Positions 1 to 45,610 of a DNA stretch of 45,610 nt are shown here, in pieces. How positions within the stretch are numbered: position 1 is the stretch's first letter; each line of letters opens with the position of its first letter. A program made the position numbers and the translations under genes. Origin of the DNA: a bacterium (GTDB lineage Bacteria; Patescibacteriota; Saccharimonadia; CAILAD01; BJGX01); contig JAKOQC010000249.1 in the NCBI GenBank assembly GCA_029778565.1, positions 1 to 45,610 on the forward strand, in the 5' to 3' direction. Below the pieces are notes generated by a model. That model saw only the letters and a program-made list of their open reading frames with translations. It made no database searches and had not been told where the DNA came from.

Positions 1-12
1 ATTTGACAAGAC

Positions 13-41
13 TTGTTTTTGTGTCGTAACTGTGCTATAAT
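13..41 (+). promoter_or_regulatory. Extended -10 promoter
   Basis: A TTGTTT -35 (13-18) and a TATAAT -10 (36-41) are separated by 17 bp, and TG at 33-34 makes an extended -10. No ORF starts soon after it. The predicted transcript starts near 48 and runs into the hairpin at 75-130. Confidence 0.5.
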
Positions 42-47
42 GGTAAG

Positions 48-136
48 CGTAATGAGGGTAAACATTTACATACCAAATAGTTCCCGTTATCTCTCGAAGC
101 CTGTTTTTCGAGACTTGGCGAGAACTATTTTTGTTT
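48..136 (+). ncRNA. Possible small hairpin RNA upstream of ftsK
   Basis: Downstream of the promoter at 13-41 there is no coding sequence but a nested inverted repeat. Outer arms are AAATAGTTC (75-83) and GAACTATTT (122-130); the inner arms are CTCGAA (93-98) and TTCGAG (107-112); a short T run follows. This could be a roughly 90-nt sRNA ending in a terminator, or the leader or terminator of a transcript that begins to the left. It matches no RNA family that I recognise. Confidence 0.3.
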
Positions 137-166
137 CTTCTCTAGCCAGAGTAATAAACCAAGAGG

Positions 167-172
167 TATAAT
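167..172 (+). promoter_or_regulatory. -10 box of ftsK, near-leaderless
   Basis: A perfect TATAAT ends 8 nt before the ftsK ATG at 181. Initiation about 7 nt downstream would give a leaderless or nearly leaderless mRNA, and there is no SD before this ATG. No good -35 is visible. The same arrangement recurs at other first genes in the window. Confidence 0.55.
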
Positions 173-180
173 AGATTTTT

Positions 181-2298
181 ATGGCTAAAAAACGACGCAA
201 AAATACCAACGCAAAGAAGAAACAGCAAAAGAAAGACGCTAAAGTATTAACTCGTAGCGCTAGTCGAGAGATTACGGCTATTCTGTTAATAATGGTTTCG
301 GTATTCTTGGTGTTGGCAATGCTCAATTTTGCTGGCGCCCTTGGCCAATGGACCTTACTAGCGACCAAATTTATTATTGGCCAAGCAGTCTATGTCTTGC
401 CACTCGCATTACTTATCTCTGCTTATCTTCTGTTTCGCACCAACGAAGAAGAGAATCGAGGCTATAAACTCAATCACTTAATTGGCACGATTTTATTCTT
501 CATTTTCTTAAGTGCTCTTATTCAGGCCATTATGAATCCTATTAATCCCGAGATTGCTCAAATAGGCCAGTATGGTGGTATTGTAGGCTATGCACTGTAT
601 TCTGTAATGTCACCAGTACTTAATCGCCCAGTATCTATCTTTATTCTTTCTATGTTGCTTCTGGTAAGTATTGTTATAGCCGCCAATGCCAGCTTGCGAG
701 AAATCTTTAGACGACTATTTGGCAAGAACAAAGGCGAAGGTGACGAGCAAGAAAAAGAAGAAATTCAAGATAATAAGTTTCAGATTAATACTAAGCTACC
801 TATAAAAGGCACTATTGGCAAAGACGAAGAAGAAAAAGAAAAGAAAAGTGAACCAATTGTGTACTCAGACGACAAAGACTGGAAGTATCCGAGTATTGAT
901 ATTTTGCAGGCTACCAGTACACAGCCAGACCCAGGTGATGCTAAGGCCAATGCCAAGCTGATTGCCAGTACTTTTGCCGACTTTGGTTACGAGGTAAAGA
1001 TGGAAGGCGTGGATGTTGGCCCAACTGTAGCTCAGTACAGCCTTAAACCACCAACCGGGGTAAATCTTAGCAAAATTGCATCACTCGATAGGAACTTGGC
1101 TTTGGCGCTCGAGGCTACACAAATTCGTATAGAGGCTCCTATTCCTGGTAAAAGCTTGGTGGGTATAGAAGTACCAAACAAAAAGGGTGCTATGGTGCGT
1201 ATTAAAGATATTTTTCAAGATAAGGAATATGAATCACAAAAATCTAAGCTTGCGTTTGTGCTTGGTCGCGATGTTGCTGGTGATATTGTTACCTATGATT
1301 TATCTAAGGCACCTCACTTGCTTGTAGCCGGTGCAACCGGTACCGGTAAATCAGTAATGATTAATGCCTTGTTAATGAGTCTTTTATATCGCAACAGTCC
1401 AAGTGAGCTTAAGCTGATAATGGTAGATCCAAAACGGGTTGAATTAAGCCTTTATAATGACATCCCACATCTACTTTCTCCAGTTATAACCGAATCAGAC
1501 AAGACAGTCTCAGCCCTTAAATGGTCTGTGGCTGAGATGGAACGCCGGCTTAAATTGCTTTCTGAATACAACAAGCGCGATATTGGTGAATATAACCAAC
1601 TAAAAGATGTCGATAGAATGCCATATATCGTAATTATTATCGATGAGTTGTTCGACTTAATGATGCAAGCAGGTAAAGATGTCGAAAGCCTGATACAGCG
1701 TATTTCACAAATGGCTCGTGCGGTGGGTATTCATCTGGTACTTGCTACCCAGCGCCCAAGCGTGAATGTTATTACGGGTACTATTAAAGCCAACGTGCCC
1801 GCACGTATTGCACTCACTACTGCCAGTCAAGTCGATTCTCGAACCATCATAGATATGGGTGGGGCAGAAAAGCTCCTTGGAAAAGGTGATATGCTCTTTG
1901 CCAGCCCAGAATTTATTAAGCCAAAACGTATTCAGGGTGTCTTTATGAGTAATGAAGAAGTGAGTGCAGTTACCAAATTTTTACGCGAACAGCGACAACC
2001 AGAATATAATGATGAAGTCCTCTCTCAAGCAGTTAATATGAAGGGCGGATCTGGTGGTGGTAGTTTTGATGCCATGGAAGATGATCTGTGGGAACAAGCA
2101 GCCGAAGTGGTAATTACGGCCGGCAAGGGTAGCTCGAGTCTGCTGCAGCGACGACTTGGAGTAGGGTATGCGCGAGCGGCTAAACTCATTGATATCCTCG
2201 AACAAAAAGGAGTGGTCGGCCCTGCCAACGGCAGTAAACCACGCGAGATATTGGTAAGTAGTGTTGATGAAGCTGGTGGTGAGGCGCAAACAGAGTGA
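181..2298 (+). CDS. ftsK: DNA translocase FtsK/SpoIIIE
   Basis: A membrane-anchored ATP-driven DNA pump that clears chromosome DNA from the division septum. The 705-aa product has a Lys/Arg-rich start, about four hydrophobic segments in the first ~180 residues and a charged linker. The motor follows, with Walker A GATGTGKS at residues 384-391, the MVDPKRVEL motif and a Walker B-like region IIIIDELFDL. A C-terminal winged-helix gamma domain includes SLLQRRLGVGYARAAKLID, the usual KOPS-recognition module. The length fits compact FtsK/SpoIIIE proteins. The start is set by the TATAAT box just upstream. The TGA stop overlaps the GTG of the next gene, so the two are probably translationally coupled. 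Confidence 0.95.
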   Translation: MAKKRRKNTNAKKKQQKKDAKVLTRSASREITAILLIMVSVFLVLAMLNFAGALGQWTLLATKFIIGQAVYVLPLALLISAYLLFRTNEEENRGYKLNHLIGTILFFIFLSALIQAIMNPINPEIAQIGQYGGIVGYALYSVMSPVLNRPVSIFILSMLLLVSIVIAANASLREIFRRLFGKNKGEGDEQEKEEIQDNKFQINTKLPIKGTIGKDEEEKEKKSEPIVYSDDKDWKYPSIDILQATSTQPDPGDAKANAKLIASTFADFGYEVKMEGVDVGPTVAQYSLKPPTGVNLSKIASLDRNLALALEATQIRIEAPIPGKSLVGIEVPNKKGAMVRIKDIFQDKEYESQKSKLAFVLGRDVAGDIVTYDLSKAPHLLVAGATGTGKSVMINALLMSLLYRNSPSELKLIMVDPKRVELSLYNDIPHLLSPVITESDKTVSALKWSVAEMERRLKLLSEYNKRDIGEYNQLKDVDRMPYIVIIIDELFDLMMQAGKDVESLIQRISQMARAVGIHLVLATQRPSVNVITGTIKANVPARIALTTASQVDSRTIIDMGGAEKLLGKGDMLFASPEFIKPKRIQGVFMSNEEVSAVTKFLREQRQPEYNDEVLSQAVNMKGGSGGGSFDAMEDDLWEQAAEVVITAGKGSSSLLQRRLGVGYARAAKLIDILEQKGVVGPANGSKPREILVSSVDEAGGEAQTE

Positions 2299-3317
2299 GT
2301 CCGCGCGAGTCAAAAGATACCAAATCATTCTTACACTCTCCCGCAAGCTTGAAGCTCTCTGTAGCCGAGTTGTTACGCAAACGTCGTGAAGAGCTTGGCA
2401 AAGATCTTAAGAATGTTGAGGCGGCAACTAATGTTCGTACCAAATATCTCGAGAGAATCGAAGCAGGTGATTATGAACACTTGCCCGATGACGTCTACAC
2501 TCTTGGATATATTAAGAGCTATGCTGATTACCTAGGGTTCGAAACAACACCAGTGGTGAATATGTATAAAAAAGAGCGAGCTAGCTTTAATCAGGCGCAC
2601 GGTCAAAGTTTACTAGTGCAAAAAGCTAGTCGCCTGGGATTAAAGCCGATTGGTAAAAAAGGTTTTGCCTTTACCTCTAAAAGTTTATTAATTCTGTTTG
2701 CCAGTTTGGTTTTTCTTTTAATAGTGGCTTACTTTGGTTGGCAAATTGCTATTTTGGCTTCGCCGCCAGACCTTAAAATTAATTCTCTCCAAGAAAAAAC
2801 CACCACAGGCTATGTTATTATTTCTGGTCAGGTGGATGGTGGCGCCGATGTCTTTATTAATGGCTCGCCAATTCTTACTAACCCTGATGGTAGCTTTTCC
2901 GAGCGCGTATCACTTATTGATGGCGTTAATCAAATTAAAATATCGGCCCGTTCTAAGCTTGGTAAAACAACTACCGAAACTAAAACAATTTCTGCATCGC
3001 TAACCAAAGTAGCTAATACCAATCAAATTTCCAATACACCAATCGACGGGGTAGAAGCGCTCGTAAAAATTTCAAATGAGGCTACATGGCTGATTGTTCA
3101 GGCTGATGGCCAAGATCTCTTTCGCGGTACAGTGCTGCCCGACACTAGCCAGTTATTTAAAGCAAAGAATCAGCTAAAAATAACTACTGGCAATGCTGGC
3201 AATACCCAGATTTTTATCACCAATGCTAACGTGGCCAATAAAGATCTCGGTAAAATTGGTCGCGATGGCGAGGCTAAGCTCGATATTGAGTTTAGTAAAG
3301 ATACCCAGTTTCAATAA
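2295..3317 (+). CDS. RodZ-like HTH membrane protein
   Basis: The 340-aa product has an N-terminal HTH_25/RodZ-type helix-turn-helix (about residues 17-90, including KYLERIEAGDYEHLPDDVY). A transmembrane helix follows (about 130-153), then an extracellular Ig-like repeat and a C-terminal domain resembling DUF4115, the RodZ periplasmic domain. RodZ links the MreB cytoskeleton to wall synthesis; whether this protein does so is inference. The start is GTG, overlapping the ftsK stop by 4 nt, with no separate promoter visible. It could alternatively be a membrane-bound regulator of the same fold. Confidence 0.8.
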   Translation: MSPRESKDTKSFLHSPASLKLSVAELLRKRREELGKDLKNVEAATNVRTKYLERIEAGDYEHLPDDVYTLGYIKSYADYLGFETTPVVNMYKKERASFNQAHGQSLLVQKASRLGLKPIGKKGFAFTSKSLLILFASLVFLLIVAYFGWQIAILASPPDLKINSLQEKTTTGYVIISGQVDGGADVFINGSPILTNPDGSFSERVSLIDGVNQIKISARSKLGKTTTETKTISASLTKVANTNQISNTPIDGVEALVKISNEATWLIVQADGQDLFRGTVLPDTSQLFKAKNQLKITTGNAGNTQIFITNANVANKDLGKIGRDGEAKLDIEFSKDTQFQ

Positions 3318-3325
3318 AATTTTGC

Positions 3326-3331
3326 TATACT
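3326..3331 (+). promoter_or_regulatory. -10 box of yajQ (extended)
   Basis: TATACT preceded by TGC forms an extended -10 that ends 9 nt before the ATG at 3341. There is no SD in this gap, so the mRNA would be nearly leaderless. Confidence 0.5.
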
Positions 3332-3340
3332 AATTAGATC

Positions 3341-3838
3341 ATGGCCAAAGATGCATCCCTCGATATTGTTAGTGAATACGATCTGAGCACGATGATTAAT
3401 GCGTGCGACCAGGCTGCGCGCGAAATAGCCACGCGGTATGATTTTCAGGGTACCGGAGCTAAGTTAGTATTCGATCGTGATACCAGTAAGATCGAGCTCG
3501 AAGCCAATAGCGAGCTTAAACTTGAAGCGATGATAGGGGTACTGGAGAGTAAGTTTATTAAGGCTGGCTTGAGCCTTAAGTTTCTCGATAAATCTGAAGA
3601 GATTAGCGAAAATAATATGGTGGCGCGTAAGACACTACCGCTGGTTAAAGGGCTCGATCAAACCAAAGCAAAACAGATTACAGCGCTTATTCGTGAGAAG
3701 TTTCCTAAGGTAAAGACACAGATTCAGGGCGAAGCAGTACGAGCTACCTCTAGCTCACGAGACGAGCTGCAGTCGCTGATGGCTACTCTGCGTAGTGCCA
3801 ACTTTGACTTTCCAATTAGCTTTAATAATTTTCGCTAA
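3341..3838 (+). CDS. yajQ: YajQ family nucleotide-binding protein (DUF520)
   Basis: The 165-aa protein is full length for the family and shows its typical start SLDIVSEYDL. It also has SARYDF-type (TRYDFQGTGA) and KxLPLVKGLDQ-KAKQI stretches, with the two ferredoxin-like halves of YajQ. Family members bind nucleotides or cyclic-di-GMP in some bacteria; the role here is unknown. It has its own near-leaderless promoter between the RodZ-like gene and recA. Confidence 0.93.
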   Translation: MAKDASLDIVSEYDLSTMINACDQAAREIATRYDFQGTGAKLVFDRDTSKIELEANSELKLEAMIGVLESKFIKAGLSLKFLDKSEEISENNMVARKTLPLVKGLDQTKAKQITALIREKFPKVKTQIQGEAVRATSSSRDELQSLMATLRSANFDFPISFNNFR

Positions 3839-3926
3839 GAATTCTAGATTCTTGTGCTTTACGCCCTAAGACAAAATTGCGAAAATAGAAAAAGAGAGGA
3901 TATTTAAAAAAATCCCAAAATCAGTG
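3839..3926. other. Intergenic spacer yajQ-recA
   Basis: No ORF, strong hairpin or repeat could be recognised in this AT-rich stretch before the recA promoter. Confidence 0.5.
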
Positions 3927-3982
3927 TTGACATGTTTGTATAGTGTTCGGTATATTAAGTAGGTAAGAATAAAAACCGAACA
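3927..3982 (+). promoter_or_regulatory. recA promoter with inverted repeat
   Basis: TTGACA (3927-3932) and TATATT (3951-3956) are 18 bp apart. An 8-bp inverted repeat, TGTTCGGT (3944-3951) and ACCGAACA (3975-3982), begins at the -10 and spans the start site. It is not a recognisable LexA box. It could be an operator or a 5' UTR stem. The leader then carries a strong SD AAGGAGG at 4002-4008. Confidence 0.6.
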
Positions 3983-4016
3983 TTAACCCCAGGTTCGAAA
4001 CAAGGAGGAATACAAC

Positions 4017-5108
4017 ATGGCAACTGCTACAAAAACGAAACAACGTAATCAAGAGGAGAACAGTGTGTCAGCAGATAATACTAAACGTAATAGCAAAAGT
4101 GAAGAGAATAGTAAGATGACAGCAGGCGAAAAGGCCGCTCGATTAAAGGCAGTAGACCTAGCTGTAGAACAAATAGAGCGTCAGTTCGGCCAGGGTTCTA
4201 TTATGAAACTTGGCGAAGGCTCGAAGGTCTCAGTAGATACTTTTCCATCGGGTAGTCTCTCGCTCGATCTTGCACTTGGTGGCGGAATCCCGCGTGGACG
4301 TATTATCGAAATATATGGCCCAGAATCGAGCGGTAAAACCACGCTCGCATTGCATGCTGTAGCAGAGGTGCAAAAGAAAGGTGGCTTGGCAGCATTTATT
4401 GACGCCGAACATGCACTCGACCCAGAATATGCAGCTAAAATAGGTGTGAAGCTCGATGATGTATTAATCTCGCAGCCAGACACAGGCGAACAAGCTTTGG
4501 AAATTTGCGAGACCCTGGTACGCTCGAGTGCTGTCGATCTTATTGTGGTTGACTCTGTAGCTGCCCTTACACCACGAGCAGAAATAGAAGGCGATATGGG
4601 CGATAGTCATATGGGCTTACAGGCACGTCTAATGAGTCAAGCTCTGCGTAAACTGACCGGCGTAATAGCTAAGTCACAAACTACCGTAATATTTATTAAC
4701 CAGCTACGTATGAAGATAGGGGTAATGTTTGGTAACCCAGAAGTAACAGCTGGCGGTAATGCTCTTAAGTACTATGCCTCAGTTCGACTCGACATTCGTC
4801 GTAGCGAGCAAATAAAAGATGCCGATACTGTTATTGGTAACCACGTAAAAGTAAAAGTCGTTAAAAACAAAATTGCTGCACCATTTAAAGTTGCCGAATT
4901 CGACATCATGTATAACGAAGGTATTTCTCGAGCGGGCGATATTATCGATCTAGCGGTTGCTGAAGGGTTGGTGAATAAAGCTGGTGCCTGGTTCTCTTAC
5001 AAAGACGAAAAAATTGGCCAAGGTAGAGAAGCCGCCAAACAGTTCTTAACCGATCATCCGAAAATTATGGAAGAAATCGAAAAAGACGTTCGAGCTCAGG
5101 CTAAATAA
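4017..5108 (+). CDS. recA: Recombinase RecA
   Basis: The DNA strand-exchange ATPase of homologous recombination. The 363-aa protein has a Lys/Asn/Ser/Glu-rich N-terminal extension of about 35 residues before the conserved core. Walker A GPESSGKT lies near residues 101-108, with the Walker [16 protein letters not shown]1/L2 region and [14 protein letters not shown] signature. It starts at ATG 4017 with SD AAGGAGG and is followed after 20 nt by recX. The short acidic C-terminal tail of many RecA proteins is nearly absent. Confidence 0.98.
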
Positions 5109-5128
5109 AGCTTACTAGCACCTTTACA

Positions 5129-5755
5129 ATGTCACATAAAATAACTGACATTCAGCCACAGAAAAAGCGAGAAGGATATTACAGCATTTTTCTTAATGGA
5201 GAATACAGCTTTTCGCTTTCTGAGCTAGACCTAAGTATAGCTAATCTTCATATTGGCGAGCAGGTAGATGAGACTAGATTGTTAGAGTTACAAAAACTTT
5301 CACAGCAATCCAAGATTTATTCTCGTGCTATTTATTACCTTCGCTATGGTCCACGTACGGTCTGGCAGATGCAAGAATATCTAAATCGAAAAGCACATTT
5401 TGAGTTAGATGATATTGGCCCGGTACTACAAAGACTGCAGAATGACGGTTATCTTGATGATAAGGCATATATTGAGTCTTACATTAATGCGCGACAAATA
5501 TCTCGGCCACGTTCAAAACGACAACTCCATGCAGAATTAATGAAGAAAGGTATTAACCCAACACTCATTAATACTTCACTTGAGAGCCTTGATACTGAGA
5601 GTCAAAAAATGGCGGCCGAAGAAGTTATTCGGAAAAAGATGCAAATTCCACGTTTTCAAGATCAGCAAAAGCTGACTGAATATATGTTGCGACAAGGATT
5701 TCCTTACGGCCTTATTAAGGAGGTATTAGTAGAAATTAATTCGGAGACTTCTTAA
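5129..5755 (+). CDS. recX: RecX family regulatory protein
   Basis: The 208-aa protein directly follows recA, the usual place for recX, whose product modulates RecA filaments. Three-helix RecX repeats are visible: the central segment with YLRYGPRTVWQMQEYL, then LQNDGYLDDKAYIESYINAR and RPRSKRQLHAELMKKGI. The N-terminal ~50 residues form the small beta domain seen in Gram-positive-type RecX. No SD is visible before the ATG. The 3' end overlaps the convergent PRC-barrel gene by 20 nt. Confidence 0.88.
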   Translation: MSHKITDIQPQKKREGYYSIFLNGEYSFSLSELDLSIANLHIGEQVDETRLLELQKLSQQSKIYSRAIYYLRYGPRTVWQMQEYLNRKAHFELDDIGPVLQRLQNDGYLDDKAYIESYINARQISRPRSKRQLHAELMKKGINPTLINTSLESLDTESQKMAAEEVIRKKMQIPRFQDQQKLTEYMLRQGFPYGLIKEVLVEINSETS

Positions 5756-6305
5756 TTGGTCGAGCAAGGCTTTTGGCCGGACCTTTATTGGTAAGTGGAG
5801 ATTTAATAGTTGCTGGCAGCTCTTCTACGGTGTCTTTTACCACAATAGTATTTTTGGTGGTTTCTATAATTACACTTCTATCAATAACAAACTGCGTTTG
5901 CAAAAAACGCTTAAAGAAGCCTGCCTGCACATACAGTTTTTGTACAAAGTTGTGTTGATTGTCAAAACTAAAATTAGCAACTGTACCAAGTTTTTTACCA
6001 GACTGTGTTACTACTCGTTTCTTTACTGGATTATAGTTGTTAAGTATATCCCGCTGATAACGTACCAGCTCATCAAATTCTGAGAGACTTTGTGCTGAGT
6101 CTATTATTAAACGTTTGCTATCGGCAAACCGAATACTACTTGGCAAAAGGTAATATGGCTGTTTTTTTAGCGATGCGTGAGTAATAAAAAGTACAATCTT
6201 TAGATTGTCTGGGTGTATTACAAATCCTGTCACAACACAAAGCTGCTCCCCGGTATGCACACTCATTATTGATTTTCCGCAAAAGTCCGATTGTAAAATC
6301 TGCAT
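5736..6305 (-). CDS. PRC-barrel domain protein
   Basis: A 189-aa protein with two PRC-barrel-like beta segments: one near the start (VVTGFVIHPDNLKIVLFITH) and one central (GKKLGTVANFSFDNQHNFVQ). These domains occur in RNA-processing and photosynthetic proteins; no specific role can be assigned. The frame is open further upstream, but the start is placed at ATG 6305. A TATACT box lies 6 nt before that ATG on the minus strand, and the upstream extension has no domain content. The C-terminus is Lys/Pro-rich. Confidence 0.7.
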   Translation of the reverse strand: MQILQSDFCGKSIMSVHTGEQLCVVTGFVIHPDNLKIVLFITHASLKKQPYYLLPSSIRFADSKRLIIDSAQSLSEFDELVRYQRDILNNYNPVKKRVVTQSGKKLGTVANFSFDNQHNFVQKLYVQAGFFKRFLQTQFVIDRSVIIETTKNTIVVKDTVEELPATIKSPLTNKGPAKSLARPIKKSPN

Positions 6306-6407
6306 AGTTCTAGTATACCGCAAAATAGCGATATATACCTTGACTACCAGATAAGAATACGCTAAAATAAGGGCTGATTTATTAATTAACGCCTTTTTGC
6401 TCTGCGT

Positions 6408-6467
6408 TATAAACGTACAGCAAAGCCCACACTTTAGTAGTGCGGGATGTGCCATAGAAAGGAAGTT
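6408..6467 (+). promoter_or_regulatory. rpsF operon promoter and leader hairpin
   Basis: A TATAAA box lies at 6408-6413. The leader has a hairpin at 6426-6446 (CCC-a-CACT, loop TTAGT, AGTG-c-GGG) and then an SD AGAAAGGA before ATG 6468. S6:S18 complexes are known to bind rpsF leader hairpins in several bacteria. Whether this hairpin is such a site is inference. Confidence 0.4.
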
Positions 6468-6800
6468 ATGAAAAACTACGAAGTAGCTGTAGTATTGCAT
6501 CCAGATCTAGAAATAGACGAGCAAGCAACACTCAAAAAGATAGAAAATATTCTTACGAGTTTTGGTGCTAAGATTACCAATACAGACAACTGGGGTAAAC
6601 GCAAACTTGCTTACAAAATTAAAAAGCAAGATTGGGGATTATATGTTTTCTATCAGATAGAGCTCGATCCTGCCCAAGTTCGTCCGCTCAATGAAAAGCT
6701 CCGTATTACCGAAGAGATAATTCGTTATCTTATCGTTACCATCGATGATATTCGTTATCTCAAGCAACCAAGTAAACAAACCAAAAAAGCCAAAAAGTAA
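6468..6800 (+). CDS. rpsF: 30S ribosomal protein bS6
   Basis: The 110-aa protein matches bS6, with the start MKNYEVAVVLHPDLEIDEQ and the conserved NWGKRKLAYKIKKQDWGLYVFYQIE. It binds 16S rRNA together with bS18. ATG 6468 is chosen over the upstream in-frame ATG at 6447 because SD AGAAAGGA precedes it and it fits the family start. It is the first gene of the S6-SSB-S18 operon, with an extra Lys-rich C-terminal tail. Confidence 0.96.
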   Translation: MKNYEVAVVLHPDLEIDEQATLKKIENILTSFGAKITNTDNWGKRKLAYKIKKQDWGLYVFYQIELDPAQVRPLNEKLRITEEIIRYLIVTIDDIRYLKQPSKQTKKAKK

Positions 6801-6831
6801 TTACATTGAATATTGAATAAGGAGAAGTAGA

Positions 6832-7311
6832 ATGGCAAAAGATTTTAATCAAGCAATAGTAATGGGTAATTTAACAAGAGATCCAGAGTTACGTACCACT
6901 CCAAGTGGACAGTCGGTAGCAACCTTTGCCGTTGCAACCAATCGTAGCTGGAATGACCCTTCTGGCGAACGTAAAGATTCAGTTGAATATCACGACATAG
7001 TAGCCTGGGGTAAACTAGGTGAGTTAGCAGCTAACTACTTAGCAAAAGGGAGAAAAGTACTTGTTGTAGGGCGCTTGCAGACTCGTCAGTGGGAAGGTCA
7101 AGACGGAGCAAAACGACAACGCACAGAAATTGTTGCTAATGATATCAACTTTGTTGGCGGAGCGGGTGATTTAGGCGATAGCGCACCTATAGGTGAGAGC
7201 GATTCAACCACACCAGCTAAAGCAGGTAACAAAAAAGAAGCTAAAAAAGATGATGTTGTTATAGAAGATATGGGCGAAGGCGAAATTAACCTAGACGACA
7301 TTCCATTTTAA
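6832..7311 (+). CDS. ssb: Single-stranded DNA-binding protein SSB
   Basis: The 159-aa protein has an OB fold (residues ~1-110, starting FNQAIVMGNLTRDPELRTT), a low-complexity linker and the acidic partner-binding tip ending DDIPF. It coats ssDNA in replication and repair. SD AAGGAG lies 8 nt before the ATG. Its position between rpsF and rpsR is the classical operon order. Confidence 0.97.
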   Translation: MAKDFNQAIVMGNLTRDPELRTTPSGQSVATFAVATNRSWNDPSGERKDSVEYHDIVAWGKLGELAANYLAKGRKVLVVGRLQTRQWEGQDGAKRQRTEIVANDINFVGGAGDLGDSAPIGESDSTTPAKAGNKKEAKKDDVVIEDMGEGEINLDDIPF

Positions 7312-7331
7312 ACAGTAAATAAAGGAAAACT

Positions 7332-7553
7332 ATGAAAGAACAACCAAAATTTAATAAGATTAATAAATTCTATAGTGAAGATGTAGAATTTATCGATTAC
7401 AAAGATGTTAAGACCTTGCAGAAATATCTTAACAGCGTTGGTAAGATCGAACCACGCAAACGTACTGGTGCCAATATGAAACACCAACGAATGCTGGCCA
7501 AGGCCCTCAAGCGTGCCCGACACATTGGTCTTTTACCATTTGTTGTTAAATAA
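7332..7553 (+). CDS. rpsR: 30S ribosomal protein bS18
   Basis: The 73-aa protein has the bS18 core ([27 protein letters not shown], quoted in part, then [21 protein letters not shown]). It pairs with bS6 on the platform of the small subunit. SD AAAGGAAA precedes the ATG. It ends 19 nt before efp. Confidence 0.96.
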
Positions 7554-7572
7554 TTCTAAAAAAAGGTAACTA

Positions 7573-8133
7573 ATGTACGGCCCAACCGATCTTCGCAAAG
7601 ACACTCTTATAGAACTTGATGGTGCACCATATAAGGTAATTGAGTATGCTCAAAAACAGATGGGTCGGGGCGGCAGTATTGTAAATACCAAGATTAAAAA
7701 CTTACTTACTGGCAATGTGCTCGATAAAACTTTTAGAAACGATGCTAGTATTGCTCCGGCCGATATTACCAGAGAAAAAGTACAGTATTTATATGCAGAT
7801 GCCGATACGTTGTATTTTATGAACACCGAATCGTTCGAGACAATTGAGCTACCCAAAAAGATTGACGAAAATATTCCCAAATTTATTATCGAGGGCTCAC
7901 AAATTGAAGCTTTGGTGTTTGATGAAAAAATTATTGGTTTTGAATGGCCAAAGAATGTAGTACTAAAAGTTGTGCAAGCTCCTGGTGCCGATAAAGGGAA
8001 TAGTGCTAGCTCTACTACCAAAGAAGTAGAACTCGAAACTGGTATTAAAGTACAGGCTCCACAGTTTATTAAAGAAGGTGATAGACTCAAAGTAGATACG
8101 CGCAGCGGCGCTTACCTAGAACGCGCTAAATAA
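7573..8133 (+). CDS. efp: Elongation factor P
   Basis: The 186-aa protein has the three beta-barrel domains of EF-P, which relieves ribosome stalling at polyproline. The modification-loop tip reads QMGRGGS, so residue 32 is Arg where many EF-Ps have Lys. An Arg tip is the substrate type of EarP rhamnosylation, but no modification gene is in the window and the usual loop Pro is missing. The last 45 bases, including the stop codon, recur in degenerate form at 8695-8738. Confidence 0.96.
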   Translation: MYGPTDLRKDTLIELDGAPYKVIEYAQKQMGRGGSIVNTKIKNLLTGNVLDKTFRNDASIAPADITREKVQYLYADADTLYFMNTESFETIELPKKIDENIPKFIIEGSQIEALVFDEKIIGFEWPKNVVLKVVQAPGADKGNSASSTTKEVELETGIKVQAPQFIKEGDRLKVDTRSGAYLERAK

Positions 8134-8137
8134 TTAG
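8089..8137 (+). repeat. Direct repeat copy A (efp 3' end)
   Basis: The last codons of efp plus its stop, from AAAGTAGATACG to TTAG. It matches copy B at 8695-8738 with a 5-nt gap (GCAGC absent in B), one G-to-A change and a small change after the stop. The two copies flank the orphan gene at 8169-8684. Confidence 0.85.
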
Positions 8138-8160
8138 TTTACAGTTTAAAAAAACTGCTT

Positions 8161-8199
8161 ATGATATAATGTTTCTAAAAAAGGAGGTCATTATATCAT
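8161..8199. repeat. 11-bp perfect inverted repeat over a -10 box
   Basis: ATGATATAATG (8161-8171) and CATTATATCAT (8189-8199) are exact reverse complements around a 17-nt loop that contains an SD (AAGGAGG, 8181-8187). Each arm contains TATAAT on its own strand, so the site is symmetric and could bind a dimeric regulator. In a read-through transcript from efp it would fold with the SD in the loop. Confidence 0.75.
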
Positions 8200-8684
8200 C
8201 GCAAGACACTATTAGTCATATTCCAGATGAGAATCAGGATATTAAGGATCAGTTAGTTAGCCATGAGCGACAGTCAGACCCAGAAAAGAATCTTCAGGAA
8301 GTAATAGAAGATACAGAGGCTTCTCTTTATATAGAAGTAAATAAGCAAGCAACAGAGAGGCTTAGAGCAGCAGGATGGGTACCGGCGACGGAAAGGCTAC
8401 CAAGTGGAGGTGAATTCTCTGCAGCTATACCTTTTGGAAGTGATAAAATTGGGTTACAAGAATCAGATAGAGTATTTATTCATGAAGGACGAAGCGTACC
8501 ACCAGATGCGACTTGTGAATTTTGGTATTACTATCATGAAGGTCAGCATGGACAGACGGCTTTACGGGTTGAGACTGGCTGGTCATTTAAACCACCTTTT
8601 TCTTCGGAAATTGAAGTTGGGGACACTTGGCATAAGTACCTTGATATCCATGGTATTAATCCAGGCACAATGATGCAGTATTAG
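8169..8684 (+). CDS. Hypothetical protein, orphan insert between efp and ychF
   Basis: No family recognised. The reading frame gives up to 171 aa: an acidic, Gln/Glu-rich first ~55 residues without hydrophobic segments, then a globular part with many Trp/Tyr (CEFWYYYHEGQHGQ, GDTWHKYLDIHG). No signal peptide is seen. The start is unclear. ATG 8169 lies inside the TATAAT box, while the strong SD at 8181-8187 is followed only by ATT (8190) or ATA (8193), with no later early ATG, GTG or TTG in frame. It is flanked by a degenerate direct repeat of the efp 3' end, so it is probably a recent insertion. Confidence 0.6.
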   Translation: MFLKKEVIISSQDTISHIPDENQDIKDQLVSHERQSDPEKNLQEVIEDTEASLYIEVNKQATERLRAAGWVPATERLPSGGEFSAAIPFGSDKIGLQESDRVFIHEGRSVPPDATCEFWYYYHEGQHGQTALRVETGWSFKPPFSSEIEVGDTWHKYLDIHGINPGTMMQY

Positions 8685-8694
8685 AAATTTGGTA

Positions 8695-8738
8695 AAAGTA
8701 GATACGCGGCGCTTACCTAGAACACGCTAAATAGGTTA
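8695..8738 (+). repeat. Direct repeat copy B (relic of efp 3' end)
   Basis: A second, decayed copy of the efp 3' end (see 8089-8137), beginning 11 nt after the orphan gene and ending exactly at the stop codon of ychF, which reads from the other strand. Copy A and copy B bracket about 560 bp. Confidence 0.85.
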
Positions 8739-9815
8739 GCTATTGTGGCGAAAAACAACCACATCGCCATCTTGCATAATATAGTCTTTGCCTTCTAAAC
8801 GAACTTTACCAGCTGCACCGGCACCAGACCAACCATTACCAGCTACAAAGTCTTCGTAGCTCACTACCTCGGCTTTAATAAACCCTTTCTCAAAATCGGT
8901 ATGAATAATTCCGGCAGCTTGTGGCGCAGTAGAGCCAGCGTGCATTGTCCAGCCACGTGTTTCGGTAGGGCCACTGGTAAAAAACGTCTCAAGACCCAGT
9001 GTTTTGTATCCAAGGCGTATAAGCAAATCTAACCCCGACTCATCCTGACCTAGACTTTGAAGTAGTTCTTTGGCGTCATCTACACTCAAATCTTGCAGAT
9101 CGGCTTCTGTTTGAGCAGATAAGAAAATCGCTGGGCTACCCGCAACCAATTCTTGCAAAGCAGCTTTCTTTTCTGCATCTCCCAATTCGTTCTCGTCGAT
9201 ATTAAAGACATAAATAAATGGCTTGGCAGTAAGCAACTGTAAATCGCGTACTTCTTCGGGTAAGTCATCAACTTCAGAAGAGAGAAGTTGGTTGTTGTTT
9301 AATATCGTTTTGAGTTTTTCTAACTTTTGTATCACCGAGCCTGCTTTGGGGTCGGCCTTGGCTTGCTTTTGTAGATTTTGAATTCGTTTTTCTATACTTT
9401 CTAAATCGGCCAAGCATAGCTCGGTTTTAATTGTTTCAATGTCGGCTGCCGGATCAATTTTACCTTCTACATGTACAATGTCGTCGTTTTCGAAAGCACG
9501 TACTACTTGCACAATGGCATTACATTCGCGAATGTGGCTCAAAAATTTATTGCCCAAACCTTCGCCTTTGCTGGCACCTCGAACAATACCGGCAATATCT
9601 ACAAAGGTACAGGCGGCTGGGATAATTTTGGCAGAGCCAGAAATTTCAGCCAGTTTGTTTACACGCTCGTCGGGTACATTAACCACACCCACGTTTGGCT
9701 CGATAGTAGCAAATGGGTAATTGGCAGCGAGCACACTATTTTTGGTAAGGGCATTAAAAAGGGTTGATTTACCAACATTCGGTAAGCCAACAATGCCAAG
9801 TGATAATGAAGACAT
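8736..9815 (-). CDS. ychF: Redox-regulated ATPase YchF (Obg family)
   Basis: The 359-aa protein shows the P-loop GLPNVGKST near residue 9 and the switch region with TFVDIAGIVRGASKGEGLGN. The central coiled coil and the C-terminal TGS domain (ETRGWTMHAGSTAPQAAGII, GWSGAGAAGKVRLEGKDY) are also present. YchF is a ribosome-associated ATPase of the Obg GTPase family. The start is supported by a TAAAAT box ending 7 nt upstream on the minus strand. Confidence 0.96.
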   Translation of the reverse strand: MSSLSLGIVGLPNVGKSTLFNALTKNSVLAANYPFATIEPNVGVVNVPDERVNKLAEISGSAKIIPAACTFVDIAGIVRGASKGEGLGNKFLSHIRECNAIVQVVRAFENDDIVHVEGKIDPAADIETIKTELCLADLESIEKRIQNLQKQAKADPKAGSVIQKLEKLKTILNNNQLLSSEVDDLPEEVRDLQLLTAKPFIYVFNIDENELGDAEKKAALQELVAGSPAIFLSAQTEADLQDLSVDDAKELLQSLGQDESGLDLLIRLGYKTLGLETFFTSGPTETRGWTMHAGSTAPQAAGIIHTDFEKGFIKAEVVSYEDFVAGNGWSGAGAAGKVRLEGKDYIMQDGDVVVFRHNS

Positions 9816-9924
9816 AGCTAGTATTTTACCAGATATACAGAGTAGATAACAGATAGATAATTGCAGTACTTATGTTCTTTTGCATTGCAGATACGTCTCA
9901 TCTATAATAACCATAAGGATAATT

Positions 9925-10260
9925 ATGCCAGAAGAAGAGATACAACATCGGTCAGAGCCACAAAAAGATAATAGTTTAGCTAAGCCCACTAAAAAGAAAC
10001 ATACTCTTTTAATAGTTATTATTTGTGTTGTAGTTGGTGTTGGGTTACTCAGTGCTGGTGGATATTTTGGGTATCGGTATTATAAGAAGCAACAGCGGAT
10101 TAAGCAAGACGAGCAGAGAAAATTGAAAGAAAAAGAATTGCAAGAAGCAGCCGATAAAGGTTTACTCCCAGAACCTAATCAGTCACAACTATATCAAGTT
10201 AAAATTCCTATAGAGAAACCGATTACACGAGAGGAAATATATGCACAAATTAAGCAATAA
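9925..10260 (+). CDS. Small single-pass membrane protein
   Basis: A 111-aa protein of no recognised family. It has a polar, Lys-rich N-terminus, one transmembrane helix (about residues 27-50, LLIVIICVVVGVGLLSAGG) and a highly charged helical region. ATG 9925 follows SD AAGGA (9914-9918) and a TATAAT box at 9903-9908. Its 3' end overlaps the next gene by 20 nt, so it is likely co-expressed with the large secreted protein at the head of the pilus locus. Confidence 0.7.
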   Translation: MPEEEIQHRSEPQKDNSLAKPTKKKHTLLIVIICVVVGVGLLSAGGYFGYRYYKKQQRIKQDEQRKLKEKELQEAADKGLLPEPNQSQLYQVKIPIEKPITREEIYAQIKQ

Positions 10261-12511
10261 TATAATTATTGTTGTCCTAAAATTATTTTTCTCAACTGCC
10301 TTAGCAGTTTTTGTATTTATTACAATTAGCATATTTGGCTTTACTAAAAAAGCTGAAGCAATACCCACATGCACAAATGGTATTAGTGATTCTAAATATG
10401 GAGTTTATGGAGCTGCGCAATTTGCCCCACCTACAGTTACAATAACACCTGATGATTCTGTGGCTATTACCTTAGATAGTATTATCTGTAACGCAAGTGA
10501 TCATGATGTGACGGATACAAATTATTTCCATAGCAAAGGCTATGTTGACGGTAAAGAAGCTCTGACTATAACAGGTGGTACTGAAGCAGTTGGTTGGATT
10601 AAGGACTACAGGCAGCAAACAACTACGGTACCTGCTCATTCTTCTCAACATTTGTATTTTAGTGCAATTCTTAAAGGTAGGGCACCTGATGGTACACCAA
10701 TATTTTCAGGCAGTGGTCGATACACAATATCTATAAGTGGCTTTGGCTATGTCTTAGATAAATCTACAAATGAAGGTTCTTATACTAATGTTGTCGACAC
10801 ATATTTTGGAATTAATATTGTTGTACCACGGGGTCGTATCCAAATTACCAAGTATGGTCCGAATGGACAGTCTTATTTTGCAGATGGTAGATTTAAGATG
10901 TGTGTGCTGAACAGAAGTGATATATGTGCTGGTCTCAACCAAGGTTCTTCAAGTAATGTTGCAGTAGATCCTGGATGGTATTCTGTTCTTAAAGCAAATA
11001 CTAACGGTCCACCATCTGATGGTTGGTATATAGACCATGTACAACTAGGATCGCCCAATGGTAATAAAATCGATCCAATAAGTCCTTTAGGTACTGTCCT
11101 TTATCCGTTTACAGTTACCTCTAATAGCCAAGCGTGGGTAGATGTCTATTTAGAAAAATATGCAGCACAATGTGGCACCTCAAATATCTTTTCTTTTAAC
11201 GGCTCTACCACGACACCAAAGGCTGGTGATAAATTTGCTATGAATTTTGGTATGACTAATCCAGGTGGAATTACTAATTGGGCTTGGCCAACTACAAAAC
11301 TCCATGTTAAAGTTCCGGAGGGTGTAACACCAATTCAAAAATTGAACGGGCAAACAGTAAGTAGTTTTGATTGGTATGAAAAAACAAGAGATCTATACAT
11401 TGCTCCACCAAGCTACAATACGATTAAAAGTGGCCAGACTATTAACTACACTGGCTTCTTCCAATACAATGCAGAAGCTAAGCCCGGTAATTATACCTAC
11501 CAATATAATATGGTCTTCCCGGATAACTCTACTGCATGGATCGAATACCAAAAAAATGGTAATACGACCTTTATCCCAAATTGTAATGGTACAAGCCAAC
11601 TAGTGAGCCCGATTTTTTACCCCTGGCTACAAACAAAAAATGGTGACGTATTGGCCAGAGGTACAGTAATAGGTCAAGAGTTCTCCAAACCGGGCTCTAG
11701 AAGTGATACATCATTCGGTTCTGAGCTAGATTATCTTCTATTATCTCCAGGTCAGAATAGCAGTCCAGCTGCCAAGCAATTTTGTAGCCTGAATAGGTAT
11801 GTTTTGGGACGGGATATGAGCAAACAATGTTCTGCTGGTTTGTACGATTTTACACAACAAGATTTTGAAGATATTCAGAAGGCAGTCAGCAAAACCTGGG
11901 AAAGAAATGGCGCAGGTGCTGGTGGAAGTTGTATTCCCTATAAAACCTCAACAGGCAATTTACCCTCTGGAAATATTTCGCCCGGATGTGCAGGTGGAAC
12001 AATGTACAAAAAAATCGGCAATACTAATTTGTCATCATTTGTTAGTGGTTCCGGTGCACAATCAGTAAGTTTGGGCAGGGCAACGGTATGGGTAACGGGC
12101 AAGTTAACTATAGATAGAGATATTATTAATAGCTATAGTAGCGTTACAGCCGGTGGTAGTGCACCAAATTTAGCATTTTTTGTTGAGGGTGATGTGGAGA
12201 TAGCACCAGGCGTTAGTCAGGTCGATGCTATAATCATTTCATTTCCAGGTAGAATAAAAACATGCTCACAATATCCTAATCCAAGTTGTCAGAGCAAACT
12301 TATTGCTAATGGGTATTGGGCTGCCTCTTTGGGTTTTCAGTTTGGTCGCAATTATTTTGATACTACTAATCCGAATGCCAATCCAGCAGAACAAGTTATC
12401 CTAACAGGACAATCTGTTGTATTTCCGCCACCTGGGTTGAGTAGAAGTGATGGGGATATAGAAAGTCAACTAAAATATTTTGATGGCGAGTTACCACCAA
12501 GATTAAACTAA
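10241..12511 (+). CDS. Large secreted protein of the pilus locus
   Basis: A 756-aa protein with an N-terminal signal (hydrophobic residues ~8-32, ending KKAEA before the mature part). The rest is Gly/Ser/Thr/Asn-rich and beta-like, as in surface adhesins. The C-terminal third (around APNLAFFVEGDVEIAPGVSQ) resembles extracellular parts of pilus-associated PilX/PilY-like proteins only loosely; I assign no family. It contains scattered Cys pairs. SD GAGAGGA precedes ATG 10241. It lies directly before pilM, so a role as pilus tip or surface adhesin is plausible but inferred. Confidence 0.7.
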   Translation: MHKLSNNIIIVVLKLFFSTALAVFVFITISIFGFTKKAEAIPTCTNGISDSKYGVYGAAQFAPPTVTITPDDSVAITLDSIICNASDHDVTDTNYFHSKGYVDGKEALTITGGTEAVGWIKDYRQQTTTVPAHSSQHLYFSAILKGRAPDGTPIFSGSGRYTISISGFGYVLDKSTNEGSYTNVVDTYFGINIVVPRGRIQITKYGPNGQSYFADGRFKMCVLNRSDICAGLNQGSSSNVAVDPGWYSVLKANTNGPPSDGWYIDHVQLGSPNGNKIDPISPLGTVLYPFTVTSNSQAWVDVYLEKYAAQCGTSNIFSFNGSTTTPKAGDKFAMNFGMTNPGGITNWAWPTTKLHVKVPEGVTPIQKLNGQTVSSFDWYEKTRDLYIAPPSYNTIKSGQTINYTGFFQYNAEAKPGNYTYQYNMVFPDNSTAWIEYQKNGNTTFIPNCNGTSQLVSPIFYPWLQTKNGDVLARGTVIGQEFSKPGSRSDTSFGSELDYLLLSPGQNSSPAAKQFCSLNRYVLGRDMSKQCSAGLYDFTQQDFEDIQKAVSKTWERNGAGAGGSCIPYKTSTGNLPSGNISPGCAGGTMYKKIGNTNLSSFVSGSGAQSVSLGRATVWVTGKLTIDRDIINSYSSVTAGGSAPNLAFFVEGDVEIAPGVSQVDAIIISFPGRIKTCSQYPNPSCQSKLIANGYWAASLGFQFGRNYFDTTNPNANPAEQVILTGQSVVFPPPGLSRSDGDIESQLKYFDGELPPRLN

Positions 12512-12541
12512 GAAATATAGTATGTATTGTAACGCTTATGC

Positions 12542-12547
12542 TAAAAT
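12542..12547 (+). promoter_or_regulatory. -10 box of pilM (extended)
   Basis: TAAAAT preceded by TGC ends 9 nt before ATG 12557. This is a near-leaderless arrangement for the start of the pilM-N-O-x-B-T-C run. Confidence 0.45.
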
Positions 12548-12556
12548 GGTGAGTAT

Positions 12557-13600
12557 ATGAAACTCTTCCCCCAAGAAGAAAATTATTTTGGTTTAGATAT
12601 TGGTAGCTCATCAATTAAGCTAGCTCAGCTTAGAGCACTTCATGGTCGCCCCAGTCTAGTAACCTATGGTGATATTGAAGTACCGAGTGATATGGTAGTG
12701 AGCGATAGTGATATCGACCAGCAACGCGTGGCCGATTTAATAAAACAGCTTGCCGACGATGCCAAGGTTACTAGTAAAAATGTAGTCGCTAGCTTGAACG
12801 CTGCGCAGAGTTATACGGCCATTATTACCGTACCAAAGCTCAGTCACGATGAACTCGCGCAGAGTATTAAATTCCAGGCCGATAAAGTTATTCCAATGGC
12901 CATAGATCAAGTAAAGCTCGATTGGGCTGTGGTAGGTGAAAACCCAGCAAGTGATGAGTTGGATATTCTCTTGGTAGCAGCACCAAATAATGTTGCCAAT
13001 AAATACCTTAATATTGTGCAAAAAGCTGGTTTAGAACTAATGGCGCTCGAAATTAATTCGATTGCTCAGTCACGTAGTTTGGTTTCACCGGCCGATGCAC
13101 AAAGCTGTATACTTATTGCCGACTTGGGTGTGTTGGCAACCGATATAGCCATAATTAACGCGCAAATTCCACGCTTAGTACGCTCGGCAGCAGTAGGGTA
13201 CAAAGCCATGTTAAGGGTTGCGACACAAAACCTTGGCATTGATCCTGGTCAGGCCGATCAGTTCTTAAAGAAATTTGGTATGGATCAAACCAAATTGGAA
13301 GGTCAGGTTTATAAGACACTCAAACCAATTGTTGATCATCTAGTAGAAGAATTGAATAAATCGATTACATTTTTCCAAGAAAAGAACGAAAACAAGCATA
13401 TCGAGAAAATTATCCTTACCGGTGGTACAGTGGCTCTGCCGGGCCTGCCACTCTATATTGCTAATTCTACTGGTTTAACTGTAGAGATAGGTAACCCATG
13501 GCAGAATATCAGTTATCCTGCCGAGTTACAAAGCAATTTAGCGGGTTTAAGTCTTAATTATGCTACTGCCATTGGTTTGGCAATGCGAGGAGCTAAATAG
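12557..13600 (+). CDS. pilM: Type IV pilus assembly protein PilM
   Basis: A 347-aa actin-like ATPase-fold protein of the inner-membrane alignment complex, with phosphate-1 motif YFGLDIGSSSIKLAQL and phosphate-2 region LIADLGVLATDIAII. The adenosine motif region KIILTGGTVALPGLP is also seen. PilM binds the PilN N-terminal tail on the cytoplasmic face. Its TAG stop shares a base with the GTG start of pilN. Confidence 0.92.
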   Translation: MKLFPQEENYFGLDIGSSSIKLAQLRALHGRPSLVTYGDIEVPSDMVVSDSDIDQQRVADLIKQLADDAKVTSKNVVASLNAAQSYTAIITVPKLSHDELAQSIKFQADKVIPMAIDQVKLDWAVVGENPASDELDILLVAAPNNVANKYLNIVQKAGLELMALEINSIAQSRSLVSPADAQSCILIADLGVLATDIAIINAQIPRLVRSAAVGYKAMLRVATQNLGIDPGQADQFLKKFGMDQTKLEGQVYKTLKPIVDHLVEELNKSITFFQEKNENKHIEKIILTGGTVALPGLPLYIANSTGLTVEIGNPWQNISYPAELQSNLAGLSLNYATAIGLAMRGAK

Positions 13601-14211
13601 TGTCTTTGCAAATCAACCTTCTACCAGAAGCAAGAATTATTAAGTTGCAGGCCATGGCACGCCGGCGTAATGTCACTACTGCAACCGTTGTGGTAGGGAT
13701 TATCTTTGGCACTATTGCCATTACACTGGTGCTACTTTTGGGGTATACCTATTCTATTCATGCAGCCAATGCCGCCCGAATAAATACGTTAAAAGAAAAT
13801 ATTGCCAAAAATGCCGATATGGAAAAAAGGGCCTCAACTTTGCAGGATAACTTAGCTGCATTTGCTACCCAAAATAGCAACCGACTCTATGTTAGTCAGA
13901 TGTTTCAAAATCTTGGTAATGCAATTCCGGGCAATATTAAGATAACCAGCTTTGAAATTACAGGTGATAACCAAGTAACAATTTCGGGAACTGCGCCAAG
14001 TTATGTTGCGGTAGGCGTATTTTCTAAAGCTCTGCAAGAATACAATGTTAACTTTTTGCCACAGCCTAACTTAGAACGCAAAGCCTTATTTACCAATGTG
14101 CAAATAACCACTGTTTCGAAAGGTAGTGATAATGCTGGCGATGCCGTTAACTTTACTATGACCTTTAATGTTGATTCGTCGCTATTTAACAAAAACGGGA
14201 GTAGTCAGTAA
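13600..14211 (+). CDS. pilN: Type IV pilus assembly protein PilN
   Basis: A 203-aa protein starting with GTG and the family signature LQINLLPEARI that binds PilM. One transmembrane helix follows (about residues 27-50), then a coiled-coil and a ferredoxin-like periplasmic domain. It pairs with PilO. The last base of its stop is the first base of the pilO ATG. Confidence 0.9.
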   Translation: MSLQINLLPEARIIKLQAMARRRNVTTATVVVGIIFGTIAITLVLLLGYTYSIHAANAARINTLKENIAKNADMEKRASTLQDNLAAFATQNSNRLYVSQMFQNLGNAIPGNIKITSFEITGDNQVTISGTAPSYVAVGVFSKALQEYNVNFLPQPNLERKALFTNVQITTVSKGSDNAGDAVNFTMTFNVDSSLFNKNGSSQ

Positions 14212-14942
14212 TGGATTCTATTAAACCTCCTAAGACTACTTCTGCTCAGGTAGAGAAGCCAACTAAGAAGGTAGAAGTACCAAAGACCGAAATTAGCCAA
14301 GCCCAAGATAAGTCGGCTCGTAATTACATAATAATAATGTTTGTAGTAATGGGTCTAATTGTGGTAGTGGGTGGCTATATTATTTATCGTCTGGCTGCAG
14401 AATTTGCTTATCAGAGTAATGTAAATCGTGCCCAAGACATGTTACTCAGTAGTCTAAACACTAAGCAGAAAAATCTCGAACAACTTAAACCTAACTATGA
14501 GGCCATTACTGCTAAAGGTACTGGTGGTATCTCAGATGCCGATAGAATACTCAGTGCTATGCCAATTACCGAAGCGTACGATCAGCTTATTTCTTCGCTC
14601 GAAGCCATGGGACAACAGAGTGGGGTAACTGTTACTAGTGTAACAGCTGGGTCTTCAAGTAATTCATCGGGTTCATCTGCAGGTGGTTCAAGTAGCTCAC
14701 AAAGCAGTACGCAACAAAGTAATGGTAGCGGAATACCATTTACCTTTACGGTTAATGTAAAGGGTAGTTATGCTGCAATACTTACATTTCTTAAAAAGAC
14801 CGAACAATCTGCCCGTGTAATTAACTTCAATAGTATGACAGTTACCGGTACGAATGGAAGTGATCTAACGGCCAATATTACCATGACTACCTATTACCAG
14901 CCCGAAGCTAATATAGAATCAACTTACGAGACACTCAAATGA
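14211..14942 (+). CDS. pilO: PilO-like pilus assembly protein
   Basis: A 243-aa protein with a Lys/Thr-rich cytoplasmic start, one transmembrane helix (about residues 43-66), a coiled coil and an extracytoplasmic domain. The domain is interrupted by a Ser/Gly-rich linker (about residues 145-175), which is unusual for PilO. Position after pilN and topology support the call more than sequence does. The stop overlaps the next ATG by 4 nt. Confidence 0.8.
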   Translation: MDSIKPPKTTSAQVEKPTKKVEVPKTEISQAQDKSARNYIIIMFVVMGLIVVVGGYIIYRLAAEFAYQSNVNRAQDMLLSSLNTKQKNLEQLKPNYEAITAKGTGGISDADRILSAMPITEAYDQLISSLEAMGQQSGVTVTSVTAGSSSNSSGSSAGGSSSSQSSTQQSNGSGIPFTFTVNVKGSYAAILTFLKKTEQSARVINFNSMTVTGTNGSDLTANITMTTYYQPEANIESTYETLK

Positions 14943-15178
14943 AAAAACGAGATATTATCACACTAGTTATATCAGTCATTATTTTCATCGTTGCGGCAGG
15001 TTTGGTGTATCGCTATATAGTACCGCCACCAAAAGATACGGGTATTAAGGTAGAAGTGCCACATCCGGTAAACCCAACGTTTAACGCTGATCAACTCAAT
15101 ACACTCAAAAATGACGTTAAAGATTTCTCGCCAGACCTGACACCCAAAGACAGTGGTAATAAACCAGTAATACAGTAG
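14939..15178 (+). CDS. Small membrane protein of the pilus operon
   Basis: A 79-aa protein with one N-terminal transmembrane helix (about residues 6-26) and a Pro-rich extracytoplasmic part. It sits where PilP is found in Proteobacteria but shows no PilP homology that I can see. The 4-nt overlap with pilO and the 12-nt gap to pilB show that it belongs to the operon. Confidence 0.75.
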   Translation: MKKRDIITLVISVIIFIVAAGLVYRYIVPPPKDTGIKVEVPHPVNPTFNADQLNTLKNDVKDFSPDLTPKDSGNKPVIQ

Positions 15179-15190
15179 GGAGAAATAGAT

Positions 15191-16981
15191 ATGTTGTCGC
15201 CACAAGTTGAGCGAAACATCGAGACAATGATCTCGCAGAATAATATTGTTTCGCCCGATAAATTAGCTGAGGTTAAGCTTGATGCCGCAAAGGCTGGTAA
15301 AAGCCTTATTGAGCTTTTGGTTGAGCGTAAATTTATTACCGACGAAGATGCTACTAAGATTATTGCCGTATCTTCGCATATTCCATATGTTGATCTTTCT
15401 AAAGTAAATATTAGTAATGATGTTTTGCGCTTAATTCCTAAAGAAGATGCAGAATCGAATATGGCAGTTGCCTTTGGTTTAGTGGAGGGTAGACTAAATG
15501 TTGCTATGGTAGACCCCGAAAATCTTCAAGCAATAGATTTCTTGGCACGTAAAACAGGCTATCCTATCTCTGCATATATGGCTCCACGCGATCAAATTCA
15601 GGGCTGGTTAAATCGTTATCAAGGTGGTCTGGGTACTGAAGTCGAAGAAGCCTTAACGGCCGGTGAGACCGAAGAAGATAAAGCCGATATAGAAAAACTA
15701 AAAAACCTTAATCTAAAAGACTCTAAAAAACTCGAAACTATAGTACAAGATGCCCCTATTACCCGGGCGCTTAATTCGATTTTAGAATATGCCATTAACG
15801 CAAAGGCGTCTGATATTCATATTGAGCCACGTCGTAATGATTTAAAGATTAGATTTAGGGTAGATGGTATCTTACAAGAAGTAATGAGCCTGCCCAAGAC
15901 TACCGAGGCAGCATTAATATCGCGAATTAAAATTCTCTCTAACCTAAAGATAGATGAACACCGTACTCCTCAAGATGGCCAAGCACAGTACCGCTATGGC
16001 AATAAAGAGGTAGATTTGCGTATTGCCATTGCTCCAATTAGTTATGGCGAGCAAGTGGTAATTCGTTTGCTCGATAAGTCTGATACATTACTTACCCTTA
16101 AAAAACTCGGGCTTCGTGGACGCAGTTATCGTCTAATAGAAAAGGGAATTCAAAAACCACAGGGTATGGTGCTTTCTACCGGACCAACCGGATCGGGTAA
16201 ATCCACTACTTTGTATGCAATTATTCAAGAAATAATTAGCCCTAAAATAAATATTGTAACTCTAGAAGATCCGGTGGAATATAAAATTGATGGAGTTAAT
16301 CAGATTCAAGTAAACACTGCAGTGGGTCTGACGTTTGCCAGCGGTCTGCGTTCTATTTTACGGCAAGACCCAAATGTAATAATGGTAGGAGAAATTCGCG
16401 ACCACGAAACAGCTGACCTAGCTGTACAGTCTTCGCTTACAGGTCACTTAGTACTTTCAACACTTCACACTAACTCGGCGGCCGGTGTGTTGCCTCGAAT
16501 GCTAGACATGAAAATAGAGCCATATTTAATTGCCAGCACAATTAATACGTGTGTTGGACAACGTTTGGTGCGAACTATTTGTCCTAAATGTATAAAGTCA
16601 TATAGTGCCAGCCCAGCGGCAGTACGTATGATAAATAAAGTATTGGGTAAGATATTATCACCTAATCCTGCTGATGTAAAAAAAATTTCTGAGGAATATG
16701 GGTACGACAAGTTGCCAACCTATAGTGAAAACGCTTATACTTTATATAAGGGGGAAGGCTGTAGTGAATGCCAAGACGGCTATAAAGGCCGAACCGGCAT
16801 TTACGAAGTTTTCGAAATGAACCAACAAATAGAAAACCTATTGCTTACTCGTGCCACTACCTCGGCTATTCAGGCACAAGCTCAGGCTGATGGTATGATA
16901 ACAATGCAACAAGACGGAATATTAAAAGTATTAAGTGGAGTTACTACGCTCGAAGAAGTAGCCCGTGTAGCCTCGGAATAA
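15191..16981 (+). CDS. pilB: Pilus extension ATPase PilB (GspE family)
   Basis: A 596-aa hexameric ATPase that powers pilus extension. An N-terminal MshEN/T2SSE-N domain (about residues 1-150) precedes the catalytic part, with Walker A GPTGSGKS at residues 331-338, an Asp-box region and the His box (TGHLVLSTLHTNSA). Zinc-binding Cys pairs CPKC and CSEC occur in the C-terminal half. SD GGGAGAAA precedes ATG 15191, and pilT follows after 3 nt. Confidence 0.96.
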   Translation: MLSPQVERNIETMISQNNIVSPDKLAEVKLDAAKAGKSLIELLVERKFITDEDATKIIAVSSHIPYVDLSKVNISNDVLRLIPKEDAESNMAVAFGLVEGRLNVAMVDPENLQAIDFLARKTGYPISAYMAPRDQIQGWLNRYQGGLGTEVEEALTAGETEEDKADIEKLKNLNLKDSKKLETIVQDAPITRALNSILEYAINAKASDIHIEPRRNDLKIRFRVDGILQEVMSLPKTTEAALISRIKILSNLKIDEHRTPQDGQAQYRYGNKEVDLRIAIAPISYGEQVVIRLLDKSDTLLTLKKLGLRGRSYRLIEKGIQKPQGMVLSTGPTGSGKSTTLYAIIQEIISPKINIVTLEDPVEYKIDGVNQIQVNTAVGLTFASGLRSILRQDPNVIMVGEIRDHETADLAVQSSLTGHLVLSTLHTNSAAGVLPRMLDMKIEPYLIASTINTCVGQRLVRTICPKCIKSYSASPAAVRMINKVLGKILSPNPADVKKISEEYGYDKLPTYSENAYTLYKGEGCSECQDGYKGRTGIYEVFEMNQQIENLLLTRATTSAIQAQAQADGMITMQQDGILKVLSGVTTLEEVARVASE

Positions 16982-16984
16982 CAT

Positions 16985-18055
16985 ATGCAAAATTCAATCC
17001 CCAGAATCGAAAAATATCTCGAAGAAGTTGTACGCCGCGACAGCTCGGACCTTCACTTACAGGTTGGATTGCCAGCCATGCTACGTATTGATGGCAAACT
17101 AACACCCGTAGAAGACAAGTTAGCACTCAGCGAAAAAGATATAGAAGAAATTTTGGCTACATTGCTCGATGAACCACAAAAGGCCAAATTGCAAAAGAAC
17201 CGAGAGCTTGATTTTTCGTTTGCGTTTGGCGATCTGGCTCGGTTTCGTGTAAACGCCTTCCACGAAAAAGGCAACCTAGCTGCTGCCCTCAGGCTTATTC
17301 CTACCAAAATTCGTACTGTAGATGAGCTTGGTCTACCGCAAGTTATTAGCGGCTTTACCCAATTGCCTCGTGGGTTGGTGCTTATTACTGGCCCAACTGG
17401 CTCGGGTAAATCTACCACTCAAGCGGCTATGATAGACCTTATTAACACCAATCGCTCAGAACATATTATTACTATTGAAGACCCTATTGAATACCAGCAC
17501 CAGCACAAGAAATCCATTATTGTACAACGCGAAGTGCAGTTTGATACCCTTACCTTTGCGGCCGCGCTGCGTTCGGCTTTGCGTGAAGATCCAGATGTTG
17601 TGCTAATTGGCGAAATGCGCGACCTCGAAACTATTGCTACAGCTATTACTGTTGCCGAAACAGGTCACTTGGTACTGGCTACCTTACACACCAACTCGGC
17701 TGCGCAATCAATAGACCGTATGATAGATGTGTTTCCGCCACACCAACAACAGCAAATACGCATTCAGCTCTCTAATGTATTAGCTGGCATTGTTTCGCAA
17801 CGCCTTATACCAATGGTAGGGGGTGGCAGAATTGCTGCGGCCGAAGTGTTGGTAGTTACACCAGCGGTACGCAATATTATCCGCGAAGCTAAATCACATC
17901 AGATAGATGCGGTTATTCAAACCGGTGCCGACAAAGGCATGCAATCTATGGATAGAGTATTGGTTGGTCTTATTAATGAGGGCAAAATTACCTACGAAGA
18001 AGCCAAGAATTATGCGGTAGACATGCAAGAGTTTGAACGCCTCATGAGGAAGTAG
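16985..18055 (+). CDS. pilT: Pilus retraction ATPase PilT
   Basis: A 356-aa protein, the right size for PilT, with PAS-like N-domain, Walker A GPTGSGKS (136-143), Walker B region DVVLIGEMRDLETI and His box ETGHLVLATLHTNSA. It also has the PilT-typical DVFPPHQQQQIR. Its presence implies retractable pili, and so twitching or uptake of DNA or prey contact; which of these is not shown. It is encoded between pilB and pilC. Confidence 0.96.
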   Translation: MQNSIPRIEKYLEEVVRRDSSDLHLQVGLPAMLRIDGKLTPVEDKLALSEKDIEEILATLLDEPQKAKLQKNRELDFSFAFGDLARFRVNAFHEKGNLAAALRLIPTKIRTVDELGLPQVISGFTQLPRGLVLITGPTGSGKSTTQAAMIDLINTNRSEHIITIEDPIEYQHQHKKSIIVQREVQFDTLTFAAALRSALREDPDVVLIGEMRDLETIATAITVAETGHLVLATLHTNSAAQSIDRMIDVFPPHQQQQIRIQLSNVLAGIVSQRLIPMVGGGRIAAAEVLVVTPAVRNIIREAKSHQIDAVIQTGADKGMQSMDRVLVGLINEGKITYEEAKNYAVDMQEFERLMRK

Positions 18056-18062
18056 TACAAGA

Positions 18063-19319
18063 ATGATAGAGTTTGCATACACTGCCAAAGACGAGCGGGC
18101 CGGCAAGGTTGTTAAAGGTAAAATATCAGCCGATAACGAGATGGCGGCTGCCAATATTCTTAACTCTAAACAGCTTTTTCCGATAAAGATTGTGCCGGCT
18201 AGTAGCCAGAATGTTTTTGGTAACATTACCTTATTTAATAAAGTAAGTGGCAAAAGTCGAGTTATCTTTACTCGTCAGCTGGCCACATTAGTAAAAGCAG
18301 GCTTACCTATTACCCAGGCTCTTAACACCTCTATAGAGCAGGTAAATGATAAAAACTTTAAATCTATTCTCGAAAAAATTGCCGCTTCGGTAGAAGGGGG
18401 TACCAGTTTGGCAGACTCATTTGCTCAGTACCCATCAATATTTAATCACGTCTACGTTAGCTTGGTACACGCCGGTGAAGAGTCTGGTACGCTCGATCAA
18501 ACCTTACTGCGCCTAGCCGACCAGCAAGAAAATGAGCAGCAAATTATCTCTAAGATCCGCGGCGCGCTTATATACCCGGCGCTTGTTTTGGTTACGATTA
18601 TTGCAGTTTTGGCCTTTATGTTGGTATCGGTAATGCCACAGATATCAAGTCTATATACCGAGCTAAAGAAGCCGCTACCAATAGTCTCGCAAATTACATT
18701 GTCTGTATCTCAATTTACTATTCATTACTGGTGGCTAACTCTTATACTGCTAGTAGCTGCCATATTTGGTGTACGTGCCTATATTCGTAGCCCTAATGGT
18801 CGTCGTGCTTGGGATAAACTAAAGATGAATGTTCCGGTGCTTGGCACACTCTTCCGCAAGATGTATATGGCGCGTTTTACCCGTACCCTCGGTAGCCTTG
18901 TAAATTCGGGTGTACCACTTTTAGAAGCACTCAATATTAGTGCCGAATCGATTAACAATGTAGTACTAGCCGATATTGTACAAAAGGCCGCTCAAGATGT
19001 AAGAACTGGTAAGTCGCTTAGCGGTGCGCTCGAGAAGAACGAATATTTCTTAAAACTTGTACCACAGATGATAAAGGTGGGTGAAGAATCTGGCACGCTT
19101 GGTGATATGTTAGATAAAGTAGCTACGTTTTATGAGGATGAGGTAGACCAGGCAGTAAAAAATATTAGCACCATAATAGAGCCAGTATTAATGATTGTGC
19201 TTGGGCTGATGGTTGGGTTTATTATTATTGCTATTCTGTACCCCGTATATAGTTTGGTAGGTGGAGGGATTAACCTCAACACAACTGGTTCATCAAATTC
19301 AACCACACAGGTAAAATAA
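18063..19319 (+). CDS. pilC: Pilus inner-membrane platform protein PilC
   Basis: A 418-aa platform protein with two T2SSF domains (about 68-190 and 270-395) and three transmembrane segments. Typical stretches are FTRQLATLVKAGLPITQAL and FTRTLGSLVNSGVPLLEAL. It couples the PilB/PilT motors to pilin insertion or removal. It is the last gene of the run; pilA then has its own promoter. Confidence 0.95.
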   Translation: MIEFAYTAKDERAGKVVKGKISADNEMAAANILNSKQLFPIKIVPASSQNVFGNITLFNKVSGKSRVIFTRQLATLVKAGLPITQALNTSIEQVNDKNFKSILEKIAASVEGGTSLADSFAQYPSIFNHVYVSLVHAGEESGTLDQTLLRLADQQENEQQIISKIRGALIYPALVLVTIIAVLAFMLVSVMPQISSLYTELKKPLPIVSQITLSVSQFTIHYWWLTLILLVAAIFGVRAYIRSPNGRRAWDKLKMNVPVLGTLFRKMYMARFTRTLGSLVNSGVPLLEALNISAESINNVVLADIVQKAAQDVRTGKSLSGALEKNEYFLKLVPQMIKVGEESGTLGDMLDKVATFYEDEVDQAVKNISTIIEPVLMIVLGLMVGFIIIAILYPVYSLVGGGINLNTTGSSNSTTQVK

Positions 19320-19364
19320 CTCAGCTTCCTTAGAGAAGAGTGGCTTATTTCCTAACTAACGGGG

Positions 19365-19393
19365 TTGACACCAAAAAGCTTATGCTTCAGAAT
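19365..19393 (+). promoter_or_regulatory. Dedicated pilA promoter
   Basis: A perfect TTGACA (19365-19370) lies 17 bp from CAGAAT (19388-19393). The leader of about 40 nt has SD AAGGAG near 19422. With the terminator after the gene this makes pilA a monocistronic unit, as expected for an abundant major pilin. Confidence 0.65.
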
Positions 19394-19439
19394 AGAAAAC
19401 AAACAACATAACAAGTATTAATAAGGAGAAAACAGACAA

Positions 19440-19865
19440 ATGAAACCCACCCCCAAAAAACAAAACGGCTTTACCCTGATAGAAATTGTAATTGTACTCG
19501 CAATTGCAGCGCTTATTATGGTAATTGTGTTCTTAGCAATTCAGGGTGCACAGAGAAGTCGTAGAGATACTCAACGTCGTGATGCGGCAGGTCAAGTTCT
19601 AGCACAAATGGAGAATTATGCAGGCAATCATTCAGGCGACTACCCTGCCAATCAAGCAGCATTTAATACTCAAATGACAACAGGTGGCTATGCATTAGTA
19701 GGGAATGCTAATAATGACCCACTTTCTAATTCTGCCTATCAATATTCTGGTGCTAGAACACCATCACCAACAGCTTCGGCAGGATTTACATACACTTTAT
19801 CTGGTAAACAAATAACTGTTTGTGTAAATCTTGAATCTAGTGCACAGGCTTGTTTTAATAACTAA
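19440..19865 (+). CDS. pilA: Major type IV pilin PilA
   Basis: A 141-aa prepilin with a short basic leader and class III cleavage site NG/FTLIEIVIVLAIAAL followed by the hydrophobic N-terminal helix. A small globular head carries two Cys near the C-terminus (VCVNLESSAQAC) that could form the D-region disulfide. Its own promoter and terminator and its position before the peptidase gene support it as major pilin. Confidence 0.92.
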   Translation: MKPTPKKQNGFTLIEIVIVLAIAALIMVIVFLAIQGAQRSRRDTQRRDAAGQVLAQMENYAGNHSGDYPANQAAFNTQMTTGGYALVGNANNDPLSNSAYQYSGARTPSPTASAGFTYTLSGKQITVCVNLESSAQACFNN

Positions 19866-19877
19866 GTAGCGCTTCTC

Positions 19878-19909
19878 TCAAAAAAAGACCCATCAAGGGC
19901 CTTTTTTGA
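19878..19909 (+). terminator. Rho-independent terminator after pilA
   Basis: The stem TCAAAAAAAG-a-CCC pairs with GGG-c-CTTTTTTGA around an ATCAA loop. The A and T tracts make it usable in both directions. Confidence 0.85.
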
Positions 19910-19940
19910 TTAATAGCGCATTACCCGCCATAATAGAATA

Positions 19941-20735
19941 ATGATTCTAACTATTACACTTATGTTTGCCCTTATTGGCGTTATTATGGGGAGTTTTTGT
20001 AATGCCTGGGCATATCGATTGCTAAGAGGCGAGAGTATTGCCAAGGGCCGCTCTAAATGCCCACATTGTCATCACCAACTTGCTTGGTACGATAACATAC
20101 CACTTCTTAGTTATATTCTGCTCTGGGGCAAGTGCCGATACTGTAAAAAACCTATTTCTGCACAGTATCCACTAGTAGAGCTGGCAAGTGGGCTACTATT
20201 TGCTGGGCTCTACCTATTCTTCATACCTGCTACAAACCTTCAGTGGCTGATGCTTATTTTGTGGTGTTTGCTTAGTGTATTCTTAATTACATCATTTATT
20301 ACTGACTGGCTTGAGCTGATACTACCAGATAACTATATGGTGCCAGCTATTGTAGTCAGTCTACTTATTGCACTTCTGGCATCGTACACATCAGGGCAAG
20401 GGTTTGTTTGGAATGTTTTATTTGGCCGAATACTACAAGCAGGTATATTTGTGGCTATATATTGCGCATTATATTTTGGTTCTAAGGGTAAATTTATTGG
20501 GGATGGCGATATTCGTTTGGCCGCAGTGCTTGGTTTGGCTTTGGCACTACCACAGCTCTTGGTAGCTGTTTTTGCTACCTATGTTATTGGTGCGGCTATT
20601 GGCTCGTTTTGTATCATCTCTAAGCTAAAGACTCGTAAAGATGTAATTGCTTTTGGGCCATTTCTAATTATAGGGCTCTACATAGGCTTATTCTGGGGCG
20701 AGCAAATTGCTCGCTGGTATCTCCATCTCTTTTAG
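19941..20735 (+). CDS. pilD: Prepilin peptidase PilD (A24 family)
   Basis: A 264-aa integral membrane aspartic protease that cleaves prepilin leaders and methylates the new N-terminus. It shows the N-terminal domain with two zinc CxxC pairs (CPHC and CRYC), the first catalytic Asp region TDWLELILPD and the second motif GDGDIRLAAVLG. About eight membrane segments are present. A CATAAT box ends 6 nt before ATG 19941, giving a leaderless start. Confidence 0.95.
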   Translation: MILTITLMFALIGVIMGSFCNAWAYRLLRGESIAKGRSKCPHCHHQLAWYDNIPLLSYILLWGKCRYCKKPISAQYPLVELASGLLFAGLYLFFIPATNLQWLMLILWCLLSVFLITSFITDWLELILPDNYMVPAIVVSLLIALLASYTSGQGFVWNVLFGRILQAGIFVAIYCALYFGSKGKFIGDGDIRLAAVLGLALALPQLLVAVFATYVIGAAIGSFCIISKLKTRKDVIAFGPFLIIGLYIGLFWGEQIARWYLHLF

Positions 20736-20767
20736 GCATTGAGTTTATACCAGATAGCCATAAGTGG

Positions 20768-20773
20768 TATAAT
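20768..20773 (+). promoter_or_regulatory. -10 box of the minor pilin operon
   Basis: A perfect TATAAT ends 6 nt before ATG 20780, with no SD. This predicts a leaderless mRNA for the run of four pilin-like genes. Confidence 0.5.
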
Positions 20774-20779
20774 AATGGT

Positions 20780-21454
20780 ATGTTGCAAAATAAAAAGTTT
20801 GGCTTTAGTTTAGTAGAACTGGTAATTGTATTGGCGATTTCGTCAATGCTTCTGGTTATGGTCGGCGGGTTTTATGCTCAGCGCAGAACTGTAGCTTCTG
20901 ACGATGCCATTAGGCAAATGATAAGTAGTATACAAACAGTTCAGACCGAGGCAAGAACAAATTTAGGTCCCACTAATGGTGCTGTGTTTGCACCAGGAGA
21001 TACATTTTTTGGTGAAGCAATAGAGTTTAGTAATGATGGTTGCGGGGATGTTTCTTGTATTGTTGTTCACAAGCTAAAAGCTAATGCGACTAATACAATT
21101 ATTAGTAAGTATGAAACCTATAATATTACTAACTCACAAAATTTGCAGTATTTTGTTGGATCTGGTGAGTGTAGTGACACTACTTTCGTTAGTTGTTTCA
21201 CATTTAATAGCGGCACTTCTAGTATTAGTAATTTTGCAAGTTACTTTGTGGTATTCAAAAGTGGAAGTGGTGACCCTGTGTATTTAGATAAAACAGCAAG
21301 TGGTTGTGGAGGGCCGTCGTATGCAAAAAGTTGCTTTACACAAAATGGCAAACTACAGCAAGCAGTTTCGAGTGAATCAGAAACGGCCGGGAATAGGTAT
21401 TTATTGAAGATTGATATGGCTGGAGGGGGTAATTTAACCTACACCAAGCTATGA
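20780..21454 (+). CDS. Minor pilin (GspH/FimT-like)
   Basis: A 224-aa protein with prepilin signal FG/FSLVELVIVLAISSMLL and a Ser/Thr/Cys-rich globular region with several Cys that could form disulfides. It is the first of four overlapping pilin-like genes, probably the tip or initiation complex. Its TGA overlaps the next ATG by 4 nt. Confidence 0.82.
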   Translation: MLQNKKFGFSLVELVIVLAISSMLLVMVGGFYAQRRTVASDDAIRQMISSIQTVQTEARTNLGPTNGAVFAPGDTFFGEAIEFSNDGCGDVSCIVVHKLKANATNTIISKYETYNITNSQNLQYFVGSGECSDTTFVSCFTFNSGTSSISNFASYFVVFKSGSGDPVYLDKTASGCGGPSYAKSCFTQNGKLQQAVSSESETAGNRYLLKIDMAGGGNLTYTKL

Positions 21455-22014
21455 GAAATCGACTACCAAAAGGAGATACATTAATAGAAGTAATTTTTGC
21501 CTTTGCTATACTTGGCACTATTATTGGCTTTGCATTTACTGGTGTTATTCAGGGTCGTAGAAGTGCAATATCTGCTCAACAACGTACCCAAGCACTTTTT
21601 CTATTACAACAACAAAGTGAGGCACTGGTGGGTTATAGAAGTAGTTTGGTATGGAGCTCAGCAGATGGTTGCCCAAGTTTCTTAGAAGGTGGTACTGGTA
21701 GTCTTTGTGTTGGTAGTAGTTTGCCAATTATTACTTCTGCTCATGAATATTGTCTAACAACCGTTAGTGGTGATCAGACTACTTGGAACCTGATTGATAC
21801 AACTATCAATCCAAACCAATGTCCAGCTTCTGAGAGTGGTATAACAGTACGGACCAAATTTACTGGAAGAAATCCATTGTCGAGTGCCGATCTTAGTCTG
21901 GGTAATGTAAGTAGTGCATCAACCGAGGTACAGGCTAATATTGTAGCTACCTGGACCGATTCTTTTGGTAATCAGAGTGCACAAAATATTGTAATATTAA
22001 CGAAGAATAGATAA
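21451..22014 (+). CDS. Minor pilin (PilV/GspI-like)
   Basis: A 187-aa protein with a prepilin site KG/DTLIEVIFAFAILGT. The first mature residue would be Asp instead of the usual Phe or Met, a feature seen in some initiator pilins. Cys residues in the head suggest disulfides. It overlaps both neighbours by 1-4 nt. Confidence 0.8.
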   Translation: MRNRLPKGDTLIEVIFAFAILGTIIGFAFTGVIQGRRSAISAQQRTQALFLLQQQSEALVGYRSSLVWSSADGCPSFLEGGTGSLCVGSSLPIITSAHEYCLTTVSGDQTTWNLIDTTINPNQCPASESGITVRTKFTGRNPLSSADLSLGNVSSASTEVQANIVATWTDSFGNQSAQNIVILTKNR

Positions 22015-22631
22015 TGAACACAAATACTACTCAGAATAACAGAACTAGGTCTTCCCAGGGCTTTACATTAATTGAGCTAATATTTTCGATTGCACTGATA
22101 TCGTTTATGTTAACAACTGTTCTGGTTACTTTTTTAGGTGTATTTCGCTTTTATTTGTGGTCGCAAACTATTAATGCAAACCAAATATCTTCAAGACAAC
22201 TCTTAACTAATTTAAGTAAAGATATTCAGTCTGGTGTAGTAGACAGTGCTGGAGTGGGGTCGATATGTATCAATACACCAAATAGTATTGAGGCAAAATC
22301 AATTTATTATTTTTTGGATGTAAATCACCAGGTTCATAAGAAACTAATTAGTTCACCCAATTGTAACCCACTCAATTTAGTGTCTGAAGAAATCATATCT
22401 AACCCAACTTTAACAGTTGATAGATTAGATTTTGGCGTTGTTAGGGGCGCAACCGGCAATAGCTGCAGTTCTCCAACTACTGATTGTAAACCACCACTGC
22501 GACAGAGTGTTACTATCAACCTAGATATAACTAATGGATTTCCAGACGCTGTAACGGGTAAATGTAAACCAGGGGATAATTTTTGTAATCAAGCATCATT
22601 TATTACCGCAGTAAATGAAACTACAAGATGA
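22014..22631 (+). CDS. Minor pilin (PilW/GspJ-like)
   Basis: A 205-aa protein with prepilin signal QG/FTLIELIFSIALISF after a polar leader of about 20 residues, then a globular head with six or more Cys. It is third in the minor-pilin run; its ATG overlaps the previous stop by one base. Confidence 0.82.
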   Translation: MNTNTTQNNRTRSSQGFTLIELIFSIALISFMLTTVLVTFLGVFRFYLWSQTINANQISSRQLLTNLSKDIQSGVVDSAGVGSICINTPNSIEAKSIYYFLDVNHQVHKKLISSPNCNPLNLVSEEIISNPTLTVDRLDFGVVRGATGNSCSSPTTDCKPPLRQSVTINLDITNGFPDAVTGKCKPGDNFCNQASFITAVNETTR

Positions 22632-22670
22632 TTGCAGTGTTAGGGTTGAAAGTTTAGAATAAACATAAGT

Positions 22671-23777
22671 ATGAAAACCTATGAGAATCATAAAAATTAT
22701 CCAAAGGGAGCCGCCTCACTTCTTATAGTAGTTGCACTATCTCTTATACTAATTACTATCGTAATTGGAATAACGACACTTTCTATTAGGCAAAGCAGAC
22801 AGGCACTCAATACCGATCTTAGTAATCGTGCACTAGCTGCCGCAAAGTCTGCTACTCAAGATGCGGCGCTTGCGGCACTGAATGACCCGCAGATCAATTA
22901 TCCCAATTGTAATGGTAGTGATGCCCGTAACTCAGCAGGAACAGTTAGTTCGGCAGAAGCAAAAAAGTTTACACAACCCCTTGTTTCAGCTGATGCGGGT
23001 AACCAAACAGAAATTGTGTGTCGCACGTTAGTCTCAACTGCTCCTTCTATTACTGGCCAGCTCAAAAAAGATGAAGATACACAAATTCTTCTTACGTTAG
23101 ATACTGTTGCTCGCATTGGCATTGTCTGGAATAAGGAGGGGGTGGATTCTCTTAGCCCAAGCTATAATGGCAGCATTTACCCTTCAAGTTATGGATACTC
23201 TAATGCTGCAGGTTTAGAACTCAGTTTTGTATATTGGCCCAAATCTGGTGTGAATGCTCCTCCTGGTATAAAAACCTTCTACGTTATGCCTGGTAATTCC
23301 GATCAATCGCAATTAAATAGCCATAAAATAAATGGTAACAGTATTGTTAGTTCTAACTGCTCAAGCTTTCTAGGCAGTGGATATAGTTGTTATTTAACTC
23401 TAGATACAAACAATCCTAATACAATTACTAACTTAGGTATTAATCCAGCTACGTATAATATTGCCATGCGCATAACTGCTCGATACGCGCAGGCTACATA
23501 TCAGGCGCTGTTTTATAAAACTACCTCTGAGAATGTCGGTCAAGATCCACCAACTGCAAATGTACAAAACACAAAGGCTGTTATTGATGTTACCGCAAAA
23601 GTCGGTAATTTATATCGAAGAGTACAAGCCGAACAGCCTATTGGTAATCTGAGCTTTTTAGATAGTGTACTATATTCAGGTGGCTCAATTTGCAAAAATC
23701 TAGTTGTATATGATGACCATACATCTAGCCCGTCGGTAGGTAATGGTAAAAATGACTGCGGTAGTATTAACGATTAA
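22671..23777 (+). CDS. PilX-like pilus protein
   Basis: A 368-aa protein with a short basic leader and KG/AASLLIVVALSLILITIVI. This N-terminal helix is typical of PilX/GspK-like proteins, which cap the pilus tip complex. The rest is extracellular and Ser/Asn-rich. It follows the three minor pilins after a 39-nt gap and abuts the convergent Xer gene with no spacer. Confidence 0.75.
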   Translation: MKTYENHKNYPKGAASLLIVVALSLILITIVIGITTLSIRQSRQALNTDLSNRALAAAKSATQDAALAALNDPQINYPNCNGSDARNSAGTVSSAEAKKFTQPLVSADAGNQTEIVCRTLVSTAPSITGQLKKDEDTQILLTLDTVARIGIVWNKEGVDSLSPSYNGSIYPSSYGYSNAAGLELSFVYWPKSGVNAPPGIKTFYVMPGNSDQSQLNSHKINGNSIVSSNCSSFLGSGYSCYLTLDTNNPNTITNLGINPATYNIAMRITARYAQATYQALFYKTTSENVGQDPPTANVQNTKAVIDVTAKVGNLYRRVQAEQPIGNLSFLDSVLYSGGSICKNLVVYDDHTSSPSVGNGKNDCGSIND

Positions 23778-24689
23778 TTATTGATTACCAGAATGGTACT
23801 TATTATGCACCTCGCGTAGGCGAGGGTCGGTAACATGGGTGTATACCTGAGTAGTCTGAATATTGGCATGCCCCAGCAAGCTCTGTACGCTACGTAGGTC
23901 TGCGCCATTGGTAAGTAGATCTGTCGCAAAGCTGTGTCTTAGGGTATGAGGTGTAACATGTTTGGCAATACCGGCTTTCTTAGCATAACGTTCTACCAGG
24001 CGCTGAATAGAGCGTACCGAGAGGCGCGTATACTCACCGCCATTAAAGTCCGACTGGCTACCTCTAAAGTGCAGAAAGAGTGGGGTAAAGTCGTCTTTGC
24101 GGGTATCTAGGTAGCGCTGCAAAGAAACTATCGCAGACTCAGAGACATACACTGGTCTGTCTTTTTGTCCCTTGCCCCGTACGGCAAACTCACCATTCTT
24201 AACATCTACATCAGATACGTTGAGTGCAGCTAGCTCGCTAACGCGCAAGCCAGTAGAGAAGAGGAGTTCTAAAATAGCCCTATCGCGCAAGCCAATGTTG
24301 GTTTTGGTATCTACGGCCTCAATGAGTCGTACAACTTCTTCTTGAGATAAAAATTCAACCTTAGGCCTAGCGCTTGTGGCGAGTTCTATTTTTTCTGGTG
24401 CAAGACTTTGTACATCTCGCCTGGCTAGGTATTTGAGAAAGCTGCGCATAGCTATAAGGTGATAGTTTTGGGTAGCAGGCCCTATTTTGCGACCATCTTC
24501 GGTTTTGTATCTATTGAGCCACTGTCGCCATTTGCTGATAGTTTGGCTGGTTATTTTACTCACCTTAATATCATCACTAAATTCTAAGAAACGGTTAAGG
24601 TAGAGAGAGTAGTTTTCGATAGTCTTAAGACTACGGCCACGCTCTACCTCTAAGTATTCTAAAAAATCACTCATATATTCACTAAACAT
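23778..24689 (-). CDS. Tyrosine recombinase XerC/XerD-like
   Basis: A 303-aa protein, the standard size for Xer. It has an N-terminal SAM-like DNA-binding domain and catalytic residues in GLRVSELAAL (Arg), HTLRHSFATDLL (His-x-x-Arg), GHANIQTTQVYTHV (His and Tyr nucleophile). It probably resolves chromosome dimers with FtsK, which is encoded in this window. Whether it is XerC, XerD or a lone XerH-type enzyme cannot be decided. A CATAAT box ends 6 nt before the ATG. Confidence 0.92.
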   Translation of the reverse strand: MFSEYMSDFLEYLEVERGRSLKTIENYSLYLNRFLEFSDDIKVSKITSQTISKWRQWLNRYKTEDGRKIGPATQNYHLIAMRSFLKYLARRDVQSLAPEKIELATSARPKVEFLSQEEVVRLIEAVDTKTNIGLRDRAILELLFSTGLRVSELAALNVSDVDVKNGEFAVRGKGQKDRPVYVSESAIVSLQRYLDTRKDDFTPLFLHFRGSQSDFNGGEYTRLSVRSIQRLVERYAKKAGIAKHVTPHTLRHSFATDLLTNGADLRSVQSLLGHANIQTTQVYTHVTDPRLREVHNKYHSGNQ

Positions 24690-24761
24690 AACCTTATTAT
24701 GATTGTGCGACGCAATATTTGCAAATCGCTTGTTTATCTGGAATAAATAGCATTTTCTTGG

Positions 24762-24767
24762 TATAAT
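24762..24767 (+). promoter_or_regulatory. -10 box of mnmG
   Basis: TATAAT ends 11 nt before ATG 24779, with no SD between. Confidence 0.5.
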
Positions 24768-24778
24768 TCAACTCGAAT

Positions 24779-26626
24779 ATGAAAGCTGTTCAATCTAAAC
24801 ATTATGATGTAATTGTTGTGGGTGCTGGGCATGCTGGTTGCGAGGCTGCAATTGCCAGTGCTCGACTAGGCGCCAAAACCGCCCTCATTACTGCTAACCT
24901 AGAAAAGGTGGCGGCTTTGCCATGTAATCCTTCTGTAGGCGGCCCAGGTAAAGGGCATTTAGTACGTGAGATAGATGCATTGGGCGGAGTAATGGGTCGT
25001 GTAGCCGATGCTAGTGCAATTCAGATAAAAGAATTGAACACATCTAAGGGTCCGGCCGTACGTGCGTATCGTGCTCAGTTAGATCGTAGTCTTTACAATC
25101 AAAATATGAAGGCTGAACTCTTATTGGTAAAAAATCTCGACTTAATACAAGATGAAGTTGTAGAAGTTACAACAAAATCCCAAAAAATTACCGGGGTAGG
25201 TACAAAAATATATGGCAAAATAGCTGCCAATACTGTCATTATCTGCTCGGGTACGTTCTTGAATGGCGAGATTATTTTGGGTCCCAAAGTTATTAAGAAG
25301 GGTGGGCGAATGGACGAAACTTCTTCTGACTTACTCTCAAAATCACTTACGAAGTTGGGTCTGGAGAAAGGACGACTGAAAACTGGTACCCCAATGCGTA
25401 TTAAACGTAGTAGTATTGACTACAGTCAGCTTGAAGAAGCACCCGGTATGGCGGGTAAAATTAGTTTTTCTCATCCAGACAAAGAGCTAATGCCGCTCGA
25501 GCAACAGGAACTTTGTTGGCTTACTTACACCAATGAGACTACACATAAATTGATATTGGATAATTATCATCGCTCTGGAAACATTTCTGGTCTTATTACC
25601 GAAACTGGCCCACGAAGCTGCCCCAGCTTAGACCTAAAAGTAAAGAACTTTCCAAACAAAGATAGGCACCCCATTTTTATTGAACCAGTTGGTCGTGAAG
25701 GCGGTGAAGACGGCGAGCGTATGTATTTACAGGGCTGCAGTACGGCTTTTTCTCCATATTGGCAGCGAAAGATCATCCGTTCTATAAAAGGGCTTGAGAA
25801 GGCTGAGTTTTTAGAATACGGCTATGCAGTACGGTATGATTATTTCTTACCCCATCAGTTAAAGACTACCCTAGAGGCTAAAACTGTACCTGGTTTGTAT
25901 TTTGCTGGCCAGATGAATGGCACAACCGGATATGAAGAGGCTGCTGCCCAAGGGTTAATAGCTGGCATTAACGCTGCGCTAAAAACTCAAAATAAGCCAG
26001 AATTTGTTCTTAGTAGAACAGAGGCATACATTGGTGTATTAATAGAAGATTTGGTGACTAAAACCCATGTAGAACCATACAGAATGTTCACCTCTCGGGC
26101 TGAGTATCGGTTACTCTTACGCAACGATAATGCCGATATTCGTCTGAGCAAAAAAGGTTATAAGCTTGGTTTGATATCACAAAACCGATACAAAGAAGTG
26201 CAGCGTAAAGAAACGGTTATTAACGAAGAAATAGATAGATTGCGCCGTGCAAAGGTAAAATTGCCAACAGCCACTATATCTGCTGCAGAGTTCTTGGCTC
26301 GACCGGAAAATTCATTGGCCAATCTTAAAACATATAATATAAAAAAGCCAAAAGAATTTGCTGAGAATGTAGAATTACTTATTAAATATGGTGGGTATTT
26401 TGAGCGACAAAAACGCAGTGCCCAACAGTTACAGACAAGAGCTAAACAGAAGTTACCTGCTAAGTTAGACTATCAAAAGATTACTGGATTGCGTAATGAG
26501 GCGAAAATGCGACTTGGACAAATTCGTCCAGAGACCGTAGCTCAGGCAATGCTAGTGCAAGGGATTACACCTGCAGATATGCAGCTGGTATTAATTCATG
26601 CGTATGCATTGCAGAAAAGCCGCTAA
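24779..26626 (+). CDS. mnmG: tRNA uridine-34 modification enzyme MnmG (GidA)
   Basis: A 615-aa FAD protein that with MnmE installs the cmnm5 group on wobble U34. It has the FAD motif [14 protein letters not shown] near residue 10, the [11 protein letters not shown] signature, KTGTPMR and [17 protein letters not shown], and the C-terminal helical MnmE/tRNA-binding domain. Length and motifs are complete. Its partner mnmE is not in the window. Confidence 0.97.
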
Positions 26627-26681
26627 AAACCGACAGATTATAACTGCTTATTTTCCCTTTCAATAAATATACACTACCTGA

Positions 26682-26687
26682 TATAAT
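26682..26687 (+). promoter_or_regulatory. -10 box of dedA-family gene
   Basis: TATAAT ends 9 nt before ATG 26697, with no SD. Confidence 0.5.
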
Positions 26688-26696
26688 AAACTGACA

Positions 26697-27353
26697 ATGT
26701 TTGGTCTTGAATTAGATAATTTAATTAGAACGATTGGCTATGTCGGGATTTTTGCAATTGTCTTTGCTGAATCTGGCTTGTTAATAGGATTTTTCTTACC
26801 AGGAGATAGCCTACTCTTTACTGCAGGATTTTTGGCTAGCCAGGGAGTGTTTAATATCGCTATTCTCTGCCTTGTCACTTTTGTGGCGGCAATAGCAGGG
26901 GATAATGCGGGTTATCAGTTTGGTAAAACCGCCGGCCCAAGACTCTTTAAGAAAGAAGATTCACTTGTCTTTAATAAAAATCATATCGACAAAGCCATGA
27001 GTTTTTATGAAAAACATGGTGGAAAAGCCATTATTTTTGCCCGTTTTATTCCTGTTGTACGTACATTTGCACCAATAGTGGCTGGTGCTGGCAAGATGAA
27101 ATATAAGAGGTTTCTTGCCTTTAACATAGTTGGCGCTGTTATTTGGGCTGTTGGTATTACATTACTTGGTTATTTTTTAGGTTCGGTAATTCCTGATGTT
27201 GATAAATATTTAATCCCGGCAATAATTATTGTTGTTTTACTTTCAGTTATTCCAAGCCTCTATCACTTACTGAAGGACCAAGAAAGACGCGCTCAGATTA
27301 TTGCTGGTGTTAAGAGTGTCCGAAAAAAACGTCGCAAGCAAGGCAATAAGTAA
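26697..27353 (+). CDS. DedA family membrane protein
   Basis: A 218-aa protein with the SNARE-assoc/DedA/VTT signature: an ESGLLIGFFLPGDSLLFTAG segment and the loop FARFIPVVRTFAPIVAGAGKM with conserved Arg residues. About five membrane helices and a basic C-terminal tail are seen. DedA proteins act in lipid (undecaprenyl phosphate) translocation. The TAA stop overlaps the next ATG by one base. Confidence 0.93.
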   Translation: MFGLELDNLIRTIGYVGIFAIVFAESGLLIGFFLPGDSLLFTAGFLASQGVFNIAILCLVTFVAAIAGDNAGYQFGKTAGPRLFKKEDSLVFNKNHIDKAMSFYEKHGGKAIIFARFIPVVRTFAPIVAGAGKMKYKRFLAFNIVGAVIWAVGITLLGYFLGSVIPDVDKYLIPAIIIVVLLSVIPSLYHLLKDQERRAQIIAGVKSVRKKRRKQGNK

Positions 27354-28621
27354 TGCACGAGATTACTGAGCTTAGTAACGGATTACATATAGTGACTCGC
27401 ACAATGAGCGACACAGAATCGGTAACGGTTAATTTCTTTGTTGGTGCAGGTGGGCGCTACGAAGATATGGAAAAAGAATATGGCGCCTCACATTTTCTCG
27501 AGCATTTACTCTTTAAGGGCACTCATAAACGACCAAAAGCCCAGATTATTTCAGAAGAGATAGACTCGGTTGGTGGGTATATGAACGCTTACACCAGCGA
27601 AGATCATACGAGTTATTATATTAAACTACCAAGAAACTACTTTGGTTTAGCCTTTAATATACTATCTGACATTATTACCGACCCATTACTAGAGCAGACC
27701 GAGATAGATAGAGAACGGAAGGTTATTCTCGAAGAGATAAAGGTATTTAAGGATGACCCGGCACGGTATGTGTATGACTTTGTGGGAGATCTTTTATGGC
27801 CGGAGAGCACTCTGCGAACCAACGTTATTGGTAATGAACACATAATTGGTTCAATGGATAGAGAAACTATTAAGAGTTACTTTGAGCAAATGTATGGCAT
27901 GAATAACATAGTTATATCTGTTGCTGGCAATGTTATGCACCGCCAAGTAGTAGAACTAGCCAAGGGATTATTACAAAAAAATCAGCATCGCACCAAGCGA
28001 ATGTTTGCACCAGTAAAAGGGAGCCTTTCTCGGCAGCGTGTACATATCGAAAACGAAGATAGTAACCAAGCACATTTGGTGGTTTGTGGCCGGGCCCCAT
28101 ACCTGAATGCTGCCGATGAAATGCCAATGAAGGTACTTTCTACCTTGCTGGGTTCTGGCATGAGCTCGCGGCTTTTTCTGAATGTTCGTGAGCAAAAAGG
28201 CTTAGCGTACTCGATATATATGAGCACAACTGGCTTTAGTGATAGTGGAAAGTTTGAAATATATGCCGGAGTAAACCACGAGAAGGTCAGCCAGGCCATT
28301 CGGGCAATTCGCGACGAGCTAAAGCATGTACAGACCAACGAGGTCGACGAAAAAGAATTGGCTAAAGCAAAAGAACAGCTTAGAGGGCGCTACATAATGG
28401 GCTTAGAGGGTAATGCTGCCATGGCCGATTTACTTGGGAGTCAATTACTTTTAACCGGTAGAATTCATTCACTGCCAGAAACACTGGCCGAAATTGATGC
28501 CGTTACTCCAAGTGCAGTACTGGCTGCAGCGCATCGGTATCTACAAATGGATGATTTGCGCCTGGCGCTGATTGGCCCGTATGATGACAAAGAAAAATTT
28601 GAGAAATTAATGGAGGAATAG
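27353..28621 (+). CDS. M16 family zinc metallopeptidase
   Basis: A 422-aa single-chain M16B protein with the inverted zinc motif HFLEH at residues 47-51 and the downstream Glu in ERKVILEEIKVFKDDP. The second M16 half contains the R-Y pair region (FLNVREQKGLAYSIYMS). It resembles the YmxG/PqqL-type processing peptidases; the substrate is unknown. It is coupled to dedA upstream and ndk downstream (3 nt). Confidence 0.93.
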   Translation: MHEITELSNGLHIVTRTMSDTESVTVNFFVGAGGRYEDMEKEYGASHFLEHLLFKGTHKRPKAQIISEEIDSVGGYMNAYTSEDHTSYYIKLPRNYFGLAFNILSDIITDPLLEQTEIDRERKVILEEIKVFKDDPARYVYDFVGDLLWPESTLRTNVIGNEHIIGSMDRETIKSYFEQMYGMNNIVISVAGNVMHRQVVELAKGLLQKNQHRTKRMFAPVKGSLSRQRVHIENEDSNQAHLVVCGRAPYLNAADEMPMKVLSTLLGSGMSSRLFLNVREQKGLAYSIYMSTTGFSDSGKFEIYAGVNHEKVSQAIRAIRDELKHVQTNEVDEKELAKAKEQLRGRYIMGLEGNAAMADLLGSQLLLTGRIHSLPETLAEIDAVTPSAVLAAAHRYLQMDDLRLALIGPYDDKEKFEKLMEE

Positions 28622-28624
28622 AAG

Positions 28625-29209
28625 ATGATAGAAAAAACTTTAGTAATAATTAAACCAGATGCTATGCAGCGCAGTCTGGTAGGTGAAATAATTACTCGTT
28701 TTGAAAAAGTTGGTCTTAAACTAGTTGGTGCAAAGATGGTGCAAGTAGACAAAAATTTGGCTGACAAGCATTATCCAAAAGATAGGGAAGAGTTTATTTT
28801 AGGTATGGCCAATAAGACGTTAGAAAACTACAAAGAGCAGGGCCTGGATGCCAAAGAACAGCTCGGTACGGATGATCCAAAAGAAATTGGCCTAATGCTG
28901 CAAGGTTGGTTGGTTGATTTTCTTACTTCTAGCCCAGTGATGGTACTTGTTTTAGAAGGACCACACGCTATTGAAGTGGTACGTAAGATTTGTGGGTTTA
29001 CTCTTCCTTCTAAAGCCGACCCTGGTACAATTCGTGGTGACTATTCGTTTGATTCATCTGGTTATGCCAATACCGCCAATCGTCCAATTCGCAATCTAGT
29101 GCATGCTTCTGGTAATCAAGAGGAAGCTAAGCTAGAAGTGGAGCTATGGTTTAAACCAGAAGAATTGTTTGACTACGAAACTATTCACTACAAACATATG
29201 ACCCAATAA
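28625..29209 (+). CDS. ndk: Nucleoside diphosphate kinase, long form
   Basis: It balances NTP pools by phosphotransfer through a His. Motifs are TLVIIKPDAMQRSLVGEII at the start and the active-site NLVHASGNQEEA (His160). At 194 aa it is some 45-55 residues longer than typical bacterial Ndk (about 135-150). The extra sequence is an insertion around residues 55-95 and an extended segment after the Kpn-like loop. Catalytic features look intact. It is third in the dedA-M16-ndk operon. Confidence 0.93.
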   Translation: MIEKTLVIIKPDAMQRSLVGEIITRFEKVGLKLVGAKMVQVDKNLADKHYPKDREEFILGMANKTLENYKEQGLDAKEQLGTDDPKEIGLMLQGWLVDFLTSSPVMVLVLEGPHAIEVVRKICGFTLPSKADPGTIRGDYSFDSSGYANTANRPIRNLVHASGNQEEAKLEVELWFKPEELFDYETIHYKHMTQ

Positions 29210-29210
29210 T

Positions 29211-29255
29211 TAAAAACCCCACCTGTATCACTCTCGAGAGAGCAAGACAGATGGG
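29211..29255 (-). terminator. Rho-independent terminator, minus strand
   Basis: Read on the minus strand, CCCATCTGT (29255-29247) pairs with ACAGGTGGG (29226-29218) and is followed by a T run. It ends a minus-strand transcript arriving from 29.6 kb and also lies just after the convergent ndk stop. Confidence 0.8.
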
Positions 29256-29600
29256 TTGTTGGATTTAGCTAGGTCTTAGCGGCCTAGCAGCAGAGTTGTC
29301 TTTAAGGCGTGGCAGCATCTATATTTGAAATCTGCTTTTCTCAGGTCTTACTGAAGAGCTAGCTGCCGCTGAGCAATCACCATGGGTTCTGCCTCGACCA
29401 TCGAGATAGTGCCCGGGTCGCGGCGTCGGCCGTTTGGACGCTCGCCACGATGTGCAAACCGAGCTCGACGCTTGCGACTCTGCTGTCTACCGACGAAGCC
29501 GCCAGACTGCTTGTTGTTCACAGCTTTTCCCGTAGACCTGAGTGGAGTGGTCAAGGATAGTTGCCTCCTACTGTGCATCGCTAGCCCAGACTGAGCTAGA
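29256..29600 (-). ncRNA. GC-rich transcript of unknown type (structured RNA or small basic protein)
   Basis: A minus-strand unit bounded by a promoter (29608-29636) and a terminator (29211-29255). It is much richer in G+C than its surroundings. It contains paired segments such as GCGTCG/CGACGC with GTTTG/CAAAC, and GCTAGG/CCTAGC, as expected for a structured RNA. I looked for tmRNA (tRNA-like end, tag) and RNase P (P4 signature) and found neither. It also holds a possible 68-aa basic ORF, listed separately. Confidence 0.45.
29348..29554 (-). CDS. Possible small Arg-rich protein
   Basis: A 68-aa frame starting at TTG 29554, 9 nt after a perfect AGGAGG (29664-type spacing; the SD lies at 29564-29569). 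The middle is very basic (GRQQSRKRRARFAHRGER, then GRRR). The composition could come from a GC-rich structured RNA read as protein, so the call is weak. An Arg-rich protein of this kind would probably bind RNA. No family recognised. Confidence 0.3.
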   Translation of the reverse strand: MTTPLRSTGKAVNNKQSGGFVGRQQSRKRRARFAHRGERPNGRRRDPGTISMVEAEPMVIAQRQLALQ

Positions 29601-29607
29601 TAGCTTT

Positions 29608-29636
29608 AGAATACCAACTGTTACTTTAGTTTGCAA
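29608..29636 (-). promoter_or_regulatory. Promoter of the GC-rich minus-strand unit
   Basis: On the minus strand, TTGCAA (29636-29631) and TATTCT (29613-29608) are separated by 17 bp. Confidence 0.5.
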
Positions 29637-29661
29637 ACCAAGAATTAACTACTTTTTTACT

Positions 29662-29736
29662 GAACAGGTGAGGGAAGGTGGCTACGCCACTTCTGTTCGG
29701 TGCTCGATAAACACCCAAACAAGTTTGGGTGTTTAT
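29662..29736. repeat. Tandem hairpins downstream of tRNA-Arg
   Basis: First structure: GAACAG (29662-29667) pairs with CTGTTC (29693-29698), enclosing TGGC/GCCA arms. Second: ATAAACACCCAAAC (29707-29720) pairs perfectly with GTTTGGGTGTTTAT (29723-29736). Outside it, CACCGAAC/GTTCGGTG can extend the stem on the minus strand. The second hairpin may terminate transcripts from either side. Confidence 0.7.
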
Positions 29737-29786
29737 ACTGCGCGGCCGAACTCCACCGAACCCTTCAGGTTCTCATCCTTCTAAAA

Positions 29787-29833
29787 TACCAGAAATTTCA
29801 AAGCCAGCTAAAGTGTCTTCGAAATTTCTGGTA
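29787..29833. repeat. 13-bp inverted repeat overlapping the tRNA-Arg 3' end
   Basis: TACCAGAAATTTC (29787-29799) is the exact reverse complement of GAAATTTCTGGTA (29821-29833). After a mismatch, AAG/CTT adds three more pairs. The right arm includes the encoded CCA and discriminator of tRNA-Arg, so the precursor's 3' end could be held in this stem. Confidence 0.75.
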
Positions 29834-29904
29834 CCCTGGGAGGGAATCGAACCCCCGACGCTCTCCTTAGGACGGAGACGCTCTATCCACTGAGCTACCA
29901 GGGC
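29829..29904 (-). tRNA. tRNA-Arg (anticodon CCT)
   Basis: A full cloverleaf on the minus strand: acceptor GCCCTGG/CCAGGGT, D arm GCTC/GAGC, anticodon stem TCTCC/GGAGA with loop GTCCTAA (anticodon CCT, reads AGG) and TpsiC loop TTCGATT. Discriminator A and CCA are encoded. Its promoter is at 29914-29942. Confidence 0.95.
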
Positions 29905-29913
29905 ATTTAAGCT

Positions 29914-29962
29914 ATTGTAGCGTGCAAACCATAAATTGACAACTCACTAATATAATTATAAT
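29914..29962. promoter_or_regulatory. Divergent promoters sharing a -35 region
   Basis: For tRNA-Arg (minus): TTGTCA (29942-29937) and TACAAT (29919-29914), spacer 17. For the plus-strand gene at 30005: TTGACA (29936-29941) and TATAAT (29957-29962), spacer 15. The two -35 hexamers overlap by five bases, so the two polymerases would compete. Confidence 0.6.
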
Positions 29963-30004
29963 ATAGTACACGCAATCGCACGCTGACAAAAAGGTTGGGT
30001 CAAT

Positions 30005-30385
30005 ATGGCCACATCACTTAGTGAGATTTCTACCCGTAATGTAGTAATTTACGTTCGTCTTGGGTATCGTGAAACAACGAGAATTCGAGTAGCGAAGTCA
30101 GTTGTCGAGGCCGCTCTTGCAGGTGATGAGGCTAGCCAGAAGAGGCTTTGCATTATCATTAAGAGTAGTCTTAATAAGCAAGGTGGCAATTACAGGTGGA
30201 TTCCTTGGAATGCAGCAATGTTGGTTGATTTTTTTGACGATGGTCATGCTAGTGGGCCCCAGGCCACCATTGATAGCCCCTCTGATGAAGAATATTACGA
30301 AGCACTGCAGCTGTTTGATCTGGAAGCTAAGCCTGTGAAGGCAAGCTATCAGGTACTGTGTGAATGTGTACCTCCCTCCGTCTGA
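30005..30385 (+). CDS. Hypothetical protein
   Basis: A 126-aa soluble protein of no recognised family. It has a beta-like start (STRNVVIYVRLGYRETTRIR), a helical basic middle and an acidic region (DFFDDG, SPSDEEYYEALQLFD). It has its own promoter and terminator, so it is probably a real monocistronic gene. The SD before ATG 30005 is weak. Confidence 0.65.
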   Translation: MATSLSEISTRNVVIYVRLGYRETTRIRVAKSVVEAALAGDEASQKRLCIIIKSSLNKQGGNYRWIPWNAAMLVDFFDDGHASGPQATIDSPSDEEYYEALQLFDLEAKPVKASYQVLCECVPPSV

Positions 30386-30404
30386 GTAATCAGGCGGATT
30401 TTTT
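30377..30404 (+). terminator. Rho-independent terminator
   Basis: TCCGTCTGA (30377-30385) pairs with TCAGGCGGA (30390-30398), loop GTAA, followed by a T run. The stem includes the TGA stop of the gene before it. Confidence 0.8.
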
Positions 30405-30437
30405 TATTACGCTCTCGCTTTAGTGTACAATGTAGCT

Positions 30438-30986
30438 ATGTTAAAACGTAGCAAGCGCGATAGATCGAAAGCTAAGGCAAAGAAAAGCTTTGCTGGCCAA
30501 GAAGATGGCGAAAAGGTCTTATTAGTAGAGCGCCAATATCCTATAGTATTGCGTCGACCACTCATTTTTGGCTTAGTTATTATGCCGGTTTCACTTTTAC
30601 CTTGGGCAATAGCTACCTATAACAGCTATGACTGGATAAATTACACATATTGGTGGATGACAGCTTGGTTGGTATTCTTGTTTTGGTTTTGGCTGAGAGC
30701 CTGGGTGGGGTGGTTTTATACCGTCTATGTGCTTACCAATCAACGGATTTTGATTGTTAGCCAGCATGGGTTTTTTAGTCGAGAAGTTAACGACCTAACA
30801 CTCAATAACATTCAGAACGTAAACTATAAGGTGGCAGGCTTTCAGGCCGCATTATTTGGGTTTGGTACCGTTACTGTAGAAACTCTCTCTGGTGGAAAGC
30901 CTCTGCGTTTGCGGTATATTCATGGCCCTGCGGAATTTGCTCAGAGTATCTCTAAGGTGAGTCGTATAGAGAATACTAACTCATGA
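30438..30986 (+). CDS. PH domain membrane protein (bPH2/YdbT-like)
   Basis: A 182-aa protein with a Lys/Arg-rich N-terminus, two closely spaced transmembrane helices (about residues 40-90) and a bacterial PH domain. That domain has the typical VLTNQRILIVSQHGFFSREV and a TVTVETLSGG strand. The function is unknown for the family. ATG 30438 is preferred over GTG 30423 because a TACAAT box (30424-30429) ends 8 nt before it, as in the other leaderless genes. Confidence 0.85.
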   Translation: MLKRSKRDRSKAKAKKSFAGQEDGEKVLLVERQYPIVLRRPLIFGLVIMPVSLLPWAIATYNSYDWINYTYWWMTAWLVFLFWFWLRAWVGWFYTVYVLTNQRILIVSQHGFFSREVNDLTLNNIQNVNYKVAGFQAALFGFGTVTVETLSGGKPLRLRYIHGPAEFAQSISKVSRIENTNS

Positions 30987-31059
30987 CATGCTAGAGAAAT
31001 CTACGCTACTCTGGTATTATGGATAAGACACGTTTTTATTTAAGGAGATAAAGAACAAC

Positions 31060-32127
31060 ATGGCTAAAGACCCTGATATTAAACCATCTAAAAAGTCCTC
31101 GGCTAAAAAACCGAGTGCTAAAAAAACTACCCCTGCAAAAACCACGAAAGTAGGTAAAGACCAGAAGGGTACCAAGAACGTATCTTTTCAGGAAAAATTA
31201 CAAAAGCTTAATATTGATCCAGAAAAAAACAAAAAGACGCTACGTATTGTTGGTATTGGTGCATTAGTAGCTTTAATTGTAACAATTACAACATTCGGTG
31301 TACTTATTTATCGATACAAAATGAGTAATCGAGCAGTAAAGATTGCTAGCCGTGTAGTACCTTATCCAGTAGCTTCGGTGAATGGTAATATTCTCTACAA
31401 TACCGTCACCTACAATGACTATCTCTTTGAGCTTGCTTCTATCGAGAAGTTTTACCAGAGCCAAAACCAAGATCTTACGAGCACCGAAGGTAAAGCTAAG
31501 CTCGCTCAACTGAAAAACGATCTTATTACTCAGCTAGAAAATAACCTACTTATTCAGCAGCAAGCCAAACAAATGGGTATTACAGTTACCAATAAAGAAG
31601 TTGACGATCAGTTTAATCAGCTTGTTCAGAATGCTGGCGGACTCGATAAGGTGAAAGCAACACTCGATAAGCTCTACGGATGGTCAGTAGACGATTTTAA
31701 GCAAAAAATTCGTGATAGTCTCTTACAGCAAAAGGTTGGTAATAAAATAACTACCGACGAAAGCCTGAATGCTCCTGCCAAGGCTCAGGCAGAATCTATT
31801 CTAAAGCAAATACAGGGTGGTGCTGATTTTGCAGCTCTAGCCAAACAGTACAGCCAAGATGGTAGTGCTGCCAATGGCGGTGATCTTGGTCTGTTTAGTA
31901 AGGGTCAATTAGACCCAGACTTTGAAGCTGCTGCTTTTGCACTCCAGCCAGGACAAACCAGTGGTATTGTTAAGACCCAGTATGGTTACCACATTATTAA
32001 GGTTACCGACAAGCAGGGCGACCAGATTCGAGCAAGCCACATTCTTATTAAAGGAATCGATCTCGACTCTTGGTTGCGCGATCAGCGAGCCAAAGCCCAT
32101 ATTGTTCAGTATTTCTTCCCCAACTAA
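31060..32127 (+). CDS. Membrane-anchored parvulin foldase (PrsA/SurA-like)
   Basis: A 355-aa protein with a very Lys-rich N-terminal ~65 residues, one transmembrane helix (about 67-88) and a SurA-N/chaperone helical domain. A PpiC rotamase domain follows, around residues 240-330 (FAALAKQYSQDGSAANGGDLG, quoted to 20, then GYHIIKV). It probably assists folding of exported proteins such as pilins. SD AAGGAG precedes the ATG. The long cationic cytoplasmic tail replaces the usual lipobox signal peptide. Confidence 0.9.
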   Translation: MAKDPDIKPSKKSSAKKPSAKKTTPAKTTKVGKDQKGTKNVSFQEKLQKLNIDPEKNKKTLRIVGIGALVALIVTITTFGVLIYRYKMSNRAVKIASRVVPYPVASVNGNILYNTVTYNDYLFELASIEKFYQSQNQDLTSTEGKAKLAQLKNDLITQLENNLLIQQQAKQMGITVTNKEVDDQFNQLVQNAGGLDKVKATLDKLYGWSVDDFKQKIRDSLLQQKVGNKITTDESLNAPAKAQAESILKQIQGGADFAALAKQYSQDGSAANGGDLGLFSKGQLDPDFEAAAFALQPGQTSGIVKTQYGYHIIKVTDKQGDQIRASHILIKGIDLDSWLRDQRAKAHIVQYFFPN

Positions 32128-32141
32128 CCAGTTAGTGTAAT

Positions 32142-32172
32142 AAAAAAACACCTCCTCGTGAGGTGTTTTTTT
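32142..32172 (+). terminator. Rho-independent terminator after the foldase gene
   Basis: A perfect 13-bp stem AAAAAAACACCTC / GAGGTGTTTTTTT with loop CTCGT. Its T tract overlaps the -35 of the next promoter. Confidence 0.9.
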
Positions 32173-32199
32173 GACATCAAATATTCCTTTTGCTAGTAT
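32171..32199 (+). promoter_or_regulatory. Promoter with TTGACA -35
   Basis: TTGACA (32171-32176) and TAGTAT (32194-32199) are 17 bp apart; TATAAA at 32197-32202 is an alternative -10. It begins inside the T run of the previous terminator. Confidence 0.6.
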
Positions 32200-32205
32200 A
32201 AAAGC

Positions 32206-32350
32206 ATAAGAGTTAAAACAATGTTACTGAACAAACATCATACAACTTGGTCATCGTTTGTTAACAGCCTAAAAATTGCTTGGGAGGGTGGTTTTTAGAA
32301 CTCATAATTAGTTAGGAATACATAGAAGCTGCCCTCGCGGGCAGTTTTTT
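32206..32350 (+). ncRNA. Candidate sRNA or transcription attenuator
   Basis: About 145 nt without an ORF lie between the promoter at 32171 and a terminator. Inside is a stem CTAAAAA/TTTTTAG enclosing a G-rich loop (TTGCTTGGGAGGGTGG). Because the terminator precedes the SD of the gene at 32398, the region could be a stand-alone sRNA or a leader that controls read-through. No known riboswitch class was recognised. Confidence 0.45.
32329..32350 (+). terminator. Rho-independent terminator in the leader
   Basis: CTGCCC / GGGCAG stem with TCGC loop and six T residues. Confidence 0.85.
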
Positions 32351-32397
32351 ATTGCTCGCGAATCCGCCAGTTGGTGGAGCACCTTGAAAGGAGAAAA

Positions 32398-32628
32398 ATG
32401 TTCATTATAGAAAGCGAAGGTCATTGCAGGGTAGCTGACTACCCAGGTATACAGAAGGAGGTATGCTGTGGTTGTGAGCAATATTTTGTGCTTGAAGATA
32501 GCTTTGAGCCACTAGTAGACCGTATACGCAAGCGCAGCTATCTTATTCACACCAATTGCTTCGATCTACTCGAAGCCAAACTCAAAGGAGAAGGTAATGG
32601 AAATCTTCCGCTCTGGGCTCAATCTTGA
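32398..32628 (+). CDS. Small Cys-rich protein, zinc-finger-like
   Basis: A 76-aa protein of no recognised family. It has CCGC near residue 24 and HTNC near residue 57, a CxxC...HxxC spacing that suggests a zinc-binding treble clef. ATG 32398 follows SD AAAGGAG. Its 3' end overlaps the oxygenase gene by 32 nt, so the two are co-translated and probably functionally linked. Confidence 0.65.
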   Translation: MFIIESEGHCRVADYPGIQKEVCCGCEQYFVLEDSFEPLVDRIRKRSYLIHTNCFDLLEAKLKGEGNGNLPLWAQS

Positions 32629-33235
32629 TTATCTACTTAGCGATGTGGTGACGTTTGGCGGTACATTTGTACCAGAGGCATTCACTAGAGAATATCTAAG
32701 CTACCTTAATGAAGAGCTCGATAGTCTTCACTACGGCCAGTATCAGTCTGGTGATGACGCGAAGGTGTATGAGCGCCATAAAGATTTTCGGGCACGGGTG
32801 TATGATACTCAGGCATATATTCCGCGTCTAACTGAGCTTGTGGAATATATTGGCTGGCAAATACGTGCAGCCAGTGTTAGTAAGGCTAATAATGAGCTCT
32901 TTTACCCAGATGACGTGAACGTCTGGCGTTATAGCGATGAGAGTAGCGGTATAGGTAGACATCGCGACTATAGCCACGACCTGTACTTAATAGTAGGTAT
33001 TACTACTAAGGGTTGTTGTACCCTCGAATTCTATGGAGACAATCCTGATAACCCATCTCCAAAGATCTGGCAGGCAGGACCAGGCAGCCTGATGTTACTG
33101 CGTGGCCTGGGGTTTTGCGAGCACGATGACTGACCATGGCACGCGGTAAACCCGCCATTGCATGGTGAGCGAGTATCAATTATTATTCGCCAAGACATTC
33201 GCGATAGTCAAGCAGAAAGTACAAAAGAGTACTAA
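32597..33235 (+). pseudogene. 2OG-Fe(II) oxygenase-like gene with in-frame TGA
   Basis: From ATG 32597 (SD AAAGGAGAAGG) the frame encodes 178 aa up to TGA at 33131-33133. The frame then stays open, in the same phase, for 33 more codons to TAA at 33233. The first Fe-binding motif HRD (GIGRHRDYSHDLY) lies before the TGA. The distal His (PWHAV) and the co-substrate Arg with RxS (HGERVSIII) lie after it. A product ending at the TGA would lack essential residues. One C-to-T change in a CGA (Arg) codon would explain it. Either this is a recent nonsense mutation or the stop is read through. Confidence 0.75.
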
Positions 33236-33277
33236 TTTAACCTGTAAAATAGGCGAAATAGTATCTTTTGAACACTT

Positions 33278-33308
33278 AGGCTCGAGAATAAATCTCGAGC
33301 CTGTTTTT
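33278..33308 (+). terminator. Rho-independent terminator
   Basis: A perfect 10-bp stem AGGCTCGAGA / TCTCGAGCCT, loop ATAAA, followed by GTTTTT. It ends the zinc-finger/oxygenase transcript. Confidence 0.9.
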
Positions 33309-33329
33309 GTATACGAAAGTTATACAAAT

Positions 33330-33353
33330 AAAAAACCCAAGCGTGTGCTTGGG
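33330..33353 (-). terminator. Rho-independent terminator, minus strand
   Basis: CCCAAGC / GCTTGGG with GTGT loop, and on the minus strand a T run follows. It lies 10 nt after the stop of the minus-strand hypothetical gene. Confidence 0.85.
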
Positions 33354-33363
33354 CGAGGAACAA

Positions 33364-33750
33364 TTATGTACTTGAAGGTAAAGGATTCATGTTTTCATCA
33401 GCATTGTGAAGAGTACGGTTAACAACCCTAATCACGTATTGGAACGCTTCTTTCAAGTCAGGTTGCCGAAAAGCTGGCGTAAGATGATCTTGACCAGCAG
33501 TAAAATCGGATGGCTCCATCCTGTCAATTTCTTCGAGTGCTTCTCGATACTTACAAACATGATCTTGATCATCAAAATTGCAACAGCTAATATTGCCATT
33601 TGCTACTCGAACATGATCGAGTTTGCGATTGATAATCATCGGGTAATAACCATCAGGTACATCCAGCGGCAAACCTGGTTTATCTGGATTTTCGGCAAAT
33701 CCATACGTTGTAATAAATTGGCGCTGAATTTCATTGATGTATTCGAGCAT
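33364..33750 (-). CDS. Hypothetical protein
   Basis: A 128-aa soluble, acidic protein of no recognised family. A conserved-looking central part has DGYYPMIINRKLDHVRVANG and two adjacent Cys (ISCCNFDD). SD AAGGAG lies 9 nt before the ATG; promoter at 33804-33832; terminator at 33330. This complete set of signals supports a real gene. Confidence 0.75.
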   Translation of the reverse strand: MLEYINEIQRQFITTYGFAENPDKPGLPLDVPDGYYPMIINRKLDHVRVANGNISCCNFDDQDHVCKYREALEEIDRMEPSDFTAGQDHLTPAFRQPDLKEAFQYVIRVVNRTLHNADENMNPLPSST

Positions 33751-33803
33751 GATCGCTTTCTCCTTCCACGGAGTATTGCAAGGTTCAATGGCTAACCTGC
33801 TGC

Positions 33804-33832
33804 ATAATACTAGATAATGAAAAAAATGTCAA
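33804..33832 (-). promoter_or_regulatory. Promoter of the minus-strand hypothetical
   Basis: On the minus strand, TTGACA (33832-33827) and TATTAT (33809-33804) are 17 bp apart. It starts where the displaced tRNA-Asp terminator ends. Confidence 0.7.
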
Positions 33833-33856
33833 AGAAAAAACCCCACTTCTGTGGGG
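33831..33856 (-). terminator. Displaced terminator of tRNA-Asp
   Basis: On the minus strand, CCCCAC / GTGGGG (loop AGAA) is followed by six T residues. It lies only about 10 nt beyond the left attachment core. In the reconstructed empty site it would directly follow the CCA end of tRNA-Asp, so it is read as that tRNA's original terminator, now about 8.7 kb away. Confidence 0.75.
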
Positions 33857-33865
33857 TGCTTTCTA

Positions 33866-33872
33866 TGGCGGG
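33866..33872. other. attL core of the integrated element
   Basis: TGGCGGG, identical and in the same orientation to 42596-42602 at the 3' end of tRNA-Asp. The two 7-bp copies bound the element. The match is short, as expected for a serine integrase, and is supported by frame continuity and the displaced terminator. Confidence 0.75.
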
Positions 33873-33997
33873 GGCTAGTTGTTACATTGAGAACTTGTGC
33901 TAATGACTTTGAGGGTTATGAGTTTGATAATTTGTTTGACGCTATTGAAGAGCACGAGCCAAGTCTTGCCATATTACAACCAGCATCAGCTCAATAG
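33866..33997 (+). pseudogene. Detached 3' end of the serine recombinase frame
   Basis: Starting at the core with TGG CGG, the frame runs open for 43 codons to TAG at 33995-33997, 19 nt before the convergent XRE gene. The recombinase reads the same core in the same phase. In a circular form its frame would therefore continue here, giving a native acidic C-terminus (with FDAIEEHEP). In the integrated state this piece has no start codon of its own, except a possible TTG at 33887. Confidence 0.7.
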
Positions 33998-34016
33998 GCT
34001 ATAGCTCACTTGTTGA

Positions 34017-34238
34017 TTAGAGCCTTTTGAATAGGTCTACTAGCGATATATTAAGAGCCTTTGCTATCTTATGGATATTCCCAATACTCGGATTGCGTTT
34101 ACCTTGCTCAATAAACCCAATATAAGTTCTATGAACATCAATTATATCTGCTAGTTTTTCTTGCGTAATACCCGTTTTCTTACGAACTTCAGATATTCGC
34201 CGACCTAACTCTTTTAAAAATAAATCTTCAGAAGCCAT
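34017..34238 (-). CDS. XRE family transcriptional regulator
   Basis: A 73-aa protein that is almost entirely one Cro/CI-type HTH domain (LGRRISEVRKKTGITQEKLA, then TYIGFIEQGKRNPSIGNI). This is the size of a minimal Cro-like or immunity repressor. It is divergent from the membrane protein gene, whose promoter carries a palindrome in the spacer, and is probably the element's regulator. Confidence 0.9.
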   Translation of the reverse strand: MASEDLFLKELGRRISEVRKKTGITQEKLADIIDVHRTYIGFIEQGKRNPSIGNIHKIAKALNISLVDLFKRL

Positions 34239-34264
34239 ACATACAGTTTGTCGCTATTAGCCTG

Positions 34265-34293
34265 TTGCTTCTACAGACAGCTTGTAGCATAAT
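34265..34293 (+). promoter_or_regulatory. Promoter with operator-like palindrome in the spacer
   Basis: TTGCTT (34265-34270) and CATAAT (34288-34293) are 17 bp apart. The whole spacer is the palindrome CTACA-N7-TGTAG (34271-34287). A dimer bound there would block polymerase. A partly similar TACAGTTTGT lies at about 34242-34251, near the XRE start. Confidence 0.55.
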
Positions 34294-34329
34294 TATGAAT
34301 AAGAAATAACAATTTAAGGAGAAGATGTA

Positions 34330-35085
34330 ATGAAAAATGAAGAACACAAAGCTGCCCCTGCACAGCCTGAGGCAGCTCATCACCCTGTACAAGCACCTAC
34401 CAAAACAAACACCCTAGCAATTTGGGGTTTTATTCTAGCTATCTTACTGCCACTTATTGGCCTAATTTTATCAATTATTGCAATTTCACAGATTAAAAAA
34501 TCAAATGAGGGCGGCAAAGGTTTAGCCATAGCTGGCATTGTCATAGCAAGCATTTTGCTCTTTTTCCAGCTAATTATATTTGTTTCATTGGTTAATGGGG
34601 CTAAAAATATTTCAACAACGACAAGCTCAGACAAAAGCTCACAGTCATCTTCAAGCAACTCAGGTTCAAAGCCTGCTGAAGTAGCTAAAATTGGCCAAGC
34701 TGTGCGAGATGGTAAGTTTGAGTTTACTGTTACGGGCTTCAGCTGTGGTCAAACATCAGTCGGGACAAACCAATATCTAACCAAGCAAGCTCAAGGTCAG
34801 TTTTGTATGCTAAATCTTAGTATCAAGAACATTGGCGACCAAGCTCAAAGCCTATTTTCTGGCAATCAAAAACTACTTAACGGCAGCACCCAGTATTCTG
34901 CAGATGATACGGCTACTTTGTATGCTGGGCCATCAGGCTCAACTTCTACTTGGTTCAACGACATAAACCCTGGTAATAGCGTTTCAGGCACAATTGTCTT
35001 TGATGTGCCAAAGGGCGTTACCCCAACCCAGGCTGAATTGCACGATAGTGCGTTTTCAGGTGGTATAAAAGTTAACTTGCAATAA
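34330..35085 (+). CDS. Membrane protein with DUF4190 and DUF4352-like domains
   Basis: A 251-aa protein: a Pro/Ala/His-rich start, two transmembrane helices (about residues 28-52 and 68-90) with the DUF4190 pattern (GGKGLAIAGIVIA), a Ser-rich linker and a secreted beta domain. The beta domain resembles DUF4352, an Ig-like fold common in surface lipoproteins (MLNLSIKNIGDQAQSLF). SD AAGGAG precedes ATG 34330. It is the likely target of the XRE repressor. Possible roles are surface exclusion or host contact, which is inference. Confidence 0.8.
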   Translation: MKNEEHKAAPAQPEAAHHPVQAPTKTNTLAIWGFILAILLPLIGLILSIIAISQIKKSNEGGKGLAIAGIVIASILLFFQLIIFVSLVNGAKNISTTTSSDKSSQSSSSNSGSKPAEVAKIGQAVRDGKFEFTVTGFSCGQTSVGTNQYLTKQAQGQFCMLNLSIKNIGDQAQSLFSGNQKLLNGSTQYSADDTATLYAGPSGSTSTWFNDINPGNSVSGTIVFDVPKGVTPTQAELHDSAFSGGIKVNLQ

Positions 35086-35089
35086 GTTA

Positions 35090-36442
35090 CTATTTGCCAG
35101 GCATTGAGCCGTCTTTTGGCGGCTCTTTTGCTTTTTGTTGTTTAAGATATTCAGCCATCTTCTTGCGACCCTCTTCTGTTCGACCAAGAGTAATCTCTTT
35201 CATCCCGTTTGACCATAACTCAACTACACCCTCACGCATCAACTTATTTATTTCTTGTGTTGTTGGCTTTGCTTCAGGCGTTGTTTGAAGTATTAGAGCC
35301 TTAGTATCTGCTACCGCTTTTTTGTTTTTGTAATGCAGATGTACTAACTCGCCGATAAACTCGTCTTCTGGGATTGAAGGTATCGGTGGTTTCTCTAAGT
35401 ATTTAACTAGGAACGACTTATAACCATACCTACTTCTAATAACTTTAGTGACCTGAGCTAGGTCGCCAGCTACAACTACAAAGTCGTTCACTTCTATATC
35501 TGGTTTAGTCTTCTTGGTGTGTAGGGCCACAGGATAATCATTTTTTTTCACAAGGTCAGCACACATCTTGAGAAAACCATTTGTGTTGTGTATCCGCATC
35601 AAGTCTTTAGTGGCGTTAACAACGTGCAGTGATAGTATGCCAACTCTGCTCAGATGCAAATCTAGGTCGTCTAGGCTCAGATTACGGCTACCCGCAGAGC
35701 CTCCAGGATGAAGCGACTTGCTTTGACTACCCAGCGATACGTAGTGTGTCCTTAAGACAGCCTTTTGCTGTGGCTTCATTCTTGGAAAAACCGCTTGAAA
35801 CCTAAGGTTAAGAGACCGTAGGCTACGTTGAATTTGTCCAGTTTTAGATATATTTGCGTACCAGCACTTATTTGGGTCAAGATTTTTGGCAAGGCTGTCA
35901 GCTTGCTGTATTAAGTCAGCTTCTTGATATGCGTAGTTTGCATTTTCAGAGCCGTAATACTCCTTAATATCTGCCTGTGTACGTTGCAGCGACTTAAGCT
36001 CGTGCAGTACTAGGTAATGCTGATAATAGTCTTTGTTGTTTGCCAACCTAAACCCGACCAAATCAACCATAATCTCGGTCATCTTTCTTTGCCATAAGGC
36101 TAGCTCATCAATTCTAGATTGCAATACATTATCAGCAATTCGCTGCTGCTCGTCATTCAGCCCGTCAGGTATACCTTTAACACGACTTTCAACTATAAAC
36201 TCCGAGGCTTGCATCATACTCATACCAGTCTTTTCCACTTCGTTCAAAACGCCAAATAAGTAGTAGCCTTTTGGGTCGTGAGAATTTGGCCCGTGCATAA
36301 GATGGTATGAATTATTATCCCATCTTAGCTTTTTTCTTAGTTGAGCCGCACCTTTAAGGGGTATATCTAAAAATGCATCGTGACGCTTTTTCTCATCACT
36401 TTTACTAGGCTCGACTACTGGTGGTTTTGGTTTGTCGGTCAT
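35090..36442 (-). CDS. Hypothetical 450-aa protein, last gene of the cargo operon
   Basis: No family recognised. It is soluble, Lys-rich at both ends (the C-terminal helix is QQKAKEPPKDGS-like) and mostly helical in the middle. There is a beta-rich segment around residues 315-375 (DFVVVAGDLAQVTKVIRSRY) that could be a small barrel. It is the largest cargo gene, 21 nt after the DUF5680 gene, and therefore a candidate effector. Confidence 0.75.
   Translation of the reverse strand: MTDKPKPPVVEPSKSDEKKRHDAFLDIPLKGAAQLRKKLRWDNNSYHLMHGPNSHDPKGYYLFGVLNEVEKTGMSMMQASEFIVESRVKGIPDGLNDEQQRIADNVLQSRIDELALWQRKMTEIMVDLVGFRLANNKDYYQHYLVLHELKSLQRTQADIKEYYGSENANYAYQEADLIQQADSLAKNLDPNKCWYANISKTGQIQRSLRSLNLRFQAVFPRMKPQQKAVLRTHYVSLGSQSKSLHPGGSAGSRNLSLDDLDLHLSRVGILSLHVVNATKDLMRIHNTNGFLKMCADLVKKNDYPVALHTKKTKPDIEVNDFVVVAGDLAQVTKVIRSRYGYKSFLVKYLEKPPIPSIPEDEFIGELVHLHYKNKKAVADTKALILQTTPEAKPTTQEINKLMREGVVELWSNGMKEITLGRTEEGRKKMAEYLKQQKAKEPPKDGSMPGK
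35106..35136 (+). terminator. Terminator of the DUF4190/DUF4352 gene
   Basis: GAGCCG / CGGCTC with an 8-nt loop followed by T-rich sequence. It lies inside the 3' end of the convergent minus-strand gene. Confidence 0.6.
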
Positions 36443-36463
36443 ACATAACCGAGTTACTTTTGC

Positions 36464-36928
36464 TTATTCATCGACTACACCGCCAAAATAAAGCCCCTTG
36501 TATATCTCATCGTTGTTTTTAAGGATAATCTCTTCACCTACAAAGTTACTCATATCACCATTCCAGCTATTACGATATACTAGATTATCCTCAACATATT
36601 CCTTTGGCCCTCTGTAGGGATGTTGCTCAGGAGCTTTTAGTAAGGCTTTACGCAAGAATGCATAAACATCGTTTGAGGTTAACTTGGTATTATGAACCCA
36701 GCCACGGTATTGCATTGCCCATATAGGCTTATCATCTTTATAAACTACTTCTTGGCCAGCGTAAGGGTGACCGCCGTAGAAGTAGTCACAGAAATGCCAG
36801 TTGTCCTTGGTGTGATTAATAATATGGCCGCCGTCATCTGCTTTTTCAATCTTTACGGTTGGATTGCCGTATCCAGAATTATTAGCTTCAAATAGGTACT
36901 TTCTTACGCCCTCAATCTCTGCACTCAT
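36464..36928 (-). CDS. DUF5680 domain protein
   Basis: A 154-aa protein matching the DUF5680 pattern: an N-terminal helix, then WHFCDYFYGGHPYAGQEVVY, PIWAMQYRGWV and a PYRGPKEYV motif. The domain often occurs fused to XRE-type HTH domains, but stands alone here. Its biochemical role is unknown. The ATG overlaps the peptidase stop by 4 nt. Confidence 0.8.
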   Translation of the reverse strand: MSAEIEGVRKYLFEANNSGYGNPTVKIEKADDGGHIINHTKDNWHFCDYFYGGHPYAGQEVVYKDDKPIWAMQYRGWVHNTKLTSNDVYAFLRKALLKAPEQHPYRGPKEYVEDNLVYRNSWNGDMSNFVGEEIILKNNDEIYKGLYFGGVVDE

Positions 36929-37590
36929 ACTATTTTCCCACCTTTGATTTTTATTGGCTCGCTACCAATTGTGTATTGTTTTTCAGCTTCAACAACCACT
37001 GCAGTGTCGTCGTGCAGACCATAAATGAGACCATCATAGTTTTTGGCTACTTCTAGTAGTACTTCTTTTCGGTTGTTTGGGAAAAACTTACTACCTAGGT
37101 GTGGTTTGATAGCCAAGTCAACTAAGCTGAGGTATTTTGATACGCCATAATCGTTTTCTTCGCCGTAAATCTTTTGATAAGCCTCGGTTGAAACACGGTT
37201 ACATATAACCATAGAACCCGCACTACTACCGACGTATACTTTACTTTCCAAAAGTTTAGGAAGCAATTTATCAAAACCTGTCTTCTTGAAGATGCTCATA
37301 AGGTAATCGGTTTGACCGCCTACAACGAAGATTACATCTGCGAGTTTAATTCGTTTCTTCACGGTGTCTAGGTCAAGTGCTAGCAGGTTCACAAGCTCCA
37401 TATTGCCCTTGAAGTTCTTTTTTATGCGGTTTAGGTCATCTAACACCCAGCCGTGGTCGCCGTGCTCTACGGCGTATGCTTCGTTAATGACAGCAAAGTT
37501 AATTTTGTCCTGTGGTTTTCCAACCAAGTGAACACACTTCTCAATTATTGCAGGTGTATAAAAACCAGCAGAGGCTAAAATGAGCTTCAT
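36925..37590 (-). CDS. Peptidase S51 (dipeptidase E-like)
   Basis: A 221-aa protein, the usual size of PepE. It has the VGGQTDYLM loop and the nucleophile motif GSSAGSMV (Ser at about residue 123), with an expected His and Glu later (PHLGSKFF, HDDTAVVVE). The family cleaves Asp-X dipeptides or cyanophycin-like substrates. In this cargo operon it may be a metabolic gene or part of a defence module; neither is shown. It is coupled by 4-nt overlaps on both sides. Confidence 0.9.
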   Translation of the reverse strand: MKLILASAGFYTPAIIEKCVHLVGKPQDKINFAVINEAYAVEHGDHGWVLDDLNRIKKNFKGNMELVNLLALDLDTVKKRIKLADVIFVVGGQTDYLMSIFKKTGFDKLLPKLLESKVYVGSSAGSMVICNRVSTEAYQKIYGEENDYGVSKYLSLVDLAIKPHLGSKFFPNNRKEVLLEVAKNYDGLIYGLHDDTAVVVEAEKQYTIGSEPIKIKGGKIV

Positions 37591-37868
37591 TCTTGCTCCT
37601 CATTTAGTAGTGATATGATTTGATAACCATATTTTTCAATCTCTTCTTTGGTCCAAAAACTACCGTCCTTTGTTCTCCCGACGTATCCAACCTTACGACG
37701 TAGCTTGCGGCCAATGAGTTGCTTTGTATCAGTATCAATTTCGTTTAGCACTAAAATATCACCAGGCTGACAATCCCAGTCTGCAAGTCGTAGCTCATAT
37801 GTCTTCTCGCCACTGATTATTTTATTAAAGTATTCAGTAAGTATTTTTTTCTCAATTATGTTACTCAT
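37587..37868 (-). CDS. ASCH/DUF3850-like RNA-binding domain protein
   Basis: A 93-aa single-domain protein with the ASCH/PUA-like pattern: KILTEYFNKIISGEKTYELR, DWDCQPGDILVLNE and a final hydrophobic strand. ASCH domains bind RNA or act as small hydrolases; DUF3850 members are common in phages and plasmids. It overlaps the HTH gene before it and the peptidase gene after it by 4 nt each. Confidence 0.85.
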   Translation of the reverse strand: MSNIIEKKILTEYFNKIISGEKTYELRLADWDCQPGDILVLNEIDTDTKQLIGRKLRRKVGYVGRTKDGSFWTKEEIEKYGYQIISLLNEEQE

Positions 37869-38056
37869 TTTGCCTCTAAAAACTTCATTAAATCTTCACG
37901 CTTATAGCGTCGGACACCACGTACACCAATGCGGCTAGCCTTAAGGATGCCTTTTTTATCCCAGTTACGCAAAGTGTTTGGGTGCACCTGCAGTAGCTCG
38001 CAGGCTTGTTTTAGTGTTAAGTATTCTGGTAAATCTTTTTGCGACATATTCCTCAC
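37865..38056 (-). CDS. MerR-like HTH protein (excisionase/HTH_17 type)
   Basis: A 63-aa protein consisting of a winged HTH (YLTLKQACELLQVHPNTLRN, then GVRRYKREDLMKFLEA). Such stand-alone domains are either excisionases (recombination directionality factors) or small repressors. It begins with GTG at 38056, or ATG at 38047. A TATAAT box lies about 21 nt upstream on the minus strand. It is the first gene of the five-gene operon. Confidence 0.85.
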   Translation of the reverse strand: MRNMSQKDLPEYLTLKQACELLQVHPNTLRNWDKKGILKASRIGVRGVRRYKREDLMKFLEAK

Positions 38057-38129
38057 TTTTGCTCACATTACTATACAATTATACAAGAGAGTGATTGCCT
38101 GCGATAGAGCAGGTTTTAGAAAAGATGTG

Positions 38130-39290
38130 ATGAAAAAAGACGACAAACAATCTGGTAATCGCAAAAAGCCGCAGAAAAAGTCTGCTGGCAAGCCTTTGAG
38201 TGCTAAGAAAAAGCCAGCACCAAAATACTTTCTGGACCTTGAGGCTATTGGCAAAGAAAGCGAAGCCGAGAGCGGTATTGTGTTGCCAAAAAATCGTGGT
38301 TTAACCCTGGGCCAATGGCAGGAATTGGCAAAAAAAGACCCCTCGCTTCTTTCGTCACAAGAGGCTCGACAGCTAGCAGAAACAAATAAAATGGCTGCCG
38401 ATTTTGCCATACAGCTTTCTGAAAGATACGACTTTGCCAGCCTCTTTAAGACAACACCTGTCTTGAAAATGGTTGAGGATATTGGAAAGGCCGCAAGTGC
38501 AACAAAAGCTTTGCATATGAACCTAGCCATACCTGCCCAGCAACTTGTTAACTTTCAGCGTAGTATGACCATTACAAGCAGCGTAATTAGCCAGGTAATG
38601 ATTGATGCTGCCAATATGGCGAATATCACACATAGCCTGTTTGCAGGCTTTGAAAGTTGGCATACACAATTTATAAAATCTCTAAGTATAGATATTGCCT
38701 CGTTAGGCAGCACTATGGCCCGTATCACGGCCGTTGAGACGATAGATTTTGATGTATTGGAAATTGGCGAAAAAGACGGCCACATTGTTGTCAAAAGTGA
38801 AACAAGCCAGGTGCAGAGGATTGATGACTATGAGCTTGTTAGTAAGGCTAATCTCGACTTACTATTTACTGAATTTCGTGCTACACGCTCTGAACTTGCT
38901 GAGATAAAAGATTTAATCAATAAGGGTTTGCAACCTGGTATTTCTAAAATAGCATTTGCTGATGCAAAGTTTAAAAGAGAAGCCTCCAATCTGATAATCA
39001 ATGGCTTTGATGTGGTTGTTGGCCGTAATTCTAAGCAAGCACAGTTTTGTGAATTGTTTTTCAAATCAGAGGCAAATTTTAGCAAGAAGTGGGATATACA
39101 AGATTTTGTAAACGCAGCATTTGGTCTTCAAATCGGGCTAGATGGCAACGAAGAACAGATGTTAAGCCTTGTAAAAGGCTATGTTCACGCACTTAATCAG
39201 AAAATAGTTGCATCTACCAAGGGCAAATTCAAAGATTTTTTTGTACTTGTTAAACTAGAAGTTTATATTAACCCCGAATACACTTCCTAA
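38130..39290 (+). CDS. Hypothetical 386-aa element protein
   Basis: No family recognised. A strongly basic Lys/Pro N-terminal ~30 residues (KKDDKQSGNRKKPQKK) is followed by a long, mostly helical part without membrane segments or catalytic motifs. Near the C-terminus, an FKSEANFSKKWDIQDFVNAA-like stretch has a globular look. ATG 38130 follows a possible GTG at 38127, and no good SD is seen. The basic start suggests nucleic-acid contact, which is inference. Confidence 0.7.
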   Translation: MKKDDKQSGNRKKPQKKSAGKPLSAKKKPAPKYFLDLEAIGKESEAESGIVLPKNRGLTLGQWQELAKKDPSLLSSQEARQLAETNKMAADFAIQLSERYDFASLFKTTPVLKMVEDIGKAASATKALHMNLAIPAQQLVNFQRSMTITSSVISQVMIDAANMANITHSLFAGFESWHTQFIKSLSIDIASLGSTMARITAVETIDFDVLEIGEKDGHIVVKSETSQVQRIDDYELVSKANLDLLFTEFRATRSELAEIKDLINKGLQPGISKIAFADAKFKREASNLIINGFDVVVGRNSKQAQFCELFFKSEANFSKKWDIQDFVNAAFGLQIGLDGNEEQMLSLVKGYVHALNQKIVASTKGKFKDFFVLVKLEVYINPEYTS

Positions 39291-39314
39291 TCTGTAAAAG
39301 TCATTATTAAAAAA

Positions 39315-39337
39315 GTTTAAACCGTTTAAACAACGGT
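39315..39337. repeat. Nested palindromes before the Rep operon
   Basis: GTTTAAAC occurs twice, 39315-39322 and 39324-39331, one base apart, each a perfect palindrome. Overlapping them, ACCGTT (39321-39326) pairs with AACGGT (39332-39337). This could be an operator or part of a replication origin. Confidence 0.55.
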
Positions 39338-39346
39338 GTTGTTTTA

Positions 39347-39532
39347 ATGGTTACTATGCATCAAGAAAGTAGCCAGCAACCAAATAAGAACGTCGCTTTG
39401 CAAGATTTTATTGCCGAGCTTGGTCGAGACGAAGAAGCTAAAGCCAACATTGTTGGCTATCTTGATGTACTGATTGAAATGGACCTTGAATTAAAGGAAC
39501 AAGAAAGGATTGATGAAAATGGAAACACCTAA
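39347..39532 (+). CDS. Small acidic element protein
   Basis: A 61-aa protein, acidic and helical (FIAELGRDEEAKANIVGYLD), of no recognised family. ATG 39347 has no clear SD; ATG 39356 is possible. It overlaps the next small ORF by 14 nt and opens the Rep operon. Confidence 0.5.
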   Translation: MVTMHQESSQQPNKNVALQDFIAELGRDEEAKANIVGYLDVLIEMDLELKEQERIDENGNT

Positions 39533-39707
39533 AGAAATAGCAGACTATTTTGAGCGTCTGTGCAGTAAGTGTTTGCTTGTTGCTATAAACGAGTATCTTA
39601 GTCGGGCAAGCCACCAGGAGCTACGTGCTTTAAAAGCTCGTATCTATTTACTACTTGAAGCACCTTGCAAAACTGAAGAGTGCCAAGAGGATTGTAATGA
39701 AGATTAG
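39519..39707 (+). CDS. Small helical element protein
   Basis: A 62-aa protein: a helical start METPKEIADYFERLCSKC and a Cys-rich acidic end (APCKTEECQEDC). ATG 39519 is chosen because SD AAAGGA lies 9 nt before it. Its stop overlaps the SpoVG-like start by 11 nt. No family recognised. Confidence 0.55.
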   Translation: METPKEIADYFERLCSKCLLVAINEYLSRASHQELRALKARIYLLLEAPCKTEECQEDCNED

Positions 39708-40041
39708 CGAAGTAAATGTAGTGCCTATTAAACCGACTAACGGTTTGGTGGCTTTTGCGAGCGTGGTAGTTGATGAAAGCCTGTATCTTGGCTCAATTGG
39801 CATATACACCCGACCAAATGGCTCGTTTCGTATAACCTATCCAACTAAAAAAGTTGGCGTAAGAGAAATGAACCTCTACCATCCGATAAAACAGGATGTT
39901 GGCAAGCAAATTGAGCAAGTAGTATTAGAGAAATATCAGCAAATTTTTGAAAGAAGTGATGACAATGATAGACACAATAAAGCTAGTGGTAAAAATGGAC
40001 AGGGCACTCTCTTCAAGAGCGAACTTCCAGCCGACGCTTAA
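39697..40041 (+). CDS. SpoVG family protein
   Basis: A 114-aa protein with the SpoVG pattern: the start MKISEVNVVPIKPTNGLVAF, a LYLGSIGIYTRPNGSFRITY strand pair, a PTKK patch and the helix YHPIKQDVGKQIEQVVLEKY. SpoVG proteins are site-specific DNA/RNA-binding regulators, and element-borne copies are known. SD AGAGG precedes ATG 39697. It overlaps rep by about 83 nt. A role in regulating replication of the element is inferred. Confidence 0.85.
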   Translation: MKISEVNVVPIKPTNGLVAFASVVVDESLYLGSIGIYTRPNGSFRITYPTKKVGVREMNLYHPIKQDVGKQIEQVVLEKYQQIFERSDDNDRHNKASGKNGQGTLFKSELPADA

Positions 40042-41086
40042 TGCTATTAGTGAAGACTATTTTGGCTATTTCAAAGCGGTGTTAAACCCGTCAGCTATCA
40101 ATAAGAAGCTAGGTAAATACCAGCCTCGTTTGACCTATACCCAAAGGCCGAGAGGCTATCAAAGAGCCGCCTATGAGCTTGTTATTGAACTTTCCCTGCC
40201 AAAGATAGCTTATGGTAATAACTTTGACGAGCTTACTGATACTGATTTTCCTAGGCTTGTTAAACAACTGCGAGATACACTTAAAGAAATGAATATCTGG
40301 TTATTCACACACCAGCTAGAAGAAACCGAAGTGCGAGCCGTACACTACAGCAAAAACTTTGTTTTTACCGACTACACCTCGTGCTCGTCTGTTTTGCAAA
40401 TGCTTCGCACTGCAGATATTAGTAAAACGTATGATGTGCAAAGCACCGACTTTAGAAATGGCGGCTATGTTTTACACATACATTCTAACTCACTAGATAT
40501 TGCAATTTACGATAAGCTGGCTGACCTACAGCAGTCCAAAACTAGCGAAAAGCGAGCTATTGAAAAAGATAACTATGTACAGCTTGATATGCTTGACCTG
40601 ATTGCTCCGAAAAAGCCAGTATCTGTAATGCGGTATGAAGTTAGGCTAAACGGCAAGAAAAAGACAAGAGATGCTCTAGCAGCGGTTGGCTTTACTGAGC
40701 CACTTACGCTCAAAAGTGTTTACTCAGCAGAATTGGCTAAAAAGCTACTGCAAAACCACTGGCAAAACTTCTTTGACAATTTACCCAAGCTGGCACTAGA
40801 TACCGACGACCCAGATAAGGTGCTGGCTAATATCCTACGTTCTAAGGAGCTAACAGGGCCGACACAGGCCGCTGCACGGCTTGGTATGGCACTTCTACTC
40901 AAAGACAGTGAAGACCGCTACGTCAGGACACTATTTGAAAATCGTTTTGGCAAGCACGCCTGGGCACGGCTCAAGCCGCTTACTAAGCAACCTGCCAAGG
41001 TGCAATACAAGACGATTTTAAACATCAACAAGATGTTAGAACTGTTTGAACCAACAAAAATAGAAGACATAAAAGACGCAATATAG
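39959..41086 (+). CDS. Replication initiation protein (filamentous-phage G2P/Phage_CRI-like)
   Basis: A 375-aa protein that begins MTMIDTIKL, the start typical of G2P-type Rep proteins. It also has a conserved middle (NGGYVLHIHSNSLDIAIYDK) and VMRYEVRLNGKKK, comparable to the region VRFEARIKTR in phage f1 gpII. These are rolling-circle initiators of filamentous phages and related plasmids. The catalytic Tyr cannot be fixed by eye. The start could also be ATG 39965. It overlaps the SpoVG-like gene in another frame. Confidence 0.72.
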   Translation: MTMIDTIKLVVKMDRALSSRANFQPTLNAISEDYFGYFKAVLNPSAINKKLGKYQPRLTYTQRPRGYQRAAYELVIELSLPKIAYGNNFDELTDTDFPRLVKQLRDTLKEMNIWLFTHQLEETEVRAVHYSKNFVFTDYTSCSSVLQMLRTADISKTYDVQSTDFRNGGYVLHIHSNSLDIAIYDKLADLQQSKTSEKRAIEKDNYVQLDMLDLIAPKKPVSVMRYEVRLNGKKKTRDALAAVGFTEPLTLKSVYSAELAKKLLQNHWQNFFDNLPKLALDTDDPDKVLANILRSKELTGPTQAAARLGMALLLKDSEDRYVRTLFENRFGKHAWARLKPLTKQPAKVQYKTILNINKMLELFEPTKIEDIKDAI

Positions 41087-41137
41087 ATTGTTACTAAATG
41101 TTACTTAATGTTATATACTAATAGAGAAAGGACAATA

Positions 41138-42637
41138 ATGAAAATTAAAGCATTTTTAATCGCCAGAGTGTCGGATATTGACCAACGACAAGCCTTACCA
41201 GCTCAGATAAGGAAGCTCACAACCTATGCAGAGCAGCAAGGTTATGACTACGAGCTGTTTGAGTTTGATGAAACCGCCTATAAAGATACACGCAAAGAGT
41301 TTGGTAAAATTGTAAACGCAATACAAGCCTATCCAAAAGAATGCATTGTGGTTTTCGATAAAATAGACCGCTTGAGCCGAGATATGCATCAAGATGAAGT
41401 TAAAGCACTTAATAAGCTGCGTGATGCTGGCAAAATAGAGATACATTTTCCATCGGATAACTTATTTGTTCATAAAAATTCACCAGCTACCGACCTATTT
41501 CGTCTCGGCATTGGCGTTGTGTTAGCAAAATACTACTCTGATAGTATCAGTGACAACGTAAAGCGTCGTTTTGAACAGAAGCTAGCCGACAAAGAATGGC
41601 CAGGTAAAGCACCCATAGGCTATCTGAACCAGCGTATTAGCGAAAAAGAAACTACTATCGTTAAAGACCCTATACGCTCGCCATACATCATCAAGGCTTT
41701 CCAGATGCGGGCATTAGGTAAGCCATATCGAGCTATTGCTGCCGAGCTTCGCGAAGAGGGTTTAAAAAATAACACACCCAAACAAAATCCTATTTGCCAA
41801 CGTCACATTGAGCAAATACTGAAAAACCCGTTTTATCACGGCGTTATGCGGTATAGTGGCAAGCTTTACCCACACAAGTACGAGCCACTAATTAGTCGTA
41901 AAATGTTCAATAAGGTACAAGAAATGAACGACCAGCGGACCAATAATAAGACCAAGACACAAAATGCCGACTATACCTTTAATGGACTGCTTAAGTGTGG
42001 CAGTTGTGGTTGTAGTGTTTCTTCTTACACTGCCAAAGGCAATGTTTATATGCATTGTTCAAAGGGTAAAGGGCCTTGCAAGCAGCCGCATACCAAAGAA
42101 AGCGAGCTTGTGCCCCAAATGGCTGAGTTACTTGGTAGGCTAGAGATGAATGAAGACATTGTAAACTTTGTAATTGGCGAGCTACGTAAGCATCACGATG
42201 ACCAACAGGTTTATTATGCCAACTCTATTGAGCAAACACGTGCTGAATACGACAAAATACAGAAAAAGCTACGGGTTTTGTACGATGATAGGCTAGATGG
42301 GCGTATTACTCTCAATGAATACGACGAATATGTTAAAGACCTAAAAGCTAGGCAAGAGCAATTGGATGAGCAGCTCGTAAGCCTTACGCATAACGACAAA
42401 AGCTTTATGTTAACCAGCTCATACCTGTTAGAGATAGCCACAAAAGCCCCTAAGCTATTCCAAAGTTCTAAAGCGGCTCTAAAATCAAAGCTATTACACT
42501 TTGTACTTTCTAACCTTGAATTACACGATAAAAAGCTCCATTTCAATCTAAAAACACCCTTTGATGTAATCGCAGAGTGTTCTCAAAATGCTGATTGGCG
42601 GGCCCGACCGGATTTGAACCGGCGATCTCCTCCGTGA
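41138..42637 (+). CDS. Large serine recombinase, C-terminus altered by integration
   Basis: A 499-aa integrase with the resolvase catalytic domain (ARVS, nucleophile Ser12; DRLSRDMHQDE), a recombinase domain (about 160-265), a zinc ribbon (CGSCGCS near 286) and a coiled coil (about 360-420). ATG 41138 follows SD AGAAAGGA. After residue 486 the frame enters the attachment core and antisense tRNA-Asp, ending RARPDLNRRSPP. This tail is a by-product of the integration site. In the circular form the frame continues for 43 codons now at 33866-33997 (529 aa in total). Confidence 0.92.
   Translation: MKIKAFLIARVSDIDQRQALPAQIRKLTTYAEQQGYDYELFEFDETAYKDTRKEFGKIVNAIQAYPKECIVVFDKIDRLSRDMHQDEVKALNKLRDAGKIEIHFPSDNLFVHKNSPATDLFRLGIGVVLAKYYSDSISDNVKRRFEQKLADKEWPGKAPIGYLNQRISEKETTIVKDPIRSPYIIKAFQMRALGKPYRAIAAELREEGLKNNTPKQNPICQRHIEQILKNPFYHGVMRYSGKLYPHKYEPLISRKMFNKVQEMNDQRTNNKTKTQNADYTFNGLLKCGSCGCSVSSYTAKGNVYMHCSKGKGPCKQPHTKESELVPQMAELLGRLEMNEDIVNFVIGELRKHHDDQQVYYANSIEQTRAEYDKIQKKLRVLYDDRLDGRITLNEYDEYVKDLKARQEQLDEQLVSLTHNDKSFMLTSSYLLEIATKAPKLFQSSKAALKSKLLHFVLSNLELHDKKLHFNLKTPFDVIAECSQNADWRARPDLNRRSPP
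42596..42602. other. attR core in the tRNA-Asp 3' end
   Basis: TGGCGGG, the reverse complement of the last seven bases of the tRNA gene (three acceptor bases, discriminator and CCA). It is the second copy of the core at 33866-33872. Confidence 0.75.
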
Positions 42638-42672
42638 CAGGGAGGCGTGTTAGACCACTTCACTACGAGCCC
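42596..42672 (-). tRNA. tRNA-Asp (anticodon GTC)
   Basis: A cloverleaf on the minus strand: acceptor GGGCTCG/CGGGCCC, anticodon stem CCTCC/GGAGG with loop CTGTCAC (GTC) and TpsiC loop TTCAAAT. Discriminator G and CCA are encoded. It is intact despite the inserted element on its 3' side, because the core regenerates the 3' end. Its own terminator now lies at 33831-33856. Confidence 0.96.
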
Positions 42673-42701
42673 GTATTGAAATGAGTATTTTTAACCTGAT
42701 T

Positions 42702-42730
42702 ATTCTAACAGAATTAGTATATTCGTGCAA
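42702..42730 (-). promoter_or_regulatory. tRNA-Asp promoter
   Basis: On the minus strand, TTGCAC (42730-42725) and TAGAAT (42707-42702) are 17 bp apart, ending 29 nt before the tRNA. Confidence 0.6.
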
Positions 42731-42762
42731 TATCTATAAAAATAAAAACATAACAATTTTCG

Positions 42763-42791
42763 TTGACAATGGGGTAACAATTTGATACTAT
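42763..42791 (+). promoter_or_regulatory. Promoter of the 79-aa hypothetical gene
   Basis: TTGACA (42763-42768) and TACTAT (42786-42791) are 17 bp apart. A leader of about 85 nt carries SD AAGGAG near 42863. No stable hairpin is obvious in the leader. Confidence 0.6.
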
Positions 42792-42881
42792 AGGTGGGTT
42801 AAAGAGCTTTGTACCAATACCATTTGGAGGGTGCAAGGTTTTTTATTTTGTTTGTGAAATTAAGGAGTTAAAAATAAAATT

Positions 42882-43121
42882 ATGCAAGTTTTAAGTTATT
42901 ATCAGGTTACTCGTCCACGAAAAGTAAAAATTCGCGTGGTCGCTGCGCACGAGCATGTACCGTACTTAGACGGTAGTAATGTTATTGATGTACGAGCAAT
43001 TGCTCAGGGCAGTAAGCCGCGTTTTGGTTCTTCATTCTTCTTAAGTCCAAACGAACGTCAGATTACCGAGTATGAGGCCTGGCAAAAACTTAGTCGCCGC
43101 CTCAGCAAACGACTTGTCTAG
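42882..43121 (+). CDS. Small basic hypothetical protein
   Basis: A 79-aa protein of no recognised family: a beta-rich first half (RPRKVKIRVVAAHEHVPYLD) and a basic C-terminal helix (WQKLSRRLSKRLV). A consensus promoter, a long leader and an SD support a real, well-expressed gene. A nucleic-acid-binding role would fit the charge but is not shown. Confidence 0.65.
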   Translation: MQVLSYYQVTRPRKVKIRVVAAHEHVPYLDGSNVIDVRAIAQGSKPRFGSSFFLSPNERQITEYEAWQKLSRRLSKRLV

Positions 43122-43160
43122 GCAGCATATAACAGATAGAGAAGTAAATAAGTGTGATAT

Positions 43161-43197
43161 AATACAAGGTACTTTTAAAAGAAAAGTACCTTGTATT
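43161..43197. repeat. 16-bp perfect hairpin
   Basis: AATACAAGGTACTTTT (43161-43176) and its exact reverse complement (43182-43197) with loop AAAAG. A TATAAT sequence (43158-43163) runs into the left arm. It may terminate the 79-aa gene (distance about 40 nt) or be the 5' stem of a transcript leading to the tRNAs. Confidence 0.75.
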
Positions 43198-43234
43198 TAT
43201 TGGTATGTTAATAATCTGTTAGAGAGTTGAACAG

Positions 43235-43308
43235 GCGAGTGTGGTTCAATGGCAGAACGTGACCTTCCCAAGGTTGAGACGTGGGTTCGATTCCCATCAT
43301 TCGCTCCA
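43235..43308 (+). tRNA. tRNA-Gly (anticodon CCC)
   Basis: Acceptor GCGAGTG/CATTCGC, D arm GTTC/GAAC, anticodon stem TGACC/GGTTG with loop TTCCCAA (CCC, reads GGG) and TpsiC loop TTCGATT. Discriminator T and CCA are encoded. Confidence 0.94.
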
Positions 43309-43336
43309 AACCTTTTTACGCTGAGTTATATGTTTT

Positions 43337-43412
43337 GCCGATGTAGCTCAGTTGGTAGAGCGGCGCTTTCGTAAAGCGTAGGTCAGCGGTTCGATCCCGC
43401 TCATCGGCTCCA
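43337..43412 (+). tRNA. tRNA-Thr (anticodon CGT)
   Basis: Acceptor GCCGATG/CATCGGC, D arm GCTC/GAGC, anticodon stem GCGCT/AGCGT with loop TTCGTAA (CGT, reads ACG) and TpsiC loop TTCGATC. CCA is encoded. It lies 28 nt after tRNA-Gly and is probably cotranscribed with it. Confidence 0.94.
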
Positions 43413-43426
43413 CGTCGGTTTATTAC

Positions 43427-43471
43427 TTAAGTTTTCGCAAAACATCTGCGATATTTTGCTTCAACCATCAT
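43427..43471 (-). CDS. Possible 14-aa peptide with strong SD
   Basis: On the minus strand AAAGGAGG (43486-43479) lies 7 nt before ATG 43471, which opens MMVEAKYRRCFAKT and a TAA stop. No promoter or downstream minus-strand gene is seen. The same bases read on the plus strand are CCTCCTTT, like the 3' end of 16S rRNA. It is probably fortuitous. Confidence 0.15.
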   Translation of the reverse strand: MMVEAKYRRCFAKT

Positions 43472-43487
43472 AAATAAACCTCCTTTA

Positions 43488-43513
43488 CCAACAAAAATAT
43501 GCATTTTTGTTGG
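43488..43513. repeat. 11-bp hairpin upstream of the membrane protein gene
   Basis: CCAACAAAAAT (43488-43498) and ATTTTTGTTGG (43503-43513), loop ATGC. It ends 25 nt before ATG 43539 and could be a leader stem or a terminator for the tRNA transcript. Confidence 0.6.
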
Positions 43514-43538
43514 GGCAGGAAGTAAAAGAATTATATAT

Positions 43539-43922
43539 ATGAATTTTTTTAGAAAACTCAATAAAGAACTAAAAGACCAGAAGCTGTTTCGAGATAACTG
43601 GTTTTTGGTGTTACTTTTTCTTTTAGTAAGTGGAATAGTATTTCTTATTGTATGGTCAGTTACTCATATCCATGCTACCGATATTGACGTACCAATACGT
43701 TTTACCAGTCTTACAAACTTTGATGAACTAGGTAAGTGGTATCAATTATACGAAATACCGGTTATTGCTATTCTTGTGAGCGTTATTAATGTATTCTTTG
43801 CAGCATTACTGCATAAAAAGAACCGAATAATCTCAACATTTCTTATAATTACAGCATTAATGGTGGTGGTCTTGGCAATAGCCATACTCCTTGGGTTTAC
43901 CGCAATAAAATATGGCAGCTAA
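43539..43922 (+). CDS. Small three-helix membrane protein
   Basis: A 127-aa protein of no recognised family, with a charged amphipathic start and three transmembrane helices (about residues 22-42, 72-92 and 102-122). The 3' end overlaps the glycosyltransferase start by 11 nt, so it probably works with that enzyme in surface polysaccharide synthesis (inference). Confidence 0.75.
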   Translation: MNFFRKLNKELKDQKLFRDNWFLVLLFLLVSGIVFLIVWSVTHIHATDIDVPIRFTSLTNFDELGKWYQLYEIPVIAILVSVINVFFAALLHKKNRIISTFLIITALMVVVLAIAILLGFTAIKYGS

Positions 43923-45576
43923 CAAACCAGTTACAATCGAGCCTGTTACTTTTGCCGATAAGCGTTGGTTTTACCGTTTACTCGAAATTATCCCCGGCGC
44001 CCTTACTTGGTCTATTTTGCTTGGGCCGATAATTTTAAGCCTTGTATTTCCAATTGCCGTGGCTTACTTTATTATCGCCTTCGATCTTTTATGGCTTATG
44101 AAATCTATTCGTATGAGTTTTGCGCTGATTTTGGGCTATAGACGCACAAAAGAAGCAGAGAATAGAGACTGGAACACTCGTTTGCAACAGCTGAGTAATA
44201 TTCCAGCCAGTCTCGAGCAGGCTCAGGCCGAGCTAAAGCGGGCCCCAAATTCTCAGATAGGTCGCCTCGAAATTGACTTTTTAAGATCAGAAGTAGAGCG
44301 GCTGCAACTACTTGCTAGTAATGAAAACGTTATTATGCAGCCCAAAGACATTTATCATCTGGTAATCATGCCAATGTATAACGAGCCAATAGAGATTGTA
44401 GAGCCTGCGCTGCAGGCCATTCTCGACTCGGAGTTTTCGATGAAGAAAGTATATTTTGTATTGGCCTACGAAGAACGGGGTGGCGCAGAGACTAAGGCTA
44501 CTGCTCAACTTCTCGAAGAAAAATATGCAGACAAATTCTACAAATATTCTACAATAGAGCATCCCGACGGTATTGCCGGAGAAATAAAAGGCAAAGGGCC
44601 AAATATTACCCATGCCGCCCGAATTGTTCTAAAAGATATTGAAAAATCAGGAATAGATCCTGATAATGTTGTAGTTACTACAATAGATTGTGATAACAAA
44701 GTACATAAAAAATACTTTAGCTGCCTTACATATCACTATGCTATTAATCCTAATAGGCGTCATACATCGTTTCAGCCTTTAGCGCTGTACTTTAATAACA
44801 TCTGGGATGTTCCTGCCCCTATGCGCGTACTTGCTGTTGGTAACTCCTTTTGGGTAATGATAGAGAGCGTACGCAAGCAGCGACTGCGCAACTTTGCCTC
44901 ACACGCACAAGGACTCTCGGCGCTAATAGATACTGACTTCTGGTCGCTAACGAGTCCGGTAGAAGACGGTCACCAATTTTACCGCAGCTACTTTACCTTT
45001 AATGGTGACTATATGGTAGAACCCCTATTTGTACCTATTTATCAAGATGCAGTGTTGGCCAGTAATTACCATCGTACCTTTATTGCCCAGTTTAAACAGC
45101 TTCAGCGTTGGGCATATGGTATCTCGGACTTTCCATTTGTGGTAAAAAATTCTATAAAAAATAAAAATATTCCCCTGGGTGATAAACTCATTCAGATAGG
45201 TCGTTTGCTCGAAGGACACTTAAGTTGGTCTACTGCGCCACTTATTTTAACTTTTGCTGCCTGGGCTCCCTTGTATCTGAATGCTGGTTTTTCTCAAAAT
45301 GTGATTGCTCACCAGTTACCGGTAATTGCCTCACGTATTCTTACTCTAGCCACAATTGGTCTGTTTACCACGATATGGATTAGTTTTATTATGATACCGA
45401 AACGGCCAAGTCATTATCCTAAATGGAAGATGATATTTATGGTTTTACAGTGGGTATTGGTACCAATTACCGCAATTGTGTTTGGTGCTTTTGCAGCCAT
45501 TAACGCCCAGACCCGTTTGATGCTCGGCAAATACCTCGGCTTTTATGTAACAGAAAAGGCGGTTAAAAAGCGATGA
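43912..45576 (+). CDS. Membrane glycosyltransferase, family 2
   Basis: A 554-aa processive-type GT2. Two N-terminal membrane segments (about residues 28-75) precede the catalytic domain (VIMPMYNEPIEIVEPALQAI, DxD in TTIDCDNKV, later TDFW and the QxxRW-like QLQRWAYG). Three C-terminal membrane helices follow. It resembles cellulose-synthase-type enzymes that make and export a polysaccharide; the sugar is unknown. Its TGA overlaps the ATG of the next gene. Confidence 0.9.
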   Translation: MAANKPVTIEPVTFADKRWFYRLLEIIPGALTWSILLGPIILSLVFPIAVAYFIIAFDLLWLMKSIRMSFALILGYRRTKEAENRDWNTRLQQLSNIPASLEQAQAELKRAPNSQIGRLEIDFLRSEVERLQLLASNENVIMQPKDIYHLVIMPMYNEPIEIVEPALQAILDSEFSMKKVYFVLAYEERGGAETKATAQLLEEKYADKFYKYSTIEHPDGIAGEIKGKGPNITHAARIVLKDIEKSGIDPDNVVVTTIDCDNKVHKKYFSCLTYHYAINPNRRHTSFQPLALYFNNIWDVPAPMRVLAVGNSFWVMIESVRKQRLRNFASHAQGLSALIDTDFWSLTSPVEDGHQFYRSYFTFNGDYMVEPLFVPIYQDAVLASNYHRTFIAQFKQLQRWAYGISDFPFVVKNSIKNKNIPLGDKLIQIGRLLEGHLSWSTAPLILTFAAWAPLYLNAGFSQNVIAHQLPVIASRILTLATIGLFTTIWISFIMIPKRPSHYPKWKMIFMVLQWVLVPITAIVFGAFAAINAQTRLMLGKYLGFYVTEKAVKKR

Positions 45577-45610
45577 TCTATTTTGTTGGGTTTATTGTAA
45601 GCCTCATTCT
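45573..45610 (+). CDS. Partial gene at window edge, membrane protein start
   Basis: ATG 45573 overlaps the glycosyltransferase stop by 4 nt and opens a hydrophobic sequence (MIYFVGFIVSLI) that runs off the window. It is probably the next gene of the same operon. Confidence 0.5.
   Translation, partial: MIYFVGFIVSLI

Follow-up and report, generated by a model that had tools for sequence, protein, structure and literature searches.

A tRNA-Asp element of a Saccharibacteria-like bacterium with a probable attachment site inside its own serine integrase gene

The window is the whole stretch analysed, 45,610 nt of contig JAKOQC010000249.1 (assembly GCA_029778565.1), and its host is a tiny parasitic Saccharibacteria-like bacterium. 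An element of 8.7 kb (33866-42602) is inserted in the 3' end of a tRNA-Asp gene, and the genes for a SpoVG-like protein, a Rep protein and a serine integrase form its closing (right) part. The initial annotation placed five genes at 39347-42602, all in one direction (two small open reading frames, SpoVG, a Rep-like protein and a serine recombinase), which the reading frames and the Pfam and PHROG matches bear out on the + strand. Its right limit coincides with the end of the attR core, but the integrase frame runs on to 42637 and the element begins at 33866; the insertion in a tRNA gene, the left half of the element and the splitting of the integrase gene had been overlooked. The features are listed below by position in the window.

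33866-33872, + strand: attL core TGGCGGG, left end of the element, equal to the tRNA-Asp 3' end at 42596-42602
33866-33997, + strand: native integrase 3' end (43 codons and stop), in frame across the core, apparently cut off from its gene by integration
34017-34238, - strand: HTH_3 regulator, like a repressor or restriction-modification control protein (PF01381, 3.8e-17; phrog_8; PADLOC Control_protein)
34330-35085, + strand: cargo, DUF4190-DUF4352 membrane protein (PF11611, 1.7e-26; PF13828; phrog_806)
35090-36442, - strand: cargo, 450-aa protein of unknown kind, no family above cut-off
36464-36928, - strand: cargo, DUF5680 protein (PF18931, 1.8e-31)
36925-37590, - strand: cargo, peptidase family S51 (PF03575, 2.8e-24)
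37587-37868, - strand: cargo, DUF3850/ASCH domain protein (PF12961, 1.9e-15)
37865-38056, - strand: MerR/HTH_17 protein, candidate excisionase (RDF; PF12728, 2.3e-14; phrog_66 excisionase, 3.6e-10)
38127-39290, + strand: 387-aa protein of the core module, homologues in five other elements, no family above cut-off
39347-39532, + strand: small protein 1, homologues in 12 other loci (E<=1e-3)
39519-39707, + strand: small protein 2, homologues in four other loci
39700-40041, + strand: SpoVG-like protein (PF04026, 3.4e-10, above cut-off), homologues in 23 other loci
39959-41086, or from the ATG at 39965, + strand: Rep, candidate rolling-circle initiator of Rep_trans fold (fold and motif)
41138-42595, + strand: integrase body, large serine recombinase, codons 1-486 (PF00239, PF07508, phrog_95)
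42534-42595, - strand: terminator-like hairpin and T-run for the tRNA transcript, coinciding with the integrase 3' end (RNA fold z=-3.1)
42596-42602, + strand: attR core TGGCGGG, where homology with the empty site ends
42596-42637, + strand: substitute integrase 3' end, antisense to tRNA-Asp (WRARPDLNRRSPP; reading frame)
42596-42672, - strand: tRNA-Asp(gtc), the integration target (ARAGORN)

Boundaries and recurrence of the element

An empty site is provided by G001, a genome of the same genus without the element, whose alignment covers 32563-33333 and 42595-45595 of the window and nothing between. The ~530 bp to the left of attL (33334-33865) have no alignment to G001, and no homologue of the gene at 33364-33750 could be detected there; attL in the window is supported by the 7-bp core and by tail homology. 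A chromosomal terminator-like hairpin stands directly left of attL, just as one precedes the tRNA on its left side in G001. Exact 13-mers revealed no repeat of the tRNA end within the window, the actual core being 7 bp. All nine fetched syntenic regions from relatives contain the tRNA-Asp (on the opposite strand in two), and the tRNA-Asp/glycosyltransferase synteny is kept in nine fetched relatives. Two phage records considered as free circular copies, MT836653 and MT837677, were rejected: they look like chromosomal contigs, and their integrases sit at tRNA-Glu and tRNA-Leu.

Relatives of Rep are present in 25 of the 195 genomes searched, the window's own genome included. Across 29 Rep loci (28 fetched Rep regions and the window), the SpoVG, Rep and integrase genes are adjacent in the same order in 23, which agrees with the earlier proposal that this trio is conserved together, and Rep and integrase occur together in 26. 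A divergent homologue of the MerR/HTH_17 protein is found in 17 of the 28 other loci, and Rep-bearing relatives carry restriction-modification as cargo. Damaged relatives also exist, with Rep (L054) or the integrase (L052) in two pieces. Searches with Pfam, PHROGs and PADLOC detected no capsid, Zot-like, virion, coupling-protein or T4SS/conjugation gene among the proteins of the window element, as had already been noted for capsid, Zot and conjugation genes. The plasmid-prophage hybrid or satellite proposed in the initial annotation may or may not apply: neither a virion gene nor a helper was identified. Upstream of small protein 1, a doubled GTTTAAAC (39315, 39324) is an origin candidate, though not a decisive one; L033 and L105 retain it in part.

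The Rep protein

The description of Rep as a filamentous-phage type was a fair lead, given that filamentous-phage Reps are related in fold: A0A345MNV4, an Inoviridae Rep_trans protein (PMC13107129), is among the Foldseek matches to Rep in BFVD. Membership of Phage_CRI does not hold, however. With hmmscan, Rep matches no Pfam family at E<=1, neither Phage_CRI/G2P (PF05144) nor the Rep_trans profile (PF02486), and no PHROG or NCBIfam model; the Phage_CRI search of the bacterium's own genome was likewise empty. A tblastn search with Rep returned nothing convincing from 50,697 phage records or from plasmids, and one relative from IMG/VR. Two low-scoring sequence matches in the PDB proved to be unrelated proteins.

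The AlphaFold model of Rep is closest to pT181-type Rep_trans rolling-circle initiators (VIA-align Z of 9.2, 9.2 and 8.7 to 4cwe, 4cij and 4cwc), in a ranking that covers only the fold families in the VIA list. These matches span 205-211 residues at an rmsd of 5.4-6.1, and the next unrelated fold reaches Z 5.8; Foldseek alone gives no match at E<=1e-3. Structure comparison indicates that Rep has the TBP-like crescent fold seen in solved Rep_trans structures. Motif III, described as Y-x-K-x-x-E around the catalytic Tyr of Rep_trans proteins (PMC4797284), appears here as Y182-D-K184-L-A-D187 (numbered from the ATG at 39965), with Y182 and K184 invariant and D or E at +5. The invariant columns of the Rep alignment define a further motif, R223-x-E225-x-R227. 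Candidate acidic metal ligands, assigned by order and not by superposition, are the conserved D3 and E225, with a middle position that is mostly H127 and D in some sequences.

Because the model fits Rep_trans initiators and the Y-x-K-x-x-D/E motif is present, the assignment of Rep as a predicted rolling-circle-type initiator of Rep_trans fold holds. The initial annotation's view that the element integrates and has a Rep of rolling-circle type is supported. The Rep_trans initiators of pT181-family plasmids and RepSTK1 have the predicted fold and catalytic motif in common with Rep, but differ in that there is no sequence-level match and that Rep here resides on an integrating element.

The integrase and its split gene

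The integrase is a large serine recombinase with Resolvase (PF00239, 2.3e-15) and Recombinase (PF07508, 3.1e-15) domains above cut-off, a zinc ribbon (PF13408, 3.5e-4) below it, and a match to phrog_95 integrase at 1.7e-69. Its reading frame (41138-42637) has no stop of its own and continues into the tRNA, the TGG of the core serving as a Trp codon. The native end of ~43 codons sits 8.7 kb off at the left end of the element, in frame across the core, and is 51-53% identical to the left-end tails of L033/L106 and L105 (tblastn 4.7e-9 and 1.1e-6). At the head of the list of integrase matches, 52 of 53 stop at residue 479-493 of the 529-residue joined form, in which the Trp is residue 487.

The same in-register split recurs at tRNA-Asp, Asn, Gly, Trp and Gln, in 23 elements altogether. 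This corresponds to 23 of the 24 loci examined, with L111 set aside because its tail, to the right of the integrase gene, belongs to another element; L111 was kept in the tail HMM and in the 13-sequence first codon-position count and left out of the pN/pS test. When loci with a tRNA at the integrase end are chosen independently of tails, the TGG is in frame with the integrase in 20 of 23 and out of frame in three near-identical tRNA-Gln elements (L049-L051). In a second locus set the TGG is in frame in 14/14, and the tail HMM gives a TGG-started + strand match in 11/17 loci (E<=1) and none on the - strand. Tails reach similar lengths before their stop codons. Some tails of distant relatives are short (10-20 aa). 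The integrases of L133 and L209 stop short of the core at a decayed-looking junction. An IMG/VR scan with the integrase alignment yielded six loci, and none of the three integrase ends inspected (L209-L211) has a TGG tail; the L210 integrase terminates in ...PLLDEYRTLLAA, similar to the tail motif.

In the true frame, tail pN/pS is 0.36, 0.40 and 0.29 in three groups against 0.87-1.85 in the off frames, and a fourth group is under weak selection (0.83). Conservation at the protein level extends over codons 12-35 in three groups of Rep-bearing elements. An uninterrupted gene is found in a tandem in G308, where the integrase of the first element (E1) retains its native tail and that of the second (E2) is split at tRNA-Asn. 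The sequences themselves show where the element ends, the empty site, the split reading frame and its recurrence in 23 elements, the selection on tails and the one uninterrupted long gene; the in-register split, the tail selection and the tandem long gene together point to an attP inside the integrase gene and to an exchange of the integrase C-terminus upon insertion.

Relatives adjoin arrays of single-gene cassettes, and the window element itself has one such site only. In L198 the cassettes measure 0.5-1.2 kb, mostly hold one gene and face one way, and lie between repeated att-like sites beside the integrase; the first ~10 tail codons recur at nine sites and the sequence beyond them differs. 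As DNA, this P' motif was detected in 37 of 392 genomes, with no hits for the reversed-pattern control.

Proposed mechanism and alternatives

The locus is best explained as an integrative, probably replicating tRNA-Asp element with attP inside its own integrase gene, such that integration probably swaps the integrase C-terminus. The attP would lie in the 3' end of the gene, at a TGG triplet that encodes Trp and also complements the CCA ending the tRNA. On the circle, the reading frame would continue through attP into the conserved ~43-residue C-terminus; integration would leave this native end 8.7 kb away, on the left side, and fuse the gene to antisense tRNA sequence, leaving the integrated element with an integrase whose C-terminus is foreign or missing. 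Such an arrangement may act as a built-in integration switch, in which the long form carries out integration and the form with a tRNA-coded tail tends to remain in place or, if the MerR-type protein serves as its directionality factor, to excise. The Rep_trans-fold Rep would then copy the excised circle by rolling circle, providing episomal replication, with SpoVG as an accessory regulator.

It is unlikely, though not far-fetched, that Rep is instead a MOBT-type relaxase of a mobilising element (IME) that uses a host conjugation machine, with replication secondary or absent. The available part of PMC6499999 describes Rep_trans fold and motif III for MOBT relaxases as well, but also an N-terminal HTH domain, which Pfam does not find in Rep, and no coupling protein or T4SS gene is recognised in the window element; plasmid initiators are the best structural matches, yet a fold common to both roles cannot tell them apart. 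Slightly less likely still is a reading of the left-end sequence as merely the P' arm of attP, that is, integrase-bound DNA with an incidental open frame and an irrelevant longer protein. The repeats in L198, divergent after the first ~10 codons, and the recurrence of the motif as DNA would suit such an arm; the selection on codons 12-35 (pN/pS 0.29-0.40), the intact long ORF in G308 and the stop codons that close tails at similar lengths argue for a protein.

An inovirus (filamentous) prophage, or a satellite of one, whose coat genes escaped recognition is decidedly improbable: the Inoviridae match in BFVD speaks for it, but no Zot-like ATPase or virion gene was found in the window element, relatives carry restriction-modification cargo, and the phage records and IMG/VR gave only the results described above. 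Least credible is a decayed, immobile genomic island whose split integrase reflects degeneration. The damaged L054 and L052 would fit, but the junction geometry is identical at several tRNA types, tails are under purifying selection, tandem arrays occur, and close relatives exist both with and without the element.

As far as the available portions of the sources extend, 'suicidal' integrases in print are mainly archaeal tyrosine enzymes, and one serine precedent was found. In the archaeal cases (SSV1, pTN3, pT26-2) the integrase gene contains the recombination site and is cut in two by integration (PMC8371274, available portion), and attP appears to lie inside the integrase gene here too. Those enzymes belong to the tyrosine recombinases and have their catalytic part split off, whereas the bacterial serine recombinase here loses only its C-terminal end, and the integrated integrase may therefore stay active. 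The precedent, IME_Spy2096_SNF2 of streptococci, recombines at a site inside the gene for its serine integrase; it is a single element, targets snf2 and not a tRNA, and is presented without a family-wide pattern in the available portion of PMC5357655. An element on Legionella adelaidensis plasmid NZ_LR134433 has a SpoVG gene, a related serine recombinase in frame into tRNA-Asn and an uninterrupted junction (WLPLVSILRTQ) at a tandem remnant, but differs in carrying a tyrosine integrase instead of Rep, with AbiE and restriction-modification cargo. Integrons resemble the cassette array next to the L198 integrase, a likeness to relatives and not to the window; they use the tyrosine recombinase IntI and attC-flanked cassettes, in contrast to a serine integrase and a tRNA anchor.

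A wider reading is tentative and falls somewhat short of probable: a broad bacterial family of serine integrases with attP inside the gene, reading the genomic state, would perform tRNA-anchored, integron-like capture, with the Rep lineage copying its circle by rolling circle. The integrase would take the long form in the circle, become tRNA-tailed once integrated and regain the long form by tandem arrival. Capture is suggested because each incoming element or cassette would deliver a fresh tail or P' arm to the same tRNA; the load would be single-gene cassettes in L198 and restriction-modification in Rep-bearing elements.

Databases hold 'recombinase family' proteins with tRNA-coded tails, which the split of the integrase gene may explain. 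If insertion changes the integrase C-terminus, the family would offer a natural experiment on serine-integrase directionality, namely why these enzymes act one way without a helper, with two isoforms of one gene, ~40 residues apart, set by the state of the DNA. Few genetic tools exist for Saccharibacteria, and the element gives this group a mobile carrier equipped with a replication gene of its own.

The element and its conserved genes

All five genes assigned to 39347-42602 by the initial annotation (two small proteins, SpoVG, Rep and a serine integrase) are there as claimed. SpoVG scores above its Pfam cut-off; the recombinase matches phrog_95 and contains both a Resolvase and a Recombinase domain. 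The features are as follows:

31060-32127 and 43912-45576: genes flanking the element
33866: left end, TGGCGGG, repeating the heptamer at the tRNA 3' end, directly after a terminator-like hairpin
39700-40041, + strand: SpoVG
39959-41086, + strand: Rep
41138-42637, + strand: Int, the large serine recombinase
42596-42672, - strand: tRNA-Asp, overlapped by the int frame

The flanking genes lie near one another in relatives, with a tRNA-Asp in that region in 9/9 fetched relatives (opposite strand in two). A genome of the same genus, G001, aligns to 42595-45595 (79%) and 32563-33333 (77%) and lacks the intervening DNA. This empty site and the heptamer copy at 33866 together place the element at 33866-42602 (8.7 kb). 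Its left cargo encodes an HTH regulator, DUF4190/DUF4352, a protein of unknown family, DUF5680, peptidase S51 and an ASCH-like protein; PADLOC gave only regulator-type matches and no defence system in this element. A doubled palindrome, GTTTAAAC-C-GTTTAAAC, at 39315-39331 upstream of small protein 1 is a possible operator or origin. The window makes up the initial 45,610 bases of contig C542, whose full length is 121,963 bases. The bin that contains this contig has 2.25 Mb in 633 contigs, about two to five times the size of family relatives (0.4-0.9 Mb), and may be mixed.

A protein search found Rep in 25/195 genomes, with two copies in the window's own genome; named relatives are almost all Candidatus Saccharibacteria or 'bacterium' MAGs. 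The surroundings of 28 matches were fetched, giving 29 loci with the window. The proposed conservation of the spoVG-rep-recombinase trio is borne out by SpoVG-Rep-Int adjacency in 23/29 loci and Rep-Int adjacency in 26/29, representing fewer independent events than these counts since near-duplicates are included (L049-L051; L036/L037). Upstream, the window and 17 of the other 28 loci carry a divergent MerR/HTH_17 gene. In a cargo scan of 10 proteins from six related loci, methylase and ResIII pairs, mostly type III, were found in L035, L039, L047 and L057 and a C5 methylase in L054, while one L036 protein had no family match. L039 (G000:C200) is a second family element in the window's own bin, 10 kb long, at tRNA-Gly and with type III restriction-modification genes. 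Damaged members also occur, with Rep in two pieces in L054 and Int in two pieces in L052. L107, a close Rep-Int element (Rep identity 54%), comes from a MAG labelled Berkelbacteria, where it lies on a contig of 5.2 kb; this may reflect transfer or misbinning.

Family and fold of Rep

For the suggested filamentous-phage type of Rep, membership of Phage_CRI (PF05144) was not sustained: Rep has no match in Pfam or NCBIfam at E<=1, and a Phage_CRI search of the window's own genome was empty. PHROGs gave only a non-significant match (0.21). A structural model based on 27 aligned proteins, that of the window and those of related loci (26 of 29 such loci used), has mean pLDDT 83.5 and pTM 0.79. Foldseek against the PDB returned nothing at E<=1e-3. 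The top three VIA-align results are solved Rep_trans rolling-circle initiators (4cwe and 4cij, Z 9.2; 4cwc, Z 8.7; 205-211 residues aligned), followed by TATA-binding proteins at Z 5.8 and below. Eight Foldseek matches against BFVD pass 1e-3, including A0A345MNV4, which PMC13107129 names as a replication initiator of Inoviridae that has a Rep_trans domain. According to PMC4797284, Rep_trans proteins have a TBP-like sheet and a catalytic Tyr followed by K at +2 and E at +5. In the Rep family alignment, Y182 and K184 (counted from ATG 39965) are invariant, D or E stands at +5 in most rows, and there is an invariant R-x-E-x-R strand. The modelled fold and the motif thus mark Rep as Rep_trans-like, not as a member by profile. 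Because MOBT conjugation relaxases have the Rep_trans fold too (PMC6499999), this evidence does not separate an initiator from a relaxase role.

Integrase genes split at tRNA genes

The int frame has no stop ahead of the tRNA, whose 3' end supplies codon 487 (TGG); past this codon translation continues antisense through tRNA-Asp as WRARPDLNRRSPP. At the left end of the window element the same core is followed by a tail of 43 codons and a stop in int's frame. Peptides homologous to this tail also come after the core at the left ends of L033/L106 and L105, and in elements inserted at tRNA-Asn, tRNA-Gly, tRNA-Trp and tRNA-Gln, many of them with a related motif, W-x-x-L/I-V-D-x-L/F-R/Q-T. The 23 elements with such a tail (L111 dropped), selected by having one, measure 3.8-21.1 kb (median 9.5 kb) and share cores of 6-8 bp between their ends, with TGG at the start in all. 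Among loci whose int ends at a tRNA, taken irrespective of tails, 20/23 have TGG in frame, including L040, where the tRNA call is misplaced; the sole exceptions are three near-identical tRNA-Gln elements.

Further loci came from a search of 392 class genomes in which the joined integrase (body plus native tail, 529 residues) was the query; 236 of them gave matches. The match breaks off at the tRNA (residue 479-493) in 52 of the first 53 listed; the other, in G308, extends to residue 502. This place (L215, G308:C28:20001-40000, 3741-19290) holds a tandem pair of elements: the int of the first runs uninterrupted into the native tail supplied by the second, whose own int is split at tRNA-Asn. Nineteen integrase places were fetched, leaving 17 after removal of L181 (contig of L105) and L187 (contig of L117), which were already used. 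A tRNA lies at the int end in 14 of these, in frame in 14/14. A tail HMM built from earlier tails only gave a TGG-started match left of int in 11/17 loci at E<=1, all on the + strand, and nothing on the - strand. The negative loci at this threshold are L180 (tail joined to int), L182, L188, L190 (only 4.4 kb long), L191 and L197.

Whether the tail is conserved as protein or as DNA site was assessed from codon changes. For codons 12-35, pN/pS is 0.36 in the tRNA-Gly group (12 tails, one at tRNA-Trp), 0.40 in the window group (3 tails) and 0.29 in another group of 3, with 0.87-1.85 in shifted frames of these groups; a fourth group (3) gives 0.83. Codons 3-11 show fewer changes overall, as expected if they double as the P' arm of attP. 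Each reading therefore holds in part, the tail being a DNA site first and a protein after. Before TGG, on the tRNA strand, RNA folding of the int 3' end predicts a hairpin and T-run in the window (z -3.1); such a hairpin is also predicted in several relatives, not in all of the 23 folded.

A similar element is found on a Legionella plasmid:

NZ_LR134433.1 240461-265906: L146, with SpoVG, tyrosine and serine integrases, AbiE and R-M genes

The related integrase of this element enters tRNA-Asn in frame; in a tandem remnant, the int 3' end is joined to WLPLVSILRTQ without interruption. Serine recombinases also lie at tRNA-Tyr on a Neochlamydia plasmid (L147) and at tRNA-Leu and tRNA-Glu on gut contigs labelled phage (L149 and L148); the tRNA 3' TGG is read as Trp in L147 and L149 and not in L148. 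On a phage contig (L210, IMGVR_UViG_3300049856_000071), the serine integrase end ...PLLDEYRTLLAA resembles the tail motif. Self-disrupting recombinases are stated to be exclusively archaeal (PMC8371274), serine integrases are stated as not known to target tRNA genes (PMC4383910), and one streptococcal serine IME has its recombination site within the integrase gene (PMC5357655). The sections seen of PMC12884075, PMC4701971 and PMC13059738 say nothing of serine integrases that are split at tRNAs, and no paper on such a family was found in the open-licence literature, which does not prove absence.

Cassette arrays and proposed switch

At 8957-15205 of L198 (G164:C6:118701-138700, reversed), eight cassettes of 0.5-1.2 kb are bordered by nine sites, TGGCAG(C/G)CC(C/T)T(A/C)GT(G/A)GA..., and lie left of a related serine integrase at tRNA-Trp. 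Most cassettes have one main ORF, on the - strand. By analogy this resembles an integron-like array of att-like sites: as in integrons, mostly single-gene cassettes lie between repeated att-like sites and adjoin an integrase, but that of L198 is a serine integrase. The site pattern occurs at 50 places in 37/392 genomes, a count that measures specificity and not independent discovery since the pattern derives from genomes inside the 392; the reversed pattern has 0 matches in the 392. Several sites also occur in G095:C2 and G332, and the window has one, inside the element.

We infer a switch between circle and integrated states. In the circle, int would be read through attP to give a long integrase that inserts the element at a tRNA; once integrated, the integrase would consist of the body and a tRNA tail. 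In the simplest model the native tail favours attP x attB, and insertion would remove the integrase's drive to re-insert or change how the enzyme responds to a directionality factor. The candidate for this factor is the MerR-type protein, which has a phrog_66 excisionase match, and Rep would copy the circle.

Follow-up and report, generated by a model that had tools for sequence, protein, structure and literature searches.

A tRNA-targeting serine recombinase of Patescibacteria whose coding sequence probably spans its own attachment site

Does the integration of a mobile element at a tRNA gene exchange the C-terminus of the element's own recombinase? This question was raised by a 45,610-nucleotide stretch of Saccharibacteria-like (Patescibacteria) chromosomal DNA (hereafter, the window), in which an 8.73-kb element (33866-42602) is bounded by two copies of the heptamer TGGCGGG, one at its left end (33866-33872, attL) and one at its right end (42596-42602, attR). 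The heptamer is the complement of CCCGCCA, the 3' end of tRNA-Asp(gtc), which lies on the minus strand (42596-42672; 3' end at 42596) and on which the recombinase gene of the element (41138-42637, plus strand; alternative ATG at 41108) converges. This gene reads the right core as TGG CGG G (...NAD-TGG-CGG-GCC...), enters the antisense strand of tRNA-Asp, and ends WRARPDLNRRSPP*, resulting in an integrated form of 499 aa, of which 486 residues are its own. At the left end, the same core in the same phase opens a frame of 43 codons (33866-33997, plus strand; WRGLVVTLRTCANDFEGYEFDNLFDAIEEHEPSLAILQPASAQ*), whose stop codon (33995-33997) lies 19 nt before the stop codon of an HTH_3 (Cro/C1-type) regulator gene (34017-34238, minus strand). 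Joining the two ends as a circle would restore a single frame of 486 + 43 = 529 codons. The core positions, the reading into antisense tRNA-Asp, the 43 open codons, and the 529-codon frame had all been put forward in a preliminary description of this locus, and each was borne out.

The insertion point was located by an empty-site test, in which the two flanks were joined in silico and the product was searched against relatives. Uninterrupted sites, with the match continuous across the junction, were found in nine related genomes (G007, G008, G004, G012, G011, G009, G002, G013, and G015). In G007, the hairpin comes immediately after tRNA-Asp, and the upstream gene resembles the window gene at 31060-32127 (comparison by eye). 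In the window, the element is immediately preceded on its left by a hairpin and a run of T residues, oriented like tRNA-Asp (33834-33857, minus strand); this is the original tRNA-Asp terminator, contiguous with the tRNA gene in relatives and now 8.7 kb away from it, such that the insertion point of the element falls between tRNA-Asp and its own terminator. These empty sites indicated that the attachment site is real and is located at the base pairs given above, to within the length of the core. The attachment site assigned in the preliminary description, for which an empty site had been named as a check, is thus fixed by the uninterrupted sites together with the motif displacement between attP and attB described below.

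A terminator-like hairpin antisense to the 3' end of the recombinase gene (42547-42582, minus strand; -10.2 kcal/mol, T-rich tail) is probably the replacement terminator of tRNA-Asp. Within the last 80 bases before the tRNA, antisense hairpins of this kind were detected in 20 of 25 elements, compared with 46 of 167 control stretches from the same genes, and 22 of 25 displaced flanks carried a terminator-like hairpin. Judging from these predictions, the recombinase gene seems to contribute through its 3' end not only half of attP but also a substitute terminator for the tRNA.

Reconstruction of attP and attB yielded common cores of 6-9 bp. The antisense T-arm motif of attB, GGAnTCGAACC, recurs in attP exactly 5 bp further out; at this offset, a mean of 5.32 motif positions matched, compared with a maximum of 4.20 in 1000 shuffles (right half-sites only). 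The left arms were not clearly symmetrical. Dyad symmetry slightly favored core positions 4-5 over 5-6 as the crossover dinucleotide, and either choice (4-5 or 5-6) produces a palindromic dinucleotide for some tRNA. In LI integrase, the zinc-domain motif is likewise shifted by 5 bp between attP and attB (Rutherford et al., PMC3783163), so the element appears to behave as a standard serine integrase system in which attB is the 3' half of the tRNA gene and the T-arm is the proposed B' binding motif; recombination between attP and attB is itself inferred. Recognition of the T-arm would account for the ability of a single family to use many different tRNA genes.

Pfam assigned to the recombinase a Resolvase domain (6-150), a Recombinase domain (181-267), and a weak zinc ribbon (21.3 bits, under its cut-off of 25.3), and coiled-coil helices were predicted at residues 339-420 by AlphaFold. 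The AlphaFold model of the single window recombinase was poor (mean pLDDT 47), confident modeling being limited to the coiled coil and portions of the catalytic domain. The catalytic residues S12, R10, R78, and R81 were invariant in an alignment of 33 sequences, and the recombinase domains were of the serine type only, leaving no sign of the tyrosine recombinases that characterize the Mx8 and SSV families. Domain order, catalytic residues, short core, and 5-bp displacement all met what is expected of a large serine recombinase (serine integrase), to which class the enzyme is assigned on sequence grounds. The A118/LI integrase structure aligned with residues 170-468 only; the severed part comprises just the residues after 486, and the tail starts about 19 residues beyond the end of that alignment. 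The integrated form therefore keeps every canonical domain and loses an appendage only, and the severing of the catalytic domain that marks SSV-type integration is not found here.

Taken from the window alone, the 7-bp repeat and the 43-codon open frame would be weak evidence, and the left-end frame and the right-end read-through could be a coincidence in a decaying element. A tail profile built without the window selected the frame at 33866 among 658 TGG-started window frames (E 5e-7; next best, 0.94); the same profile failed to select this tail when the two closest relatives were also left out, and the window's own tail is divergent. Scanning with a profile identified homologous tails at about 30 left ends, and the typical tail consists of W-[LCQR]-x-x-[VA]-[DE]-x-[LF]-[RQ]-[TN] followed by 25-35 further residues. 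Counted only past codon 10, which excludes the DNA-binding (att) motif, the differences at codon positions 1/2/3 of the tail amounted to 33/19/59 (p = 1.5e-5; seven non-overlapping pairs). After the stop codon of the tail, the corresponding counts were 142/145/142, and nucleotide identity was mostly near background. The small group to which the window belongs showed weak periodicity only (49/34/56). The tail codons have no start at their head in the integrated state, and the coding constraint therefore comes from the joined state. With these homologous tails, the codon constraint, the 5-bp displacement, and the agreement in phase reported below (36 of 36), the homologues refute coincidence, to which we give practically no weight.

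Not all conservation in the tail is of protein origin. The first ten codons are also constrained as DNA, with the first ~30 nt forming the P' arm of attP; [LF][RQ][TN] largely reflects the T-arm DNA motif, and the case for protein rests on the later ~25 codons alone. The tryptophan that opens the tail (W487) was invariant in the 33-sequence alignment, which reached Legionella and faecal scaffolds, and this invariance is in part forced by the CCA end. Subject to these points, the comparison supports the interpretation that the tail codons evolve as protein and that integration removes a selected C-terminal tail. The preliminary description had emphasized the exchange of an acidic tail for a basic one; neither the charge of the tail nor the basic replacement was conserved, and we dropped the charge change as the point of the swap.

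The codon constraint also bears on whether the overlap is no more than compact packaging, in which the location of attP within the 3' end of int keeps site and enzyme together in transfer, the tail packs onto the zinc domain, and the two forms act alike. The catalytic, recombinase, and zinc domains all lie upstream of the junction, as this reading would have it, and Mx8 integrase is still active with a changed C-terminus and altered specificity, according to a review (PMC6070905). We nevertheless regard packaging alone as a rather weak candidate, as constraint past the att motif implies that losing the tail usually carries a cost in one or both states. The tail might instead act as a stability signal, making the circle-encoded enzyme short-lived or scarce until integration removes the signal. 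The same logic is documented for the repressors of mycobacteriophages, some integrases end in -AA (PMC8092301), and several of the tails found here end in LLDA, LLEA, LLNA, or VTA. Others end in -LI, -PV, -AQ, or -NR; the tail ends are therefore unconserved, and constraint lies along the tail rather than at its end. An ssrA-like degron was considered and found inconsistent with these ends, and a stability signal in general is unlikely in our judgment.

Among the tRNA-adjacent homologues of the class, the recombinase enters the tRNA at TGG, the complement of CCA, in phase 0 in 36 of 36 cases, at seven tRNA types (Asn, Gly(gcc), Gly(tcc), Asp, Trp, Ser, and Gln). The preliminary description would have been refuted by recombinases that stop short of the core, and none was found among these 36. 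More distant homologues added tRNA-His, Glu, and Leu and were mostly in phase 0, the exceptions being L110 and L018, which are out of phase, and L106, a broken gene. These cases are not independent events, yet about ten tRNA targets are involved. The agreement of all 36 in phase and the selection of 33866 by the profile form the basis on which we consider the arrangement to be more than chance. As in the Mx8 and SSV systems, the integrase frame continues across attP and is altered by integration.

Junctions that join a recombinase to a tail were found in two settings. In tandem elements, the inner recombinase is joined to the left end of its neighbor and regains a tail (G309 contig 28, G719 contig 14, and G478 contig 4); these copies carry a neighbor's tail, not their own. 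The other setting is a complete plasmid of Legionella adelaidensis (NZ_LR134433.1), whose integrated recombinase reads on into tRNA-Asn. At its left end, 105 bp survive from the 3' end of an older recombinase, joined in phase to the tail WLPLVSILRTQRREEV..., a case that is independent of metagenome binning. No free circular copies were found in the viral contigs, plasmids, or phage records searched, and two faecal "phage" scaffolds, L147 and L148, proved to be integrated, at tRNA-Glu and at tRNA-Leu (the Leu case being among those counted above), respectively. Neither outcome that would have refuted the preliminary description was seen; its suggestions on function (a bias in direction, an effect on stability, or coupling of activity to the integrated state) have the standing of conjecture. 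Most loci are metagenome-assembled and no circular form was seen in reads, which counts against the structural claim. Even so, the arrangement in which the gene spans attP is found, by sequence comparison, to recur across the phylum and to reach Legionella, and we consider it very probable that the recombinase coding sequence spans its own attP and that integration severs the tail.

Several other loci are of interest. At L086, L068, L065, L078, and L055, several left ends with tails are stacked at one tRNA, representing repeated insertions and remnants. At L052, L074, L075, and L078, the right junction follows TGG without a recognizable tRNA gene; these could reflect secondary sites or tandem junctions that have decayed. 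Outside Patescibacteria, a Neochlamydia sp. S13 plasmid carries a relative of the recombinase that has a broken frame and terminates next to tRNA-Tyr (L150, 3001-4400). In G000, a genome of ~40% G+C, a stretch of about 8.4 kb with 55-65% G+C (C206, L012 11500-19921; C136, L013 1-1263) ends in a different serine recombinase and abuts tRNA-Ser, and the two contigs appear to represent its opposite sides; the frame of this recombinase meets TGG in phase 1. Its G+C content suggests that it was acquired from a donor rich in G+C, unless the binning is at fault.

The remaining genes of the element provide candidates for its control and replication. A small HTH_17/excisionase-family protein (37865-38056, minus strand; TIGR01764 above cut-off) is a candidate recombination directionality factor and recurred in 25 other loci, compared with 24 for a SpoVG-like backbone protein (39655-40041, plus strand) and 28 for a conserved backbone protein of 379 aa (39947-41086, plus strand). 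Of 19 members of the 379-aa family, three matched the Phage_CRI/G2P replication protein family (best E 1.9e-4), and the window copy gave no family match. With its invariant HxH, Y, and RxExR residues, the protein is possibly a new branch of rolling-circle initiators, and rolling-circle replication of the circle is weakly suggested by the three G2P matches. The cargo (34330-39290), within which the HTH_17 gene lies, comprises a DUF4352/DUF4190 membrane protein, DUF5680, peptidase S51, ASCH/DUF3850, and unknown proteins of 450 aa and 386 aa.

The retention of an excisionase-like protein and the tandem copies both bear on suicidal integration, in which the integrated form would be inactive and excision would need tailed enzyme from another copy or a tandem array, in an SSV-like manner. 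For archaeal tyrosine integrases, this model is established (PMC8371274), and in the present family left ends are often stacked and elements often arrayed in tandem, with arrays restoring the tailed frame. It is an improbable account here, however, as an appendage rather than the catalytic domain is lost and the HTH_17 protein is kept in so many other loci. We instead propose that the circle would encode the full enzyme, consisting of the catalytic domain, the recombinase domain, and the zinc domain with its coiled coil, followed by a W-led tail of ~35-46 residues. Crossover would take place in the core at the tRNA 3' end, with attB recognized partly via the T-arm, which would deprive the tail codons of a start at attL and add a short arbitrary peptide from the antisense tRNA at attR. 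The tail, situated just past the zinc domain, would favor integration or prevent excision, such that a single round would turn the enzyme into a version incapable of re-integration and perhaps free to excise together with a directionality factor. Mutations of phiC31 integrase that abolish the binding of its RDF are located downstream of the coiled coil, one of them near the C-terminus (PMC5814800); by inference, an appendage at this position may be well situated to influence where the coiled coil lies or whether an RDF gains access. That the tail favors integration or bars excision is inferred, and we hold it with slightly less than even confidence; our estimates for this function and for the packaging, stability, and suicidal readings overlap. 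The broader proposal, that tRNA-targeting serine integrases throughout the phylum use integration as their own directionality switch, with the attP arm coding for an integration-promoting tail, is more tentative still.

Among systems with which the element may be compared, Mx8 also has tRNA-Asp as its target, and A118 targets comK, with its attP outside the coding frame. Self-altering integrases are already known. In Mx8 (IntP/int), the integrase gene contains attP, and int acquires a new 3' end on integration (PMC6070905), the gene being cited elsewhere as extending across attP (PMC4383910); its integrase is treated as a tyrosine integrase by Islander, is confined to a single phage group, and is without the serine domains or the tail of the present family. 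SSV-type integrases of archaeal viruses and plasmids have attP within int and a gene split on integration, but they are tyrosine recombinases whose catalytic domain is separated and whose gene is inactivated (PMC8371274). Closest in enzyme class, the streptococcal IME_Spy2096_SNF2 encodes a serine integrase with the recombination site within its own gene; it is one case, its target is the ICE gene snf2 rather than a tRNA, and the passage on it discusses neither conservation nor function of a tail (PMC5357655). A118/LI integrase shares the domain order and the 5-bp displacement (PMC3783163), whereas its aligned protein stops at the end of the zinc domain. Integration-dependent immunity of mycobacteriophages resembles the present case in that integration cuts a regulator gene at attP and changes its C-terminus (PMC8092301), but there the repressor gene is split, often with a C-terminal ssrA-like tag, and the integrase is of the tyrosine family and intact; here, attP lies in the recombinase gene and the tail ends are unconserved.

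The novelty lies in the use of tRNA genes as targets, in the conservation of the tail, and in the spread of the arrangement through the phylum. No report of tRNA-targeting serine integrases or of a conserved severed tail was found in open-access papers; most subscription papers lay outside the search, and an earlier description cannot be excluded. According to Islander (2014), no serine integrases were known that use tRNA genes as targets, and a 2021 review described self-disrupting recombinases as exclusively archaeal (PMC8371274); if our interpretation is true, both statements need revising. Recombinases deposited from integrated copies would lack their true C-terminus, which matters for the mining of genome-engineering tools. 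Integrase directionality is usually ascribed to protein conformation and a separate directionality factor, whereas in this family the product of the reaction would itself rewrite the enzyme.
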